Shown piece by piece: positions 1-64,000 of a stretch of DNA of 64,000 nt. The notes beneath the pieces are model-generated. The model was not told the origin of the DNA and did not search any database. It saw only the letters and a program-made list of their open reading frames with translations. The stretch covers positions 2,108,001 through 2,172,000 of the forward strand of contig NZ_CP009555.1 in NCBI RefSeq assembly GCF_000959365.1, written 5' to 3'. The translations under genes and the position numbers were made by a program. How positions within the stretch are numbered: position 1 is the stretch's first letter; the number at the start of each line of letters is the position of its first letter. The DNA comes from Burkholderia oklahomensis C6786 (GTDB taxonomy: Bacteria > Pseudomonadota > Gammaproteobacteria > Burkholderiales > Burkholderiaceae).

Positions 1-1
1 C

Positions 2-262
2 GGCGACTTGCAGCGACAAATCGACGCGACCGCGCGCAGCGCCTACTCGGGTGTGGCGGCCGTGACCGCATTGACGATGATCCCGGACGTCGACAGAAAC
101 AAGACGCTGTCGATCGGCATCGGGGTAGGATCGTACAAGGGCTGCCATGCGATCGCGCTCGGCGGTACCGCATGGCTTGCGGCCAATCTGAAGATCCGAA
201 CCGGGATCGGGTTGAGTTCGGAGGGAAAAACGGTAGGCGTCGGGGCGAGCTGGCAGCACTGA
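2..262 (+). CDS. Trimeric autotransporter adhesin, C-terminal YadA anchor (5' end outside window)
   Basis: Only the last 86 or so codons are present; the frame is open to the left edge, so the gene begins outside the window. The translated end has the features of a YadA-like membrane anchor: alternating hydrophobic and polar residues forming beta strands, the GIGVGSYKG segment typical of the penultimate strands, and a terminal VGVGASWQH tail close to the usual aromatic-ending last strand. In this family three such ends form one 12-stranded outer-membrane barrel that displays a long trimeric stalk and head used for adhesion. It converges with tssL, separated by a hairpin terminator. Stalk length and binding specificity cannot be told from this piece. 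Confidence 0.85.
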   Translation, partial: GDLQRQIDATARSAYSGVAAVTALTMIPDVDRNKTLSIGIGVGSYKGCHAIALGGTAWLAANLKIRTGIGLSSEGKTVGVGASWQH

Positions 263-323
263 CTTTGCGGACGCTTTATGATCGACGGCCGCTGGACCCG
301 CGGCCGTCGCTTCCATCGACATG

Positions 324-350
324 AAAAGCCCGGCATCCAGCCGGGCTTCC
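324..350 (-). terminator. Hairpin terminator after tssL
   Basis: A GC-rich inverted repeat (AAGCCCGGC, short loop, GCCGGGCTT) lies a few bases beyond the tssL stop codon and is followed on the minus strand by a short T run (TTTTC). It should end the tssJKL transcript and may also stop adhesin transcripts from the other side. Confidence 0.7.
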
Positions 351-355
351 CTCAA

Positions 356-1141
356 TCAAGGCAACGAAATCGTCAAATTCGCCGACTCAGGCCCGACCTT
401 GATGACCTGCGAATAAGGCGCCAACGTCCGTACGGTGCTATTCCGCAGATACGTGTTGAGCCCGGCATAAGCGAGCAGCCCGACGAGCGCGAACACCGCT
501 CCAATCGCCCACAGCGGCACCTCGCGCTTGAGCCGGTGCGAGATCTGATCCGGCAGCGGCCAATGCGGCGCGAACGGCGCGCGCTTGCCCTTCATGTGCG
601 CGATCTCGTCGCCGAGCCGCGCGGTCAGATACGCGAGCTTCTCCGGTCCTTCGAGCAGATACTTGCCCTGAAAACCGAGCAGCAGGCACATGTGGAACAC
701 CTCGAGCGACTGCAGCCGCGCCGCGCCTTGCGCACGGCATTCTTCGAGATACTGATAAAACTTCTCGCCCGCGAGCTGCTCGCCGAACAGTACGAGCTGC
801 AGCGGCCGGCGCTCCCAGTCCGCGCGGATCTTGAACTGCGACGACAGCACCGATTCGTCGATCGCCGCGCAAAATGCGAACTTCGCCGCATAGACGTCCT
901 CGGCGGCGATGTTGAGCTTCTTCGCGCCGCGCTCGAACTCGCTGAGGAATTCCTGGATGCGCGTGCCGAACTCAGAGGCGTCGCCCGGCTCGCGGCCGTT
1001 CTTCAGCAGGAACAGCATGAAAAAGCCGTCGTACAGCAAATCGACGAGCGAGCGCGCCTGGAAGCCGGCGTCGGTCGACGACACCGTTTGCGGCGCGGGG
1101 GGCGGCGTGTTGCCGCCGAAAAGGGAAGGCGCGTAGCTCAT
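356..1141 (-). CDS. tssL: T6SS membrane-complex protein TssL (DotU/IcmH type)
   Basis: A 261-residue inner-membrane component of the T6SS membrane complex, which joins TssM and contacts the TssK baseplate adaptor. Most of the protein is the cytoplasmic DotU domain, with the conserved early LVDLLYDGFF and CAAIDESVL segments. One transmembrane helix follows near residues 210-230 (VPLWAIGAVFALVGLLAYAG), then a short periplasmic tail. There is no C-terminal OmpA peptidoglycan-binding domain as found in extended TssL proteins; the separate OmpA/BON protein at 14474-15400 may supply that function. The start codon overlaps the tssK stop (ATGA), so the two are translationally coupled. Confidence 0.95.
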   Translation of the reverse strand: MSYAPSLFGGNTPPPAPQTVSSTDAGFQARSLVDLLYDGFFMLFLLKNGREPGDASEFGTRIQEFLSEFERGAKKLNIAAEDVYAAKFAFCAAIDESVLSSQFKIRADWERRPLQLVLFGEQLAGEKFYQYLEECRAQGAARLQSLEVFHMCLLLGFQGKYLLEGPEKLAYLTARLGDEIAHMKGKRAPFAPHWPLPDQISHRLKREVPLWAIGAVFALVGLLAYAGLNTYLRNSTVRTLAPYSQVIKVGPESANLTISLP

Positions 1142-2484
1142 GACGTGACGGCGATCAGTTCGAATTTGAGATCGTTGATTCCGGACGGCGCGTAGATCAT
1201 CGCCGACTGGGCCTGCAGCATTCGCTCATAGAGCGGGCTGCGCGCATCGAGCGCGAAGTAGCATGCGCCCGGGCGCACGGGAATCGCGGGCGGCACCTGC
1301 GGCGTGTACGCGAGGCGCACGCCCGGCATCGCGGACAGCACGAGCTTGTCGACGTCGTCCGGCGCGCCGACCTTGAAGCGCGCGGGCACGGCCTCGACGA
1401 GCTCGACCGAAGGCATGTCCGCCGACACCGCGAGATAGAACGCGGTCTTGTCGTCGATCTTGCCGGAATCGAGCCGTCCGACGTGGAACGACGGCCGCAC
1501 TTCCTCGAGCGTGATCGCGAAGTAGCGCGTCGAGATCACGGTCTCGAGCAGGTCGCGCAGGATCGTGTCGAGGCGCGCGAAGCCGGGGCCCGGATCGTCA
1601 TGCCGATAAGCGGGCAGATCGGCGAGCACATAGCCCTTCGAAAACGTCATCAGCTGGCCGGCAAGGCGCAGCAGTTCCTGGAACAGCCGCTCCGGATGCA
1701 GCGCCGAATGCTGGTGCAGGTGCGCGAGCGCGGCGAACGCGGCGCTTGCCGTGTGCAGCAGCCAGAACGATGCGATGTCGCCCGAGCGGAATTCGATGAT
1801 GTTCTTCGTCGGTTCGCGATGGAAGCCGTACAGCGCGTTCACCTTCGCCTGCAGCGCGTCGATCAGCTGGCGCAGGCGCTGATGCAGGATTGGCGACGCC
1901 TCGATCGCAAGGCACGGCGGCACGAAGCTGTCGTCGATCTCGAAGCCGGACGTCGCGGTGCGGCGCACGCGCACGAGCGGGATCGACAGCAACTGGTCGC
2001 GCGGCTCGCTGTGCGCGATCAGCTTCACGTTGGTCTTCAGGAACGTGATGTCGGCTTCGGCGGCGTCGGTGAAGTGGTCGGCGACGCTCGCCTGCTCGCT
2101 GACGAAGCGCGACACGAAGCCTCCGTCGCGGTTCTCCGCGTAGTTCGAGCCCGTCTCGCGCAGCGGATGCAGCGCCAGGTAGAACGTGAATTCGTTGATG
2201 CCCTCGGGCAGCGTGTCGAGCGCGATGGGCGGCGGCAGTTCGTCGGCCTGCGGCGCGGAGTAGAGCGCGCCGTCCGGGAACACGAGCGACAGTTCGCTTG
2301 CGCGCAGCACGTTGCTGCCGAGCGCGTCGCGATCGAACCGCACCGAACGCACGCCCCAGTTGTACGGCTGGATCGCCTGAATCGATTCGAAGAGGCGCGC
2401 TTCGTGATACGCGTCCTGCCGCTGAAAGTGCTGCGGCCTCAGAAAGAGGCCTTCCCCCCAGAGCACCTTGGCCGAATAACTCAT
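1138..2484 (-). CDS. tssK: T6SS baseplate adaptor TssK
   Basis: A 448-residue TssK/VasE/ImpJ family protein. In known systems TssK trimers link the TssEFG baseplate wedges to the TssJLM membrane complex. The opening MSYSAKVLWGEGLFLRPQHF is a hallmark of the family (W-x-E-G-hydrophobic-F-L-x-P-Q-H-F), and the length is normal. It lies between tssJ (108 bp upstream) and tssL (4-bp overlap) in a leftward operon. The 108 bp between tssJ and tssK are AT-rich and contain no further gene. Confidence 0.96.
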   Translation of the reverse strand: MSYSAKVLWGEGLFLRPQHFQRQDAYHEARLFESIQAIQPYNWGVRSVRFDRDALGSNVLRASELSLVFPDGALYSAPQADELPPPIALDTLPEGINEFTFYLALHPLRETGSNYAENRDGGFVSRFVSEQASVADHFTDAAEADITFLKTNVKLIAHSEPRDQLLSIPLVRVRRTATSGFEIDDSFVPPCLAIEASPILHQRLRQLIDALQAKVNALYGFHREPTKNIIEFRSGDIASFWLLHTASAAFAALAHLHQHSALHPERLFQELLRLAGQLMTFSKGYVLADLPAYRHDDPGPGFARLDTILRDLLETVISTRYFAITLEEVRPSFHVGRLDSGKIDDKTAFYLAVSADMPSVELVEAVPARFKVGAPDDVDKLVLSAMPGVRLAYTPQVPPAIPVRPGACYFALDARSPLYERMLQAQSAMIYAPSGINDLKFELIAVTS

Positions 2485-2592
2485 GTCAAATCCGCTTAAA
2501 TGTGATTGGGCCGTTGGTCGGTTTATTCGCGTCGCAATTGGCGAGCGAATCGTTAATCTTTGTTAAATGACTTTTAAATGCCATCTCGAATT

Positions 2593-3207
2593 TCACCCGC
2601 AGTTCACCGACGAGAGCAAATCGAGCCGCTCCGCCGGCATGCCCTGTTGCGAAGGGATGACGGTGCCGCCCGTCACGGTCATCGCGCAGTTGTGCAGGCC
2701 GATAATTATGCCGGATTTCTCGGACTTCGCAGGATCGAAAGCCAGCTTCCAGCGCTGCAGCGCCGGGTCGCGAAAGAGCGCGACGATGCCGAATGCCTGC
2801 GCTTCGCGCGACACTTTTTCGGTCGCGTTGTAGCGCTGTCCCGGAATCAGCGTGATTTCGCGCACGCTCAGCAAATCGTTGCCGAGCGCGGTCTTTTCCT
2901 TGGCCGGATCGGTGAAGCTGTCGAACGGCGCCTGCTGGAACGATGTCGGATCCTTCAGCGCGTAGAGGCGCACGACGAGCGCGAGCGGGCGGTTGTCGTT
3001 CGCGGCGTTGAGGTTCGGCGCGGCGTAGAGCGTCAAGCCGACGTTGCGCGGCGGCTTCTGCGAATCGGGCACGTCGGGCTTGCCGACGCCCACCATCTGC
3101 AGCGCGGCGCTGCCTGCCGAACCGAGGAGCGGCACGGCGGCCGCGCAGCCGCCGAGCAGGACGCAGGCGGCGAGCGGCAGCGCGTAACGAGTCACATGCG
3201 GATTCAT
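2593..3207 (-). CDS. tssJ: T6SS outer-membrane lipoprotein TssJ
   Basis: A 204-residue lipoprotein of the T6SS membrane complex. The signal peptide ends in a lipobox LLGGC with the acylated cysteine at residue 21, so the mature protein is anchored in the outer membrane facing the periplasm and would bind the TssM C-terminal domain. The sequence shows the TssJ pattern of beta strands with P-R-N-V-x-L-T-L-Y-A-A-x-N-L-N after the linker and NDRPLALVVRLYALKD, typical of the SciN/VasD family. It is the first gene of the tssJ-tssK-tssL operon and is transcribed away from the TPR lipoprotein gene at 3584. Confidence 0.95.
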   Translation of the reverse strand: MNPHVTRYALPLAACVLLGGCAAAVPLLGSAGSAALQMVGVGKPDVPDSQKPPRNVGLTLYAAPNLNAANDNRPLALVVRLYALKDPTSFQQAPFDSFTDPAKEKTALGNDLLSVREITLIPGQRYNATEKVSREAQAFGIVALFRDPALQRWKLAFDPAKSEKSGIIIGLHNCAMTVTGGTVIPSQQGMPAERLDLLSSVNCG

Positions 3208-3583
3208 CGATTTTCCGGGCGCGGCGCCCTTTGCTCCCTGTCAAAACTATCAGTTACTTGGCCGATTTGGTGGCACAAAAAACAACTGCATCTTCAAATA
3301 CCGGACAGATCGCCGTCAATGTCGTTGTATTCGGAAAAAATTTCCACAAATTAGGCGAAATCGAATTCTTTTGCGGCAATAATTGCATTGGGAGCGGTAC
3401 ACGTGTGATTCCCCGGGCGTGCGCGGCCGCTTCGGGCGGCGCGCTGCGCTACTTTTAAAACGGCCGCTCTTCACGCGAAGATTGAATTATGAAAAATTGA
3501 TCGGTACTATACCCGCGCGCTTGTAGCAAAGCAAAATCACGAATTCTCAACGATTTAAAACGCCCGCGCCGGGGAAATAAACG
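3208..3583. promoter_or_regulatory. Divergent control region of the T6SS
   Basis: This 376-bp region lies between tssJ (leftward) and the TPR lipoprotein/tssB operon (rightward) and is clearly more AT-rich than its surroundings. A good sigma-70-type promoter points right: TTGAAT at 3482-3487, a 17-base spacer and TACTAT at 3505-3510, giving a predicted start near 3517, about 67 bases ahead of the lipoprotein ATG. No equally clear leftward promoter was found. No gene is encoded here. Confidence 0.55.
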
Positions 3584-4258
3584 ATGAAAGACCGTCTCTT
3601 CGCAAAACTTTCTGGGGTAGTGTTGGCCTGCGGCATCATCGCCGGTTGCGCGTCGCAGCCGACTCCGCCGACGCCCGAAGCATTCAACAAGTCGTTGGCC
3701 GACGCCGACGCTGTGGCGAAGGCAGGCGATCAGGACCGCGCGATCGGCCTTTATCAGCAACTTGCGAAATCCGATCCGACGCGCGAAGAGCCGTGGTCGC
3801 GAATCGCGCAGATCCAGTTCCAGCAGGGCCACTACGGCCAGGCGATCGTCGCCGCTCAGGAGGCGCTGCAGCGCGACAAGACCGACCGTCAGGCGAAGAG
3901 CGTGCTTGCCGTCGCGGGCCTGCGCATCGCGACCGAATCGCTCGGCGAGCTGCGCCAGGATTCGTCGCTCGCGGGCGACGCGAAGTCGGACGCGCAGGCG
4001 CTCGCGAAGCAGCTGCGCGACACGCTCGGCGAAGCCGCGCTGTTCCCGCCCGAGCAGCAGACGAAGCCCGTCGTGAAGAAGCGCCGCATCGTGCGCCGCG
4101 CGAAGCCGCCCGTGCACGAGGCCGCGCCCGCCGAAAACAGCACGGCGGCCGCACCCGCGACGCCGGCTGCCCCCGCGACGCCGGCGCCCGCGAAGGCGGC
4201 AACCACGTCGGCGCCCGCGAAGGCGGCTGGCGGCGATCCGTTCAGCGCACTGCGTTAA
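3584..4258 (+). CDS. T6SS-associated TPR lipoprotein
   Basis: A 224-residue protein with a lipoprotein signal (MKDRLFAKL... IIAGC, acylated Cys at residue 22), then tetratricopeptide-like helices at about residues 35-110 (AKAGDQDRAIGLYQQLAKSD, QGHYGQAIVAAQEALQRD). The last 85 residues are a basic KKRR stretch followed by an Ala/Pro/Lys-rich low-complexity tail. It is first in the rightward T6SS operon, 36 bp before tssB, and has its own promoter signal. Similar lipoproteins occupy this position in related Burkholderia T6SS clusters. The TPR domain suggests a periplasmic scaffolding role and the tail could reach across the periplasm, but the molecular function is unknown to me. Confidence 0.85.
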   Translation: MKDRLFAKLSGVVLACGIIAGCASQPTPPTPEAFNKSLADADAVAKAGDQDRAIGLYQQLAKSDPTREEPWSRIAQIQFQQGHYGQAIVAAQEALQRDKTDRQAKSVLAVAGLRIATESLGELRQDSSLAGDAKSDAQALAKQLRDTLGEAALFPPEQQTKPVVKKRRIVRRAKPPVHEAAPAENSTAAAPATPAAPATPAPAKAATTSAPAKAAGGDPFSALR

Positions 4259-4294
4259 GCCGCGCGCGACCCACACACTAATCGGGAGCCGTCG

Positions 4295-4813
4295 ATGGCG
4301 AAGAAAGAGAGCATTCAAAAGCGCTTGCAGAAAGTGCGGCCGCCCCGCGTCCAACTGACGTACGAGGTCGAACGGGGCGACGCGATCGAGATCAAGGAGC
4401 TGCCGTTCGTCGTCGGGGTCGTCGGCGATCTGGCCGGGCAGTCGGAAGTCGAGCAGCCGAAGCTGCGCGACCGTAAGTTCGTGAACATCGATCGCGACAA
4501 CTTCGACGACGTGATGAAGGCGATCGAGCCGCGCGCCGCGTTCCAGGTGGAGAACCGCCTGAGCGAAGCGGGCGGCAAGTTCGCGGTCGATCTGAAGTTC
4601 CGTTCGATCAACGATTTCAATCCGGACGAAGTCGTCGAGCAGGTCGAACCGTTGAGGCGTCTGCTCGAGGCGCGCTCGAAGCTCGCCGATCTGCGCAACA
4701 AACTGGCCGGCAACGACAAGCTCGAAGACCTGCTGAGCGAAGTGCTGTCGAACACGCAGCAGCTGGAAGCGCTGAAGAAGAGCGCCGACGGCGGCGACAA
4801 GCAGGGCGAATGA
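4295..4813 (+). CDS. tssB: T6SS contractile sheath small subunit TssB
   Basis: A 172-residue VipA/TssB protein. Together with TssC it forms the contractile sheath around the Hcp tube; contraction drives the tube into the target cell. Family signs are the opening MAKKESIQKRLQKVRPPRV, the LPFVVGVVGDLAG strand and the LRRLLEARSKLADLRNKLAGNDKLEDLL helix near the C-terminus that pairs with TssC and exposes the ClpV-binding region. Length is normal. The stop codon lies 16 bases before tssC, so the pair should be made in a fixed ratio. Confidence 0.97.
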   Translation: MAKKESIQKRLQKVRPPRVQLTYEVERGDAIEIKELPFVVGVVGDLAGQSEVEQPKLRDRKFVNIDRDNFDDVMKAIEPRAAFQVENRLSEAGGKFAVDLKFRSINDFNPDEVVEQVEPLRRLLEARSKLADLRNKLAGNDKLEDLLSEVLSNTQQLEALKKSADGGDKQGE

Positions 4814-4829
4814 GCAACGGGGTGGCGAA

Positions 4830-6320
4830 ATGAACCAGCAAACGGCTGCGGCCCAATCGACCGGCGCTCAGGCCGGCACGGAATCCTCGCTGCTCGACGA
4901 CATCGTCGAGAAGAGCAAGGTCGCGAAATCCGAATCCGAGCATGCGCGCGCGAAGGACCTGATCGGCGAACTCGTCAATCAGGTGCTCGACGGCACGGTG
5001 GTCGTGTCGGACAACCTGTCGGCGACGATCGACGCGCGCGTCGCGGAGCTCGATCGCCTGATCTCGTCGCAGCTCTCGGCCGTGATGCACGCGGCCGAGT
5101 TCCAGCGTCTCGAGAGCACGTGGCGCGGGCTCGACTACCTGGTGAAGGAAAGCAACACCGGTTCGACGATCAAGATCAAGGCGCTGCACGCGCCGAAGCG
5201 CGATCTCGTGCGCGATTTCAAGAACGCGTCCGAGTTCGACCAGAGCGCGCTCTTCAAGAAGGTGTACGAAGAAGAATTCGGCACGTTCGGCGGCTCGCCG
5301 TTCGGCGTGCTGGTCGGCGACTACGAGATCTCGCGCCAGCCGGAAGACCTGTACTTCATCGAGCAGATGTCGCACGTCGCGGCGGCCGCGCACGCGCCGT
5401 TCGTCGCGTCGGCCGCGCCCGAGCTGCTCGGCCTCGAGTCGTTCGCCGATCTCGGCAAGCCGCGCGACCTCGGCAAGGTGTTCGACACCGTCGAATATGC
5501 GAAGTGGAAGTCGTTCCGCGATTCCGAGGATTCGCGCTACGTCGGCCTCACGCTGCCGCGCTTCCTCGGCCGCCTGCCGTTCAATCCGAAGGACGGCGCG
5601 ATCGCGGAGAGCTTCAACTTCGTCGAGGACGTCGACGGCACCGATCACAACAAGTACCTGTGGTGCAACGCCTCGTGGGCGTTTGCCGCGCGTCTGACGG
5701 CCGCGTTCGACGACTTCGGCTGGTGCGCGGCGATTCGCGGCGTCGAAGGCGGCGGCCTCGTCGAGGATCTGCCGACCCACACGTTCAAGACCGACGACGG
5801 CGAAATCGCGCTCAAGTGCCCGACCGAGATCGCGATCACCGACCGCCGCGAGAAGGAGTTGAGCGACCTCGGCTTCATCCCGCTCGTGCATTGCAAGAAT
5901 TCCGACTACGCCGCGTTCTTTGCTGCGCAATCGGTGCAAAAACCGAAGAAATACAGCACCGACAGCGCCAATGCGAATGCCGTCCTGTCCGCCCAGCTGC
6001 AGTACATCTTCTCGGTATCGCGCATCGCGCATTACCTGAAGGCGATGATGCGCGACAAGATCGGCAGCTTCGCGTCCGCGCAGAACGTCGAAACGTTCCT
6101 CAATCGCTGGATCTCGCAGTACGTGTTGCTGGACGACAACGCGACTCAGGAACAGAAAGCGCAGTTCCCGCTGCGCGAAGCCTCCGTACAAGTGTCAGAG
6201 ATTCCCGGCAAGCCGGGTGCGTATCGTTCGGTCGCGTTCCTGCGCCCGCACTTCCAGCTCGACGAGCTGTCGATTTCTCTGCGCCTTGTCGCTGATCTGC
6301 CCAAACCGGCAAATTCATAA
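4830..6320 (+). CDS. tssC: T6SS contractile sheath large subunit TssC
   Basis: A 496-residue VipB/TssC protein, the major sheath subunit. Recognisable family blocks include ESTWRGLDYLVKESNTG, EFGTFGGSPFGVLVGDYE, LTLPRFLGRLPF and the near-C-terminal WISQYVLLDDNA. The N-terminal helix carries the interface expected to expose the TssH-binding surface after contraction. It follows tssB closely and precedes hcp after a 71-bp gap that holds a strong hairpin. Confidence 0.97.
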   Translation: MNQQTAAAQSTGAQAGTESSLLDDIVEKSKVAKSESEHARAKDLIGELVNQVLDGTVVVSDNLSATIDARVAELDRLISSQLSAVMHAAEFQRLESTWRGLDYLVKESNTGSTIKIKALHAPKRDLVRDFKNASEFDQSALFKKVYEEEFGTFGGSPFGVLVGDYEISRQPEDLYFIEQMSHVAAAAHAPFVASAAPELLGLESFADLGKPRDLGKVFDTVEYAKWKSFRDSEDSRYVGLTLPRFLGRLPFNPKDGAIAESFNFVEDVDGTDHNKYLWCNASWAFAARLTAAFDDFGWCAAIRGVEGGGLVEDLPTHTFKTDDGEIALKCPTEIAITDRREKELSDLGFIPLVHCKNSDYAAFFAAQSVQKPKKYSTDSANANAVLSAQLQYIFSVSRIAHYLKAMMRDKIGSFASAQNVETFLNRWISQYVLLDDNATQEQKAQFPLREASVQVSEIPGKPGAYRSVAFLRPHFQLDELSISLRLVADLPKPANS

Positions 6321-6334
6321 GCGAGTTGAGATCG

Positions 6335-6353
6335 CCCGGGCGGGCCGCCCGGG
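6335..6353 (+). promoter_or_regulatory. Hairpin between tssC and hcp
   Basis: CCCGGGC at 6335-6341, a 5-base loop and GCCCGGG at 6347-6353 make a perfect 7-bp GC stem. No T run follows, so this is more likely an RNA-stabilising or processing element in front of hcp than a terminator. Confidence 0.5.
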
Positions 6354-6391
6354 TAGGACGTTAAAACCACCTCTTTGGGGAGTCGTAGGCC

Positions 6392-6895
6392 ATGTTAGAC
6401 ATGTACTTGAAGTTCGGCAATCCTGCCATCAAGGGCGAGTCCGCGGACAAGGACCATGCCGGTTGGATCGAGCTGAAATCCTGGGACCATTCGATCGTCC
6501 AGCCGCGTTCGGCGACCGCGTCGACTTCGGGCGGCCACACGTCGGAGCGTTGCGAGCACGGCGACATGGTGTTCACGAAAGAAATCGATATGGCGAGCCC
6601 GCTGCTGTATCAGCACGCGTCGGGCGGCACGACGTTCGACGAAGTGACGATCGATTTCATGCGTTCGGACGGCGAAGGCGAGCGCGTCAAGTATCTCGAG
6701 ATCAAGCTGAAGTACGTGATCGTCGCGAGCGTGACGCCGAGCGTGCAGAAGGAAGGCCTGCCCCTCGAGCAATTCGCGCTGAAGTACGCCGCGGTCCAGT
6801 GGAAGCAGACGCAGCAGAAGATCGGCGGCAACCAGGGCGGCAACACGCAGGGCGCCTGGAGCCTCACGAAGAACGACAAGACCTACGCGGTCTAA
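6392..6895 (+). CDS. hcp: T6SS tube protein Hcp (TssD)
   Basis: A 167-residue Hcp1-family protein. Hcp hexamers stack into the inner tube that is expelled by sheath contraction and can carry small effectors in the lumen. The sequence shows the family pattern: MLDMYLKFG opening, IKGES, the GWIELKSWDHSI strand, TSGGHTSERCEHGDMVFTKEIDMASPLLY, then paired beta strands, ending in KNDKTYAV. There is no C-terminal effector extension. It is bracketed by two hairpins, one upstream without a T run and one downstream with a T run, which would favour abundant hcp message compared with the following genes. Confidence 0.97.
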   Translation: MLDMYLKFGNPAIKGESADKDHAGWIELKSWDHSIVQPRSATASTSGGHTSERCEHGDMVFTKEIDMASPLLYQHASGGTTFDEVTIDFMRSDGEGERVKYLEIKLKYVIVASVTPSVQKEGLPLEQFALKYAAVQWKQTQQKIGGNQGGNTQGAWSLTKNDKTYAV

Positions 6896-6904
6896 GTTCG
6901 ACGC

Positions 6905-6940
6905 GGGAACGGGGCACGGCGCGTGCCCCGTTCCCGTTTT
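6905..6940 (+). terminator. Terminator/attenuator between hcp and tssE
   Basis: GGGAACGGGGCAC at 6905-6917 pairs perfectly with GTGCCCCGTTCCC at 6923-6935 around a 5-base loop, followed by GTTTT. This 13-bp stem lies 10 bases after the hcp stop and 13 bases before the tssE start. Since tssE-tssA continue the operon, it is probably a partial terminator. Confidence 0.8.
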
Positions 6941-6952
6941 GCGTGGAGCCCG

Positions 6953-7435
6953 ATGAAACGCTTCGAACCGAGCTTCCTCGACAAGCTGTTCGACGACGAA
7001 CCGCATGTGCCGGCGCCCGCTGCAATGCGGCAATTGTCGCTGGAAGAACTGAAGAACACGGTCGCGCGCGACGTCGAGGCGATCCTGAACACGCGCATCG
7101 CGCTGACCGACGAAGATCTTGCCGCGCTGCCGGAGTGCCAGCGCTCGGTGTTGACCTACGGGCTGAACGACTTCGCCGGCCTGAGCCTCGCGAGCCACTA
7201 CGACCGCACGTTCATCTGCAAGTCGATTCAGCAGGCGATCGCGCGGCACGAGCCGCGGCTGCAGCAGGTGTTGGTGACGTTCGAGCTGAACGAGCAGTCG
7301 ACGAACGCGCTCTACTTCGCGATCCAGGCGCTGCTCGTCGTGCATCCGGCCGAGGAGCCGGTGACCTTCGATGCGATGCTGCAGCCGTCGACGTTGCAAT
7401 ATTCGGTGACGCGCTCGCGCGCCACCAAGGTTTGA
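6953..7435 (+). CDS. tssE: T6SS baseplate protein TssE
   Basis: A 160-residue gp25-like protein (lysozyme-fold baseplate component, homologous to phage T4 gp25) which initiates sheath polymerisation. The ATG at 6953 gives the expected opening MKRFEPSFLDKLFDD; a longer frame upstream lies in the hcp terminator and was rejected. The ELKNTVARDVEAILNTR segment and the conserved S-x-L-x-Y-G-L-N-D-F block match the family, as does the later FELNEQSTNALYFAIQALL. Confidence 0.95.
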   Translation: MKRFEPSFLDKLFDDEPHVPAPAAMRQLSLEELKNTVARDVEAILNTRIALTDEDLAALPECQRSVLTYGLNDFAGLSLASHYDRTFICKSIQQAIARHEPRLQQVLVTFELNEQSTNALYFAIQALLVVHPAEEPVTFDAMLQPSTLQYSVTRSRATKV

Positions 7436-7513
7436 GCCGTATCGCGTGAGCCGCCGGGCGCCGCGCGGCAACGAGAAGCCCGGCACGAGAGCATCAGGTT
7501 TCGGGGATCGTCG

Positions 7514-9352
7514 ATGGAAGAGTTGCTGCCGTATTACGAACGCGAGCTGTCGTTTCTGCGGCGCTATTCGCTCGAATTCGCGAACCGGTACCCGAAGATC
7601 GCCGCGCGTCTGTCGCAGACGGGCGAGCATTGCGAGGATCCGCACGTCGAGCGGATGATCGAATCGTTCGCGCTCCTCGGCGCGCGGATCAACAAAAAGC
7701 TCGACGACGAGTATCCCGAATTCACCGAAGCGCTCGTCGAAGTTCTCTATCCGCATTATCTGCGACCGTTTCCGTCGTGCTCGATCGCGCAATTCGGCGC
7801 GCCCGAATCGTTCGCTCGACTGACCGAGCCGCAGGTCGTCGAGCGCGGCACCGAGCTGAAGAGCCGCGCGATCCGCGGCGTGCAGTGCCGCTTCCGCACC
7901 GCGTACGACGTGACGCTCGCGCCGGTCCGGCTCGCCGATGCGCGCTACGGATCGATCGCCGCGGCGCCGAGCTCGGCCGCGCTGCCCGGCAACGCGACGG
8001 GTGTGATCTCGATCGCGTTCGAATCGACGTCGCCGCAGCTCGATCTCGCCGAGCTGAAGCTCGGCAAGCTGCGCGCGCATCTGCACGGCGAGCAGTCGTT
8101 CGTCGCCGCGCTGGCCGATTGCCTGTTCGCGCATGCGCTCGCGTTCTACGTCGAGCCCGAGCGCGGCGGCCGCTGGATCGCGCTCGGCAAGGCGCCGTTC
8201 GAGCACGCGGGCTTCGACGAAGCCGATGCGCTGATCGACTATCCGGCCCGTTCGCACCCGGCGTACCGGCTGCTGACCGAATATTTCGCATTCCCGGACA
8301 AATTCAACTTCGTCGACTTCGATCTGGCCGCGCTGGCGCGCCGCGCGGGCCATTGCCGGCAGTTGACGCTGCACGTGGTCCTGCGCGACGTGCGCAGCGA
8401 TTCGCACGTCGCGCGGCTGCTCGATCTGCTGGCCGCGAGTCACTTTCGCCTGTTCTGCACGCCGGTCGTCAACCTGTTCCGGCAGCACGGCGAGCCGATC
8501 CGGGTCAGCCATCAGGCGGTGTCGTATCCGGTCATCGCCGACGCGCGCCGCGCGTTCGCGTACGAGGTGTATTCGATCGATTCCGTGCATCTCGTGCGGC
8601 AGCGCGCCAATCGGGAAGCGGTCATCGAATTCCGGCCGTTCTATTCGCTGCATCACGGCGAGGAAGGGCAGGTGGGGCACTATTGGTTCGCGCGCCGCGA
8701 CGACAACGTCGCGCGCAAGAGCCCCGGCTACGAGACCGAGATTTCGGTCGTCGACATCGACTTCGAGCCGGGCGCGCCGCAGACCGACACGCTGAGCCTC
8801 GATCTCACCTGCACGAACCGCGACCTGCCGGCCGCGCTCGCGACGGGGCTCGACGGCGGCGATCTCTTCATCGACGGCGACGCGCAGCCCGGCCCGATCG
8901 CGCTGCTGCGCCGGCCGACGCCGAGCGCGCGCTTCGAGCGCGGCCGCGCCGCGCACTGGCGGCTCGTGTCGCACCTCGCGCTCAATCACGTGTCGCTCGC
9001 CGAGGAAGGGCTCGCCGCGCTGAAGGAAGTGCTCGTGCTGTACGATCTGAGACGGTCTGCGGTGTCGACGCGTCACATCGACGGGATCGTCGGCATCGAG
9101 CAGAAGGGCGCGGTGCAGTGGCTGCCCGGCAAGCCGTTCGCGACGTTCGTGCGCGGCGTCGAGATCCGGCTCACGATCGACGACGAGCATTTCGTCGGAT
9201 CGAGCCTCGCGACGTTCGTGCGGATGATCGACGCGTTCTTCGGGCTTTACGTGCACCTCAACAGCTTTGTTCAACTGATCGTCGTGTCGAAGCGCACCGG
9301 CGAGGAGATCATGCGATGCAAACCGCGCAGCGGCGAATCGATCCTGGCGTAG
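7514..9352 (+). CDS. tssF: T6SS baseplate protein TssF
   Basis: A 612-residue TssF/ImpG/VasA protein, the large wedge subunit of the baseplate (TssF2-TssG heterotrimer). It begins MEELLPYYERELSFLRRYSLEFANRYPKIAARL, the classic family N-terminus, and contains HVERMIESFALLGARI and the KLDDEYPEFTEALVEVLYPHYLRPFPS block. Length is typical. Its 3' end overlaps the start of tssG by 37 bases in another frame, suggesting coupled translation and fixed stoichiometry. Confidence 0.97.
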   Translation: MEELLPYYERELSFLRRYSLEFANRYPKIAARLSQTGEHCEDPHVERMIESFALLGARINKKLDDEYPEFTEALVEVLYPHYLRPFPSCSIAQFGAPESFARLTEPQVVERGTELKSRAIRGVQCRFRTAYDVTLAPVRLADARYGSIAAAPSSAALPGNATGVISIAFESTSPQLDLAELKLGKLRAHLHGEQSFVAALADCLFAHALAFYVEPERGGRWIALGKAPFEHAGFDEADALIDYPARSHPAYRLLTEYFAFPDKFNFVDFDLAALARRAGHCRQLTLHVVLRDVRSDSHVARLLDLLAASHFRLFCTPVVNLFRQHGEPIRVSHQAVSYPVIADARRAFAYEVYSIDSVHLVRQRANREAVIEFRPFYSLHHGEEGQVGHYWFARRDDNVARKSPGYETEISVVDIDFEPGAPQTDTLSLDLTCTNRDLPAALATGLDGGDLFIDGDAQPGPIALLRRPTPSARFERGRAAHWRLVSHLALNHVSLAEEGLAALKEVLVLYDLRRSAVSTRHIDGIVGIEQKGAVQWLPGKPFATFVRGVEIRLTIDDEHFVGSSLATFVRMIDAFFGLYVHLNSFVQLIVVSKRTGEEIMRCKPRSGESILA

Positions 9353-10416
9353 TCGAGCGGCTGCTCGACGAGCCGCATCGCTTCGAGTTCTTTCAGGCGG
9401 TGCGGCTGCTCGAGACCTGGTTCGCGAAGCGTCATCCGCAACGCTACGCGGCGAGCCGGCCGGGCGAGATCGTCGCGCGGCGGATCGGCTTCAGAAACAC
9501 GTTGTCGCTCGGTTTTCCGCCGAGCGAGCTCGAGCGCGCGCAGTCGTACGACGAAGCGGGCGACGCGCTGAAGGACGAGCCGCAGCGCAACGCGGCGGTC
9601 GAAGCGGGCGCGCTGTCGCGCGTCGAGCTCACGCCGGCTTTCTTCGGCCTGCTGGGCGGCCAGGGCGCGTTGCCGCTCCATTACACCGAGCAGATCATCG
9701 CGCGCGAGCAGCTGAAGCGCGATCACGCGGCGCGCGCGTTTTTCGACGTGTTCTCGAATCGCGCGACCGCGTTGTTCTACGCGGCGTGGAAGAAGTACCG
9801 GCTGCCGCTGCATTACGAGCTCGACCGCGACGAGCGCTATCTGCCGCTGTTGCTCGCGCTCGCGGGCGTCGCGAACGACGATGCGCGCTCGACCGTGCAG
9901 GAAGGCCGCGGCGCGCTGCTCGACGAAGCGATCGCGGGCTATGCGCTCGCCGCGCGGCACCGGCCGGTGTCGGCCGCCTATCTGCAGCGCACGCTGTCCG
10001 AGTACTTCCGCGTGCCGATCCGCATCGAGCAGTTCGTCGGCAAGTGGTACGACGTGCCGCCCGATCAACTGAGCGTGCTCGGCGACGTGAACGTGACGCT
10101 CGGCGCGACGGCGCTCGTCGGCGAACGCGTGTGGCAGCGCGACATGCGCGCGCGGCTCGTCGTCGGGCCGCTGTCGAAGCGCGACTACGAGGCGTTCTTG
10201 CCAGGCGAGGAGCGCGCGGTCGCGCTCGAGCGGATGTTGACGCTGCTCGCCGGCGTCACGCTCGAATATGAAGTATCGCTCGTGCTGCGCCGTACCGAGG
10301 TCGGCGCGAGCATCCTCGGCAATGGCGCGCGACTCGGCTGGGACGCGTTCCTCTGCACGCGCGAAGCCGAGCGCGACCGCGCGGACGCGCGCTACGAACT
10401 GCATGTCATTCATTGA
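9316..10416 (+). CDS. tssG: T6SS baseplate protein TssG
   Basis: A 366-residue TssG/ImpH/VasB wedge protein. The chosen ATG at 9316 gives MQTAQRRIDPGVVERLLDEP, then the typical F-E-F-F-Q-A-V-R-L-L-E segment. Internal matches include ELTPAFFGLLGGQGALPLHYTE and FFDVFSNRATALFYAAWKKYR, both standard for the family, followed by LGDVNVTLGATALVGERVW near the end. The start lies inside tssF (37-bp overlap). Confidence 0.96.
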   Translation: MQTAQRRIDPGVVERLLDEPHRFEFFQAVRLLETWFAKRHPQRYAASRPGEIVARRIGFRNTLSLGFPPSELERAQSYDEAGDALKDEPQRNAAVEAGALSRVELTPAFFGLLGGQGALPLHYTEQIIAREQLKRDHAARAFFDVFSNRATALFYAAWKKYRLPLHYELDRDERYLPLLLALAGVANDDARSTVQEGRGALLDEAIAGYALAARHRPVSAAYLQRTLSEYFRVPIRIEQFVGKWYDVPPDQLSVLGDVNVTLGATALVGERVWQRDMRARLVVGPLSKRDYEAFLPGEERAVALERMLTLLAGVTLEYEVSLVLRRTEVGASILGNGARLGWDAFLCTREAERDRADARYELHVIH

Positions 10417-10449
10417 TAACAACGATCGAACCTGAGTGGACCGTAACCG

Positions 10450-13119
10450 ATGAGCACGCCCCTGAAGACCCTGATCGCGAAACTGAATCCGGTGTGCCGG
10501 AAGGCCGCCGAGCGCGCCGCCAGCCACTGTTTCGCGCGCGGCCACTATGAAGTGGATCTCGAGCACCTGTTCCTCGCGCTGCTCGACGAGTCGACCGGCG
10601 ACGTGCCGCTCGTGCTGCGCGCGAGCGGCGTCGATCCGCACGCGCTGCGCGCGGACCTCGAGCGCGAGCTCGAAGGATTGAAGACGGGCAATACGCGCAC
10701 GCCGGTGTTCTCGGTGCATCTGACCGAGCTGTTCGAGCAGGCGTGGCTCATCGCGTCGCTCGATTCGCAGATCGGCCGGATCCGTTCGGGCCACTTGCTG
10801 CTTGCATTGCTGACGGGGCCCGATCTCGCGCAGTTCGCGCAGCGGATGTCGTCGCAGTTCACGCGCGTGCGCGTCGACGACCTGAAGCACAAGTTCGACG
10901 AGATCACCGCGGGCTCGGTCGAAGCCGAGCCGCGACAGGCGGAGAGCGACGCCGCCGTGCCGGACGGCGCCGCGGCGGCGGGCGGCGCGCCGCGCGGCCC
11001 GTCGAAGACGCCGGCGCTCGACACGTACACGACGAACCTCACGCAGCGTGCGCGCGAAGGCAAGATCGATCCCGTGATCGGCCGCGACGCGGAGATCCGC
11101 CAGGCGATCGACATCCTGATGCGCCGTCGGCAAAACAACCCGATCATGACGGGCGAGGCGGGCGTCGGGAAGACAGCCGTCGTTGAAGGGCTCGCGCTGC
11201 GGATCGCGGCTGACGACGTGCCGCCGCCGCTTCGCGGCGTCGCGCTGCACGTGCTCGACATGGGGCTCCTGCAGGCGGGCGCGAGCGTGAAGGGCGAGTT
11301 CGAGAACCGCCTGAAGAGCGTGATCGACGAGGTGAAGAAGAGCGCGCATCCGATCATTCTCTTCATCGACGAAGCGCACACGATCATCGGCGCGGGCGGG
11401 CAGGCCGGCCAGAACGATGCGGCGAACCTGCTGAAGCCGGCGCTCGCGCGCGGCGAGCTGCGCACGATCGCGGCGACGACGTGGAGCGAATACAAGAAGT
11501 ACTTCGAAAAGGACGCGGCGCTCGCGCGGCGCTTCCAGGTCGTGAAGATCGAGGAGCCGAGCGAGCCGCTCGCCGCCGCGATGCTGCGCGGGATGGCGGG
11601 GCTGATGGAGAAGCACTTCAACGTGCGGATTCTCGACGATGCGATCACCGAGGCGGTGCGGCTGTCGCATCGCTACATCAGCGGCCGCCAGCTGCCGGAC
11701 AAGGCGATCAGCGTGCTCGACACCGCCTGCGCGAAAGTCGCGCTCGCGCACAGCGCGACGCCCGCCGCGATCGACGACACGAAAAAGCGCATCGAGCGGA
11801 TCGACGCGGAGATCGCGGCGCTCGAGCGCGAAGTCGCGGGCGGCGCCGCGCACGACGAGCGCCTCGCCGAGCTGCGCGACGAGCGCGATGCCGATTTGAA
11901 GGCGCTCGCCGAAGACGAAGCGCGTTACGAACAGGAGCGCGCGCTCGTCACCGAGATCGGCGCATTGCGTGCCGATCTCGATGCGGCGCGCGAGCCGTCC
12001 GTCGACGGCAAGCCGGTCGACGTCGACGCGACCCGCGCGACGCTCGCCGAGCGCGTCGACGCGCTGCGCGCGCTGCAGGGCAATCAGCCGATGGTGCCGC
12101 TGCAGGTCGACGGCCACGTCGTCGCGGAGATCGTCGCGTCGTGGACCGGCATTCCGCTCGGCCGGATGGTGAAGGACGAGATCGAGACCGTGCTGAATCT
12201 GCGCGATCTGATCGGCGCGCGCGTGATCGGCCAGGACCACGCGCTCGACGCGATCGCGCAGCGCGTGCGCACCGCGACCGCGAACCTCGAGGATCCGAAC
12301 AAGCCGCGCGGCGTGTTCATGTTCGTCGGGCCGTCGGGCGTCGGCAAGACCGAGACCGCGCTCGCGCTTGCCGACGTGCTGTACGGCGGCGAGCGCAAGA
12401 TGATCACGATCAACATGAGCGAGTACCAGGAAGCGCACAGCGTATCGGGCCTGAAGGGCTCGCCGCCCGGCTACGTCGGCTACGGCGAAGGCGGCGTGCT
12501 GACGGAAGCGGTGCGCCGCAATCCGTATTCGGTCGTGCTGCTCGACGAAGTCGAGAAGGCGCATCCGGACGTGCTCGAAATGTTCTTCCAGGTGTTCGAC
12601 AAGGGCGCGATGGACGACGCCGAAGGGCGCGAGATCGACTTCCGCAACACGCTGATCATCCTGACGTCGAACGTCGGGTCGTCCGCGGTGATGCAGGCGT
12701 GCCTGAACAAGGCGCCGGAGGAGCTGCCCGACGCCGAGGCGCTCGCCGAGACGCTGCGCCCGCAGCTCTACAAGGCGTTCAAGCCCGCGTTCCTCGGCCG
12801 GATGAAGGTGATTCCGTACTATCCGATCTCCGACGACGTGCTCGCCGACATCATCGAGCTGAAGCTCGAACGGATCCGCCGCCGGATCGAATCGAACCAC
12901 AAGGCCGCGTTCGAGTGGGACGAGTCGCTCGTCGACGCCGTGCTCGCGCGCTGCACCGAAGTCGATTCGGGCGCGCGCAATGTCGATCACATCCTGAACG
13001 GCACGCTGCTGCCGGAGATCGCCGGGCACGTGCTGTCGCGGATCGCCGACGGCGAAGCGATCGCGCGGATCGCCGCGCGCGCGGCCGAGACGGGCGAATT
13101 CGAGTACACGGTCGAGTAA
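10450..13119 (+). CDS. tssH: T6SS sheath-recycling ATPase TssH (ClpV)
   Basis: An 889-residue ClpB-class AAA+ protein. An N-terminal Clp repeat domain (about residues 1-150) precedes two nucleotide-binding domains with Walker A lysines near residues 241 (GEAGVGKT) and 633 (GPSGVGKT), and Walker B motifs LFIDEAH and VLLDEVEKAHPDV. The middle domain is the coiled-coil insertion. ClpV binds and unfolds contracted TssB/TssC sheath so that subunits can be reused. Its position in the operon between tssG and tssA separates it from housekeeping ClpB. Confidence 0.97.
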   Translation: MSTPLKTLIAKLNPVCRKAAERAASHCFARGHYEVDLEHLFLALLDESTGDVPLVLRASGVDPHALRADLERELEGLKTGNTRTPVFSVHLTELFEQAWLIASLDSQIGRIRSGHLLLALLTGPDLAQFAQRMSSQFTRVRVDDLKHKFDEITAGSVEAEPRQAESDAAVPDGAAAAGGAPRGPSKTPALDTYTTNLTQRAREGKIDPVIGRDAEIRQAIDILMRRRQNNPIMTGEAGVGKTAVVEGLALRIAADDVPPPLRGVALHVLDMGLLQAGASVKGEFENRLKSVIDEVKKSAHPIILFIDEAHTIIGAGGQAGQNDAANLLKPALARGELRTIAATTWSEYKKYFEKDAALARRFQVVKIEEPSEPLAAAMLRGMAGLMEKHFNVRILDDAITEAVRLSHRYISGRQLPDKAISVLDTACAKVALAHSATPAAIDDTKKRIERIDAEIAALEREVAGGAAHDERLAELRDERDADLKALAEDEARYEQERALVTEIGALRADLDAAREPSVDGKPVDVDATRATLAERVDALRALQGNQPMVPLQVDGHVVAEIVASWTGIPLGRMVKDEIETVLNLRDLIGARVIGQDHALDAIAQRVRTATANLEDPNKPRGVFMFVGPSGVGKTETALALADVLYGGERKMITINMSEYQEAHSVSGLKGSPPGYVGYGEGGVLTEAVRRNPYSVVLLDEVEKAHPDVLEMFFQVFDKGAMDDAEGREIDFRNTLIILTSNVGSSAVMQACLNKAPEELPDAEALAETLRPQLYKAFKPAFLGRMKVIPYYPISDDVLADIIELKLERIRRRIESNHKAAFEWDESLVDAVLARCTEVDSGARNVDHILNGTLLPEIAGHVLSRIADGEAIARIAARAAETGEFEYTVE

Positions 13120-13201
13120 GACCGCCGCGCGGCGCGTGCGTCACGCGTCGCGTGGTCATCGCAACGATGGACGCCGCAACGGACAGACATAGCATTCGAC
13201 C

Positions 13202-14317
13202 ATGCCGATCAACTTCAACGACTTGCTGACGCCGATCAGCGAAGCGTCGCCGTGCGGCGACGATCTCCTGTTCTCCGCCGAATTCGACGCGATCCAGCAC
13301 GCGCGCAAGTTCGACGATCCGTCGCTCGACCAGGGCGAGTGGATCACCGACATCAAGGAAGCGGACTGGAGCTTCGTCGTCGAGCAATCGACCGCGCTCT
13401 TGCGCGATCGGACCAAGGACCTGCGGCTCGCGGTATGGCTGACCGAGGCGCTCGCGCTCGAGGACGGCATCGGCGGGCTCACGCAGGGCTACGAGCTGCT
13501 GACGAATCTGTGCCGGCAATTCTGGGATCACGTGCACCCGCTGCCGGACGGCGACGACGCCGAGTACCGGCTCGGCAACGTCGCGTGGCTCGTCGGGCGA
13601 ACGGCCGAGCTGCTGCGCGCGGTGCCGCTCACCGACGGGGCGTCGAACGCGTTCAGCGAGCTCGACTGGGACGTCGCGCAGCACGTCGCGCAGGCGATCA
13701 AGCGCGATCCCGAGCAGGCGGACGAAATAGCGCGCGGCAAGCCGTCGGTCGAGCAGATCGAAGCGTCGAAGCGGATGACGTCCGTCGCGTTCTACGCGCG
13801 GCTGCTCGGCGAGCTGAGGGCGTTCCAGGTGGCGCTCGACGCGCTCGAGCAGGAGCTCGACCAGCGCGCGGGCGATGCGGCGCCGAGTTTCCGGCAGGCG
13901 CGCGACACGTACGAAACGGTCTATCGGCTCGCCGAGCGCTTCGCGAAGGAGCAGGGCTACTCGCCGGACGCGCAGCCGCAGGCCGCCGCGCCGAGCACGC
14001 CGATCGAGCGCGCGGAGCCGAGCTTCAAGACGCCGCTTTACCCGGACGAACACGCGCAGAGGCATACGCCGTCCGCTCCCGCGCCGATCGTGATCGCCGG
14101 CATCCAGAATCGCGCGCAGGCCGTCGAGCAGCTGCGCGCGGTCGCGAAGTATTTCCGCGGGACGGAGCCGCACAGCCCCGTCGCGTATCTCGCCGACAAG
14201 GCCGCCGAATGGGCGGACATGCCGCTGCATCAGTGGCTCGCGTCGGTCGTCAAGGACGACGGCTCGCTCGCGCACATCCGCGAGCTGCTCGGCCTGAAGC
14301 CGGATGACAACGCGTGA
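13202..14317 (+). CDS. tssA: T6SS baseplate/sheath cap protein TssA
   Basis: A 371-residue TssA/ImpA protein. The N-terminal ImpA domain is evident: L-x-P-I-S-E-A-S-P-C-G-D-D-L-L, then EADWSFVVEQSTALLRDRTKDLRLAVWLTEALALEDGIGGL, and an LCRQFWDHVHPLPD block. A linker leads to the C-terminal VEQLRAVAKYFRGTEPHSPVAYL region, which in many family members ends as here with a WADMPLHQWLASVV segment. It primes tail assembly from the baseplate or caps the growing tail. It is the last rightward gene and converges with the ompA/BON gene. Confidence 0.95.
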   Translation: MPINFNDLLTPISEASPCGDDLLFSAEFDAIQHARKFDDPSLDQGEWITDIKEADWSFVVEQSTALLRDRTKDLRLAVWLTEALALEDGIGGLTQGYELLTNLCRQFWDHVHPLPDGDDAEYRLGNVAWLVGRTAELLRAVPLTDGASNAFSELDWDVAQHVAQAIKRDPEQADEIARGKPSVEQIEASKRMTSVAFYARLLGELRAFQVALDALEQELDQRAGDAAPSFRQARDTYETVYRLAERFAKEQGYSPDAQPQAAAPSTPIERAEPSFKTPLYPDEHAQRHTPSAPAPIVIAGIQNRAQAVEQLRAVAKYFRGTEPHSPVAYLADKAAEWADMPLHQWLASVVKDDGSLAHIRELLGLKPDDNA

Positions 14318-14344
14318 GCGTCGGCCGGCTCGCGGCGGCCGGCC

Positions 14345-14385
14345 CAAAAAAAGCGACGGAGCGGCCGCCAAGGACCGTCCGTCGC
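14345..14385 (-). terminator. Terminator in the tssA / ompA-BON convergent gap
   Basis: GCGACGGA at 14353-14360 pairs with TCCGTCGC at 14378-14385; read on the minus strand the stem is followed by a run of seven T residues. It should end the tagX-tssM-tagF-ompA transcript and may also act on tssA transcripts. Confidence 0.65.
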
Positions 14386-14473
14386 CATTTCCATCTTGCT
14401 TGCCGTACCGGCGGATCGCTGTACCGCCGCGCAGGCGGGCCGCCCGCCCCGCCGCCGTTGGCGCTCGCGCCGC

Positions 14474-15400
14474 TTACTGCCCCGCGCGGAACTCGATCCG
14501 GCGATTGCGCGCGCGTCCGTCGTTCGTGTCGTTCGACGCGATCGGCTGATCGGGGCCGACGCCCGTCGTCGTCAACTGCTGCGACGCGATGCCCTTCGCC
14601 ACCAGATAGCCCTTCACCGCGTCGGCGCGCGCCTGGCTGAGCGCGATGTTCGACGCGCGATTGCCCGAGTTGTCGGTGTGGCCGATGATCTCGACCGTGC
14701 GGCTCGACATCTTCGCGAGCGCGCCCGCCATCTGGTCGAGGATCGCGCGGCCTTGCGGCGTGAGCGTCGCGCTGCCGGTTTCGAATTCGATCGTGCGGTT
14801 CGCGAGCGTCTGGTCGAGCAGGCCCTGCTCGGATGCGCTCACGCGCAGCCCGTTCTTGATCGTGTAGGTCGGGTTCAGCGCGTTCGCCATGTCGCTCGCG
14901 AGCTGCTGGCGCTGCGCCTCGTTGTGGACCTCGCCCTTCACGTCGATCTGCGTGCCGTCGATCTTGAGCTGTCCTTTGCTGATCTGCTTCAACTGCGGGC
15001 CGATCAGCTTCTGCACGTTCGCGGACCAGTTCGGCGGCGTCGCGACGTCGCCGACTTCGATCTGATCGACGACGTTCGCGGCGCCGTACGTGTCGCGCAG
15101 GCGCTGCAGCACGGCGGCCTTCGTCGCCTCGTCGGCGACCTTGCCGCCGGCGACGACCTGACCGGGCGTCGCGTTCGCGGGCGGTGGCGACGACACGGTC
15201 GCGCCGCCGCCCGCGCCGCTTGCCGCGGCGGGAGCGGGTGCGGCGAGCGGGGTCGATTTCACGGGCACGCCGCCTGCGTCGATCGGCGTGACGGTCGCGG
15301 GGCCGACGTTGTCGGCGAGCGCGACGCCGTGCAGCGTGCCGCCCAGCGCGAGCGCGGCGAGCGTGAGCCTGAAGCGGGAAGAGCGGAGCGGCTTCGTCAT
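14474..15400 (-). CDS. T6SS-associated OmpA-family protein with BON-like region
   Basis: A 308-residue exported protein starting at the ATG at 15400 (MTKPLRSSRFRLTLAALALGG; a signal peptide cleaved around ALA-DN). The middle part (about residues 70-190) resembles BON/OmpATb-type repeats (QLKIDGTQIDVKGEVHNEAQRQQLASD). The C-terminus is an OmpA-type peptidoglycan-binding domain with IIGHTDNSG and the N-x-x-LS-x-x-RA-x-x-V-x-x-YL motif, ending in RARNRRIEFRAGQ. Being last in the tagX-tssM-tagF block, it probably anchors the T6SS membrane complex to peptidoglycan, which TssL here cannot do itself. The start lies 4 bases after the tagF stop. Confidence 0.88.
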   Translation of the reverse strand: MTKPLRSSRFRLTLAALALGGTLHGVALADNVGPATVTPIDAGGVPVKSTPLAAPAPAAASGAGGGATVSSPPPANATPGQVVAGGKVADEATKAAVLQRLRDTYGAANVVDQIEVGDVATPPNWSANVQKLIGPQLKQISKGQLKIDGTQIDVKGEVHNEAQRQQLASDMANALNPTYTIKNGLRVSASEQGLLDQTLANRTIEFETGSATLTPQGRAILDQMAGALAKMSSRTVEIIGHTDNSGNRASNIALSQARADAVKGYLVAKGIASQQLTTTGVGPDQPIASNDTNDGRARNRRIEFRAGQ

Positions 15401-15404
15401 CGCA

Positions 15405-16394
15405 TCACGCTCCGATGAACGCTTCATGGAACGTGTCGATGCAGACACGCAGCGACAGTTGCGGTTGTTCGAGATAACTGACGAGCTTGCTGATCCCATG
15501 GTCGTTTTGCGCATGTGCGTCGATCCACTCCGGATCGTCGATGTCGATGTTGTGTTCGGCGTAAGTCTGCGGATCGACCACGCTGTGCAGGGTTTTCGCG
15601 GACGCGCCGTTGAAGCCGATGATGAGCCGCTCGCGCTCGGCGATCGTGCCGATGAAGATCGCCAGCTCGAAATCGGCGCGCGACACGAATGGTGCGACGA
15701 GCTCGAGCCAGAACGCGGCGACGAGGGTGCGATAGAACGGATCGGTCGGCAGCGGCAGCGTGAGCCCGCGCTCGATGTGCGACGTGCCGCTTTGCATCAC
15801 GGGACGCAGCAGCGAGCCGAGCGCGAGCATCGCGCCGCGCAGCTTCACCGGATGGCCGCTCGCGAGCAGCATCTGCTCGAGGCCGTACAGGGTCTGGTGC
15901 TCGACGAAATCGTTGAACGTGCCGTCGTGCGCGCTGCCCGGGCCGCCCGTGTCGATCGGCACTTGCGTGTCGCCGAGCGCCTGCAGCGCGCCGGCCGGCT
16001 CCTGCGGACCGAGGAGGGTTTGCATCTGCGCGGCGGCGCGCGACCAGAGCCGCGCGAACGCGAGCGGGCTGCGCGCGAGGAACGGCAGCGGCCGCTCGAC
16101 TTCGAGCGCCGTCGCGGCGAGGAACGGGAAGCGCCGGTTCGACGCGTCATGGCTCGCGATCATGTGGCCCGCGATCGCGAGCCGGCTCTTCGAGCCGAGG
16201 AACGCGAAGTGCATCGGCTTCGCGTTCTCGTAGACGATCTTCCAGCGCGGGTCGTCGGCGAGGAGCTCCATCGCGCGTGCGATCCAGTGGTCGAGCGTCT
16301 GCAGCAACTGCGGGTTGTGCGCGCTCTTCACGAAGTCGCCGCGCGACGGGATCTTGCCGAAGTAGGCGATCTGGGCCTGGACCGTTTGCGTCAT
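15405..16394 (-). CDS. tagF: T6SS post-translational repressor TagF
   Basis: A 329-residue TagF/ImpM family protein. The ATG at 16394 gives MTQTVQAQIAYFGKIPSRGDFVK, the classic family start (G-K-x-P-x-x-G-D-F), followed by LDHWIARAMELL. Its start overlaps the tssM stop (ATGA). TagF proteins hold the T6SS in an inactive state until signalled; in Pseudomonas this works with the PpkA/PppA/Fha phosphorylation pathway, but no kinase, phosphatase or Fha gene is in this window, so the release signal is unclear. Confidence 0.93.
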   Translation of the reverse strand: MTQTVQAQIAYFGKIPSRGDFVKSAHNPQLLQTLDHWIARAMELLADDPRWKIVYENAKPMHFAFLGSKSRLAIAGHMIASHDASNRRFPFLAATALEVERPLPFLARSPLAFARLWSRAAAQMQTLLGPQEPAGALQALGDTQVPIDTGGPGSAHDGTFNDFVEHQTLYGLEQMLLASGHPVKLRGAMLALGSLLRPVMQSGTSHIERGLTLPLPTDPFYRTLVAAFWLELVAPFVSRADFELAIFIGTIAERERLIIGFNGASAKTLHSVVDPQTYAEHNIDIDDPEWIDAHAQNDHGISKLVSYLEQPQLSLRVCIDTFHEAFIGA

Positions 16395-19300
16395 TGCGCC
16401 CTCTGTGCGTTCGATGCGGAAGCCGCCGCGACGGCGGCCTGCGGGGCCGCGGCGCTCGAGCCCGGCTGCGCAGTCGCGTTGGCCGCGCCGCCCGCGCTCG
16501 CGTCGGCGACCGACGACGGCAGGCGCAGCCCGCGCAGGCTCTGCTGCTGCGGCTGGTCGCCGCCGCCCGTCGGCTGCGACGTGCTGATGATGCGCATCGT
16601 CACCGATACGCTGACGTTGCCTTGCGTCCACGTCAGGTCGAACGTGCCGTCCGGACGGCGCTTGCGCTGCGCCGAGTTGATCAGCTTCTCGAGACCGTAG
16701 CGGCCCGGCTCGTTGACGAGCTGGAGCGTGCGGCCGTCGAACGTCGTCGCGGACAGCGTCGCGCCGGGCGAGCCCTGCGGGTTCGGCCACACGAAGTTCG
16801 TCCACTGCGGCGGCGTGTTGCGGTAGCGCAGCTGCTGGCCGTCGATCGCGATCGTGTATTCGGTCGTGCCGCTGCTCGGCTGCGGCAGGACCTGAAACAC
16901 GGTCTGCGGTTCGGACGACGCGGCGGCGCTCGCCGCCGCGCCGCCCGCAAGCGGCGCGACCCAGCGTGCGAAGCCGTTCGTGAAGTCAGGCGTGAGCGCG
17001 AGGCCCATGTCGCCCCAGGTGCGCGCGGACAGCGTGTCGCCGCGGCGCACCGCGAGCGGCCCGAGCGTCGTGCCGACGAACTTCGCGATCGAGCCGTCCG
17101 GACCGAACACCTGCGCGATTTCGCTCGCGCCCGCTTCGACCTTCGCGCCCGCCGCGAACGGATACTTGTTCGCGAGCGAGCCCTGGAACGTCTGGTAGAC
17201 CTGCGCGTTCCACACCTTGTTCACTTCGACGCTCGCCGGCTGGATCACGACCGCGAACGCCTGCATCAGCGGACGCACGAGGAGCGGACGCAGCGACTTG
17301 CGCTGCGAATCGGTCAGGCCCGTCAGCATCTGCTCGTCGACGAACTTCAGCGAATCGGCGAGCTCGGAGCCGTTGCCGTCGAGCGTCTGCTGCATGAGCT
17401 GGCGCGCGCCGGGGCCGGGGTCGCCCTGGTTCTTGATCACGTTGAAGCGCGTGCGGACCTTCGACAGCGTGTCCATGTAGCCCTTCAGCATCGACGTGCC
17501 GTCATGCGTCGCGACGATCCGGCCGAGCCCGATGAACTCCTGGCCGATCGGACCCATCGGCGCCTCGGCGGGATTGCCGTTGATGTCGATGTTCGCCGCG
17601 ACCTGGCCGCCCGGCTGACGCGTGAACCATTGCCTGACCCAGTTCACGACGCCCGTCTGCGCCTTCTTGATCGTCGCGTTCGCGAGCGACGGGTTGTCCC
17701 ACGACGTCTGGTCGTACGCGGTCTCGAGCACCTTGCGGATCGGCGAATCCTGCGGGTCGCCGAGCTTGTTCATCGCGTCGACCGCCTGGCCGAAGTTGCC
17801 GAAGCCCTGCACCGCGATGCCCTGCATGAACTTCTGCCAGTGCTGCGCGTACTCGGTCTTGTACATCGCGACGAGCGTCTTCTGGATCTGCTCGGGGCTG
17901 CCCTCGAGCGTCAGGTCGTCGGCCGTCGCGGTGTTCAGCACCCAGTCCTTCGCCTGCAGCTCCTTCGTCGCGGCGTCGCGGATCGCGGGCTGCACGTACT
18001 GGAACCACGCTTCGCGCGTGAACGTGCCGGGGATCGCGTAGCTGCCCGCGACGAGGCCCGTGTTGCCTTCGCCGACGATCCGCGCGATCGTCATCGGCGC
18101 GAAGCGGGTCGACGCGCGCGCCTTGATTTCTTCGTACACGCGCTGGCGCGCCGGCATCCCGCGCACGACGCGGCGCAGGTTCTCGCGGGTCTGGTCGACG
18201 AGCGCGAGGTTCGCTTCGATCATCGGCCAGTCGTTGTCGGAGACGCGCGACAGATAGAACGTGATCATTCGCTCCGCGCTCTTGATCATCTCGTCGCGCG
18301 GCATGTTGCCGCGATTCGTCTCGAGCCAGCCGCGCCAGAAGCGCGCGATCTGGTCGGTCAGATGCGCCTGCTCGACGTGCCGCTTGTCGGACAGCATCAG
18401 GTAGGTCTTGAGCGCGTTGTACGCGTCCTCGACGTTGGTCGGCGACGCGTCGTTGTAGAGGCCGCCCTGCTGCGGATTCTGCGCGGCGGCAGGGGAGGGG
18501 GCCGCGCCCGGCGCCGCCGGGTTCGTCGACACCGGCACGGCGCCCGCTTGGACCGCGCCCGATTCCGGCGCGCGCGTCATCGGCGCGAGCTGGTCCGGAT
18601 GCGTGTTCACGTCCTTCAGGAACGACGCGAGGTTGCCCGAGACCGGGTTCAGCAGGATTTGCCGCACGCCGTTGTAGTACTCGGTCAGCAGATGCTGCTC
18701 GAGACGGTCGCCTTGATAGAGGCCGAGCGATACGGACAGCGGCTTGTCGCGGCGGAACTGCTCGAGCTGCTCGATCCGGTCTTCGAGGATGTCCATCGCC
18801 TGCAGACGGGACTGCAGGTCGTTGCGGTTCTGCTGCAGGCGGGTCACGTTGTCGAGGTCGGCCTGCACGTTCGACACGAGCTGCTGGTTGCCGATCGTCG
18901 ACCAGGTCCAGCCGCCGAGCGCGAGCGCGAGCGCCGCGACGAAGCCGAAGAACGTCGCGTAGCGCATGCGCGTCTTCGTCGGGCTCGCGAACTGGCGGAC
19001 CGTCTGGCGGTCCGCGAAGATCACCTTCGAGAACAGGTCGCGCAGGAAGAATCCGTTCTTCGAGAACGCGCTGTGCGGCTTCGGCAGGCTTTGCGCGTCG
19101 AGGCCGAAGCGATTCGCGATCCGCTGCGCGGCGGCGCTGTTCGTCTCGCCTTCCTGCAGCGCGCTCGTGAAGTAGAAGCCGCGGAAGATCGGCTTGTACT
19201 GGAACGGATTGTTTTCGAACAGCGTCGCGAGGAACGAGCGCAGCGCGGGCTTGATCGTCGAGAACTCGAGCGGAAAGCTCAGTTGGCCGGGCGAAAGCTT

Positions 19301-20284
19301 GTTGCCGCGGCTGATCGACAGTTGCGCGACGCTGATCTCCTTCAGCCCTTCGTACAGCTCTTCGAAACGCTCGTCGAACAGCGCGACGACGTCGCGCTTC
19401 TCGTCCGGCTCGTACGGCAGCGTCGCGCCCCATACGCGGTCGTATTCCTGGCGGTCGCTGCTGCTGAAGAATTCGGTGAAGCCCGTGATCAGATCGGCCT
19501 TCGTGAACATCACGTAGACGGGCGCGAATACTTCGAGCTTCTCGGTGAGCTCCTGCACGCGCTGGCGCAGGTTCTTCGCGAGGTTGATCGCGAATTCGGG
19601 ACGGTTGCCGGTCAGCTCGGCGATGCTCGCCGTGACGATGATCCCGTTGATCGGCGCCTTCGGGCGATGGCGCTTCAGCAGATCGAGGAAGCCGAGCCAT
19701 TCGCTGCGATCTTCCTCGTGCACCGAATAGCGGCCCGCGGTGTCGAGCAGGATGCCTTCCGTCGTGAAGAACCAGTCGCAGTTCCGGGTGCCGCCGATGC
19801 CGTGGATCACCGCGCTGTTCTTGTCCGCGAACGGAAACTGCAACCCCGAGTTGATGACGGCGCTGCTCTTGCCTGCGGCCGGGTTGCCGATCACGATGTA
19901 CCACGGCAGCTCGTAGAGCGCGGAGCCGCCCGACACCTGACCGATCTTCGACGTCTTGATCGTCTTCACCGTGTCGGCGAGACGGGTGCGCAGCACGTCG
20001 AGGTCCGCCTGCTTCGCGGGCTCGGCCGCGGCAGCGGACATCTTGCCCGTTTCGGCCTGCTGTTCGAGGATGTCGCCGAGCCGGCGGTTCGCGCGGCGCA
20101 CGCGCCAGCGGCGCCAGAGCTTCGTCGCGAGCCAGAGCGCGACGGCGACGGCGAACGCGACGGCCGCCCATACGAAGCCGATCTGTAGCGCATCGGCCGC
20201 GAGGAACAGAACCGCCGCGAGCGCGGCGAAGCCGACGATCGTGAGCGTGCGAGGGTGAGTCAACACGTTGAGGAAGCGTTGCAT
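16391..20284 (-). CDS. tssM: T6SS membrane-complex protein TssM (IcmF)
   Basis: A 1297-residue IcmF-family inner-membrane protein. Two N-terminal transmembrane helices (about residues 13-30 and 33-53) lead into a cytoplasmic GTPase-like domain with an intact Walker A (GNPAAGKSS, about 133-141) and DTAGRYSV. A third membrane helix near residues 440-465 (FFGFVAALALALGGWTW) begins the long periplasmic part that crosses the envelope and binds TssJ. The C-terminus is an Ala/Ser-rich extension. It lies 316 bp downstream of tagX and overlaps tagF by 4 bp. Confidence 0.97.
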   Translation of the reverse strand: MQRFLNVLTHPRTLTIVGFAALAAVLFLAADALQIGFVWAAVAFAVAVALWLATKLWRRWRVRRANRRLGDILEQQAETGKMSAAAAEPAKQADLDVLRTRLADTVKTIKTSKIGQVSGGSALYELPWYIVIGNPAAGKSSAVINSGLQFPFADKNSAVIHGIGGTRNCDWFFTTEGILLDTAGRYSVHEEDRSEWLGFLDLLKRHRPKAPINGIIVTASIAELTGNRPEFAINLAKNLRQRVQELTEKLEVFAPVYVMFTKADLITGFTEFFSSSDRQEYDRVWGATLPYEPDEKRDVVALFDERFEELYEGLKEISVAQLSISRGNKLSPGQLSFPLEFSTIKPALRSFLATLFENNPFQYKPIFRGFYFTSALQEGETNSAAAQRIANRFGLDAQSLPKPHSAFSKNGFFLRDLFSKVIFADRQTVRQFASPTKTRMRYATFFGFVAALALALGGWTWSTIGNQQLVSNVQADLDNVTRLQQNRNDLQSRLQAMDILEDRIEQLEQFRRDKPLSVSLGLYQGDRLEQHLLTEYYNGVRQILLNPVSGNLASFLKDVNTHPDQLAPMTRAPESGAVQAGAVPVSTNPAAPGAAPSPAAAQNPQQGGLYNDASPTNVEDAYNALKTYLMLSDKRHVEQAHLTDQIARFWRGWLETNRGNMPRDEMIKSAERMITFYLSRVSDNDWPMIEANLALVDQTRENLRRVVRGMPARQRVYEEIKARASTRFAPMTIARIVGEGNTGLVAGSYAIPGTFTREAWFQYVQPAIRDAATKELQAKDWVLNTATADDLTLEGSPEQIQKTLVAMYKTEYAQHWQKFMQGIAVQGFGNFGQAVDAMNKLGDPQDSPIRKVLETAYDQTSWDNPSLANATIKKAQTGVVNWVRQWFTRQPGGQVAANIDINGNPAEAPMGPIGQEFIGLGRIVATHDGTSMLKGYMDTLSKVRTRFNVIKNQGDPGPGARQLMQQTLDGNGSELADSLKFVDEQMLTGLTDSQRKSLRPLLVRPLMQAFAVVIQPASVEVNKVWNAQVYQTFQGSLANKYPFAAGAKVEAGASEIAQVFGPDGSIAKFVGTTLGPLAVRRGDTLSARTWGDMGLALTPDFTNGFARWVAPLAGGAAASAAASSEPQTVFQVLPQPSSGTTEYTIAIDGQQLRYRNTPPQWTNFVWPNPQGSPGATLSATTFDGRTLQLVNEPGRYGLEKLINSAQRKRRPDGTFDLTWTQGNVSVSVTMRIISTSQPTGGGDQPQQQSLRGLRLPSSVADASAGGAANATAQPGSSAAAPQAAVAAASASNAQRAQ

Positions 20285-20600
20285 AGGACGTTCAGGTTCC
20301 GGTGCGATTCAATAAGGCGAATTGGGCGGCGGCGCGAAACGCACGCGCGGCGCGACGCGCGCGTGCTGTGCCGACAAGCGTGACGGCATCGGGTGACGTC
20401 ACGTTGTCGTGAATGCATCTAGCGGGAAGGCAGGCCGCTTCGGCGGGGCGGGCGGCGGCGCGCTCGTGCGAAATGCGTTCGTCGACGAGCGGGCGGCGCA
20501 TCGCGCCGGCCGGCGCGTGCCGATCGAATGATTGCCGGATTGTGTTTCCGTCGCGAAGTTTGGTTGCCCCATGCCGCCCTCATTATTTCCTGCTCGTCCT
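20285..20600. other. Gap between tagX and tssM
   Basis: No gene is seen here. The part near tssM is GC-rich, while the part near tagX is more balanced. It should contain the tssM leader, but no convincing promoter or terminator could be assigned by eye. Confidence 0.5.
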
Positions 20601-21566
20601 TTATCGAGCGGACGAGCGCCCCAGCTTGAAGCCGGGCTTATGGTATTCGACGTGTCCGAGGTCCATCAATTTCCATCGGCCACCCCAGGTCAAGCCGACC
20701 TCTTCGGCGACTTGTCCGTACAACTGATAGCCTCGCATGGCCCACGGATCTTTTTCCGAGATGACGAGCTTGCCGTCGCGCAGGAATGCGTTGTCGGCCG
20801 CCAGTCCGTATTGGTGATAGCTCTGGAACGCCGCCGCATTGGTGACGTTGCTGCCCATTTGCGCCAATCGGTTTTGTCGCTCGGGGCTGCGATAGCCTTC
20901 GAGCAACGCCATTTCATAGCCGTATCGCTCGTGCATGATCTTGTAGACGAGCAACAGGCGCGTTCTGAAATCGGTATCGAGCAAATTCCAATCGCGGCTT
21001 GCGTCCTTCAGCGCGGGCCGAACCTGCTCGACCTCGCGGGTGGCGAAAACTTCGGGCGGCAGCGGCAACGGCGGAACGAGCTGCTCGCCTTTTAAAAGCG
21101 CGGCAATTTTCTCGTCCGGCGCGCGTAAAGTGTCGTCGTATTGGAATAGTTGCCGACCGCGTAACGCGATAGCGATCAATGGAGGCGTCGCAAGAATACC
21201 TGTCGTGGTCGCAATCAGCAAGCGCCGCCGCACTAGTAAATTTTGCATGCCGCTTAAAGTCGAGCGCGACATTTTTGCCGATTGCGCGAGATGCTCGCGC
21301 GCACGGGCGGCGCGATCGGATGCACGCCGGCTGATTCGGCCGTGGAATTGGGCGACCGAATCGAATACCGTTGCGCGCACTGCCGGTAATAACAGCAGCG
21401 CCGCTGCGAGGACGGCGATGGCGAAATATGCGACTAGAACGACGGCAATCAAAGAAAACCCCGGAATATGGAATCGATTGTAATTTGCAATGCTTGATCT
21501 TAGAATCAGGCCTGCCTCCGCGTAGGCCGGGACAATATTATTGCGGCGAATTAAACCAGGATTCAA
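20601..21566 (-). CDS. tagX: T6SS peptidoglycan endopeptidase TagX (M15 family)
   Basis: Up to 321 residues, with one N-terminal membrane helix (FSLIAVVLVAYFAIAVLAAALLLL), a second hydrophobic stretch near residues 117-135 and a C-terminal M15/VanY-type metallopeptidase domain. The zinc-site motifs are present: S-Y-H-Q-Y-G-L-A-A-D (SxHxxGxAxD) and a downstream W-G-G-R-W...D-L-G-H-V-E-Y-H. In Acinetobacter TagX is an L,D-endopeptidase needed to make room for T6SS assembly. The 5' end is uncertain: the longest frame starts with TTG at 21566 and has no ribosome site, and an internal TTG after GGGG just before the first helix is possible. Base composition is lower in GC than its neighbours. Confidence 0.88.
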   Translation of the reverse strand: MNPGLIRRNNIVPAYAEAGLILRSSIANYNRFHIPGFSLIAVVLVAYFAIAVLAAALLLLPAVRATVFDSVAQFHGRISRRASDRAARAREHLAQSAKMSRSTLSGMQNLLVRRRLLIATTTGILATPPLIAIALRGRQLFQYDDTLRAPDEKIAALLKGEQLVPPLPLPPEVFATREVEQVRPALKDASRDWNLLDTDFRTRLLLVYKIMHERYGYEMALLEGYRSPERQNRLAQMGSNVTNAAAFQSYHQYGLAADNAFLRDGKLVISEKDPWAMRGYQLYGQVAEEVGLTWGGRWKLMDLGHVEYHKPGFKLGRSSAR

Positions 21567-21577
21567 CGAGACACTGA

Positions 21578-22537
21578 ATGAGCGCGCCGGACGATTCGAA
21601 TTCGAAAGCCCCGCCTAGCCTGCTTTCTTCCCATGCCGGCAAAGAAAGCGGCGCGAACAACTCGCGTATTCTCGCGAATCTTGAAGGCCGCGTCTCCCCC
21701 CAACCCGAAAACGCACCGCGTTCGCGAAAAGGGCCGCTCGCGCTCGTCGCGCTCGCTGTCGTCGCGGTGGCAGGGTGGGGCGCATGGCGGCTGCAGCAGC
21801 CCTCCACCGAACATGCCGAAATCGCGGCCTCCGCATCGGCGCCGGCCGTCGCCGCAGCGCCCGCGAGCAACGCCGTGCCGGCAAGCGGGGCGCAGATCAC
21901 GCAGGCATCGGCGCCGCAGCCCGCGACGATCGTGAACGACGACAGCGCCGCGAGCGACGCGAAGCCGGCCGCCGCGGCGTCGGCAGCCGGCGAGAGCCGC
22001 TTGTCGCGCGCGCTCGCGAACGGCGCATCCGACGTTTCGCCGACCGAGGCCGTCGTCGGCGCGACCGCCGCCGCGGCCGCGGTCGCCGCAGCGACGCCGG
22101 CGAAGCGCGTGGAGAAGGGCGCGACGAAGAGCGTCGCCGCGAAGCAGGATGCGGCGCAGGCGAAAACGGAAGCCGCGGCGCGCAAGCGTCACGACAAGAC
22201 GCAGGCTACCGAAACCGCGCAGGCGAAGAAGCGCCGCGAAACCGGTGCGAAGAAGACCGGCAAGGACGATCCGGACGCCGATCTGCTCGCCGCGCTCGTC
22301 GCGCGGACGAAGCCCGCGAATCCTGCCGATGCGGCGAAGACGAGCGCGAATACGGCGTCGAAGAAGGCTGCGGCGGCGACGTCCGCATCGGCCGATACGT
22401 CGCTTGCCGCGCGCGTGAAGGAATGCGGCGAGCGCGGCTTCTTCGAGGATCAACTGTGCCGCTGGCGCGTGTGCGAAAACCACTGGGGCAAGGATCCGGC
22501 GTGCCCGACTTCCGCGACGCAGAACCGTCAGCCGTGA
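21578..22537 (+). CDS. Ala/Lys-rich membrane protein with conserved Cys tail, function unknown
   Basis: A 319-residue protein I do not recognise. It has a polar N-terminus of about 50 residues, one membrane helix (GPLALVALAVVAVAGWGAW, about 51-70), a long Ala/Lys/Thr-rich low-complexity spacer, and a compact C-terminal end from about residue 285 with four cysteines (ECGERGFFEDQLCRWRVCENHWGKDPACP). This layout resembles a TonB- or scaffold-like protein spanning the periplasm with a small disulfide-bonded head. It diverges from tagX with almost no gap and converges with the tolC-like gene. A link to the T6SS or the exporter is only inferred from position. Confidence 0.75.
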   Translation: MSAPDDSNSKAPPSLLSSHAGKESGANNSRILANLEGRVSPQPENAPRSRKGPLALVALAVVAVAGWGAWRLQQPSTEHAEIAASASAPAVAAAPASNAVPASGAQITQASAPQPATIVNDDSAASDAKPAAAASAAGESRLSRALANGASDVSPTEAVVGATAAAAAVAAATPAKRVEKGATKSVAAKQDAAQAKTEAAARKRHDKTQATETAQAKKRRETGAKKTGKDDPDADLLAALVARTKPANPADAAKTSANTASKKAAAATSASADTSLAARVKECGERGFFEDQLCRWRVCENHWGKDPACPTSATQNRQP

Positions 22538-22681
22538 CGCACGCGTGACATCCGGCATGCGTGCGGTGACGCGAATGTGAACGCGCCGCGCTTTAGTCCG
22601 GCGCCTCTCCTCGATTTTTCAATCTTTCGTACTCCGTTGCCGATGCCGAATCGCGGCGCATGCCGCCGCATCGACGCTCCT

Positions 22682-24121
22682 TCAACGCACCGACCACAAC
22701 CCGATGCCGCCGAGGCTCGCCGCGAGCTTGAGCCGCGCGGTGCGCCATTTCGATACCGCCTGCACGCGCTGCTTCTGCGCGTCGGCGAGCGCCGTCTGCG
22801 CATTCAGCAGCTCGGTGAACGTGCCGACGCCCGCCTTGTAGCGGCCGCGCGCGATGTCGAGCGAGCGCTGCGCGTCGCCGAGCAGGTCTTTCGAGTTGTC
22901 GAGATTCGCGGTGTCGGTCTGCAGGCTCTGAAAGCTCTTCCACACGTCGAGCGACACGTTCAGCTCGGCGTTCTGCACGTCCGCTTCCTGCGCGTCCGCC
23001 TGCGCCTGCGCGGCCGCGACGCGGTAGCCTGACGCGAAGCCTTCGAAGAGCGGGATCGTCACCTGGACGCCGATCGTGCTGCCGTGGCTCGCAGTGGTCT
23101 GGATGCCGAACTGTTGCTGATACGAAGGACTGTTGCGGCTGAGGCTGCCCGTCAGCGAAATGGTCGGACGTCCTTGCGCGCGCGCCGCGTCGACGTTCGC
23201 GCGCGCGGCGTCGAGCTTCGCGCGCGCGGCGACGAGTTTCGGATGCTGCCGTTTCGCTTCGTCGATCAATTGCGCGACGCCTTCCGCGAATGCGTTGCGA
23301 TCGACGGCCGGCTCGGCGGGAGCGATTTGCAGCGGCGTGTTCGCGTCGAGTCCCATCGCGACTGCGAGCGCACCGGTTGCATTCTGCACGTCGCCTTCGG
23401 CGCTCACGCGATCGAGCACCGCGCGGCGGTAGCTCGTCTGCGCCTGCAATTGGTCGCTCAGCGTGCCCGCGCCGGCGTCGTGCTTCGCTTTCGCCTCGGT
23501 GAGGCTTTCCTGCGCGGCGCGTTCGATCGTGCGCGCCGCGTCGACGGCCGCCTGCGCGTCGCGCAGGTTGTAATACGCTTGCGCGGCGTTGAAGAGGATC
23601 GTCTGCAGCGTGTCATCCTGCGTCGCGTTGGCGGCGGCAAGAAGTTCGCGCGCCTGCCTGAGCGCCGCGCTGCGCTTGCCGAAATCGAACAGCACCCAGC
23701 TCAGGTTGAGCGCGCCGTAGCGGCTCGTTTGTGTTTGCGTTTGCGTATCGCTCGCCGAGACGGTCCCGAGATTGGCCTCGTAGGTCGTGGATGCCCAGTT
23801 CCGCTGAATGCCGCCCGTCGCGTTCAGCGTCGGCAAATACGCGGCCTCGTTCACGCCGACCTGCGCCGCTTGCGCGCGCGCATTCGCCCATGCCTGCCGC
23901 GCCTGCGGGTTCGCGCAGATCGCCTGCAGGATCGCGTCTTCGAGTGCGATCGGATGGCTTGCCAGCTCGGGCTGGCACGTCGCGTTCTTCAACAGCGGTG
24001 CGGCGGGTGTCGCGGACACGTTCTTTCGGGTTCCGTAGATATCGAGCCATTGCGCATGCGCGGCGTGCGACGCGAAGAGCGCGAGCGCGCCGGCGGCGAC
24101 GAGCGTGCGTGCGGACTTCAT
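22682..24121 (-). CDS. TolC-family outer-membrane channel of the peptide exporter
   Basis: A 479-residue outer-membrane efflux protein. The ATG at 24121 gives a clear signal peptide (MKSARTLVAAGALALFASHAAHA). The body has two repeats of the OEP domain: IALEDAILQAICANPQARQAWANARAQAAQVGVNEAAYLPTL opens the first and FAEGVAQLIDEAKRQHPKLVAARAKLDAA opens the second, with the coiled-coil helices expected of the periplasmic tunnel. Two hydrophobic beta segments per repeat would form the trimeric barrel. It starts 5 bases after the stop of the ABC exporter and is last in the leftward export operon. Confidence 0.92.
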   Translation of the reverse strand: MKSARTLVAAGALALFASHAAHAQWLDIYGTRKNVSATPAAPLLKNATCQPELASHPIALEDAILQAICANPQARQAWANARAQAAQVGVNEAAYLPTLNATGGIQRNWASTTYEANLGTVSASDTQTQTQTSRYGALNLSWVLFDFGKRSAALRQARELLAAANATQDDTLQTILFNAAQAYYNLRDAQAAVDAARTIERAAQESLTEAKAKHDAGAGTLSDQLQAQTSYRRAVLDRVSAEGDVQNATGALAVAMGLDANTPLQIAPAEPAVDRNAFAEGVAQLIDEAKRQHPKLVAARAKLDAARANVDAARAQGRPTISLTGSLSRNSPSYQQQFGIQTTASHGSTIGVQVTIPLFEGFASGYRVAAAQAQADAQEADVQNAELNVSLDVWKSFQSLQTDTANLDNSKDLLGDAQRSLDIARGRYKAGVGTFTELLNAQTALADAQKQRVQAVSKWRTARLKLAASLGGIGLWSVR

Positions 24122-24126
24122 CGCGT

Positions 24127-26373
24127 TCACCGTCCAGCGACGGGTTGCGCGGCCGCCGGCGCGGCGGGCGCGGGAGCGGCGGCCGGAGCGGGCGTCGCAG
24201 CCGGAGCGGACGCTGCGCCAGGAGCCACGGCCGGCTTCGGCGCCACGGCGAGCTCGGCGGTCGGCTTGTCGAGGGCGACCTTGCCCGCGTCCAGCATGAT
24301 CACGCGCGACGCGGACGCGATCGTCTCCGGACGGTGCGCGACGATCACGCGCGTCATCTTCAGCGCACCGACCGCGGCGTTCACCTGCCGTTCGCGTTGC
24401 AGATCGAGGTGGCTCGTCGCCTCGTCGAGCACGAGGATCTTCGGCCGCTTGTAGAGCGCCCGCGCGAGCAGCACGCGTTGCTTCTGTCCGCCCGACAGCA
24501 CCGTGCCCATGTCGCCGACGAGCGTGTTGTAGCCCATCGGCATCGCGACGATGTCCGCATGCACGGCCGCGAGATGCGCGCATTCGGCGACCCACTTCGG
24601 ATCGGCGTCCGGATCGAAGAAGCTGATGTTGTCGGCGATCGAGCCGGCGAACAGCACGTCGTCCTGAAGCACGGTGCCGACGAGCGAACGCAGCCGGTCG
24701 AGGCCGAGGCGCTCGACGTCGACGCCGCCGATCTTGATCGCGCCGCTCGTCGGTTCGAGGATGCCGAGCAGCACGTTGACGAGCGTCGTCTTGCCGCAGC
24801 CCGACGGTCCGATCAGCGCGACCGACTCGCCCGGCTCGATTTTCAGCGACACGCCGTCGAGCACGGTCGGCTCGCCTTCGGCATAGCGGAACACGAGATC
24901 GCTGGCCTCGATGCCCGCGGAGAGGTTCTCCGCCTCGCCCGGCACGTGCCGCGCGCCGGCGTCGGATTCGCCCTGCGCGAACACGATGTCGGCGAGCCGC
25001 TCGCCCTGCAATTGCAGCATCTTCACCTCGAAGAACTTGTCGATCAGACTGCCGACGCGGCTGTCGAACTGCCCCTTGTACGCGTTGAACGCCATCAGCA
25101 CGCCGACGGTGAATTCGCCGTCCATCACGAGACGCGCGCCGAGCCAGATGATGACGAGCCCTTCGAGGCCGAACAGCAGGCCGTTCAATTGCTGATACAG
25201 GAGCTGCAGCTTCTGCACGTGCAGGCCGGCATTGATCTGCTCGACGAGCAGCGTGAGCCAGCTCGAGCGGCGTTCGCTCTGGCGGTTGAACAGCTTGATG
25301 GTTTTCACGCCGCGCACCGTTTCGAGAAAATGGCTCTGTTGCTTCGCGGTGTGGATGATCTGGTCTTCCGCCGCGCGCCGCAGCGGCCGATACCAGAGCC
25401 AGCGCAGCAGTGCGTAGAGGACCATCGTGCCGAGCGCGACGAACGCGAGCGTGCGGCTGTAGACGAACATCATCGCGAGCGTGACGATCGTCATCAGCCC
25501 GTCGATCACTGCGGACAGGAACGAGGTCGTCAGCGTCTGCTGGATCGTGTCGATCGAACCGAAGCGCGACACGACGTCACCGAGGTGGCGCCGCTCGAAG
25601 TACTGGACGGGCAGGTTCAGCAGGTGCGTGAACACGTTCGCGCGCCATTGCACGTTGAGCGTCGTGCCGAGATACATCAGCGCCCACGCGCGGATCGCGC
25701 TCGTCGCCTGCTGCATCAGCAGCAACAGGCCGAAGCCGAGTGCGAGCACGGTCAGCAGATCGCGATCCGCGCTGACGATCACCTCGTCGATCACCCATTG
25801 CAGGAAGAACGGAGATACGAGCGTGAACACTTCGAGCGCGATCGCGAGCACGAGGATCTGGCCGAGCGAGCGCGACAGCCCGGACACGGGGCCGAGCAGT
25901 TGACGCAGCTTCACGGCGGGCGACGCCACGCGCGGCTTGAAGCCGCCTGTCGGCCACAGCTCGAGCGCGACGCCCGTAAACGAGCGGGATAATTCGTCGA
26001 GCGACAGCTTGCGCACGCCTTGCGCGGGATCGTGAATCGTCGCGCTCCTGCCGTTGACTTCCTTCAGCACGACGAAGTGGTTGAAGTTCCAGTGCAGCAC
26101 GCACGGCGCGCGTAGCTGGCCGAGCTGATCGAGATCGAGCTTCAGCGCGCGCGTGCCGAGATCGAGGCGCTGCGCGATCTCGATCACGCGGCCGAGGCCC
26201 GCGCCTTTCAGCGATACCGGGAAGCGGCTGCGCATCGTCGCGAGGTCGACGTGATGGCCGTGAAAACCCGCAACCATCGCGAGGCAGGCAAGACCACATT
26301 CGGCTGCTTCGGTCTGCAGGATCATCGGCAGCTTGCTGCCGATGCCGAACGAGAGACGATCGAGGAGTGACAT
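24127..26373 (-). CDS. Peptidase-containing ABC exporter (C39 leader peptidase, PCAT type)
   Basis: A 748-residue ABC transporter with three parts: an N-terminal C39 cysteine protease (residues 1-140), six transmembrane helices (about 165-440) and an ATPase domain (about 480-705). The protease triad is intact: Gln20/Cys26 in QTEAAECGLACLAM, His99 in WNFNHFVVL and Asp115 in IHDPAQG. This separates it from RTX exporters whose domain lacks the cysteine. The ATPase has GPSGCGKTT, LSGGQKQRV and ILVLDEATSHLD. Such transporters cut double-glycine leaders and export the core peptide. An Ala/Pro-rich tail follows. The two peptides at 28294-28867 are obvious substrates. Confidence 0.95.
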   Translation of the reverse strand: MSLLDRLSFGIGSKLPMILQTEAAECGLACLAMVAGFHGHHVDLATMRSRFPVSLKGAGLGRVIEIAQRLDLGTRALKLDLDQLGQLRAPCVLHWNFNHFVVLKEVNGRSATIHDPAQGVRKLSLDELSRSFTGVALELWPTGGFKPRVASPAVKLRQLLGPVSGLSRSLGQILVLAIALEVFTLVSPFFLQWVIDEVIVSADRDLLTVLALGFGLLLLMQQATSAIRAWALMYLGTTLNVQWRANVFTHLLNLPVQYFERRHLGDVVSRFGSIDTIQQTLTTSFLSAVIDGLMTIVTLAMMFVYSRTLAFVALGTMVLYALLRWLWYRPLRRAAEDQIIHTAKQQSHFLETVRGVKTIKLFNRQSERRSSWLTLLVEQINAGLHVQKLQLLYQQLNGLLFGLEGLVIIWLGARLVMDGEFTVGVLMAFNAYKGQFDSRVGSLIDKFFEVKMLQLQGERLADIVFAQGESDAGARHVPGEAENLSAGIEASDLVFRYAEGEPTVLDGVSLKIEPGESVALIGPSGCGKTTLVNVLLGILEPTSGAIKIGGVDVERLGLDRLRSLVGTVLQDDVLFAGSIADNISFFDPDADPKWVAECAHLAAVHADIVAMPMGYNTLVGDMGTVLSGGQKQRVLLARALYKRPKILVLDEATSHLDLQRERQVNAAVGALKMTRVIVAHRPETIASASRVIMLDAGKVALDKPTAELAVAPKPAVAPGAASAPAATPAPAAAPAPAAPAAAQPVAGR

Positions 26374-26388
26374 AGGCTTGTGATCGCG

Positions 26389-27657
26389 TCAGAGTTTGCC
26401 CGTCAGGCTGTAAAGAGGTTCGAGCACCCACTCGTACAGACGGCGGCGCTCCTGCAGGATGTCGGCCTGCAACGCCATGCCCGCCTGGAGCGGCTGCGCC
26501 TTGCCGTAGGCCGTCACGCTTTGCGACTTCAGTGCGACCGTGATCCGGTAGTACGTGCCGCTCGCCGTTTGCGCGGCGGGGCCGCCGCTCGTCGCGAGCT
26601 CGGCCGCCGACAACGCGGTGCGCGCGATCGACACGACGCTCGCTTCGTACTGGCCGAACTTCTGATATGGATACGCCTGATAGCGGACGAGCACGCGATC
26701 GCCGACGTGGATGAAGCCGACCGCGGCGCTCGGCACGAACAGATACGCCTGCCAGTGCGCGTCCGTCGGCACGATGCTCGCGAGCGGATGCGACGTGTCG
26801 GCCGTCTGGCCGGGCTCGGCGATCACCGCGGTCGCGGTGCCGGTTTCCGGCGCGGTGATGACGAGCTCGCGCTTCGCCTCGCTTTCGATCAGCGTGCGAT
26901 CGACGTCGATCACGCTGCGGTCGATTTGCGACAACTGGTTCTGCTGCTTGAGCGACAACCCCGACAGATCGTTGAGCGCTTCCTTCAGCGCTTGCGCGGC
27001 GCCTGCGCGATCGCGCATCAGGCTGTTCAGCTTCGAGCGCTGATCGAGCAGGTCGGCCTGGCGCTGCTGCGCCTGATCCTTCGAGATGTAGTCCTGCGCG
27101 AGAAGGCCGGCGTAGCGCGACGCCGCATCGGCCGCGATCGACGTGCGCGTGCGTTGCGCGGCGATCTGGTCGTCGATGCCCGCGAGCTCCGCGCGCAGGC
27201 TCGCGATCTTCGATTGCAGCGTGTCGCGCTCGTCCTGTTGCAGCGTCCTGGTCTTGTCGAGCTCCTGCTGCAGCGACGTCTTGCGTTGCTGCGCCTGTTC
27301 GATGAGCGCCGCCTGCGTCTGTCCCGCGGCCGCGCTTTGCAGATCGGTGGACACCGTATAGAGCACCTGTCCACGCGCGACGTGCTGTCCTTCGACGACG
27401 TTCTTCTTCAGCACGACGCCCGTCTGCTGCGCATAGACCTTGACGAGGCCCGTATCCGGCGTGAGCACGCCGTCGACCGTCGTGCGTCGCGTATAAGTGC
27501 CGAACGTGAACAGCAGGATCACGCCGAGCGCCATGCTCGCGGCTGCGCCGGCCAGCACGGCGAACGACACCGGACGGATCAGCACGATCTCGCCCAGCGT
27601 CTGCGTGCGCTGCGCTTCCTGCGCGGCCGTTCGAAAGAGTGGAGTATTGGGCGTCAT
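26389..27657 (-). CDS. HlyD-family membrane fusion protein of the peptide exporter
   Basis: A 422-residue periplasmic adaptor. One membrane helix near residues 28-50 (PVSFAVLAGAAASMALGVILLF) is followed by the RRTTVDGVLTPDTGLVKVYAQQTGVV lipoyl half-motif, long coiled-coil helices (about 100-230) and the second lipoyl half with ELVITAPETGTATAVIAEPGQTAD. It bridges the ABC exporter and the TolC-like channel, making one export tunnel. It precedes the exporter gene by 15 bp and lies 636 bp downstream of the peptide genes. Confidence 0.93.
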   Translation of the reverse strand: MTPNTPLFRTAAQEAQRTQTLGEIVLIRPVSFAVLAGAAASMALGVILLFTFGTYTRRTTVDGVLTPDTGLVKVYAQQTGVVLKKNVVEGQHVARGQVLYTVSTDLQSAAAGQTQAALIEQAQQRKTSLQQELDKTRTLQQDERDTLQSKIASLRAELAGIDDQIAAQRTRTSIAADAASRYAGLLAQDYISKDQAQQRQADLLDQRSKLNSLMRDRAGAAQALKEALNDLSGLSLKQQNQLSQIDRSVIDVDRTLIESEAKRELVITAPETGTATAVIAEPGQTADTSHPLASIVPTDAHWQAYLFVPSAAVGFIHVGDRVLVRYQAYPYQKFGQYEASVVSIARTALSAAELATSGGPAAQTASGTYYRITVALKSQSVTAYGKAQPLQAGMALQADILQERRRLYEWVLEPLYSLTGKL

Positions 27658-28293
27658 GGATGGACTGCCGAAAGTAGCGTGTATGTCGTCGCGGAGCCGC
27701 GTCGCGATGGCGTCAGGCCGTTCGAGCGTCGCCGCGTGCGAACGTGCGCATCGCGTCGACCGGGCGATCGCTGCGCGCGGCGGCTTCGATTCGTGCTCGA
27801 GTCGGTTCGTGCATGTCTAGCTCGTCATGGATGTCGTGACGATGTCCCGGCGAACGAAGCCGCAATGCAATGCGGCGCTCGGCGTTTCATCGACGAATCG
27901 TTCGCAGCGGCCGCTCGCTGAAGATTGCGGCGGTCCTGGCCTCGGATGCGGACGATTCGATTCTCGTTGGCGTCGCATCAGAAGGTATCGGAGCCGAGCA
28001 AAACAGGAAAGCGCGTTGGTCTACGTTTTGACGATCTTTGATATCTTTCCACCCAATGTGCCGGATGATTCGAGTGGATGAACAATCGGCTTGGAGGCGT
28101 CGAGTGCGGTTGCCGCCCATGTCGGATCGCGCGTGCGTTGCGCATGGCGTTTCGCGCCGGACGGGAAGTGGAATCGTTCGTTTCGCGTGCCCGGCGACGG
28201 GACCGGGCACGCATTCGGCATAACTAACCAAGCTGCCGGCGCCGGAGGATCGTTCGACGCCGGTGCTTCGAGAGTCGTCGCGTCGAAACGCGA
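27658..28293. other. Non-coding gap between peptide genes and exporter operon
   Basis: A 636-bp stretch with no convincing gene. The short frames in it are polar, rich in Arg/Ser/Thr and lack ribosome sites and any hydrophobic segment. It must hold the exporter promoter unless the peptides and exporter share a transcript. No clear immunity gene is present. Confidence 0.5.
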
Positions 28294-28524
28294 TTATTTG
28301 CCCGTCAGCACACCCTGGATGATGCCGATCGTGCTGGTGAGCGCGCCGGCGACGCCGTCGACCGTGTGCGTGAGGATCGCGCCCGCGGAGTCGGTCAGGT
28401 TCGCGCCGAAGTTGTAGGCCGACTGGCCCAGCAGCAGCACTTCGTTGCCGATTGCGCCGACCAGGTTGGTCAGGAGCGAAGCGCCGCCGACCATGGCGAT
28501 TTCTTGTTGATTGAGTTCTTGCAT
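28294..28524 (-). CDS. Double-glycine leader peptide 1 (bacteriocin/microcin precursor)
   Basis: A 76-residue precursor starting at the ATG at 28524 with a ribosome site (GGAG, 8 bases upstream). The leader MQELNQQEIAMVGG (14 residues) fits the double-glycine consensus with hydrophobic positions at -4, -7 and -12 and Gly-Gly at -2/-1. The 62-residue core is very rich in Gly, Ala, Leu, Thr and Val, has no cysteine, and has glycines spaced as in membrane-inserting helices (GAIGNEVLLLGQSAYNFG). It shares the leader and a Y-[ND]-x-G-A-N-L-T block with peptide 2. Cleavage and export by the C39 transporter downstream is inferred. No modification enzyme gene is near. Confidence 0.9.
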   Translation of the reverse strand: MQELNQQEIAMVGGASLLTNLVGAIGNEVLLLGQSAYNFGANLTDSAGAILTHTVDGVAGALTSTIGIIQGVLTGK

Positions 28525-28630
28525 AGTGAATCTCCGAATGATGTGCAGGTGGCTGAAAAATCCATCGAGCGGTCGAGACAAGGAGAGAGGAGTCCGTCGG
28601 CGCTCAATCGATCATCGGTGTGCCGGTGTA

Positions 28631-28867
28631 TTACGCCTTCGGGCCCGTGATGATGCTCGCGATGTTGCCGAGCGTGCCGCCGACGAGCGTTTCGCCGATT
28701 TGAACCACACCCGTCGCGAAGCCGACGAGGTCGCCCGTCAGGTTCGCGCCGAGATCGTACAGTGCGCCGCCGTAAGCGCCGATCAGGCCCGTGAGGCCGC
28801 CGATCAGGCCGCCGCCAACCGTTGCGCCGCCGACGAGGTCGATCTCTTGTTGGTTGAGTTCTTGCAT
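28631..28867 (-). CDS. Double-glycine leader peptide 2 (bacteriocin/microcin precursor)
   Basis: A 78-residue precursor starting at the ATG at 28867 with a good ribosome site (GGAGAAAG). The leader MQELNQQEIDLVGG differs from that of peptide 1 at only two positions. The 64-residue core is extremely Gly-rich with GxxxG repeats (ATVGGGLIGGLTGLIGAYGG) and carries the shared Y-D-L-G-A-N-L-T block. The two genes lie in the same direction 106 bp apart, probably by duplication. Two unequal, cysteine-free, GxxxG-bearing peptides from one operon recall two-component (class IIb) bacteriocins, in which the partners pack as helices in the target membrane. Confidence 0.9.
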   Translation of the reverse strand: MQELNQQEIDLVGGATVGGGLIGGLTGLIGAYGGALYDLGANLTGDLVGFATGVVQIGETLVGGTLGNIASIITGPKA

Positions 28868-28886
28868 TGACTTTCTCCAATTAACT

Positions 28887-28905
28887 GCCAGATGGCCCAT
28901 CTGGC
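28887..28905. promoter_or_regulatory. Perfect 19-bp inverted repeat upstream of peptide 2
   Basis: GCCAGATGG-C-CCATCTGGC is a perfect palindrome centred 29 bases upstream of the peptide 2 start codon, just before the ribosome site. It could be an operator for a dimeric regulator or a hairpin in the leader RNA. No regulator gene is adjacent. Confidence 0.6.
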
Positions 28906-29775
28906 GGGGTAGATCTGCGACGCCGTTGACGAAGCGCAGCAAATCAATCCGGTCTACGGCGATCGTTCGTCGCGGGGAGCGGATCGATGCGCCGTGCGCC
29001 GATCCGTTCGCGACGCCCGATGGTCGAGTCGTCCTTGTGTCCGGCGCACCGTCGACCCAGGTCGCGATGCGCCGGACACCTGATCCATGCTGTCTTCCCT
29101 TGCCTTCGTCATCAATCGGCCCCCGAACTTGGTCTTGGATGAATGGCAACGTTCGTTCGTCGTCGAGCATTGCGGCTCGATCGTCGACGAACGGCGCCGA
29201 GCCGGAGGCAACGCACATCGACTGGTTGCGACGCGCTTGTCTTGCGGCGCGTCGCGCGATCGAACAAATGCGATTGCGCAGGTTCAGCGAATTCGTTACG
29301 ACATGACGGCATGTTTTCGATGCTCGCGTTGTCGTGCGGCAATTATCAAATGTCGGATTGAACTGTTAAGTTCGGTAGCGTACTCATCATCACGGTGCGG
29401 TCCGTCGATTTAATCGACGTTTAAAGGGCGTAGAAAAACACCGTGATTTAGTTCTGGCGATCGAACGATTTTCGATTAGGAATGAGTGAGATCCGTATCG
29501 ATGTGATATACGCGCGATGCGCGTGGCCGCGTCGCGGCGAACGTCGTCGCATGTCCGCGCTGTGGCGCATGCTGAGACGATTCGTTCTGTCGAAGCCGCA
29601 GCGGCGGCATCGAGCCGATACGCTCGGTCGATGTCGAAATTCTCAAAATTTCGACAAATCCGTTCGCACATCTACCGTTTGCGTGCAGCCGTATGGCGAC
29701 GCATTTAAATGAACTGCGTGTTGGTTTTGTTTGGATATGCTGTTCGAGCGTCGATAACGACGACGTGGCGTGGTT

Positions 29776-29804
29776 AAAAAAACGGGCCTCCGATCGGAGG
29801 CCCG
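29776..29804 (-). terminator. Terminator after the M1 aminopeptidase gene
   Basis: CGGGCCTCCGATCGGAGGCCCG at 29783-29804 is a self-complementary hairpin; on the minus strand it is followed by seven T residues. This is a strong intrinsic terminator about 100 bases beyond the aminopeptidase stop codon. Confidence 0.9.
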
Positions 29805-29902
29805 AATGACGCGCGTTGCATCCGTGTGTCGCTGCTTCGCGGTGTCCGCCGCCGCGCGATACACGGCGACGGATGATGCAGGCAGCGATGTTCGCGAACG
29901 GC

Positions 29903-32056
29903 TTATTGCGTCCGTTGTTCGCGCGGCGTGAACTTGCCTTGGTAACGCAGCGCCGGACGTTCCTTCACCGTCTCGAAGATCGACGGCGCCTGACGCAGCT
30001 TCATCGCGGCCGGCGAGTTGATCGACGAGATGCTCGTCTCGCGCGAAGCCGGCGCGAGATTCGAGCTGACGAGCAGCGAGGCCTCGTTCTTCAGGTTAGA
30101 GAGCAGCACCGGATCGGTCGACGAGTTGATCTGCGTGAGGAGCGCGCTCCATGCGGTGTCGCCGTAGTTCGTCACGTAATAGTCGAACCCGCTCGGATTC
30201 GCGATGACGGCCGAGCAGCCGTCGAGGCGGATCTGCGTCTGCGTATCACTCAGCGCGAGCGTCTTGCGGTTGACGAGGCCGTTGCCGTAAGCAAGCGTCA
30301 CCGGAATCGTCCATTGCGAGCCCGGGTACTTGTTCTTGTTCGGGAACGGCGACTGCTTGAGCGTGACGACGTTCTGGTTCTTCGTCAAGTCGCACTGCGT
30401 GTCGAGCGACAGGAGCGGCACGCCCGTCTGACGCACGAAGCTGTCGCCGATCGGCCCGATCTGCTGGCCGCTCGCGGCGGAGAGCGCATCCCACAGACGC
30501 TTCGGCGTGCCGTTGCCGAACGCGTAGTCGGTCAGGTGCTGCCGCAGGCCCTTGCGCAGCGTCTCTTCGCCAAGATAGCCCTCGAGCATCTTCAGCACGT
30601 GCCCGCCCTTGTTATAGGTGAACGCGCTCGCGCTCAGCACGAAGTCGTTCGACGCCCAGCCGTTGAAGTTCGGCTGCACCGGGAACGCATCCGGGCCGAT
30701 GTCCTTGTTGATCACGCGATACTTGGACTTGATGTGGTCGAGCCAGTTGAATTCGTCCGGGAAGAACAGGATCGTCGTCTTCGTCTCGAAGAACCGCGCG
30801 AACGATTCGTTCAGCCAAACGTCGTCCCACCAGTCGGTCGTCACGAGATCGCCGAACCATTGATGCGCGACTTCGTGCGTGAGCACTTGGTTGCCGTAGC
30901 GCGACATCGGCTGGCCCGGTTCGGGCAGGATGTCGTCGGCGAACTCGAGAATCGAGCCCCAGTTCTCCATGCCGCCGAAGTTCAGGCCCTTCTGATCCTT
31001 GAACGCATCGTTCGCGGCGACCGTGTCGAACTTGGTGAGCGGCAGCGTGATGCCGGTGTAGCGATAGTAGTAATCGAGCGCCTGCTTCGTGCGCTGCATG
31101 GCGGGCTTCGCCCAGTCCCGCATGCCGGGCGGCGTGAACACGCGCAGATGCAGGCCGCGGCCGTCGGGCAGCGGGCTCGTGAAGTCGTCTTCGAGCACGT
31201 CGAACAGGCCGCCGCCGAAGAAGAGCAGATACGACGGCATCGGCGGCGTCTTTTCGAACGACACCAGCTTGTAGCCGGCCCCGACGTTCACCGCCGGCTT
31301 CTCGGCCGCGTTCGACACGACGCGCCATGCCTGCGGCACTTCGGCCGTCACTTCATAGGTCGGGCGGAACGCGGGCTCGTCCCAGCCCGGGAACCACTGG
31401 CGCGACAGATTCGTTTCGCCTTGCGTGAGAATCGCGCCGCTCGTCGTGCCGTCGGTGCTCTTCAGGTCGACGCGGAAGATCCCTTCGGCCGCCGAGCAGC
31501 CCGGATAAGGATCGTTGCCGCAGCTGCCGCCCGTGCGATTGACGGGATCGTCGTACGACTTGAAGTTGATGATCCCTTGCCACTCCATGTGCAGCGAGTA
31601 GTTGCCCGGGGCGATCTGGCCGCTCGCGGGGCGCAACTGATAGAAGTCGCCCTTGTCCTGCGGCGTGGCGATCAGCTGTACGTTGCCCGGCTGCAGCGTG
31701 ATCTTGCCGTTCGCGAACTGGATCCGGTGGCCCGCGACGACGATCGCGTTGACGGGCTTGAGGACCTTGATCTCGACGTCCGCGCGGCCGTTGAACTGGT
31801 TCAGGTCCGCGTTCGGGCGGAACCAGAGCTTGTAGTTGACGGGCACGACGGTGTCGGGCATTTCGACGGGCTTCGTGCTCTTGTCGACGGCGGCTGCGGG
31901 CGCGGTTGCGTTGCCGCTGTTGGTGCCGTTCGACGGGCTGTGCGCGGCGCCGAGCGACACGGCCGAGCCGGTGCCGCCGTCGTCGCCGCCGCAGGCGGCG
32001 AGCGTGAGGGCGCCTAGCAGGGACAGATATCGCAATCTACGATTGTTTATCCACAT
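29903..32056 (-). CDS. Exported lipoprotein M1-family aminopeptidase
   Basis: A 717-residue zinc aminopeptidase of family M1. It contains the substrate N-terminus-binding motif GGMENWGS and the zinc motif HEVAHQWFGD followed 18 residues later by the third ligand in WLNESFA (HExxH-x18-E). The N-terminus is a lipoprotein signal with the lipobox LAAC (Cys22) followed by GGDDGGTGS, so unlike cytoplasmic PepN it should be anchored in the envelope and digest peptides outside the inner membrane. A ribosome site (GAGG) precedes the ATG at 32056 and a strong terminator follows. Four cysteines around 185-195 (GGSCGNDPYPGCSAAEG) suggest at least one disulfide, consistent with export. Confidence 0.93.
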   Translation of the reverse strand: MWINNRRLRYLSLLGALTLAACGGDDGGTGSAVSLGAAHSPSNGTNSGNATAPAAAVDKSTKPVEMPDTVVPVNYKLWFRPNADLNQFNGRADVEIKVLKPVNAIVVAGHRIQFANGKITLQPGNVQLIATPQDKGDFYQLRPASGQIAPGNYSLHMEWQGIINFKSYDDPVNRTGGSCGNDPYPGCSAAEGIFRVDLKSTDGTTSGAILTQGETNLSRQWFPGWDEPAFRPTYEVTAEVPQAWRVVSNAAEKPAVNVGAGYKLVSFEKTPPMPSYLLFFGGGLFDVLEDDFTSPLPDGRGLHLRVFTPPGMRDWAKPAMQRTKQALDYYYRYTGITLPLTKFDTVAANDAFKDQKGLNFGGMENWGSILEFADDILPEPGQPMSRYGNQVLTHEVAHQWFGDLVTTDWWDDVWLNESFARFFETKTTILFFPDEFNWLDHIKSKYRVINKDIGPDAFPVQPNFNGWASNDFVLSASAFTYNKGGHVLKMLEGYLGEETLRKGLRQHLTDYAFGNGTPKRLWDALSAASGQQIGPIGDSFVRQTGVPLLSLDTQCDLTKNQNVVTLKQSPFPNKNKYPGSQWTIPVTLAYGNGLVNRKTLALSDTQTQIRLDGCSAVIANPSGFDYYVTNYGDTAWSALLTQINSSTDPVLLSNLKNEASLLVSSNLAPASRETSISSINSPAAMKLRQAPSIFETVKERPALRYQGKFTPREQRTQ

Positions 32057-32667
32057 ACTGAACCTCGAATTGGAAAGAAAATTGTCCGGTCCTGCATGAA
32101 TTCAACGGGCAATAGTTCGCCTTCGCCGTCAATCGACAGCGAAATGAATTACCCCGGTTATATTCGAAAGGAATGCTGGCTGCTTACGTGAAGATAATCA
32201 TGGTTGGGTGCCCCCTTTTGATTCTGGTTTGTGGATGATGGCCGGCGCGGCGCGAAGCGCGTGCCGGCGGCCTTCGTCGCCCGTACGCTCCGGGGCGGCC
32301 CGGCGAAGCGCTGCCGTTTGCCTCCAGGCGAAACGTCAGATTCGTCAAGCGGCGTTAAGGAATGTCAGGCGATTCGAAAGATGGCTCAATATACTTGATG
32401 GATTAACGTAAAGGAATCAAAAAAAATTTGATGAGATATGACTTTCCGATTCCTTCTTCTAATTTCATTTCCGGAATGATTAATCCGCGAATGGTGCTAA
32501 TTGAATGTTCGTAGTGGGTGGCCGCGAAGAGCGGGAAGTCGACTTGCGAACTACGAAAAGCGGGCGTTGCGCGCCGGACGCGGCTCGGGCGGTCCGGTGC
32601 GGCGGTCGTCGCATCGGCGCTGGTTACAATGACCGCTTCCATGTCTCGCTCTTGAGGGCCGTCGCCG
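32057..32667. other. Intergenic region
   Basis: About 600 bp without a gene. The portion 32380-32510 is AT-rich. It separates the divergent aminopeptidase and LEA14-like genes and should carry both promoters, but none could be assigned with confidence. Confidence 0.4.
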
Positions 32668-33174
32668 ATGCATGCCATGCACCGTTCCCGTTTCTTCGTT
32701 GGCCAATTGCTCGTCGCGCTCGCCGCGCTGCTCGCGCTCGTCGGGTGCGCGGCGTTGACCGCGCGCGATCCGGTGCGCGTGAGCGTCGTCGGCATCGAGC
32801 CGCTCGTCGGGCAGGGGCTCGAAATGCGCTTCGACGTGAAGCTGCGGCTGCAGAATCCGAACGACGCGCCGATCGAATACGACGGCGTCGCGCTCGATCT
32901 CGAACTGAACGGCAGGCCGTTCGCGAGCGGCGTGAGCGACGCGCGGGGCACGGTGCCGCGCTTCGGCGAACAGGTGCTGAGCGTGCCCGTCACGGTGTCC
33001 GCGTTCTCGGCTGCGCGGCAGGCGTTCGGACTCGCGGACGTGACGGAATCGGGCAAGCTGCCTTACGTGCTGCGCGGCAAGCTTGCCGGCGGGATGTTCG
33101 GCAGCGTGGGCTTCACCGATTCCGGCACGCTCAGCTTGCCGGCGTCGCCGGGCGGTGATGGCGGCGGTTATTGA
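32668..33174 (+). CDS. LEA14/WHy-domain lipoprotein
   Basis: A 168-residue protein with a lipoprotein signal (lipobox ALVGC, Cys27) and a single LEA type 2 (WHy) domain: VRVSVVGIEPLVGQGLEMRFDVKLRLQNPNDAPIEYDGVALDLELNGRPFASG shows the N-P-N motif and the hydrophobic strand pattern. These small beta-sandwich proteins occur in many Gram-negative envelopes and are linked to stress or desiccation tolerance; the exact role is unknown. A second in-frame ATG three codons later is an equally possible start. Confidence 0.85.
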   Translation: MHAMHRSRFFVGQLLVALAALLALVGCAALTARDPVRVSVVGIEPLVGQGLEMRFDVKLRLQNPNDAPIEYDGVALDLELNGRPFASGVSDARGTVPRFGEQVLSVPVTVSAFSAARQAFGLADVTESGKLPYVLRGKLAGGMFGSVGFTDSGTLSLPASPGGDGGGY

Positions 33175-33587
33175 GCGTGAGGCGGGCGATTCGCGGGTGA
33201 TCGGGCGCCGGTTATGCGCCGGGCGGACGTGACGTCTTCTGCCGCTTGATGTCGCTATGTCGCGGGAAGCGGCGCTCGCGCATCGTTCCGACCGCGTTGC
33301 CCCGATTGATCGGCGTACGCCGCGCACCCGCTCGCCTTCTTTCGCGCGGGGCGCTCGCGAGTCGAGTTCGGCCGCGTGGCGTCAGTCGCCGGCCGCGCGC
33401 CGCATGTCGTGCCGCCCGCCCATCGATCGCACCGGCCGGGCCGCTGCGTGCGGTGCCGCACGGAAAGCGCGCGCGCGGCGCGCTACGGTGTCGTGACGAG
33501 GCGGCGATGCCGCTCGGCGCGCTTGCGTGTCGAGTTCGCGCGCGTCGCCGTTTCGCGCGCAGCGCCAGCCGTACGATCGATTCCGCC
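33175..33587. other. Intergenic region
   Basis: About 410 GC-rich bases with no supported gene. The acyltransferase frame is open through much of it but the composition is arginine-rich and lacks the family N-terminus, so the gene was started at 33588. Confidence 0.4.
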
Positions 33588-34706
33588 ATGTCCGATTCCA
33601 CCAGTCCGAGCCGTTTCGCGCATGTCGATGCGATGCGCGCCGTCGCCGTGCTGTTCGTCATGTGGACTCACTACGCGGAGCTGTTCGACAAGCTCGCGGG
33701 CTCGCAGCATGTGCTCGACGCGTTGCAGCGCTCGGTGAATTTCGGTCGCATCGGCGTCGTCATTTTCTTCTGCATCAGCGGGATGCTGATTCCGACGAGC
33801 CTGCGCGGCGCGCCGTCGGAGGGCACGCGCCGCTTCGTCGTGCGTCGCTTTTTTCGGCTCTACCCGGCGTTCTGGCTGTCGCTGCCGCTCGGTTATCTCG
33901 TGTATTGGCGGTTGTTCGGGCTGCGAATGGATGCGACCGGCCTGCTCGCGAACCTGACGATGATCCCGACCGCGTTCGGTCGAGATCCGGTGATGGGGCA
34001 CTACTGGACGCTCGAAACCGAGCTGTACTTCTACGTGCTGTGCGTACTGCTGTTCAATATCGGCGCGCTGCATCGCATGCGCGTTCTGTGCGCGGCTTGC
34101 GCGGGACTGTGCGTGTTCTTCGTCGCCACGTCGGCGCTGCGGATCGTTCCGGCGGACGCGCTCGGCCAGTACAAGGGGATGCTCTATCACCTCGCGATCA
34201 TGTTCTGGGGCGCGTGCTTCCGGCAGGCGTACGAGACGCCGTTGAAGACGTTCGCGCCGATGCGCGGCCGCTTACCGCTCACGTATCGCTCGGCGACGAT
34301 CGCGCTCGGCGCGCTCATCGTCGCGATCTCGCTGCTGATGGCGGCCGCGAACTGGCGGCATCGCGATTTCGTGCATGTTTCCGCGTCGCTCGGCTACGTA
34401 TTCGGCATCGCGATTTTCGTTGCGCTCGCAACGGTATTGAAGATTCGTCTGCGGCTCTTCGCGTGGCTCGGCGAGATCAGCTACTCGATCTATCTGCTGC
34501 ACGGCATTCCGCTGTATCTGTTGCTGTGGATGTGCGAGCGACACGGGATCACGGATCTGCCGCTCGGCGTCTACATGGCCCTGCCGGTTCTGCCGGCGAT
34601 TGCGCTGTCGTGGGTGAGCTATCGGTTATGCGAGGCGCCGTTCGTGCGCTTCGCGCATGCGTTGACGCCGAAGCGTCGCGTCGACGCAGCGACGGCGAAG
34701 GTCTGA
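33588..34706 (+). CDS. Membrane acyltransferase family 3 protein
   Basis: A 372-residue integral membrane O-acyltransferase. The ATG at 33588 gives MSDSTSPSRFAHVDAMRAVAVLFVMWTHY, the classic family start with R-A-x-A-V and a catalytic-type histidine in the first helix. FFCISGMLI and RRFFRLYPAFWLS are standard next motifs, and about ten membrane helices follow. Such enzymes acetylate or acylate surface polysaccharide, LPS or peptidoglycan at the inner membrane. No glycan gene cluster is adjacent, so the acceptor is unknown. Confidence 0.9.
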   Translation: MSDSTSPSRFAHVDAMRAVAVLFVMWTHYAELFDKLAGSQHVLDALQRSVNFGRIGVVIFFCISGMLIPTSLRGAPSEGTRRFVVRRFFRLYPAFWLSLPLGYLVYWRLFGLRMDATGLLANLTMIPTAFGRDPVMGHYWTLETELYFYVLCVLLFNIGALHRMRVLCAACAGLCVFFVATSALRIVPADALGQYKGMLYHLAIMFWGACFRQAYETPLKTFAPMRGRLPLTYRSATIALGALIVAISLLMAAANWRHRDFVHVSASLGYVFGIAIFVALATVLKIRLRLFAWLGEISYSIYLLHGIPLYLLLWMCERHGITDLPLGVYMALPVLPAIALSWVSYRLCEAPFVRFAHALTPKRRVDAATAKV

Positions 34707-35126
34707 AGCGAGGGGTTCGCTTGCGGCGGCGCACGGCGAGCGCCGCGCGTTGCTCGCCGGTCGTCGATTGCTGCGGCGATCGGTTGTGACGCGATCGGTT
34801 CGCGATGATGTTTCGCATTTTGCATTTGCATTCGACAGCCGGCGTTCGATGTTCGACGGCAGCCTGTCGCGAATGCCGCCCATGTGGCGCATGACGCACC
34901 GTTCGAGATTCGACGCGCGGCGTGTGACCTTCGACGACCGACTTTCGATACGCGCCGCCGCATGCTATGCGCAGCGCAGTGACTGACCACATCGATCATC
35001 GATGCGCAAACCGCACGCGCCGCCATCGTGCGCCGGGCGCTTTTTTGCCGGCCGGGGGCAAAGCGCGGTACTGTGTCGTCCGCGGCGCGTCGCGCCGCCC
35101 ATCGACTCAACGATTCCCGATTCCTT
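34707..35126. other. Intergenic region
   Basis: About 420 bp without a gene. It holds degenerate repeats of GTTCGA-TTCGA type but nothing with a clear function. Confidence 0.4.
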
Positions 35127-36263
35127 GTGACCGCCTTTCCCGAATTCCATTGGACCGACGCCGACGGCGTCGAGCACGCCGTTCGCTGGCGCTCCGAAGC
35201 CGGCTCGCCGCCGCCGCGCCGCGCGGTCGCGGCCGACGACCGCACGACGGCCGACGCCGCCTACCGCCTCGCCTGCGAAGGCACGGCGCTCGTCTGGCAG
35301 GGCGACTTCCAGAACGCGCGCCAGCTATTGCAGGCGCTCGCGCGCCGGATCGAGCGCAAGCCGAAGAAGACGAAGCCGGCCGCGACGCCCGTCGACGCGT
35401 TCAATCTCCACCGGATGGCGCAGGCGCAGCGCGCGCGCACGCTCGGGATGCTGCTGATTCCGCTCGAAGCCGACTACTCGATCGCGCTGCGCCGCGCGCC
35501 GGATCTGCGGGCCGCATGCGAAGAGGCGTACGGCGCGGGCGGCGAGCGTTCGATCGCGTCGCTGCGCGAACTGCTCGGCATCGTCGGCGCGCATGAATGG
35601 CGCAAGAAGGGCGTGCCGATCGCCGCGCTCGGCGGCGAGCGGATTCATCCGCACTACGGCGTGTTTTCGCCCGTGCGCGGCGAATACGTGGATCTCGTCG
35701 CGCGTGCATCGCTGCCGTCGACGTCGCTCGCGTTCGACATCGGCGTCGGCACAGGCGTGCTCGCCGTGGTGCTCGCGTCGCGCGGCGTCGAACGCGTCGT
35801 CGCGACCGATCAGGACCCGCGTGCGCTCGCGTGCGCGGCCGAGAACGTCGCGCGGCTCGGCTACGCGTCGCAGGTCGAGATCGTCGAAGCCGATCTGTTT
35901 CCCGACGGACGCGCGCCGCTCGTCGTTTGCAATCCGCCTTGGGTGCCCGCGCGGCCGAGCTCGCCGCTCGAATACGCGATCTACGATCCGGACAGCCGGA
36001 TGCTGAAGGGCTTTCTCGCGGGACTCGCCGCGCATCTCGCGCCGGGCGGCGAGGGCTGGCTGATCCTGTCGGACTTCGCCGAGCATCTCGGCCTGCGCAC
36101 GCGCGACGAATTGCTCGGCTGGATCGATGCGGCGGGCCTCGCCGTCGTCGGCCGTGACGACGTGAAGCCCGTTCATCCGAAGGCGTCGGACCCCGCCGAT
36201 CCGCTGCATCGCGCGCGGGCGGCCGAGACGACGTCGCTCTGGCGTCTCGCCGTGCGCGGCTGA
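35127..36263 (+). CDS. Class I SAM-dependent methyltransferase with NPPW motif
   Basis: A 378-residue protein, started at GTG 35127 (MTAFPEFHWTDADG) because the upstream part of the frame is arginine-rich and unlike the rest. The SAM site is seen in AFDIGVGTGVLAVVLASRG, the acidic end of strand 2 in VVATDQDPRALA, and the catalytic loop in VVCNPPWVP. N-P-P-[YW] is typical of enzymes that methylate planar nitrogens, such as PrmC-like glutamine or nucleobase methyltransferases. The N-terminal 180 residues are a family-specific helical domain. The substrate is not identifiable. Confidence 0.85.
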   Translation: MTAFPEFHWTDADGVEHAVRWRSEAGSPPPRRAVAADDRTTADAAYRLACEGTALVWQGDFQNARQLLQALARRIERKPKKTKPAATPVDAFNLHRMAQAQRARTLGMLLIPLEADYSIALRRAPDLRAACEEAYGAGGERSIASLRELLGIVGAHEWRKKGVPIAALGGERIHPHYGVFSPVRGEYVDLVARASLPSTSLAFDIGVGTGVLAVVLASRGVERVVATDQDPRALACAAENVARLGYASQVEIVEADLFPDGRAPLVVCNPPWVPARPSSPLEYAIYDPDSRMLKGFLAGLAAHLAPGGEGWLILSDFAEHLGLRTRDELLGWIDAAGLAVVGRDDVKPVHPKASDPADPLHRARAAETTSLWRLAVRG

Positions 36264-36392
36264 GCCGGCGCGCGCGACGCCAACCGGGGCGGTGCGGGTT
36301 GTTTTAGGTAAACTGTGACGCTTCCACGCACGCTTTGACGCCGCCCACCGCCGCCCGACGTTTGATTCGAGCGGCCGCCGGCCTGCCTCCCG

Positions 36393-37286
36393 ATGTCGAC
36401 CAAGACTTACGAAATTCGCCCGAACCAGTCGATCGAACTGCTGAAGGAGCTGCACATCCTGACGCGCGACGGCAAGATGAACCAGGACAGCCGCCGCAAG
36501 CTGAAGCAGGTGTACCACCTGTTCCAGTTCATCGAGCCGCTGCTCGCCGACGTCGAGCGGGACAAGGGCGGCGTGACGCTCGTCGATCACGGCGCGGGCA
36601 AGTCGTATCTCGGCTTCATCCTGTACGACCTGTTCTTCAAGGCGCGCCCGCTCGCCGGTTCGCACATCTACGGCATCGAAACGCGCGAGGCGCTCGTCGT
36701 GCGCTCGACCGAGCTCGCCGAGCGGCTCGGTTTCGGCGGGATGTCGTTTCTGAACCTGTCGGTCGCCGATTCGATCGCATCGCCGCAACTGCCGGAGATG
36801 GTCGACGTCGTCACCGCGCTGCACGCGTGCGACACCGCGACCGACGACGCGATCCGCTTCGCGCTCGCGAAGCGCGCGCGGTACATCGTGCTCGTGCCGT
36901 GCTGCCAGGCGGAGGTCGCGGGCGTGCTGCGCAAGAACAAGGGGAAGTCGCTCGCGAATGCGCTGACCGAAGTGTGGCGGCATCCGCTGCACACGCGCGA
37001 GTTCGGCAGCCAGATCACCAACGTGCTGCGCTGTCTGCAGCTCGAGGCGCACGGCTATCAGGTGAACGTGACGGAGCTCGTCGGATGGGAGCATTCGATG
37101 AAGAACGAGCTCATCGTCGCGCAATACAAGAATCTGCCGCGGCGCAAGCCGAGCGAGCGCCTCAACGAGATCCTCGACATGTTCGGGCTCGCGGAATTGC
37201 ACGAGCGCTTCTTCGCGCCCGCCGCGCAACCGGCCGATGCCGCGCAGGCCGAATCGGCCGCCGCCGAGTCCGAGCCGCGCGCATGA
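36393..37286 (+). CDS. SAM-dependent methyltransferase (Methyltransf_32-like)
   Basis: A 297-residue protein. An N-terminal helical segment with QDSRRKLKQVYHLFQFIEPLL precedes the Rossmann core with VDHGAGKSYLGFIL as the SAM loop, then ALHACDTATDDAI and VLVPCCQAEV. This DxGxGK / LHACGDxxD / PCC order is that of the PF13679 group related to GSTCD and TRM13 proteins. It lies 129 bp after the other methyltransferase and the two could be cotranscribed. The substrate is unknown, with RNA as the best guess from distant relatives. Confidence 0.85.
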   Translation: MSTKTYEIRPNQSIELLKELHILTRDGKMNQDSRRKLKQVYHLFQFIEPLLADVERDKGGVTLVDHGAGKSYLGFILYDLFFKARPLAGSHIYGIETREALVVRSTELAERLGFGGMSFLNLSVADSIASPQLPEMVDVVTALHACDTATDDAIRFALAKRARYIVLVPCCQAEVAGVLRKNKGKSLANALTEVWRHPLHTREFGSQITNVLRCLQLEAHGYQVNVTELVGWEHSMKNELIVAQYKNLPRRKPSERLNEILDMFGLAELHERFFAPAAQPADAAQAESAAAESEPRA

Positions 37287-37355
37287 CTTTCGGCGCGTGA
37301 CGCGCCATATGCGGCGTTCGGTGCGAAATCGCTTCGCGCTTCACGCCGCGTCGCG

Positions 37356-37937
37356 CTATTTCGCTTCTTCTTCGTCCTCGCCGCGCTGCGCCATCCAGTC
37401 GCGCCAGCCCGCATGGCCCAAGCGCCGCAGCGTCGCCTGATTGCGCTCGTAGATGTCGGCCGCGTCCGGGAAGGCGTCGACGGCCCGCTCGATGCTTGCT
37501 TCGCGCAGCAAGTGCAGGATCGGATACGGCGCGCGATTCGTGTAGTTCTCGATGTCGTCGGGCCCGGTGCCGTCGAACTGATAGTGCGGATGGAAGCTCG
37601 CGATCTGCAACGTGCCTTCGAGCCGCAGTTGCTGCAAGAGGCGATCGGCGAACCAGAGCGCGTCGTTGTAGTCGAGGAAATCGCCGAACGTGTTCGGGAA
37701 GATCAGCAGCGTCGTGTCGATTTCGTCCGGATCGGCGGCTTCGAGGCGCCGCAGCTCGCGCTCGAGATCGGTCAGCGCGGCTTCCAGCGACGTCGCGCGG
37801 CTGATCGCGTAGCGGATCTGGCGCTTCACGTGGACGCTCTTCGCGAACGGGCACAGGTTGAGCCCGATCACCGCACGCGTCAGCCAGTGGCGCGTGGCGG
37901 CGAGGATTTCGGTCTCGGGCGGAGAGATTTCGGTCAT
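37356..37937 (-). CDS. DUF1415 family protein
   Basis: A 193-residue soluble protein. It shows the features of the DUF1415 family: an N-terminal TRHWLTRAVIGLNLCPFAKSVH segment with the CPFA motif, TTLLIFPNTFGDFLDYNDAL, and the HPHYQFDGTGPDDIENYTNRAPYPILHLLREASI block. The function of the family is unestablished. It converges with the second methyltransferase gene and ends in an acidic GEDEEEAK tail. Confidence 0.9.
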   Translation of the reverse strand: MTEISPPETEILAATRHWLTRAVIGLNLCPFAKSVHVKRQIRYAISRATSLEAALTDLERELRRLEAADPDEIDTTLLIFPNTFGDFLDYNDALWFADRLLQQLRLEGTLQIASFHPHYQFDGTGPDDIENYTNRAPYPILHLLREASIERAVDAFPDAADIYERNQATLRRLGHAGWRDWMAQRGEDEEEAK

Positions 37938-38210
37938 GGGGCAACGGCGTGGCGGTCAAGCCGCGATTGTAGCGGGCGGGGGCGGGGCGGCGTGCGTCGG
38001 CGCGTCGCGCTTCGGGTACGGCGCACGGTCGGCGCGCTCAGGGCTGGCTCGCGCCGATGCGTGCCCGAAGCCGGCGAGCGCGCGGCGATGTGGCGATGGC
38101 CTGCGTTGCGGCATGGCGGCTTTTTGGCGACGCCGGCGGCCGGCGCATGACGCGGCGATTTCCGCCGTTGCGGCGGTTGGCCGGTCGGCCAATCCGGGAA
38201 TCTGCGAGTC

Positions 38211-38517
38211 CGAGCGTCCGAGCGTCCGAGCGTCCGAGCGTCCGAGCGTCCGAGCGTCCGAGCGTCCGAGCGTCCGAGCGTCCGAGCGTCCGAGCGTCCG
38301 AGCGTCCGAGCGTCCGAGCGTCCGAGCGTCCGAGCGTCCGAGCGTCCGAGCGTCCGAGCGTCCGAGCGTCCGAGCGTCCGAGCGTCCGAGCGTCCGAGCG
38401 TCCGAGCGTCCGAGCGTCCGAGCGTCCGAGCGTCCGAGCGTCCGAGCGTCCGAGCGTCCGAGCGTCCGAGCGTCCGAGCGTCCGAGCGTCCGAGCGTCCG
38501 AGCGTCCGAGCGTCCGA
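38211..38517. repeat. 8-bp tandem repeat, 38 perfect copies
   Basis: The unit CGAGCGTC is repeated 38 times without a single mismatch (38211-38514) plus a 3-base remnant. The period is not a multiple of three, so 24-bp (three-unit) translation gives the 8-residue repeat RASERPSV on the plus strand and LGRSDART on the minus strand, and every frame stays open. This explains the long repetitive frames here; I do not call them genes. The stretch 37938-38606 otherwise holds no supported gene. Confidence 0.98.
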
Positions 38518-38606
38518 AATTCGACCAATCAGCGTATCGGCAGTTCGACCAATCGACCGTCACACCTCGCGCCTCTTTTAGCGGCCGCGCATTTGCCGGC
38601 ATCGCT

Positions 38607-39236
38607 TCACGCGCATGCCGCGTCGATCAACTGCCGCGCGACGCGCGGCGCGCGGCCGATCGGGGAAGCGCCCGGCCGGTATGTCTGACTCGCCGCGTAA
38701 ATTCCTTCGATCAGCAGTGCGAGCGCGTCGGCGAGTGCCTGCGGCTCGCGCGCGCCCGCTGCTTCCGACAGCGCGACGAGCCGCGCCATCAGCCGATCCT
38801 TGTTGTCGGCGACCGCGAGCCGCGCCGGATGATCGAGTTCCGAAAACTCGGTCGCGACGTTGACGAACGGACAGCCGCGATAGCCGGGTTGCGACGCGCG
38901 CTGCGCGAGGTCGTCGAAATACTGGACGAGTTGCGCCTTCGGATCGCCCGGATGCTTGGCGACGCTCGTGTCGAGGCGCTCGAAGAAGCACGCGTCCATT
39001 CGGTCTAGGTATGCGAGCACGAGCTCGTCCTTCGACGCGAACTGCCGGTACAGGCTCATCTTGTTGACGCCCGCGCGTTCGACGATCGCGTCGACGCCCA
39101 CCGCGCGAATCCCTTCCTGATAGAACAGCTCTTCCGCCGCGCGCAGCAGATGCTGCTGCGCTTCCGCGCCCGCGATCTGGAGGCTGCGCGTCCGGCGGCC
39201 GGCCGGCTTGGCGGCTTTGGCGACGGTGGTGACCAT
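38607..39236 (-). CDS. TetR-family transcriptional regulator
   Basis: A 209-residue repressor-type protein. The N-terminal TetR helix-turn-helix is visible at about residues 25-70: LLRAAEELFYQEGIRAVGVDAIVERAGVNKMSLYRQFASKDELVLAYL. The C-terminal part includes the RGCPFVNVATEFSELDHPA segment, known from AcrR/LmrA-like regulators. It diverges from an MFS transporter gene across a 161-bp gap with a matching pair of palindromic sites, so it probably represses both the transporter and itself until a small ligand binds. Confidence 0.93.
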   Translation of the reverse strand: MVTTVAKAAKPAGRRTRSLQIAGAEAQQHLLRAAEELFYQEGIRAVGVDAIVERAGVNKMSLYRQFASKDELVLAYLDRMDACFFERLDTSVAKHPGDPKAQLVQYFDDLAQRASQPGYRGCPFVNVATEFSELDHPARLAVADNKDRLMARLVALSEAAGAREPQALADALALLIEGIYAASQTYRPGASPIGRAPRVARQLIDAACA

Positions 39237-39266
39237 GCTCGATCTCGATCAAGAAAAATTGACTGC

Positions 39267-39322
39267 TTGACATGTTACCGATCGGTCACTAGGATCGCAA
39301 CAACTTGTGACTGATCGGTAAC
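39267..39322 (+). promoter_or_regulatory. TetR operator pair and overlapping divergent promoters
   Basis: Two arms, GTTACCGATCGGTCAC (39274-39289) and GTGACTGATCGGTAAC (39307-39322), form an inverted repeat with one mismatch; each also contains a GATC-centred palindrome. A rightward promoter TTGACA (39267-39272), 17-base spacer, TAGGAT (39290-39295) has the first arm filling its spacer. A leftward promoter, TTGCGA at 39300-39295 and TAACAT at 39277-39272 on the minus strand with 17-base spacer, overlaps the same arm. Bound regulator would block both. Confidence 0.8.
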
Positions 39323-39397
39323 AAGGATCGGCGCATCTTCCCCTCAACTTCCGGCGTGCCGACGGGATCGGCGCGGCCGGTGTCAGGAGTGATCCGA

Positions 39398-40681
39398 ATG
39401 AACTGGGCGGTAAAGAGGATAGGCGGGCGTTTCCATTACGGCTGGCTCGCGGCGGCGGTGGTGTTCCTGATCCTTCTCGCGGCGGCGGGCACGCGCGCGA
39501 CGCCGAGCGTGCTGATGGTGCCGCTCGAGCACGAATTCGGCTGGAGCCGCGCGGCGATCTCGCTCGCGATCTCGGTGAACATCGCGCTGTACGGACTCAC
39601 CGGGCCGTTCGCGGCGGCGGCGATGCAGCGCTTCGGCGTCCGTCCGACGATCCTCGCCGCGCTCGGCGTGATGGGCGCGGGCGTCGCGCTGTCGTCGATA
39701 ATGACGGCGACGTGGCAAATGGTGCTGATCTGGGGCGTGATGGTCGGCGGCGCGACGGGCGTCGCTGCGCTCACGCTGTCGGCGACGTTCGTGACCCGCT
39801 GGTTCGTCGCGCGGCGCGGCCTCGTGATGGGGCTCTTGACCGCGAGCTCCGCGACGGGCCAGCTCGTGTTCCTGCCGATGCTCGCGGCGATCGCGCAGCG
39901 TCACGGCTGGCGGCCCGTCGTGCTGACGGTCGCGGTGGCGGTGGCGATCGCGGTGCCGCTCGTCGCGCTGCTGCTGCCGGAGCGGCCGTCCGACGTCGGC
40001 CTGCGCCCGTACGGCGAGCCCGCCGGCGCGCCGCGCGCGGACGACGGCGCGAGGCGCAACCCGATCGCGGTCGCGTTCGGCACGCTCGCGATGGCGTCGA
40101 AGACGCGCGACTTCTGGCTGCTGTTCATGAGCTTCTTCATCTGCGGCGCGAGCACGAACGGCTACGTCGGCACGCATCTGATCGCGATGTGCAGCGATTA
40201 CGGGATGACGGAAGTGCAGGGCGCGTCGCTGCTCGCCGCGATGGGCGTGTTCGACCTGATCGGCACGACGATGTCCGGCTGGCTGTCCGACCGCTACGAC
40301 AGCCGCGTGCTGCTGTTCTGGTATTACGGGCTGCGCGGGCTGTCGCTGATCTATCTGCCGCATGCATTCGGCATCGACTTCTTCGGGCTGCCGCTCTTCG
40401 CGGTGTTCTACGGGCTCGACTGGATCGCAACCGTGCCGCCCACCGTGCGCCTCGCGACCGACGTGTACGGCAAGGACGCGGCGCCCGTGGTGTTCGGCTG
40501 GATCGTCGCGGGCCATCAGCTCGGCGCGGCGTTCGCGGCGCTCGGCGCCGGCGTGCTGCGCGCGAGCCTCGGCACGTACACGGTCGCGTCGATGATCTCG
40601 GGCGGGCTGTGCCTCGTCGGTGCGCTGATCGTGCTGCGGATCAATCGCGGGACGGCGCGGGTGTCGGCGAGCGCGGCCTGA
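39398..40681 (+). CDS. MFS transporter
   Basis: A 427-residue major facilitator transporter with twelve predicted helices. The ATG at 39398 has a ribosome site (AGGAGT) and gives MNWAVKRIGGRFHYGWLAAAVVFLILLAAAGTRATPSVL; the F-H-Y-G-W start and EFGWSRAAISLAISVN are typical of the monocarboxylate/oxalate-formate antiporter branch. Further MFS marks are GWLSDRYDSRVLLFWYY between helices 8 and 9. Control by the divergent TetR gene suggests it exports or imports the inducing compound; the substrate is unknown. Confidence 0.9.
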   Translation: MNWAVKRIGGRFHYGWLAAAVVFLILLAAAGTRATPSVLMVPLEHEFGWSRAAISLAISVNIALYGLTGPFAAAAMQRFGVRPTILAALGVMGAGVALSSIMTATWQMVLIWGVMVGGATGVAALTLSATFVTRWFVARRGLVMGLLTASSATGQLVFLPMLAAIAQRHGWRPVVLTVAVAVAIAVPLVALLLPERPSDVGLRPYGEPAGAPRADDGARRNPIAVAFGTLAMASKTRDFWLLFMSFFICGASTNGYVGTHLIAMCSDYGMTEVQGASLLAAMGVFDLIGTTMSGWLSDRYDSRVLLFWYYGLRGLSLIYLPHAFGIDFFGLPLFAVFYGLDWIATVPPTVRLATDVYGKDAAPVVFGWIVAGHQLGAAFAALGAGVLRASLGTYTVASMISGGLCLVGALIVLRINRGTARVSASAA

Positions 40682-41169
40682 GCGGCTCGGGCGCGGCGCG
40701 CTCGGCAGACGCGCGGTGCAACCGCGGGCGGCCGGTGAGGAGCGGGCCGTGGGCGACGGGTGATGAAAAGCGGAGGGCGGCGGAGAGCGGGGAGCCATGG
40801 TCGGAAAGCCGTAGGCGAAGGGCAAAGGCTCGGCGCTCGATTGTGCCGGCCGCCCCGGCTTCGACTGACTTGGCCGCCTCGAAAGCGCGACGATTGCCCG
40901 CAGCGTGCGACCAGATCGCCGATCGTCGCAGATTCGGCGATCCGGCGATCCGCAGATCCGGCGACCAAGCGACCAGGCGACCCCCCTCGGCCGCACGTCC
41001 GACACCCGACACCCGACACCCGACACCCGACACCCGACACCCGACGGTCCTTTGCGCCGTCGCCGATTTACATTCGCGAGCGCAGTCCGGCAAGTTCCGC
41101 GACAAGCGGTTATGCTGGCGTTTCTTTTCCGGGCGACCGAGCCCTTTTTTCAAATTGGTGAGGAAACGC
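40682..41169. other. Intergenic region with short tandem repeat
   Basis: About 490 bp with no supported gene; its main feature is a 7-bp repeat (GACACCC) at 41001-41045, described separately. A ribosome site (GAGG) precedes the nitroreductase ATG at 41170. Confidence 0.45.
41001..41045. repeat. 7-bp tandem repeat, about 6.4 copies
   Basis: The unit GACACCC is repeated six times perfectly plus three bases. It lies about 125 bp upstream of the nitroreductase start, outside any supported coding region. Confidence 0.9.
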
Positions 41170-41775
41170 ATGTCCGTCAAACCCGCTCCCACTTCCGTAT
41201 CGATTCACGAGCTGATCGCTGGCCGCTGGAGTCCGCGCGCGTATTCGAGCGAGCCTGTCAGCGCCGAGCATTTGCATGCGGTGCTCGAAGCGGCGCGCTG
41301 GGCGCCGTCCGCGTACAACGCGCAGCCGTGGCGCTTCATCGTGTTCGACCGCAGCAAGGACGAGGTCGCGTTCAAGCGCGCATTCTCGACGCTCGTGCCG
41401 TTCAACCAGGGCTGGAACGCGCCCGCGCCGGTGCTGATCGCGGTGACCGCGCACACGCTGACGTCGAAGGGCGAGCCGAGCACGACGGCGTTCTACGACG
41501 CCGGCGCGGCCGCGATGTCGCTCGTGCTGCAGGCACACGCGCTCGGCCTCGCCGCGCACCAGATGAGCGGCTTCGACACGAAGGCGTTCCGCGACGCGTT
41601 CGCGATCCCGGCCGACGTCGAGCCGCTCGCGATCATCTCGATCGGCCACTATGGCGACGCCGACAAGCTCGATCCGGTGCTGCGCGAGCGCGAGCGCGCG
41701 CCGCGCACGCGTCATCCGCTCGGCGAGGTCGTCTACGCGGACGCGTGGCAAAAGCCGTTCTCGTCGGCGGCGTGA
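41170..41775 (+). CDS. Nitroreductase-family oxidoreductase
   Basis: A 201-residue FMN-dependent nitroreductase-like protein. Family signs: the R-W-S-P-R-A-Y start (here IAGRWSPRAYSSEPVS), ALEAARWAPSAYNAQPWRFIVF with the FMN-contact residues, a middle YDAGAAAMSLVLQAHALGLAAHQMSGFD block and a later IISIGHYG. Members reduce nitro compounds, quinones or flavins with NAD(P)H. The physiological substrate is not evident from neighbours. Confidence 0.92.
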   Translation: MSVKPAPTSVSIHELIAGRWSPRAYSSEPVSAEHLHAVLEAARWAPSAYNAQPWRFIVFDRSKDEVAFKRAFSTLVPFNQGWNAPAPVLIAVTAHTLTSKGEPSTTAFYDAGAAAMSLVLQAHALGLAAHQMSGFDTKAFRDAFAIPADVEPLAIISIGHYGDADKLDPVLRERERAPRTRHPLGEVVYADAWQKPFSSAA

Positions 41776-42207
41776 CGCAACGCGGCGGGCATGCGGCGCG
41801 CGCGGCGAGTCGAGCGGCCGGGCCGCGCGCGTGCCGGTGTCGCCGATGCGGGTTCGCCGCGCCGGCGCCCCGGCCCGATCGGCGGCGAGCGCGCGGCCGG
41901 CGATGCCGAATCGATGGGCACGTTGAAGCAGTTGTCGATCGAGGCGGCGACATAGCGCGTGCCGCCGTCGCTCGACGATATCGTGTCGGAACATCGGGAA
42001 GCAAAAGCCCGGCCGACCGTGAAGGCCGGCGGCCGCGCCCGGCATGCCGGGCCGGCGCGGAGCACCCCCGCCCGGAGCACCCGCGCCCGCATCGTCCGCA
42101 TCGGAGCGCCGCCGCGCATCCGTCCGCGCCCCGGTTGTGACGCCCGGCGGTTTCGTGATAAAAAGCCGGTCCTTCCGTTTTTGCACCGCCATCCGGCGAC
42201 CCGCTCC
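41776..42207. other. Intergenic region
   Basis: About 430 very GC-rich bases. The Hsp70 frame remains open upstream of 42208 but is arginine-rich without family similarity, so I treat this as non-coding. It contains an imperfect direct repeat around CCGGAGCACCCGCGCCCG. Confidence 0.4.
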
Positions 42208-43467
42208 ATGACCTACTGCGCGATCGACTTCGGCACGTCCAATTCCGCAGTCGCGTTGCCGCGCGACGGCGGCGCGCCCGGCATGCGGCTCGCTCCCGTC
42301 GAGGGCGAGCACCTGACGCTGCCCACCGCCATCTTCTTCAACACCGACGAGGGCGCCCGCGAATACGGCCGCTCGGCGCTCGCATCGTACATCGACGGCT
42401 TCGACGGCCGCCTGATGCGCTCGATGAAGAGCATCCTAGGCTCGCCGCTCGCGGAAACCACGACCGATCTCGGCGACGGCTCCGCGATCGCGTACACCGA
42501 CATCATCGCGCTCTTCCTGATGCATCTGAAGCAGAAGGCCGAGGCGTGCGCGGGCGGCGCGATCGGCCGCGCGGTGCTCGGCCGCCCGGTGTTCTTCGTC
42601 GACGACGATCCGCGCGCCGACCGCCTCGCGCAGCAGCAGCTCGAAGCGGCCGCGCACGCGGTGGGGCTGACCGAAGTGCAATTCCAGTACGAGCCGATCG
42701 CCGCCGCGTTCGACTACGAGTCGCGGCAGGACGCCGAACGGCTCGTGCTCGTCGCGGACATCGGCGGCGGCACGTCGGACTTCTCGCTCGTGCGCGTCGG
42801 CCCCGAGCGGATGCGCCGGCTCGAGCGCAAGGACGACGTGCTCGCGCACCACGGCGTGCACGTCGCGGGCACCGATTACGACCGGCGCGTCGAGCTGTCG
42901 GCGGTGCTGTCCGCGTTCGGCTACCGCGCGCTCAACCCGGAGGGCCGCGAGCTGCCGAATCGGATCTATTTCGATCTCGCGACCTGGCACCTGATCAATA
43001 CCGTCTACACGCCGAAGCGGATCGGCGAGCTCAAGCTGATGAAGCATCTGTATACGGATGTCCGCCATTTCGAGCGGCTGCTGCGCGTCGTCGAGCGGCG
43101 GCTCGGCCACGCGCTCGCCGCGCGCGCGGAAGAGGCGAAGATCGGCGTATCGGCGGGCGGCGAGACGATGATCGATTTGAACGACGTCGAGGAGGATCTG
43201 CAGATCGCATTCGACGCGGACCAACTGATCGACGCGAGCCGCGACGAGACCGCGCGGATCGTCGACGCCGCCCGCGAGACGGTGCGGCTCGCTGGGATCG
43301 CGCCGCACGACGTCGGCGCGCTGTATTTCACGGGCGGCTCGACGGGGCTCGCGTTCCTGTCGGGCGCGCTCGCGGCGGCGTTCCAGGATGCGCAGCCGGT
43401 GTACGGCGATCGCCTTGCGAGCGTCGCGACGGGGCTCGGCATCCACGCGCAGCGCGTGTACGGCTGA
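42208..43467 (+). CDS. Hsp70-like ATPase (YegD type)
   Basis: A 419-residue protein made only of an actin/Hsp70 ATPase domain without the DnaK substrate-binding part. The ATG at 42208 gives MTYCAIDFGTSNSAVAL, with the phosphate-1 loop DFGTSNS; phosphate-2 is VLVADIGGGTSDFSLV and the adenosine loop is ALYFTGGSTGLAFL. The length matches the YegD group. Its cellular role is not established; it probably lacks general chaperone activity. A bidirectional terminator follows. Confidence 0.92.
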   Translation: MTYCAIDFGTSNSAVALPRDGGAPGMRLAPVEGEHLTLPTAIFFNTDEGAREYGRSALASYIDGFDGRLMRSMKSILGSPLAETTTDLGDGSAIAYTDIIALFLMHLKQKAEACAGGAIGRAVLGRPVFFVDDDPRADRLAQQQLEAAAHAVGLTEVQFQYEPIAAAFDYESRQDAERLVLVADIGGGTSDFSLVRVGPERMRRLERKDDVLAHHGVHVAGTDYDRRVELSAVLSAFGYRALNPEGRELPNRIYFDLATWHLINTVYTPKRIGELKLMKHLYTDVRHFERLLRVVERRLGHALAARAEEAKIGVSAGGETMIDLNDVEEDLQIAFDADQLIDASRDETARIVDAARETVRLAGIAPHDVGALYFTGGSTGLAFLSGALAAAFQDAQPVYGDRLASVATGLGIHAQRVYG

Positions 43468-43526
43468 CGGACGGTGCGCGGGCGGCTCGCCGCACCCGCG
43501 CCGGTGACCTCCCGATTCGCCGAAAA

Positions 43527-43556
43527 CAAAAAGCCCCGCCGAAGCGGGGCTTTTTA
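43527..43556. terminator. Bidirectional terminator between Hsp70-like and cold-shock genes
   Basis: AAAAAGCCCCGC and GCGGGGCTTTTT flank a short CGAA loop (43528-43555). The run of A on the left and of T on the right make it usable in both directions for the two convergent genes. Confidence 0.95.
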
Positions 43557-43582
43557 CTGTGCTGCGAAATCTCGCGCTGCGC

Positions 43583-43786
43583 TTACAGCGGCTTGATGTT
43601 CGCTGCTTGCAGACCCTTCGGGCCGGTCTTCACTTCGAACTCGACCTTCTGGTTCTCTTGCAGCGTCTTGAAGCCTTCGCTGCGGATTTCCGAGAAATGC
43701 GCGAAGAGGTCTTCGCCGCCGCCTTCCGGGGTGATGAAACCAAAACCCTTAGCGTCGTTGAACCACTTGACGGTGCCGGTTGCCAT
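43583..43786 (-). CDS. cspA: Cold-shock domain protein (CspA family)
   Basis: A 67-residue single cold-shock domain. [20 protein letters not shown] carries RNP1 (GFGFI) and DLFAHFS is RNP2. The protein binds single-stranded RNA or DNA and melts RNA structure. A ribosome site (AGGA) lies 7 bases before the ATG. The 430 bp upstream are AT-rich, as expected for a long structured 5' leader. Which of several csp paralogues it is cannot be decided, so the symbol is by family. Confidence 0.95.
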
Positions 43787-44220
43787 AACTTGTTCCTAAA
43801 AATGTAAAACAGGGCCAAAGCCCGGGGAGCGCATGAAAATCAAGGAAGGGGGTAATGGGACCAACCGGAGTACCGTTGATGGGCGAACTACGAAAGTACC
43901 TATTCACTCGCCGCTTGAAATCCTGCTCGACCGTTTATACGACTATTCGATTCGACGGTCAATCGTATTCGATCGAATATCAGGGTTAATGCTGAGGCAA
44001 CCGAATATTAGAGCTTACAAAGCTTGCCATTGTCATCAATTTTTTGTAGGGGGCGATCGATTTTTACGTCCATTCCGCGGTGCAACCGTTAAACTACGCG
44101 CCGCGCGCGGATGGGTTGCTCCCGATCGGACAACCTGTCCCCCAAGAATGCATGTGCGGTGCCGTCCGGCTCGATCCTTGGCGGCGTGCCGACCTTGCTT
44201 TTTGAGACATAGGAGAGGTT
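43787..44220. other. Upstream region shared by cold-shock and permease genes
   Basis: A 434-bp divergent gap, AT-rich from about 43850 to 44050 compared with the window. It probably contains the cold-shock promoter with its long leader. No gene is seen. Confidence 0.5.
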
Positions 44221-45819
44221 GTGAAGAGTTCTATTCAACGGAACATCGGTCCGTTCGCCTTGATGCTGACCGGGCTGGGATCGATCATCGGATCGGGCTG
44301 GCTGTTCGGCGCATGGAAAGCCGCCAAGATCGCCGGACCCGCCGCCATCTGCGCGTGGATCATCGGCGCGGTCGTGATTCTCGCCATTGCACTGACGTAT
44401 GCCGAACTCGGCGCGATGTTCCCCGAATCGGGCGGCATGGTCCGCTATGCGCGCTATTCGCACGGCTCGCTCGTCGGCTTCATCAGCGCGTGGGCGAACT
44501 GGATCGCGATCGTCTCGGTGATCCCGATCGAGGCGGAGGCGTCGATCCAATACATGAGCACCTGGCCGTACGCGTGGGCGCACGCGCTATTCGTCAACGG
44601 CGAACTCACGACACCCGGCCTCCTGCTGTCGGCGGTCCTCGTCGTCATCTACTTCCTGCTCAATTATTGGGGGGTGAAGCTCTTCGCGCGCGCAAACACC
44701 ACGATCACGATCTTCAAGTTCCTGATTCCCGGTCTCACGATCGCAGGCCTGATGCTGTCGAGCTTCCATAGCGAGAACCTCGGCGCCGCGACGAACGCGA
44801 GCTTCGCGCCGTATGGCTGGTCGGCCGTGCTGACCGCGGTCGCGACGAGCGGCATCGTGTTCGCGTTCAACGGGTTCCAGAGTCCCGTGAACCTCGCCGG
44901 CGAGGCGCGCAATCCGTCGCGCAGCGTGCCGTTCGCGGTGATTTCGTCGATCCTGATCGCGCTCGTGATCTACGTGCTGCTGCAAGTCGCCTACATCGGC
45001 GCGGTGAATCCGGCCGACGTCGCGAAGGGCTGGGTGCACTTCAACTTCGCTTCGCCGTTCGCGGAACTCGCGATCGCGCTGAACCTGAACTGGCTCGCGA
45101 TCCTGCTGTACATCGACGCGTTCGTGAGCCCGAGCGGCACCGGCACGACCTACATGGCGACGACGACCCGCATGATCTATGCGATGGAGCGCAACAACAC
45201 GATGCCGAAGATCTTCGGCAGCGTGCATCCGCTCTACGGCGTGCCGCGCCCCGCGATGTGGTTCAACCTGATCGTGTCGTTCGTCTTCCTGTTCTTCTTC
45301 CGCGGCTGGAGCTCGCTCGCGGCGGTGATCTCGGTCGCGACCGTGATCTCGTATCTGACGGGCCCGATCAGCCTGATGGCGCTGCGCCGCGCGGCGACGG
45401 ACCTCGAGCGTCCGCTGGCGATCCCGGGCATGAAGCTGATCGCGCCGTTTGCGTTCGTATGCGCGTCGCTGATCCTGTACTGGGCGAAGTGGCCGCTGAC
45501 GGGCGAAATCATCCTGCTGATGGTCGTCGCGCTGCCCGTCTACTTCTACTTCCAGGCGAAGTCCGGCTGGGGCGGTTGGGGCCGCGATCTCAAGGCCGCG
45601 TGGTGGCTCGTTGCGTATCTGCCGACGATGGCCGTGCTGTCGCTCATCGGCAGCAAGGAGTTCGGCGGCCACAACCTGTTGCCGTACGGCTGGGACATGC
45701 TGGTCGTCGCGGCGATCTCGCTCGTGTTTTACTACTGGGGCGTGAATACCGGTTATCGCACCGAATATCTCGACGAGCGCGAGTCGCGCGACGAGATCCT
45801 CGAAGGGATCGGCGCGTAA
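44221..45819 (+). CDS. APC-superfamily amino acid permease
   Basis: A 532-residue inner-membrane transporter starting with GTG at 44221, right after a strong ribosome site (AGGAGAGGTT). About twelve to fourteen helices are predicted. The first contains the APC hallmark GLGSIIGSGWLFGAWKAAKIAGPAA, and later segments include FAFNGFQSPVNLAGEARNPSRSVP. The layout and length resemble aspartate/proton symporter-like permeases of the APC family; the actual amino acid is not certain. A strong hairpin follows the stop. Confidence 0.9.
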   Translation: MKSSIQRNIGPFALMLTGLGSIIGSGWLFGAWKAAKIAGPAAICAWIIGAVVILAIALTYAELGAMFPESGGMVRYARYSHGSLVGFISAWANWIAIVSVIPIEAEASIQYMSTWPYAWAHALFVNGELTTPGLLLSAVLVVIYFLLNYWGVKLFARANTTITIFKFLIPGLTIAGLMLSSFHSENLGAATNASFAPYGWSAVLTAVATSGIVFAFNGFQSPVNLAGEARNPSRSVPFAVISSILIALVIYVLLQVAYIGAVNPADVAKGWVHFNFASPFAELAIALNLNWLAILLYIDAFVSPSGTGTTYMATTTRMIYAMERNNTMPKIFGSVHPLYGVPRPAMWFNLIVSFVFLFFFRGWSSLAAVISVATVISYLTGPISLMALRRAATDLERPLAIPGMKLIAPFAFVCASLILYWAKWPLTGEIILLMVVALPVYFYFQAKSGWGGWGRDLKAAWWLVAYLPTMAVLSLIGSKEFGGHNLLPYGWDMLVVAAISLVFYYWGVNTGYRTEYLDERESRDEILEGIGA

Positions 45820-45868
45820 TCGCGCGGTCCGTCGCCGACGATCGGCGGCGACGGACGTCGAAGCGCGA

Positions 45869-45912
45869 AGACAAAGCCCGCCTGGGAAATCCCGGGCGGG
45901 CTTTGTCGTTTT
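45869..45912 (+). terminator. Terminator after the APC permease gene
   Basis: ACAAAGCCCGCC and GGGCGGGCTTTGT form a long stem around a short loop, followed by CGTTTT. It lies about 50 bases beyond the permease stop. Confidence 0.9.
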
Positions 45913-46170
45913 GGGGCGGCCGGAGTGTGGTGTGTCGGCCGACGCGTTCGGGCGGGCCGCCGGGGCGAGCGGCGTCGCTCGGGCGAAGCGCGTTGTCCGT
46001 GTCGGCATGCCGTTGCTGGTGGTGCGGGCCGGACGTCGTGGGTTCGTGCCGGAACGCTCCCGGCGGATGGTCGCGGCGGCGGGACGCTGTTGCCCGAACG
46101 AAGCCGGCGCGGTGCTTGGGAGCTTCGAAGTCCCGAAAGTCCGAAGTCCCGAAGCCCGAAGCTCCGAACT

Positions 46171-46285
46171 CCCGAAACCCCCGAAACCCCCGAAACCCCC
46201 GAAACCCCCGAAACCCCCGAAACCCCCGAAACCCCCGAAACCCCCGAAACCCCCGAAGCTCCCGAAGCTCCCGAAGCTCCCGGCT
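46171..46285. repeat. 9-bp tandem repeat, nine copies plus degenerate units
   Basis: The unit CCCGAAACC recurs nine times between 46171 and 46254, followed by three variants (GAAGCTCCC) up to about 46281. The period is a multiple of three, so frames stay open on both strands (Lys-Pro-Pro or Glu-Thr-Pro on plus, Gly-Val-Ser on minus), but the repeat lies beyond the stop codon of the dioxygenase gene and I see no gene here. It fills most of the 45820-46294 gap not used by the terminator. Confidence 0.95.
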
Positions 46286-46294
46286 CAGCGCGCG

Positions 46295-47083
46295 TCAGGC
46301 CGCCGAGTCGAATACATAGTTCGTCATCGCGAGCACGCGCTGGTACGTGCCGAGCGACTGGATGCGCAGCCGGTAGTCGTCGTCCGCCGCGCCGAGCGCC
46401 GCGAACACGGGCAGCAGGTGCTCGTCGGTCGGATGCATCAGCACCGCTTGCGGCGCCTGGCGGCGATAGTCGAGCAGCGCGTCGACGTCGCGCGCGGCGA
46501 GCTTCTCCTCGAACCAGCCGGTGAATTCGGCGACGCGCGGGTCCGCGTCCTCGGGAGCGGCCGAGAAATCCGCCGCGCGCAGGTTGTGCGTGATCTGGCC
46601 CGAGCCGATCACCATCACGCCCTCGTCGCGCAACGACCGCAGCGCACGGCCGACGCGGAAGTGGTGCGCGGCGTCGGCGCGCGGCTGGATCGACAACTGC
46701 GCGACCGGTACGTCCGCGTTCGGGAACATCAGCAGCATCGGCACCCACGCGCCGTGATCGAGCCCGTGCGGCGTGGTCGCCGTCTCGATGCCTGCTTCGC
46801 CGAGCAGCGCGGCCGCGCGGGCCGCGACGTCGGGCGCGCCGGGCGCCGGATAGCGGATCTCGTAGAGCGCGCGCGGAAAGCCGTAGAAATCGTGGATCGT
46901 GTCGGGCCGTTCGGCGTTGCTGACGACGGGCTGATGCGTGAGCCAATGCGCGGACAGCATCAGCACCGCGCGCGGGCGGGGCAGCTCGCCGCCAAGCACC
47001 GCGAATGCGCCGGACGGCAGCGTCGGATCGATCGGCAGCGTCGGCGCGCCGTGCGACAGATAGAGGGACGGAAGGCGGTTCAT
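46295..47083 (-). CDS. Class III extradiol dioxygenase, 4,5-DOPA dioxygenase-like
   Basis: A 262-residue LigB-superfamily protein of the YgiD/DODA type. The metal-site histidines are visible in the early LYLSHGAPTLP, in VLMLSAHWLTH, and in LDHGAWVPMLLMFP, with a later GSGQITHNLRA block. Homologues cleave the ring of catechols such as DOPA using a divalent metal. The plant-type pigment role does not apply; the bacterial substrate is uncertain. The gene stands alone with a 9-bp repeat just after its stop. Confidence 0.9.
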   Translation of the reverse strand: MNRLPSLYLSHGAPTLPIDPTLPSGAFAVLGGELPRPRAVLMLSAHWLTHQPVVSNAERPDTIHDFYGFPRALYEIRYPAPGAPDVAARAAALLGEAGIETATTPHGLDHGAWVPMLLMFPNADVPVAQLSIQPRADAAHHFRVGRALRSLRDEGVMVIGSGQITHNLRAADFSAAPEDADPRVAEFTGWFEEKLAARDVDALLDYRRQAPQAVLMHPTDEHLLPVFAALGAADDDYRLRIQSLGTYQRVLAMTNYVFDSAA

Positions 47084-47314
47084 GATGATCGGGGACTTCT
47101 GGGAAGTGACATTGCCTAAGACTATAGGCTCGTACCGATCATTGATAAATGCGAAAAACGGATTTGATTGTATCGGGGATGTTGTTAATCGCGCGGGTGC
47201 GACAATGCGGCAACAATGGGCGGCCGGTCGCGATTACGTGGGGCGACGGGCGCGAATGGCGCGCGGTTGACTGCCGACGGAGAAACGCCGCCATGCCGGT
47301 CTCGGCCCTCGGCG

Positions 47315-47911
47315 TCAGCCGTGCTCGCGCAGCCCTTGCCACGGTGTGGTGCGCGGCGCGCCGAGCGCGAACATGTCGAGCACGCGTCCGACCGTATGGT
47401 CGACCATCTCGTCGATCGATTTCGGCATTGCGTAGAACGCGGGCATTGGCGGAAAGATCACGCCGCCCATCTCGGTGACGGCCGTCATGTTGCGCAGGTG
47501 CGCGAGGTTGAACGGCGTTTCGCGCACGAGCAGCACGAGCCGGCGGCGCTCCTTCAGCGTGACGTCCGCGGCGCGGGTGATCAGGTTGTCGGACAGGCCG
47601 TGCGCGATGCTCGCGAGCGTCTTCATCGAGCACGGCGCGACGATCATGCCGTCCGTCGCGAACGAGCCGGACGCGATGCTCGCGCCGACGTCGCGCACCG
47701 AATGGACGACATCGGCGCGCGCCAGCATGTCGTCCTTCGACAGTTGCAGTTCGTGCTGGAGGTTGAGCCAGCCGGCGCTCGAGATCAACAGGTGCGTTTC
47801 GACGCCGCCCGACGCGCGCAGCATGTCGAGCATGCGCACGCCGTAGATCGCGCCGGTGGCGCCCGTGATCGCGACGATCAGGCGCCGCGGCGGCGCCGGA
47901 CGAGGCTCCAT
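47315..47911 (-). CDS. ubiX: Flavin prenyltransferase UbiX
   Basis: A 198-residue UbiX/Pad1 protein. It joins dimethylallyl phosphate to FMN, making the prenylated flavin used by UbiD-type decarboxylases in ubiquinone synthesis. LIVAITGATGAIYGVRMLDML is the FMN-binding start, IVAPCSMKTLASIAHGLSDNLITRAADVTLKERRRLVLLVRETP carries the conserved Ser-x-Lys and Arg-Glu residues of the active site. It is last in the leftward hemA-prfA-prmC-grxD-ubiX series, 13 bp after grxD. Confidence 0.96.
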   Translation of the reverse strand: MEPRPAPPRRLIVAITGATGAIYGVRMLDMLRASGGVETHLLISSAGWLNLQHELQLSKDDMLARADVVHSVRDVGASIASGSFATDGMIVAPCSMKTLASIAHGLSDNLITRAADVTLKERRRLVLLVRETPFNLAHLRNMTAVTEMGGVIFPPMPAFYAMPKSIDEMVDHTVGRVLDMFALGAPRTTPWQGLREHG

Positions 47912-47924
47912 CGGGATGTGCGGA

Positions 47925-48233
47925 TCAGGCGGTGAAGAGCTGCTGCAGTTCGCCCGACTGGTACATCTCCATCATGATGTCCGAGCCGCCGACGAATTCA
48001 CCCTTCACGTATAGCTGCGGGATCGTCGGCCAGTTCGAGAATTCCTTGATGCCCTGGCGGATCTCTTCGTCCTCGAGCACGTTGACCGTCTTGAACTGGT
48101 CGACGCCGCACGCCTTCAGCACCTGCACGGCGCGGCCCGAAAAGCCGCACATCGGGAATTGCGCGGTGCCTTTCATGAAGAGCACGACCTGGTTTTCGTC
48201 GACGATTTGCTTGATACGTTGTTGGGTATCCAT
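47925..48233 (-). CDS. grxD: Monothiol glutaredoxin Grx4
   Basis: A 102-residue monothiol glutaredoxin with the CGFS active site ([11 protein letters not shown]) and the glutathione/[2Fe-2S]-binding loops WPTIPQLYV and [10 protein letters not shown]. These proteins carry iron-sulfur clusters for delivery to target proteins. It begins [23 protein letters not shown], normal for the family. It sits between prmC and ubiX on the same strand. Confidence 0.97.
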
Positions 48234-48311
48234 GACTGACCTTGCTGTAGCTGGGCGTTAGAAGAGAAATGATACTGGATTTCACCTGGGCCGGCGGGCG
48301 AGCCCGCGGCG

Positions 48312-49169
48312 TCAGCCGGGCAGGCGGCCGCCCGTCGCGCGCTCGATCGACGCGAGATCCGCGAGCGATTCGACGTCGGCGAAGCCCGCCGCCTCGAGGC
48401 GCGCGCGCACGGCGGCCGCCTGATCGTAGCCGTGTTCGATCCACAGCGCGCCGCCCGGCGCGAGGAACGCATGCGCGCCGGCAACGATCGCGCGGATCGC
48501 GGCGAGGCCGTCGTCGTCGTCGGTGAGCGCGCCGCGCGGCTCGAAGCGCAGATCGCCTTCGGCGAGGTGCGGATCGTGCCGCGCAATGTACGGCGGGTTG
48601 CTGACGATCACATGAAAGCGCCGGCCGGAATCGAGCGCCGCGTACCAGTCGCTTTCGAGAAACTGCAGCGGGCCGCCCGGGCGCGCCGGGGCGAGCAGCT
48701 TGCGCGCGTTGCGGCGCGCGACGTCGAGCGCCGCCGCCGACCGGTCGAGCGCCCACACGCGCGCGTCGGGCCGCTCGGATGCGATCGACACCGCGATCGC
48801 GCCGCTGCCCGTGCCGAGATCGAGCACGCATGGCGAGGCGATCCCGTCGATCGCGTCGAGCGCCGTCTCGACGAGCAGCTCCGTCTCCGGCCGCGGGATC
48901 AGCACGTCCGGCGTGATCTCGAATTCGAGGCCGAAGAACTCGCGCGCGCCGGTGAGCTGCGCGACCGGCTCGCCCGCCGCGCGGCGCGCCTCGAGCGCGA
49001 GGTAGCGCTCGACCGCGGCGGCGTCGAGCGGTTCGTCGGCGCGCGTGATCAACTGCGTGCGGGTCCAGCCGAGCGCGTGCGCGAGCAGGATCCGCGCGTC
49101 GACCGCGTCGAGCGGCGACGCGCGCAGCAAATCGGCGGCGGTGGCGGGCGTGGGCCTCGTCGTGCTCAT
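48312..49169 (-). CDS. prmC: Release-factor glutamine methyltransferase PrmC
   Basis: A 285-residue N5-glutamine methyltransferase that methylates the GGQ glutamine of release factors RF1 and RF2. It has an N-terminal helical domain (about residues 1-80), the SAM loop VLDLGTGSGAIAVSIA and the catalytic NPPYI motif. It lies 22 bp after prfA, its substrate gene, the usual arrangement. Confidence 0.97.
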   Translation of the reverse strand: MSTTRPTPATAADLLRASPLDAVDARILLAHALGWTRTQLITRADEPLDAAAVERYLALEARRAAGEPVAQLTGAREFFGLEFEITPDVLIPRPETELLVETALDAIDGIASPCVLDLGTGSGAIAVSIASERPDARVWALDRSAAALDVARRNARKLLAPARPGGPLQFLESDWYAALDSGRRFHVIVSNPPYIARHDPHLAEGDLRFEPRGALTDDDDGLAAIRAIVAGAHAFLAPGGALWIEHGYDQAAAVRARLEAAGFADVESLADLASIERATGGRLPG

Positions 49170-49191
49170 CGTGCGTGGTTTCCGGACGATG

Positions 49192-50274
49192 TCACTCGGC
49201 GTCGCCGAGCGACGCGAGCAGTTCGGCCTGATGCTCGCTGACGAGTGCGGCGATCAGCTCGTCGAGATCGCCGTCCATGATCTGCTCGAGCTTGTACAGC
49301 GTCAGGTTGATCCGGTGATCGGTCATCCGGCCCTGCGGGAAGTTGTACGTGCGGATCCGCTCGGAGCGGTCGCCCGAGCCGATCAGGCTCTTGCGGGTCG
49401 CCGCTTCCTTCGCGTGCTGCTCGTGATACTGCTTGTCCTTGATCCGCGCGGCGAGCACCTTCAGCGCGCGGTCCTTGTTCTTGTGCTGCGAGCGGTCGTC
49501 CTGGCATTCGACGACGATCCCCGTCGGGATGTGCGTGACGCGCACCGCCGAATCGGTCTTGTTGATGTGCTGGCCGCCCGCGCCGGACGCGCGGAACGTG
49601 TCGATCCGCAAGTCGGCCGGATTGATCTCGACTTCGCCGATCTCGTCGGCTTCCGGCATTACCGCGACCGTGCACGCGGACGTGTGGATGCGGCCCTGCG
49701 TCTCGGTCGCGGGCACGCGCTGCACGCGGTGCCCGCCCGATTCGAACTTCAGGCGCGAGTACGCGCCATAGCCCGCGATCCGCACGATCACTTCCTTGTA
49801 GCCGCCGAGATCCGACGGGCTCTCCGACATCATCTCGACCTGCCAGCGCTGCCGCTCCGCGTAGCGCAGGTACATCCGGAGCAGATCGCCCGCGAACAGG
49901 GCCGATTCGTCGCCGCCCGTGCCCGCGCGGATTTCGACGAAGATGTTGCGCTCGTCGTTCGGATCCTTCGGCAGCAGCATCGTCTGCAGCTCGGCCGCGA
50001 GGCGGCCCATCCGCTCGCGCGCGCCGCGCAGCTCGTCTTCGGCGAAGTCGCGCATCGACGCGTCGCCGAGCAGCTCCTGCGCGGCGAGCTCGTCGGCGCG
50101 CGCCTGGCGCCACTGCGCGTAGTGCTCGACGACGGGGCCGATTTCCGCGTGTTCGCGCGTCAGCTTGCGGTACTGGTCGAGATCCGCGGTGACGTTCTCG
50201 CGGCTCAACAGGTCGTTCAGTTCGGCCAGCCGCGTTGTGAGCTGGTCGAGCTTGCTTTGCATGCTCGTCTTCAT
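49192..50274 (-). CDS. prfA: Peptide chain release factor 1
   Basis: A 360-residue RF1, which ends translation at UAA and UAG. The ATG at 50274 ([21 protein letters not shown]) gives the standard length; a second ATG four codons later is possible. The stop-codon reading tripeptide PAT is present in [15 protein letters not shown], and the peptidyl-hydrolysis motif is in [16 protein letters not shown]. It sits between hemA and prmC. Confidence 0.98.
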
Positions 50275-50339
50275 GGTGCGGAGCGACGCTCCCAGGGAAG
50301 AATTCGAAAAGGAAAGGGGGGACGGACAGGCGGGCGCCG

Positions 50340-52179
<1,840 letters not shown>

Positions 52180-52434
52180 ATGAACTGGTTTGGAATCGTC
52201 GTGCTGGGCTTTGCCGTCGGCTTGCTCGGCTGGGCGCTCAATCCGCTGCGCAGCCTGAGCCGCGCGTCGCTGTGGCTCGCCGTCGCGGCGGGCGTGCTCG
52301 GCGCGGCGGCCGCGAAGATGGCCGGCAATGTCACTGGTCTCTTTTTCGATGGCGAGACGCTCGAATGGCCGGTCTGTACGGCCGCCGCGCTTCTGGCCGT
52401 TGCCGTGACGGTGGGCCTGTCGGCCCGCCGCTGA
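52180..52434 (+). CDS. Small hydrophobic membrane protein, function unknown
   Basis: An 84-residue protein with two to three hydrophobic segments: MNWFGIVVLGFAVGLLGWAL, the following SLWLAVAAGVLGAAAAKMAG and the terminal AALLAVAVTVGLSARR. The composition recalls GlsB/YeaQ/YmgE-type small membrane proteins, which have the same G-x-x-G-helix layout, though no certain match can be claimed. It lies 18 bp before the M24 aminopeptidase gene and may be cotranscribed. Confidence 0.7.
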   Translation: MNWFGIVVLGFAVGLLGWALNPLRSLSRASLWLAVAAGVLGAAAAKMAGNVTGLFFDGETLEWPVCTAAALLAVAVTVGLSARR

Positions 52435-52452
52435 ACGTTTGCAGGTGAAATC

Positions 52453-54267
52453 ATGAATGCCCGACTCCCCGATCCGTCGCCCGTGCCGGCGCGTCTTGCC
52501 CTGCTGCGCGGCGCGATGGCGCGCGAGGATCTGGCCGCCTACGTGGTGCCGTCCGCCGATCCCCATTTGTCCGAATATTTGCCCGAGCGCTGGCAGGCGC
52601 GTCAGTGGCTGTCGGGCTTCACCGGCTCGGTCGGCACGCTCGTCGTGACCGCCGACTTCGCGGGCCTCTGGGTCGACAGCCGCTACTGGGTCCAGGCCGA
52701 AGCGCAGCTCGCCGGCACCGGCGTCGCGCTGATGAAGATGATGGGCGGGCAGCAGACGCAGCCGCACGTCGAATGGCTCGCCGCGCACGTGCCCGCGGGC
52801 ATGACGGTCGGCGTCGACGGCGCGGTGCTCGGCGTCGCGGCGGCGCGCGCGCTGACGGCGGCGCTCACGCCGCGCGGCATCGTGCTGCGCACCGATCTCG
52901 ACCTGCTCGACGCGATCTGGCCGCAGCGTCCGTCGTTGCCCGCCGACGCGATCTTCGAGCATGCGGCGCCGCAGGCCGATACGGCGCGCGAGGGCAAGCT
53001 CGCGCAGGTGCGCCGCGCGATGCAGGAACAGGGCGCGCAGTGGCACTTCGTGTCGACGCTCGACGATCTCGCGTGGCTCTTCAACCTGCGCGGCGCCGAC
53101 GTCAACTACAACCCGGTGTTCGTCGCGCATGCGCTCGTCGGCCTCGAGCGCGCGACGCTCTTCATCGCCGATGGCAAGGTGTCGGCCGAACTCGCGACGT
53201 CGCTCGCGCAAGGCGGCGTCGACGTGAGGCCGTACGACGCCGCGGCCGCGGCGCTCGCCGCGCTGCCGGAGGGCGCGGGGCTCCTGATCGATCCGCGCCG
53301 CGTGACGTATGGGCTGCTGCAGGCGGTGCCGCAGCAGGTGCGCGTGATCGAGGCGGTGAATCCGTCGACGTTCGCGAAGTCGCGCAAGACGCCCGCCGAG
53401 ATCGAGCACGTGCGCGCGACGATGGAGCTCGACGGCGCGGCGCTCGCCGAATTCTTCGCGTGGTTCGAAGGCGCGCTCGGCCGCGAGACGATCACCGAAC
53501 TGACGATCGACGAAAAGCTGACCGCCGTGCGCGCGCGCCGGCCGGGCTACGTGTCGCCGAGCTTCGCGACGATCGCGGGCTTCAACGCGAACGGCGCGAT
53601 GCCGCACTACCGCGCGACGCGCGCCGCGCACGCGACGATCGAAGGCGACGGCCTGTTGCTGATCGATTCCGGCGGCCAGTATCTGAGCGGGACGACCGAC
53701 ATCACGCGGGTGGTGCCGGTCGGCGTGATCGACGATGCGCACCGGCGCGACTTCACGATCGTGCTGAAGGCGATGATGGCGCTGTCGCGCGCGCGCTTTC
53801 CGCGCGGCATTCGCTCGCCGATGCTCGATGCGATCGCGCGCGCGCCGATGTGGCAGGCCGGGCTCGATTATGGACATGGGACGGGGCACGGCGTCGGCTA
53901 TTTCCTGAACGTTCACGAAGGGCCGCAGGTGATCTCGCACTACGCGCCCGCCGAGCCGTACACGGCGATGGAAGAGGGGATGATCACGTCGATCGAGCCG
54001 GGCGTGTACCGGCCGGGCAAGTGGGGCGTGCGGATCGAGAACCTCGTCGTGAACCGCGCGGCGGGACAGACCGAGTTCGGCGACTTCCTCGAATTCGAGA
54101 CGCTGACGCTCTGCCCGATCGACACGCGCTGCGTGCTGCCCGCGCTCCTCGACGATGAAGAGCGCGCGTGGCTCGATGCGTATCATGCGACGGTGCGCGA
54201 GCGGGTCGGCAAGCATCTGTCGGGCGATGCGAAAGCATGGCTCGACGCGCGCACGCAGCCGATCTGA
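52453..54267 (+). CDS. M24-family Xaa-Pro aminopeptidase (aminopeptidase P)
   Basis: A 604-residue protein with two creatinase-like N-terminal domains and a C-terminal pita-bread metallopeptidase domain. Metal ligands are visible: the two aspartates in LLIDSGGQYLSGTTDITRV, the histidine in HGTGHGVGYFLNVHEGP and the two glutamates in ITSIEPGVY and VRIENLVV. The length fits the long eukaryote-like aminopeptidase P group. It removes N-terminal residues preceding proline. A 7-bp repeat follows it. Confidence 0.94.
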   Translation: MNARLPDPSPVPARLALLRGAMAREDLAAYVVPSADPHLSEYLPERWQARQWLSGFTGSVGTLVVTADFAGLWVDSRYWVQAEAQLAGTGVALMKMMGGQQTQPHVEWLAAHVPAGMTVGVDGAVLGVAAARALTAALTPRGIVLRTDLDLLDAIWPQRPSLPADAIFEHAAPQADTAREGKLAQVRRAMQEQGAQWHFVSTLDDLAWLFNLRGADVNYNPVFVAHALVGLERATLFIADGKVSAELATSLAQGGVDVRPYDAAAAALAALPEGAGLLIDPRRVTYGLLQAVPQQVRVIEAVNPSTFAKSRKTPAEIEHVRATMELDGAALAEFFAWFEGALGRETITELTIDEKLTAVRARRPGYVSPSFATIAGFNANGAMPHYRATRAAHATIEGDGLLLIDSGGQYLSGTTDITRVVPVGVIDDAHRRDFTIVLKAMMALSRARFPRGIRSPMLDAIARAPMWQAGLDYGHGTGHGVGYFLNVHEGPQVISHYAPAEPYTAMEEGMITSIEPGVYRPGKWGVRIENLVVNRAAGQTEFGDFLEFETLTLCPIDTRCVLPALLDDEERAWLDAYHATVRERVGKHLSGDAKAWLDARTQPI

Positions 54268-54300
54268 CGCGCGGCTTCGGTCGCCGGCCGGCGAACCGGG

Positions 54301-54325
54301 AATCGGCAATCGGCAATCGGCAATC
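54301..54325. repeat. 7-bp tandem repeat, about 3.5 copies
   Basis: The unit AATCGGC is repeated three times plus a partial copy between the M24 aminopeptidase and isochorismatase-like genes. Confidence 0.85.
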
Positions 54326-54363
54326 GACACGAACGATCGAACGATAAGGACGGAGAGCGACGG

Positions 54364-54915
54364 ATGACGAACGCAGCGGTGATCGTGGTCGACATGCAGC
54401 GCGGGCTGCTGCAGCGGGCGAAGCCCGCGCACCGGCTGGACGAGGTCGTCGCGGGCATCAACCGGTTGACGGCGGCGGCGCGCGCGGCGGGCGCGCCCGT
54501 GTGCTTCGTGCAGCACGACGGCGACGCTGACGACGACGTCGTGCCCGGCACGCCCGGCTGGCACCTGCATGCGGATCTCGTCTGCGCCGATGCCGACTGG
54601 CGGATCCGCAAGCGCGAAAGCGATTCGTTCCGCGACACGCCGCTCGCCGCACAGCTCGATGCGCACGGGATCGACGCGGTGGTGATCTGCGGCTATGCGT
54701 CGGAATTCTGCGTCGATTCGGCGGCGCGCCGCGCGGCGCTCCTCGGCTATCGGACGACGGTCGTCTCCGATCTGCATACGACGAACGACCGCCCGCACCT
54801 GAGCGCGGCGCAAGTCGTCGCGCATCACAATTTCATCTGGACCAATTGCACGTTCTCGGGCAACGGCGTCGCGCCGCGGCTGCTCGAAGACGTGCTCGCA
54901 ACGGAGTTCGCATGA
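54364..54915 (+). CDS. Isochorismatase-like cysteine hydrolase
   Basis: A 183-residue protein with the catalytic triad of the family: Asp in AVIVVDMQRGLL, Lys in RIRKRESDSF and Cys in GYASEFCVDSAAR. Relatives hydrolyse amides such as nicotinamide, N-carbamoyl compounds or isochorismate; the substrate here is unknown. The stop overlaps the start of the HAD gene (ATGA), so both products may act in one pathway. Confidence 0.92.
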   Translation: MTNAAVIVVDMQRGLLQRAKPAHRLDEVVAGINRLTAAARAAGAPVCFVQHDGDADDDVVPGTPGWHLHADLVCADADWRIRKRESDSFRDTPLAAQLDAHGIDAVVICGYASEFCVDSAARRAALLGYRTTVVSDLHTTNDRPHLSAAQVVAHHNFIWTNCTFSGNGVAPRLLEDVLATEFA

Positions 54916-55535
54916 CCATCAAGGCAGTCGTGTTCGATTTCGGCGGAGTGCTGATCGACTGGAGTCCCGAGTATCTGTACCAGCGGCTGATTCCGGACGA
55001 AACCGAGCGGCGCTGGTTTCTCACGCACGTGTGCGGGATGGACTGGGTGGTGAAGCAGGACGGCGGACAGACGATCGAGGAGGCGACCGCGGAGCGCGTC
55101 GCGGCGTTTCCCGAGCACGAAGCGCTGATCCGCGCGTTCTACGCGCGCTGGCACGAGATGATCGGCGGCGAGATCGAAGGCGGCACAGCGCTCGTCGACA
55201 AGCTCGACGCGCATGGCGTGCCGCTCTTCGGCCTCACGAACTGGTCCGCGCAGACGTTTCCTTATGCGTGGGAGAATTTTCCGGTGCTGCGCCGCTTCAA
55301 GGATATCGTCGTGTCGGGGCGCGTGAAGCTCGTGAAGCCGGATCCGGCGATCTACCGGGAGATGCACGCGCGGATCGAGCCGCATCTGCCGGGCGTCGCG
55401 CCGCACGAGCTCGTCTTCATCGACGACAACGCGAAGAACGCCGCCGCCGCGAACGCGCTCGGCTGGCACGGGGTTCATCACACGAGCGCCGATGCGACGG
55501 AGGCGCGGTTGCGCGAGCTGGGCTTGTTCGGTTGA
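54912..55535 (+). CDS. HAD-superfamily hydrolase (subfamily IA)
   Basis: A 207-residue HAD hydrolase. The ATG at 54912 gives MTIKAVVFDFGGVLIDWSP with motif I (DFGGV, a variant seen in many IA members, where the second Asp is Gly), motif II in FGLTNWSAQ, the lysine in VKLVKPDPAIY and motif III in LVFIDDNAKNAAAA. The F-G-G variant and L-T-N-W recall haloacid dehalogenase/epoxide hydrolase N-domain relatives. Coupled to the isochorismatase-like gene by a 4-bp overlap and followed by a terminator. Confidence 0.92.
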   Translation: MTIKAVVFDFGGVLIDWSPEYLYQRLIPDETERRWFLTHVCGMDWVVKQDGGQTIEEATAERVAAFPEHEALIRAFYARWHEMIGGEIEGGTALVDKLDAHGVPLFGLTNWSAQTFPYAWENFPVLRRFKDIVVSGRVKLVKPDPAIYREMHARIEPHLPGVAPHELVFIDDNAKNAAAANALGWHGVHHTSADATEARLRELGLFG

Positions 55536-55617
55536 AGGTAGACAAGGCGGCGGCGGAGCGACGCTGCGTCGCCGCCGGCGTTGCGCGGGCGAGTCGGCGG
55601 TGCGCCGCCGGCACCCA

Positions 55618-55648
55618 TGAAAAAAGCGGGCACGTCGCCCGCTTTTTG
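55618..55648. terminator. Bidirectional terminator between HAD and ettA genes
   Basis: AAAAAAGCGGGC and GCCCGCTTTTTG flank a short ACGTC loop. It serves the HAD gene; the ettA transcript from the other side can also use it. Confidence 0.93.
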
Positions 55649-55764
55649 TTTCGCGTCGCACACGGCGCAGGTCATGCGTCGTGCGCGGCAGCCGTCGCGG
55701 CGGCCGATCGCCGATCGCGCGACGCCGGTTCCGGCAAACGGCAAACGCATCCGCGCGCCGGCCG

Positions 55765-57432
<1,668 letters not shown>

Positions 57433-57767
57433 CTGCGTGAATGAAAGAGTAGAAGTTCACGCGGCCGCGCGCCGGCAGGCGGCCGACGGCGGCGACGTGT
57501 GCGATTCGGTTCGTGAAAGCGGCCGCCGCGCAGCCGCGGCGGCGCCGCCGCGGCTGCGCGGCGCGAACCGCCATTGTACTTCGGCGCGGTGCGGGAGCGC
57601 GCCGGACATGCGGCGAATGCGTGTCTGCGGGGCGATGGCGCTTCGGGCGCGTGGCGACGTTGGCCGGCTGCCTGAGTCGCCGAGCTGCCGAGGCGGTTCG
57701 CCGTCGCGCGAAACGAAGCGCGGCTGCTGCAATGCGGTTTCGGCCTCGACGCGGTTTCGCCGCCGCG
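57433..57767. other. Intergenic region with 40-bp palindrome
   Basis: A 335-bp gap upstream of ettA and downstream of the DUF3761 gene, no supported gene. Its main feature is a perfect 40-bp inverted repeat at 57524-57563. Confidence 0.6.
57524..57563. repeat. Perfect 40-bp palindrome
   Basis: CGCCGCGCAGCCGCGGCGGC is followed directly by its exact reverse complement, giving a 20-bp stem with no spacer. It lies about 90 bases upstream of the ettA start. It may form a hairpin in the ettA leader, act as a terminator-like barrier, or be a protein site. Confidence 0.9.
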
Positions 57768-58082
57768 TCACAGCCAGGCGGCGACGCCGCCGTGCCCCGA
57801 GCACGTGCCGCGTCGATGCCGGCTGAAGCTGTACGCGCCGTCGCGGCAGCGGGCCGTCGCGCCCTCGGGGACACGGCCCGATTTCGAATGCGCGGGCGCG
57901 TGCACGGTTTCTCCGTCGCGGTTCCGGTACGTGTCGTGGCGGTCGAGATCCGCTTCGCCGCCGACGGCGGGCGCGCTCGGCGCGTAGGCGAATGCGGGCG
58001 CGAGCGGGAGCGCGAGCGGGAGCGTCGCGATGGCGAGCGTGACGGCGATGCGCCGCGCCGCGCGGGACAGCGGAAGTAGCAT
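57768..58082 (-). CDS. Secreted DUF3761-type small protein
   Basis: A 104-residue protein beginning at the ATG at 58082 with a signal peptide of about 32 residues (RRIAVTLAIATLPLALPLAPAFA). The mature end has the DUF3761 pattern: a Y-R-N-R-D-G-E-T-V-H-A-P motif, ATARCRDGAYSFSRHRRGTCSGHGGVAAWL, with two cysteines likely bridged. Its function is unknown; it should be periplasmic or secreted. Confidence 0.85.
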   Translation of the reverse strand: MLLPLSRAARRIAVTLAIATLPLALPLAPAFAYAPSAPAVGGEADLDRHDTYRNRDGETVHAPAHSKSGRVPEGATARCRDGAYSFSRHRRGTCSGHGGVAAWL

Positions 58083-58217
58083 GGTCTCTCTCGATTGTCG
58101 TTGTCGGTATGGCCAGGCGGCAGGACGGCATATTAACCGCAGCGAGGCGCTGAAGAAACTCCGCTGCGCATCGTCAAACAAAGAGGCGAGACATGTTTCG
58201 ATGGAGGAAGCAGACCC

Positions 58218-59183
58218 ATGAATCGACAAATTGACCGGACACGACTGCGGGCGGCGCTTGCCGGCGTCGCGATCGGCCTCGCCGCGTGCGCGGGCGGCGG
58301 GCCGGTCGGCGAAGCGCCCGCGACGCCGCCGCTCGTCGTCGCGCACCGCGGCGGCACGGGCGACGCGCCGGAGAACACGCTCGAGGCGATTCGCGAGGCG
58401 GTCGCGAATCGCGCGGACGCGATCTGGCTGACTGTCCAGCTGAGCCGCGACGGCATACCGGTGTTGTACCGGCCCGCCGACCTGTCGGCGCTGACGCAGT
58501 CGAGCGGCCCGGTCGCCCGGTACGCAGCGGCGCAGCTCGCGCAGATGAACGCGGGCTGGAATTTTCGGGACGCGAGCGGGCGGTATCCGTATCGCGCCCG
58601 CCCGGCCGGCATTCCGACGCTGCGCGACGCATTGCGTGCGATTCCGCCCGCGATGCCGGTCGTGCTCGACATGAAGGCGCTGCCGGCCGGGCCGCAGGCG
58701 AAGGCCGTCGCGGATGTGCTGACGAGCGAGTCCGCGTGGCCGCGCGTGACGATTTATTCGACCGACGCGGCTTATCAGGCCGCGTTTGCGTCGTACCCGC
58801 AGGCGCGACTCTTCGAGTCGCGCGATGCGACGCGAGGGCGGCTCGTGAACGTGCTGCTCGGCGGTGCGTGCGAAGGCGCGCCCGATGCGCCCGTGTGGGC
58901 CGGCTTCGAGATGCGCCGGAATTTGACGGTGAGCGAGCGCTTCACGCTCGGCGAGGGCGTGTCGAAGGTGGCGGCAACATTGTGGACGCCCGCGACCGTC
59001 GCGTGCTTCAAGCAGCGCGCGAATGTCCATATTCTCGCGATCGCGGTGAACGACGCGGACGATTACCGCGCGGCCGCGTGTCTCGGGGTCGACGCGGTGC
59101 TCGCGGATTCGCCGCGCAGGATGGCCGCGATCAAGGCGGCGCTGCAGGCGCGGCCGTTGCGGTGCGGAAAGGAGACGCGATAG
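58218..59183 (+). CDS. GDPD-like lipoprotein with altered metal site
   Basis: A 321-residue protein with a lipoprotein signal (lipobox LAAC, Cys24) and a TIM-barrel fold related to glycerophosphodiester phosphodiesterase. The start VVAHRGGTGDAPENTLEAIREAV keeps the catalytic H-R-G and E-N-T. However, the E-x-D metal ligands expected on the next strand are replaced (AIWLTVQLSRDGIPVLY) and the HD catalytic pair is replaced by YR. It is therefore probably catalytically impaired or has another substrate. It begins 135 bp after the DUF3761 gene and is divergent from it. Confidence 0.8.
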   Translation: MNRQIDRTRLRAALAGVAIGLAACAGGGPVGEAPATPPLVVAHRGGTGDAPENTLEAIREAVANRADAIWLTVQLSRDGIPVLYRPADLSALTQSSGPVARYAAAQLAQMNAGWNFRDASGRYPYRARPAGIPTLRDALRAIPPAMPVVLDMKALPAGPQAKAVADVLTSESAWPRVTIYSTDAAYQAAFASYPQARLFESRDATRGRLVNVLLGGACEGAPDAPVWAGFEMRRNLTVSERFTLGEGVSKVAATLWTPATVACFKQRANVHILAIAVNDADDYRAAACLGVDAVLADSPRRMAAIKAALQARPLRCGKETR

Positions 59184-59289
59184 ACGGAAAGCGCGACGGC
59201 CGTGCGCGGCAGGCGTGTCGAGCGGATGTGCCGAATTGGTCGGATTGACCGGCAACGGCGCGGTCGGCTTGCGGCGTCGGGCGCTCATG

Positions 59290-59596
59290 GCGCGGCGTCG
59301 AGGACGGCACGTCGTACGGCACGCCGGCGCTCAAGGTGAAGGGCAAGCTGCTCGCGCGATTGCGCGAGGACGGCGACACGCTCGTCGTCAAGGGCGTCGG
59401 CCCGGACGAGCGCGCATGGCTGATCGAATCGGCGCCCGACGTGTTCTATGTGACCGATCACTACGTCGGATGGCCGATCGTGCTGGTGCGCCTGTCGGCC
59501 GCGCATCCCGACACCGTGAAGGCGCTGCTTCTGCGCGAATGGCAGGCGATCGCGCCCGCGAAATGGCGCGACGAGACGGCGGGCGGCGCGCCGTGA
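59290..59596 (+). pseudogene. MmcQ/YjbR-like gene, broken 5' end
   Basis: From about 59290 the frame reads GVEDGTSYGTPALKVKGKLLARLREDGDTLVV and continues to WQAIAPAKWR, the typical MmcQ/YjbR double-wing DNA-binding-like fold. The family normally has about 15-20 residues before GVEDGTS; here the upstream codons hit a stop at about 59247 and the expected N-terminus is not found in frame. A neighbouring frame reads ELVGLTGNGAVGL, which may be the shifted remnant. A shortened product from GTG 59336 is possible but would lack the first strand. Confidence 0.6.
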
Positions 59597-60052
59597 TTTG
59601 TCTGTCGACGCGCGTTTTTCGTCGCTGCACTTGCTTCACGAAGCGTCGTCCGTTGGCCTCCGGCCGTTTTTTTCGAGCGGCTTCGCGGGCCCGCGCGACA
59701 GCGCCGGACGGGCCGCGCATCGCCCGCGTCTTCATCGATGCGACAAATGGTTCTATCGAAATTCGCCAATTGGTTCTTAGTCGCGAACCGTTTGATGCTT
59801 ACACTGCTTCGCTTCGAAGGCGGCTGACCATGATGCCGACGACAGGGGCGCCGCGATGCGCCGCCGCATGCGCGGCGCATCGCAAACGCAGTTTCGCGGA
59901 TCTGCGCGGCGCATCCGTCCGGGCGGCCGCAGGCGCGATGCCCGGCCGACGCGCGACGCACGTCGCGACGAGCACGGTTCGATAACAAAAAAGCCCCGCG
60001 CCGCCTTCACACGATGCCCGGTCATACCGGAACCGTTTATTTGGAGAGAGAC
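59597..60052. other. Intergenic region with hairpin
   Basis: About 450 bp without a supported gene. A 12-bp stem (GCGATGCGCCGC at 59853-59864 and GCGGCGCATCGC at 59872-59883) is the only structure seen, not followed by T residues. The part at 59745-59800 is AT-richer and may carry the permease promoter. Confidence 0.5.
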
Positions 60053-61456
60053 ATGAAAGGAAGTCAGACAGGCCTGGGAACCGGCCTGAAGCAGCGTCAC
60101 GTCACGATGCTGTCGATCGCGGGCGTGATCGGCGCCGGGCTGTTCGTCGGCTCGGGGCACGCGATCGCGGAAGCCGGGCCGGCCGCGCTGATCGCCTACG
60201 CGATCGCGGGCCTGCTCGTCGTGCTCGTGATGCGGATGCTCGGCGAGATGGCGGTCGCACAGCCGGACAGCGGCTCGTTCTCGACCTATGCCGATCGCGC
60301 GATCGGCCATTGGGCGGGCTTCACGATCGGCTGGCTCTACTGGTGGTTCTGGGTGCTCGTGATTCCGATCGAGGCGACGGCCGCGGCGACGATCCTCAAC
60401 GCATGGTTCCCCGGCGTCGCGACGTGGATCTTCGCGCTCGGCATCACGTCGGTGCTCACCTTGACGAACCTCTTCTCGGTCAAGAACTACGGCGAGTTCG
60501 AATTCTGGTTCGCGCTCATCAAGGTGGTCGCGATCGTCGTGTTCCTCGCGATCGGCGGCGCGGCGATCGTCGGCCTGCTGCCGGGCTCGAGCGTGTCGGG
60601 CGCCGCGCGGCTCGTGAACGCGGGCGGCTTCATGCCGAACGGAATCGGCGCGGTGCTCGCCGCGATGCTGACGACGATGTTCTCGTTTCTCGGCACCGAG
60701 ATCGTCACGATCGCCGCCGCCGAGTCCGAGCAGCCGGAGCGCCAGATCGTTCGCGCGACGAACTCGGTGATCTGGCGGATCTCGCTGTTCTATCTCGGCT
60801 CGATCTTCGTCGTCGCGGCGCTGGTGCCGTGGAACGACGCGCTCTTGCCCACGCACGGCTCGTATCAGCGCGCGATGGAGCTGATCGGCGTGCCGCACGC
60901 GAAGGCGATCATCGACGTGATCGTGCTCGTGTCGGTCGCGAGCTGCCTGAATTCGGCGCTCTATACGGCGTCGCGGATGATCTTCTCTCTGTCGACGCGC
61001 GGCGACGCGCCCGCGTTCCTGCGCCGCACCGACGCGAGCGGCACGCCGCGCGCGGCCGTGCTCGCGTCGACCGCATTCGGCTTCCTGACCGTGATCGCGA
61101 ACTACGTGATGCCCGAGCAGGTGTTCGGCTTCCTGCTCGCGACGTCGGGCGCGATCGCGCTGCTCGTCTATCTCGTGATCGCGATTTCGCAACTGCGGAT
61201 GCGCTCGACGCTCGACGCGACCGGCGAGCGTCCGCCGCTGCGGATGTGGTGCTTCCCGTGGCTCACGTGGGCGGTGATCCTGTTCATCTGCGGCGTGCTC
61301 GTCGTGATGCTGCTGCGCGAGGATCACCGGATGGAAATCGCCGCGACCGCTGTGCTTGCGCTCGCGGTCGTCACGGCGTCGTGGATGAATCGGCGCGCGC
61401 GCGGCGCCGAGGCGTCGGCGTCCGCGCCGCCTCGGGTGTCCGCGAACCCGCGGTGA
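60053..61456 (+). CDS. APC-family amino acid / GABA permease
   Basis: A 467-residue permease with about twelve helices, belonging to the amino acid transporter (AAT) group. GLKQRHVTMLSIAGVIGAGLFVGSGHAIAEAGPA is the hallmark first helix, followed by MRMLGEMAVAQPDSGSFSTYADRAIG. These and the ATILNAWFPGV segment resemble GabP-type gamma-aminobutyrate permeases, but substrate within the AAT group is hard to tell. The ATG at 60053 has a ribosome site (GGAGAGAGAC). Confidence 0.9.
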   Translation: MKGSQTGLGTGLKQRHVTMLSIAGVIGAGLFVGSGHAIAEAGPAALIAYAIAGLLVVLVMRMLGEMAVAQPDSGSFSTYADRAIGHWAGFTIGWLYWWFWVLVIPIEATAAATILNAWFPGVATWIFALGITSVLTLTNLFSVKNYGEFEFWFALIKVVAIVVFLAIGGAAIVGLLPGSSVSGAARLVNAGGFMPNGIGAVLAAMLTTMFSFLGTEIVTIAAAESEQPERQIVRATNSVIWRISLFYLGSIFVVAALVPWNDALLPTHGSYQRAMELIGVPHAKAIIDVIVLVSVASCLNSALYTASRMIFSLSTRGDAPAFLRRTDASGTPRAAVLASTAFGFLTVIANYVMPEQVFGFLLATSGAIALLVYLVIAISQLRMRSTLDATGERPPLRMWCFPWLTWAVILFICGVLVVMLLREDHRMEIAATAVLALAVVTASWMNRRARGAEASASAPPRVSANPR

Positions 61457-62106
61457 TGGGACATCGGCCAGGCGGCGCGCTGCCACCGGGCCGATCGCAT
61501 TCGGTTCGACAAGCGGGGCCTGGCGAAGCGCGGCGAGACACGCCGCGCCGAATGCAAGTTTCGAGACGACGGCGAGGTTCGCGGGCAGATGCAAGGGCGA
61601 CGAAGATGCATTTGCGCGCGGCTGATGTGCTGCGCGAAGCACGAGCCGAGCGTCGCGATCGGCTCGTGCTTGCCGATCGGATGCTTCGGCCGCGAGAGGG
61701 CCGAGATCTCCATCGGATTGACGTCTCCGACCGCGGAAGGCCAGAAGGCTCTCTTCGGCTGCAGCGCGTAGGGATTCGACAGGCTCGCCGGAAAGAGGAG
61801 ATTGATAGAAGCCGGGGCGCGTTGCCGCGAGCGCCGTTCGGCCGAGCCGGCAAGCGTGACATGTCACGAACCGGCGGTTTTTGAAGCGCGGAGAAGAGGG
61901 GGCGCTCGCGGGGCTCTGAGGGAGGCTTCGGGGAGACGATGGGCGGGATCGCCGGGGCCGGCGAGCGCCTCTTCGATCGAATCGGGAAGCGGCGTGAGGA
62001 GCGAGGATTTCGCGTTCGGCCCGATCCGCGCGAAATCGGTACGGCCCGGCGGTCGCGAGCGGCGAGCGATCCGCCGCCGCCTGCGTCCGCCGAGCCTGCG
62101 GTACGG
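61457..62106. other. Intergenic region
   Basis: About 650 bp between the permease gene and the end of ychF. Frames here are shadows with arginine- and alanine-rich composition. I see no RNA gene, terminator with a T run, or repeat. Confidence 0.4.
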
Positions 62107-63201
62107 CTAGACGTTGAACAGGAAGTTCATCACGTCGCCGTCATGCACGACGTACTCCTTGCCTTCCGCGCGCATCTTGCCTGCTTCCTTCGCGCCTTGC
62201 TCGCCCTTGTACGCGATGAAGTCGTCGTAGGCGATCGTCTGCGCGCGGATGAAGCCGCGCTCGAAATCCGTGTGGATCACGCCCGCCGCCTGCGGCGCGG
62301 TATCGCCGATGTGGATCGTCCACGCGCGCACTTCCTTCACGCCCGCGGTGAAGTACGTCTGCAGGCCGAGCAGCTTGAAGCCCGCGCGGATCACGCGGTC
62401 GAGGCCCGGCTCTTCCATGCCCATGTCGGCGAGGAACGCTTCCTTGTCGGCGTCGTCGAGATCGGCGATCTCCGCCTCGATCGCCGCGCATACCGCGACG
62501 ACCGGCGACTTCTCTGCTTCTGCGTACTGGCGGACCGCGTCGAGGTGCGGGTTGTTCGCGAAGCCGTCTTCCTTCACGTTCGCGACGTACATCGCCGGCT
62601 TCGCGGTGATCAGGCAGAACGGCTTGATGAGCGCCTGCTCGTCGTCGGACAGGTCGAGGCCGCGCACGGCCTTGCCCTGGTCGAGATGCGCGCGCGCCTT
62701 TTCGAGCACCGCGACGAGCTTCGCCGCTTCCTTGTCGTTGCCCGACTTCGCCGCCTTCGAATAGCGGGCGAGCGCCTTCTCGACGGTGGCGAGGTCGGCG
62801 AGCGCGAGTTCGGTGTTGATGACTTCGATGTCGTCGAGCGGGCTCACCTTGCCTGCGACGTGGATGACGTTTTCGTCCTCGAAGCAGCGCACGACGTGCG
62901 TGATCGCGTCGGTTTCGCGGATGTTCGCGAGGAACTGGTTGCCGAGGCCTTCGCCCTTGCTCGCGCCGGCGACGAGGCCCGCGATGTCGACGAACTCGAC
63001 GACGGCGGGCACGACGCGCTCGGGCTTGATGATGTCGGCGAGCGCTTTCAGGCGCGCGTCAGGCACTTCGACGACGCCGACGTTCGGCTCGATCGTGCAG
63101 AACGGATAGTTCTCGGCGGCGATGCCGGCCTTCGTCAGCGCGTTGAACAGGGTGGACTTGCCGACGTTGGGCAAGCCGACGATGCCGCATTTGAGACTCA
63201 T
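62107..63201 (-). CDS. ychF: Ribosome-binding ATPase YchF
   Basis: A 364-residue OBG-family protein. G1 is [19 protein letters not shown]2 [11 protein letters not shown]3 FVDIAGLV, and the usual NKxD is replaced by NVKE, the change that makes YchF prefer ATP over GTP. A coiled-coil insertion at about 130-190 and a C-terminal TGS domain complete the family layout. It binds ribosomes and responds to oxidative stress in E. coli. Confidence 0.97.
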
Positions 63202-63640
63202 GGGTTCCTTCGGGATTCAATGGGTTGTGCGTGATGTGGGGCGCATCGTGCACGGCGCGGGGCGTTCGTCCGCGCGCTTTTTGGGCCACATCGGGGCCGG
63301 GCAGGAGCGCCCGTTCGGACGCTCGAGCGCAAGCGGGACGTGCGCTGCCACCAAAAGAGGCGATTGTAACTCGTTCGACGGCGCGCCAAGGCAACCGGCG
63401 GCGCGAGCGGCGTCGCCGCTCGCGGGCCGGCCGGCCGATGTCCGGGCAGTGCGGCCTCGCAGCCGACTCGGTATGAGCGATGTCGCTGCGCACGGCGAAG
63501 CGCGCATCGCATGAAAAGCGCGGGCGGAATCGCGTTCCGGCGTTCCGGACGAACATGGCCGGCGCCTTCAGGCGGCGGTGCGGTGCGCGCCGGCGTCGGT
63601 CGTCCTTCGTTCGCGCCGCCCCGCGAGGGCAGCGGGCGAA
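63202..63640. other. Intergenic region upstream of ychF
   Basis: About 440 bp with no supported gene; short GC-rich frames only. It should hold the ychF promoter. Confidence 0.4.
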
Positions 63641-64000
63641 TCAGTCGGCGATCCGCCGATCGGCCAGCGCCATGCGGCAGTCGTTCAGCACGAGTTGAGC
63701 GAGGCGCGCTTCGTAGTTCAGATCGTCGGTATCGATGATCTCTTCGACCGCGTCGCGCGCCCATGACGCGTTGACGAAGTCCGCGTGCTTCTTCGCGATG
63801 TCGAGCGCGATGAGCGACAGCTTCGCGAGCGTCAGCCAATCGGCCTCTCGCGCATGCCGGTCGAGCCATTTGTGCGCGGACTGGACCTGAAAGGCTGCAC
63901 CGGGCCAGCTCTCGTTCAGGTAAAAGGCGCCGAGATTTCCGACGGCGAGCCAGCAGAGCAGCTCCACTCGGTCCTGTTGATTGAGATGGTGGCGCAGGTC
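63641..64000 (-). CDS. Protein of unknown function, 3' part only
   Basis: The frame is open to the right edge, so the 5' end is outside. About 119 residues are visible, read as DLRHHLNQQDRVELLCWLAVGNL and onwards. The sequence is helical, rich in Trp, His and Asp/Glu (WLDRHAREADWLTLAKLSLIALDIAKKHADF) and resembles no family I recognise. It ends with MALADRRIAD. Codon use and composition are normal for the genome. Confidence 0.7.
   Translation of the reverse strand, partial: DLRHHLNQQDRVELLCWLAVGNLGAFYLNESWPGAAFQVQSAHKWLDRHAREADWLTLAKLSLIALDIAKKHADFVNASWARDAVEEIIDTDDLNYEARLAQLVLNDCRMALADRRIAD

What the first reader, a model, noticed from the sequence alone, without database searches (positions are those of the whole stretch)
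22682..28867. Two-peptide double-glycine bacteriocin candidate with its own C39 exporter, HlyD and TolC
The sequence shows two paralogous precursors (76 and 78 residues) with nearly identical 14-residue GG leaders, cysteine-free Gly-rich hydrophobic cores with GxxxG spacing and a shared Y-x-x-G-A-N-L-T block. On the same strand downstream are an HlyD adaptor, an ABC exporter with an intact C39 protease triad and a TolC-like channel. Established knowledge: C39 exporters cut GG leaders and secrete class II bacteriocins and microcins. Inference: this is a dedicated secretion system for a two-component antimicrobial in Burkholderia, next to the antibacterial T6SS.
Basis: partly seen in the sequence, partly recalled or inferred. 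Interest (0 to 1): 0.9.

Follow-up and report, generated by a model that had tools for sequence, protein, structure and literature searches.

The report
Exported peptide pair with RNA leader
A Burkholderia gene set makes two small bacteriocin-like peptides and the machine to export them, carries no obvious protection gene beside them, and starts with a folded RNA element that marks peptide genes of this family.

Summary
Two small genes (78 and 76 aa) share 12 of 14 leader residues ending in GG. On the same strand follow HlyD, a C39-peptidase ABC exporter (Cys26/His99/Asp115 aligned to solved C39 proteases) and a TolC-type channel. Both peptides are under purifying selection and form two families, A and B, that occur as a pair. 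The GxxxG argument is weak: no more than composition gives (P=0.11 and 0.42).

Export as GG peptides is very likely. A two-peptide antibacterial is plausible (closest: Caulobacter CdzC/CdzD), but no immunity gene was found in this cassette or in the orthologous cassettes read, unlike class II microcins and Cdz.

New here: the 5' leader of gene A holds a conserved two-hairpin RNA (28887-28945, minus strand) just before the ribosome-binding site. All 24 leaders folded singly show both hairpins, the first one covaries, and Rfam has no match. All 22 exact copies of the second hairpin in 65 Burkholderia genomes lie directly before a GG-leader peptide gene, orphan genes included, and all 17 genomes with the element also have a close exporter. 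Its regulatory role and the peptides' function are inferred, not shown.

The parts
28631..28867 (-). Peptide A precursor, 78 aa, GG leader of 14 residues
   Evidence: ORF; family alignment A4 of 12 sequences; dN/dS 0.03-0.37
28294..28524 (-). Peptide B precursor, 76 aa, leader 12 of 14 identical to A
   Evidence: ORF; family alignment A5 of 12 sequences; dN/dS 0.09-0.29
26389..27657 (-). HlyD-type periplasmic adaptor, 422 aa
   Evidence: Pfam HlyD_3 E 2.5e-15
24127..26373 (-). ABC exporter with N-terminal C39 peptidase, 748 aa
   Evidence: Pfam Peptidase_C39 E 4.7e-34, ABC_membrane, ABC_tran; alignment to 6mpz and PCAT1 chains
22682..24121 (-). TolC-type outer membrane channel, 479 aa from the ATG
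   Evidence: Pfam OEP E 3.8e-64; TIGR01844 E 3.1e-62, below its cutoff
28912..28945 (-). Hairpin P1 of the RNA leader
   Evidence: covariation; single-sequence folds; model hit E 4.9e-18 (the window is one of the sequences the model was built from)
28887..28905 (-). Hairpin P2 of the RNA leader, 8 pairs with a three-base loop
   Evidence: genus-wide pattern search
28873..28878 (-). Ribosome-binding site GGAGAA of peptide A
   Evidence: sequence, conserved in alignment
29342..29369 (-). Weak sigma-70-like site TTAACA-16-GATAAT, possible promoter
   Evidence: 1 found, 0.7 expected by chance; both hexamers kept in three species
28185..28212 (-). GC-rich hairpin after peptide B, no T run
   Evidence: sequence; stem kept in relatives including TSV86; not called by the terminator scan

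Best explanation
A type I export cassette makes, cuts and secretes a pair of peptides. The C39 domain of the exporter recognises the MQEL..QEI..V.GG leader, cuts after GG and passes hydrophobic, glycine-rich cores of about 64 and 62 residues through HlyD and TolC (parts shown; cutting and export inferred from established C39 biology). Production of A, and of B if co-transcribed, is tuned by a two-hairpin RNA leader beside the ribosome-binding site (structure shown by conservation; action inferred). Outside, the two cores most likely act together on membranes of competing bacteria, in the manner of Caulobacter CdzC/CdzD (inferred). Since no immunity gene is linked, the producer must be protected by an unlinked gene or by general resistance (inferred).
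For: Gene set and C39 residues. Constraint on both peptides. A and B are separate families found side by side in the five held genomes where both were read: G001, G034, G069, G030, G033. Leaders conserved while cores vary. Orphan cargo genes share leader and RNA element. All 17 of 65 genomes with the RNA element have an exporter at least 75% identical to this one; 0 of the 41 genomes without such an exporter have the element. RNA structure.
Against: No linked immunity gene. GxxxG not above composition. No match to a bacteriocin family above cutoff. G033 carries several cargo genes and no immunity gene was seen beside those read, which is costly if every one is a toxin. Two counts of P1 covariation, pairs changed on both sides and further pair types, were not exceptional against shuffles. 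Seven of the 24 exporter genomes lack the element.
Confidence: 0.5

Rival explanations
1. The peptides are exported but not toxic: surface or matrix peptides, or signals, whose cores vary between species and need no immunity.
For: No immunity gene beside the peptides in the cassettes and orphan loci read. Several cargo genes in one genome, for example G033. GG peptides with a non-killing role exist: RaxX with RaxABC (abstracts in the search listing only).
Against: Two paired glycine-rich hydrophobic cores resemble CdzC/CdzD as described in PMC5380434. No modifying enzyme such as a sulfotransferase was seen among the cassette genes. Unlinked immunity is not excluded.
Confidence: 0.38
2. The palindromic P2 is a DNA operator for a regulator rather than an RNA structure.
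For: P2 is a near-perfect palindrome with strongly conserved letters.
Against: P1 beside it keeps pairing while its letters change. Two P2 pairs vary as GC/GU, which is asymmetric in DNA. All 24 leaders folded singly have z below -2. The site is always 17-30 nt before the ATG in the 22 pattern hits. One cargo gene without the element (L154) has a differently lettered hairpin pair at the same place.
Confidence: 0.12

Closest known systems
Cdz system of Caulobacter crescentus and Cdz-like systems (PMC5380434: abstract, sections 13, 16, 18, 32 and passages read)
   Same: Two small glycine-rich peptides with a GG-type leader and a type I exporter; Cdz-like candidates are named for B. cepacia.
   Different: Cdz has the linked immunity gene cdzI and no TolC gene in the cluster; here a TolC-type gene is present and no immunity gene was found. 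The RNA leader is seen only here; I did not test Cdz for one.
Class II microcins (MccV type; PMC13174018, passages read)
   Same: GG leader, C39 exporter (PCAT) and membrane fusion protein.
   Different: Immunity proteins are typically encoded with the microcin and TolC elsewhere; here the reverse. Two peptides instead of one.
RaxX-RaxABC of Xanthomonas (search listing only)
   Same: Small precursor peptide with its own ABC exporter and a non-killing role.
   Different: RaxX is tyrosine-sulfated by a clustered enzyme; no such gene was seen beside this cassette.
Two-peptide (class IIb) bacteriocins of Gram-positive bacteria (recalled, and as described in PMC5380434)
   Same: Adjacent paired GG-leader peptides.
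   Different: Gram-negative exporter, no linked immunity, cores slightly acidic (net -2 each).

Membership tests
C39 type I secretion system | C39 domain with Cys/His/Asp, ABC domains, HlyD adaptor and TolC-type channel | tested here: met
Class II microcin | GG leader and linked C39 exporter | tested here: met
Class II microcin | linked immunity gene | tested here: not met
   no ORF of 35 aa or more kept in all five gaps compared; none with a predicted TM segment in the window gap
Class II microcin | antibacterial activity | not testable with these tools
   needs experiment
Cdz-like system | 60-151 residues with leader ending in G[G/A/S] near a type I secretion system | tested here: met
   78 and 76 aa, leaders end in GG; criteria from section 13 of PMC5380434
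Cdz-like system | glycine zipper GxxxGxxxG not interrupted by proline or charge | tested here: inconclusive
   A: residues 19-27 uninterrupted and 45-53 with an Asp; B: only at its C-terminus, 67-75; GxxxG not above composition
Cdz-like system | small transmembrane immunity protein (CdzI) in the cluster | tested here: not met
   the paper says immunity genes were hard to identify in Cdz-like loci
Cdz-like system | sequence relation to CdzC/CdzD | not tested
   CdzC/CdzD sequences were not in hand; the authors report no BLAST relatives
Cdz-like system | surface retention and contact-dependent killing | not testable with these tools
   needs experiment
NHLP bacteriocin exporter (TIGR03796) | score above the curated cutoff | tested here: not met
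   496.8 bits against 853.3
Described cis-regulatory RNA (Rfam 15) | match to a curated family | tested here: not met
   no match in the leader at E up to 5; no match in six other loci at E up to 1

The most novel reading that the evidence does not exclude
The leader is a new, genus-specific cis-acting RNA that gates translation of the cargo genes of one C39 exporter, the linked pair and orphan cargo alike, and so defines a regulon of exported GG peptides that work without linked immunity: something other than a classical bacteriocin.
Probability: 0.45. Interest if true: 0.7.

Novelty: new variant of a known kind. Interest (0 to 1): 0.55.

Why it matters
If right, exported peptides of Burkholderia carry a built-in RNA control element that is also a precise genomic tag: it marks cargo genes that have no exporter beside them. 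That gives a way to list an exporter's cargo, and it turns the missing immunity genes into a testable question of whether such GG peptides kill at all.

Tried and rejected
Immunity gene in the 636-bp gap or the 1-kb upstream region: rejected. A 52-53-aa ORF in the gap is kept in the window, G001 and G034 but is frame-shifted in G069 and absent from TSV86, with no TM segment. GxxxG as specific evidence: rejected. T6SS adjacency as functional evidence: TssM-M15-ORF-cassette-M1 is kept in L021 and L022; TssM was not matched in the other 13 loci compared, several of them short contigs. AlphaFold: A low confidence (mean pLDDT 60); B one long helix, but the five models range from 85 to 53; not used as evidence, and no fold search was run. 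Shorter RNA alignment A8: P1 misaligned, dropped. PADLOC: no match for the peptides, only weak or ATPase-type matches for HlyD and the exporter. Element outside the genus: 1 of 300 genomes sampled from the order matched, the nearest relative itself, with strict filters. Literature searches listed no paper seen to describe this cassette in the B. pseudomallei group or this RNA; most listed papers were not opened, and subscription papers and preprints are largely not held. The Cdz paper names B. cepacia.

Full report
WHAT IS THERE. On the minus strand, in order, lie peptide A (28631-28867), peptide B (28294-28524), an HlyD adaptor (26389-27657), a C39-ABC exporter (24127-26373) and a TolC-type channel (22682-24121). 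Pfam gives HlyD_3 2.5e-15; Peptidase_C39 4.7e-34 with ABC_membrane and ABC_tran; OEP 3.8e-64. The peptides match no family at a useful level: Bacteriocin_IIc E 0.26 for A, E492 microcin E 0.18 for B. The C39 domain aligns with the solved double-glycine protease 6mpz (E 3.7e-27) and with PCAT1-type chains. Cys26, His99 and Asp115 are read off that alignment; that these positions are catalytic is established knowledge of C39 proteases.

WHICH ORGANISM. The window's assembly is not held; the nearest held genome shares 37% of sampled 31-letter words. Peptide A is 94% identical to a protein named Burkholderia pseudomallei (P0001) and B is 96% identical to another (P0009; name). I take it as B. pseudomallei group, species unresolved, and treat it as possibly a listed agent.

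MORE THAN CHANCE. Between the window, G001, G034 and G069, dN/dS was 0.03-0.37 for A and 0.09-0.29 for B over all six pairs. A and B are two separate families, aligned with 12 sequences each, and lie side by side in the five held genomes where both were read: G001, G034, G069, G030, G033. Leaders are 12 of 14 identical; cores differ. GxxxG is not evidence: 7 against 4.6 in shuffles for A (P 0.11), 2 against 1.4 for B (P 0.42). Extended GxxxGxxxG occurs at residues 19 and 45 of A and at residue 67 of B.

NO LINKED IMMUNITY. The 1-kb region before A and the 636-bp gap between B and HlyD show frame-breaking insertions and deletions between the window, G001 and G034. No ORF of 35 aa or more is kept in all five gaps compared (window, G001, G034, G069, TSV86); one of 52-53 aa is kept in three, frame-shifted in G069 and absent from TSV86, without a TM segment. 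In single-peptide orthologues the space between peptide and HlyD is 161-277 bp in five loci (L026, L027, L030, L032, L033). In L028 and L031 the script found no HlyD start, but the HlyD match begins about 150 bp after the peptide. In strain TSV86 (L025) peptide A, peptide B, HlyD, ABC and TolC lie between two inverted copies of one protein, the first of which matches the IS240-type transposase domain. A gene elsewhere in the genome is not excluded.

THE RNA LEADER. Reading upstream of the peptides showed a shared element. In 24 aligned leaders (A3) hairpin P2 has 8 pairs, 99.0% of cells paired, one pair with compensatory change (CG 16, UA 8) and two pairs varying GC/GU. Hairpin P1 has 13 pairs and 80.1% of cells paired: 27 cells changed on both sides against 13.4 in shuffles (0 of 500 as high), covariation score 0.321 against 0.231 shuffled and 0.09-0.17 slid. 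Not exceptional were pairs with a change on both sides (8 against 6.3; 71 of 500) and further pair types (163 of 500). Related sequences inflate such scores. P1 was drawn by eye from the window and L141; without those rows 220 of 278 cells pair (79.1%), against 26-48% slid. Folded one by one without the alignment, all 24 have z below -2 (mean -3.3). All 24 printed structures show an upstream hairpin and P2; the script's own flag says 17 of 24 because its rule for P1 fails when P2 is one pair longer. Rfam has no match.

SPECIFICITY. The exact P2 pattern, without ribosome-binding site or start codon, has 22 matches in 65 Burkholderia genomes and none for the reversed control. All 22 lie 17-30 nt before the ATG of a GG-leader peptide gene. 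The pattern was written from these sequences, so the informative part is that no match lies elsewhere. The covariance model gave 26 hits in 17 of 65 genomes, with strict filters; 23 of the 26 are sequences the model was built from. Of the 26, 24 precede a GG peptide; one (L190) appears interrupted just after the ATG; one weak hit (L191, E 0.0017) precedes an unrelated secreted-looking protein. Conversely, of 29 family peptides found by protein profile in the genus, 22 carry the element; the seven without it are five B-type second genes, G034:C2 and G074. G034:C2 (L154) has a differently lettered hairpin pair at that place. All 17 genomes with the element have an exporter at least 75% identical to this one; 24 of 65 genomes have such an exporter, so seven have the exporter without the element, and none of the 41 others has the element (Fisher P 1.9e-10, not corrected for shared ancestry).

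HOW IT MOST LIKELY WORKS. Shown: genes, C39 residues, constraint, pairing of A and B, conserved RNA structure. Inferred: cutting after GG, export, control by the leader, joint action of the cores on membranes. A sigma-70-like site at 29342-29369 is no more than chance by count (1 found, 0.7 expected) but is kept in three species; if used, the transcript leader is about 470 nt. A GC-rich hairpin at 28185-28212, without a T run, is kept in relatives and may separate peptide from exporter expression.

COMPARISON. Closest is Cdz (PMC5380434: abstract, sections 13, 16, 18, 32 and passages): two small glycine-rich proteins, type I export, contact-dependent killing, Cdz-like candidates in B. cepacia; but with CdzI and without a clustered TolC gene. 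Class II microcins are often clustered with immunity genes and not with TolC (PMC13174018, passages). The passages shown of a review of Burkholderia secretion systems do not describe GG peptides (PMC13391677, 12 of 18 places), and those of a compilation of Burkholderia antimicrobials name other bacteriocins (PMC9958762, 12 of 33 places).

VERDICT. A sound observation with a plausible, unproven antimicrobial reading. The unexpected parts are the dedicated RNA leader and the missing immunity.

Noticed in passing
window about 4295-20284: Type VI secretion genes: VipA, VipB, Hcp, TssF, Clp-type ATPase, ImpA_N, OmpA-family, TagF and IcmF matched (9 of 10 proteins scanned).
   Followed up: partly
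L028 12368-16999; ketoreductase-like start also in L031: In some Burkholderia orthologues acyltransferase, ketoreductase and ketosynthase genes follow TolC (Pfam on L028; L031 by eye); not so in the window.
   Followed up: no
L025 116-862(-) and 7547-8293(+): The cassette of strain TSV86 lies between two inverted copies of one IS240-type transposase gene, as in a composite mobile element.
   Followed up: partly
L073, L075, L076, L078, L107, L112: Related exporters in other proteobacteria have GG peptides with leucine- and glycine-rich repeats (LGGLLG...), quite unlike the Burkholderia cores.
   Followed up: no
L165 2321-2446(+) and L166 841-966(-): A 41-aa ORF with one predicted TM segment lies divergent from an orphan peptide in two genomes; a possible unrecognised partner.
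   Followed up: no
window 27986-28035: A 50-base block in the gap before HlyD, 84% identical in TSV86 although the rest of the gap is not; possible exporter promoter.
   Followed up: no
L191 about 1580-1605: A weak match to the RNA model (E 0.0017) before a gene for a secreted-looking repetitive protein.
   Followed up: no
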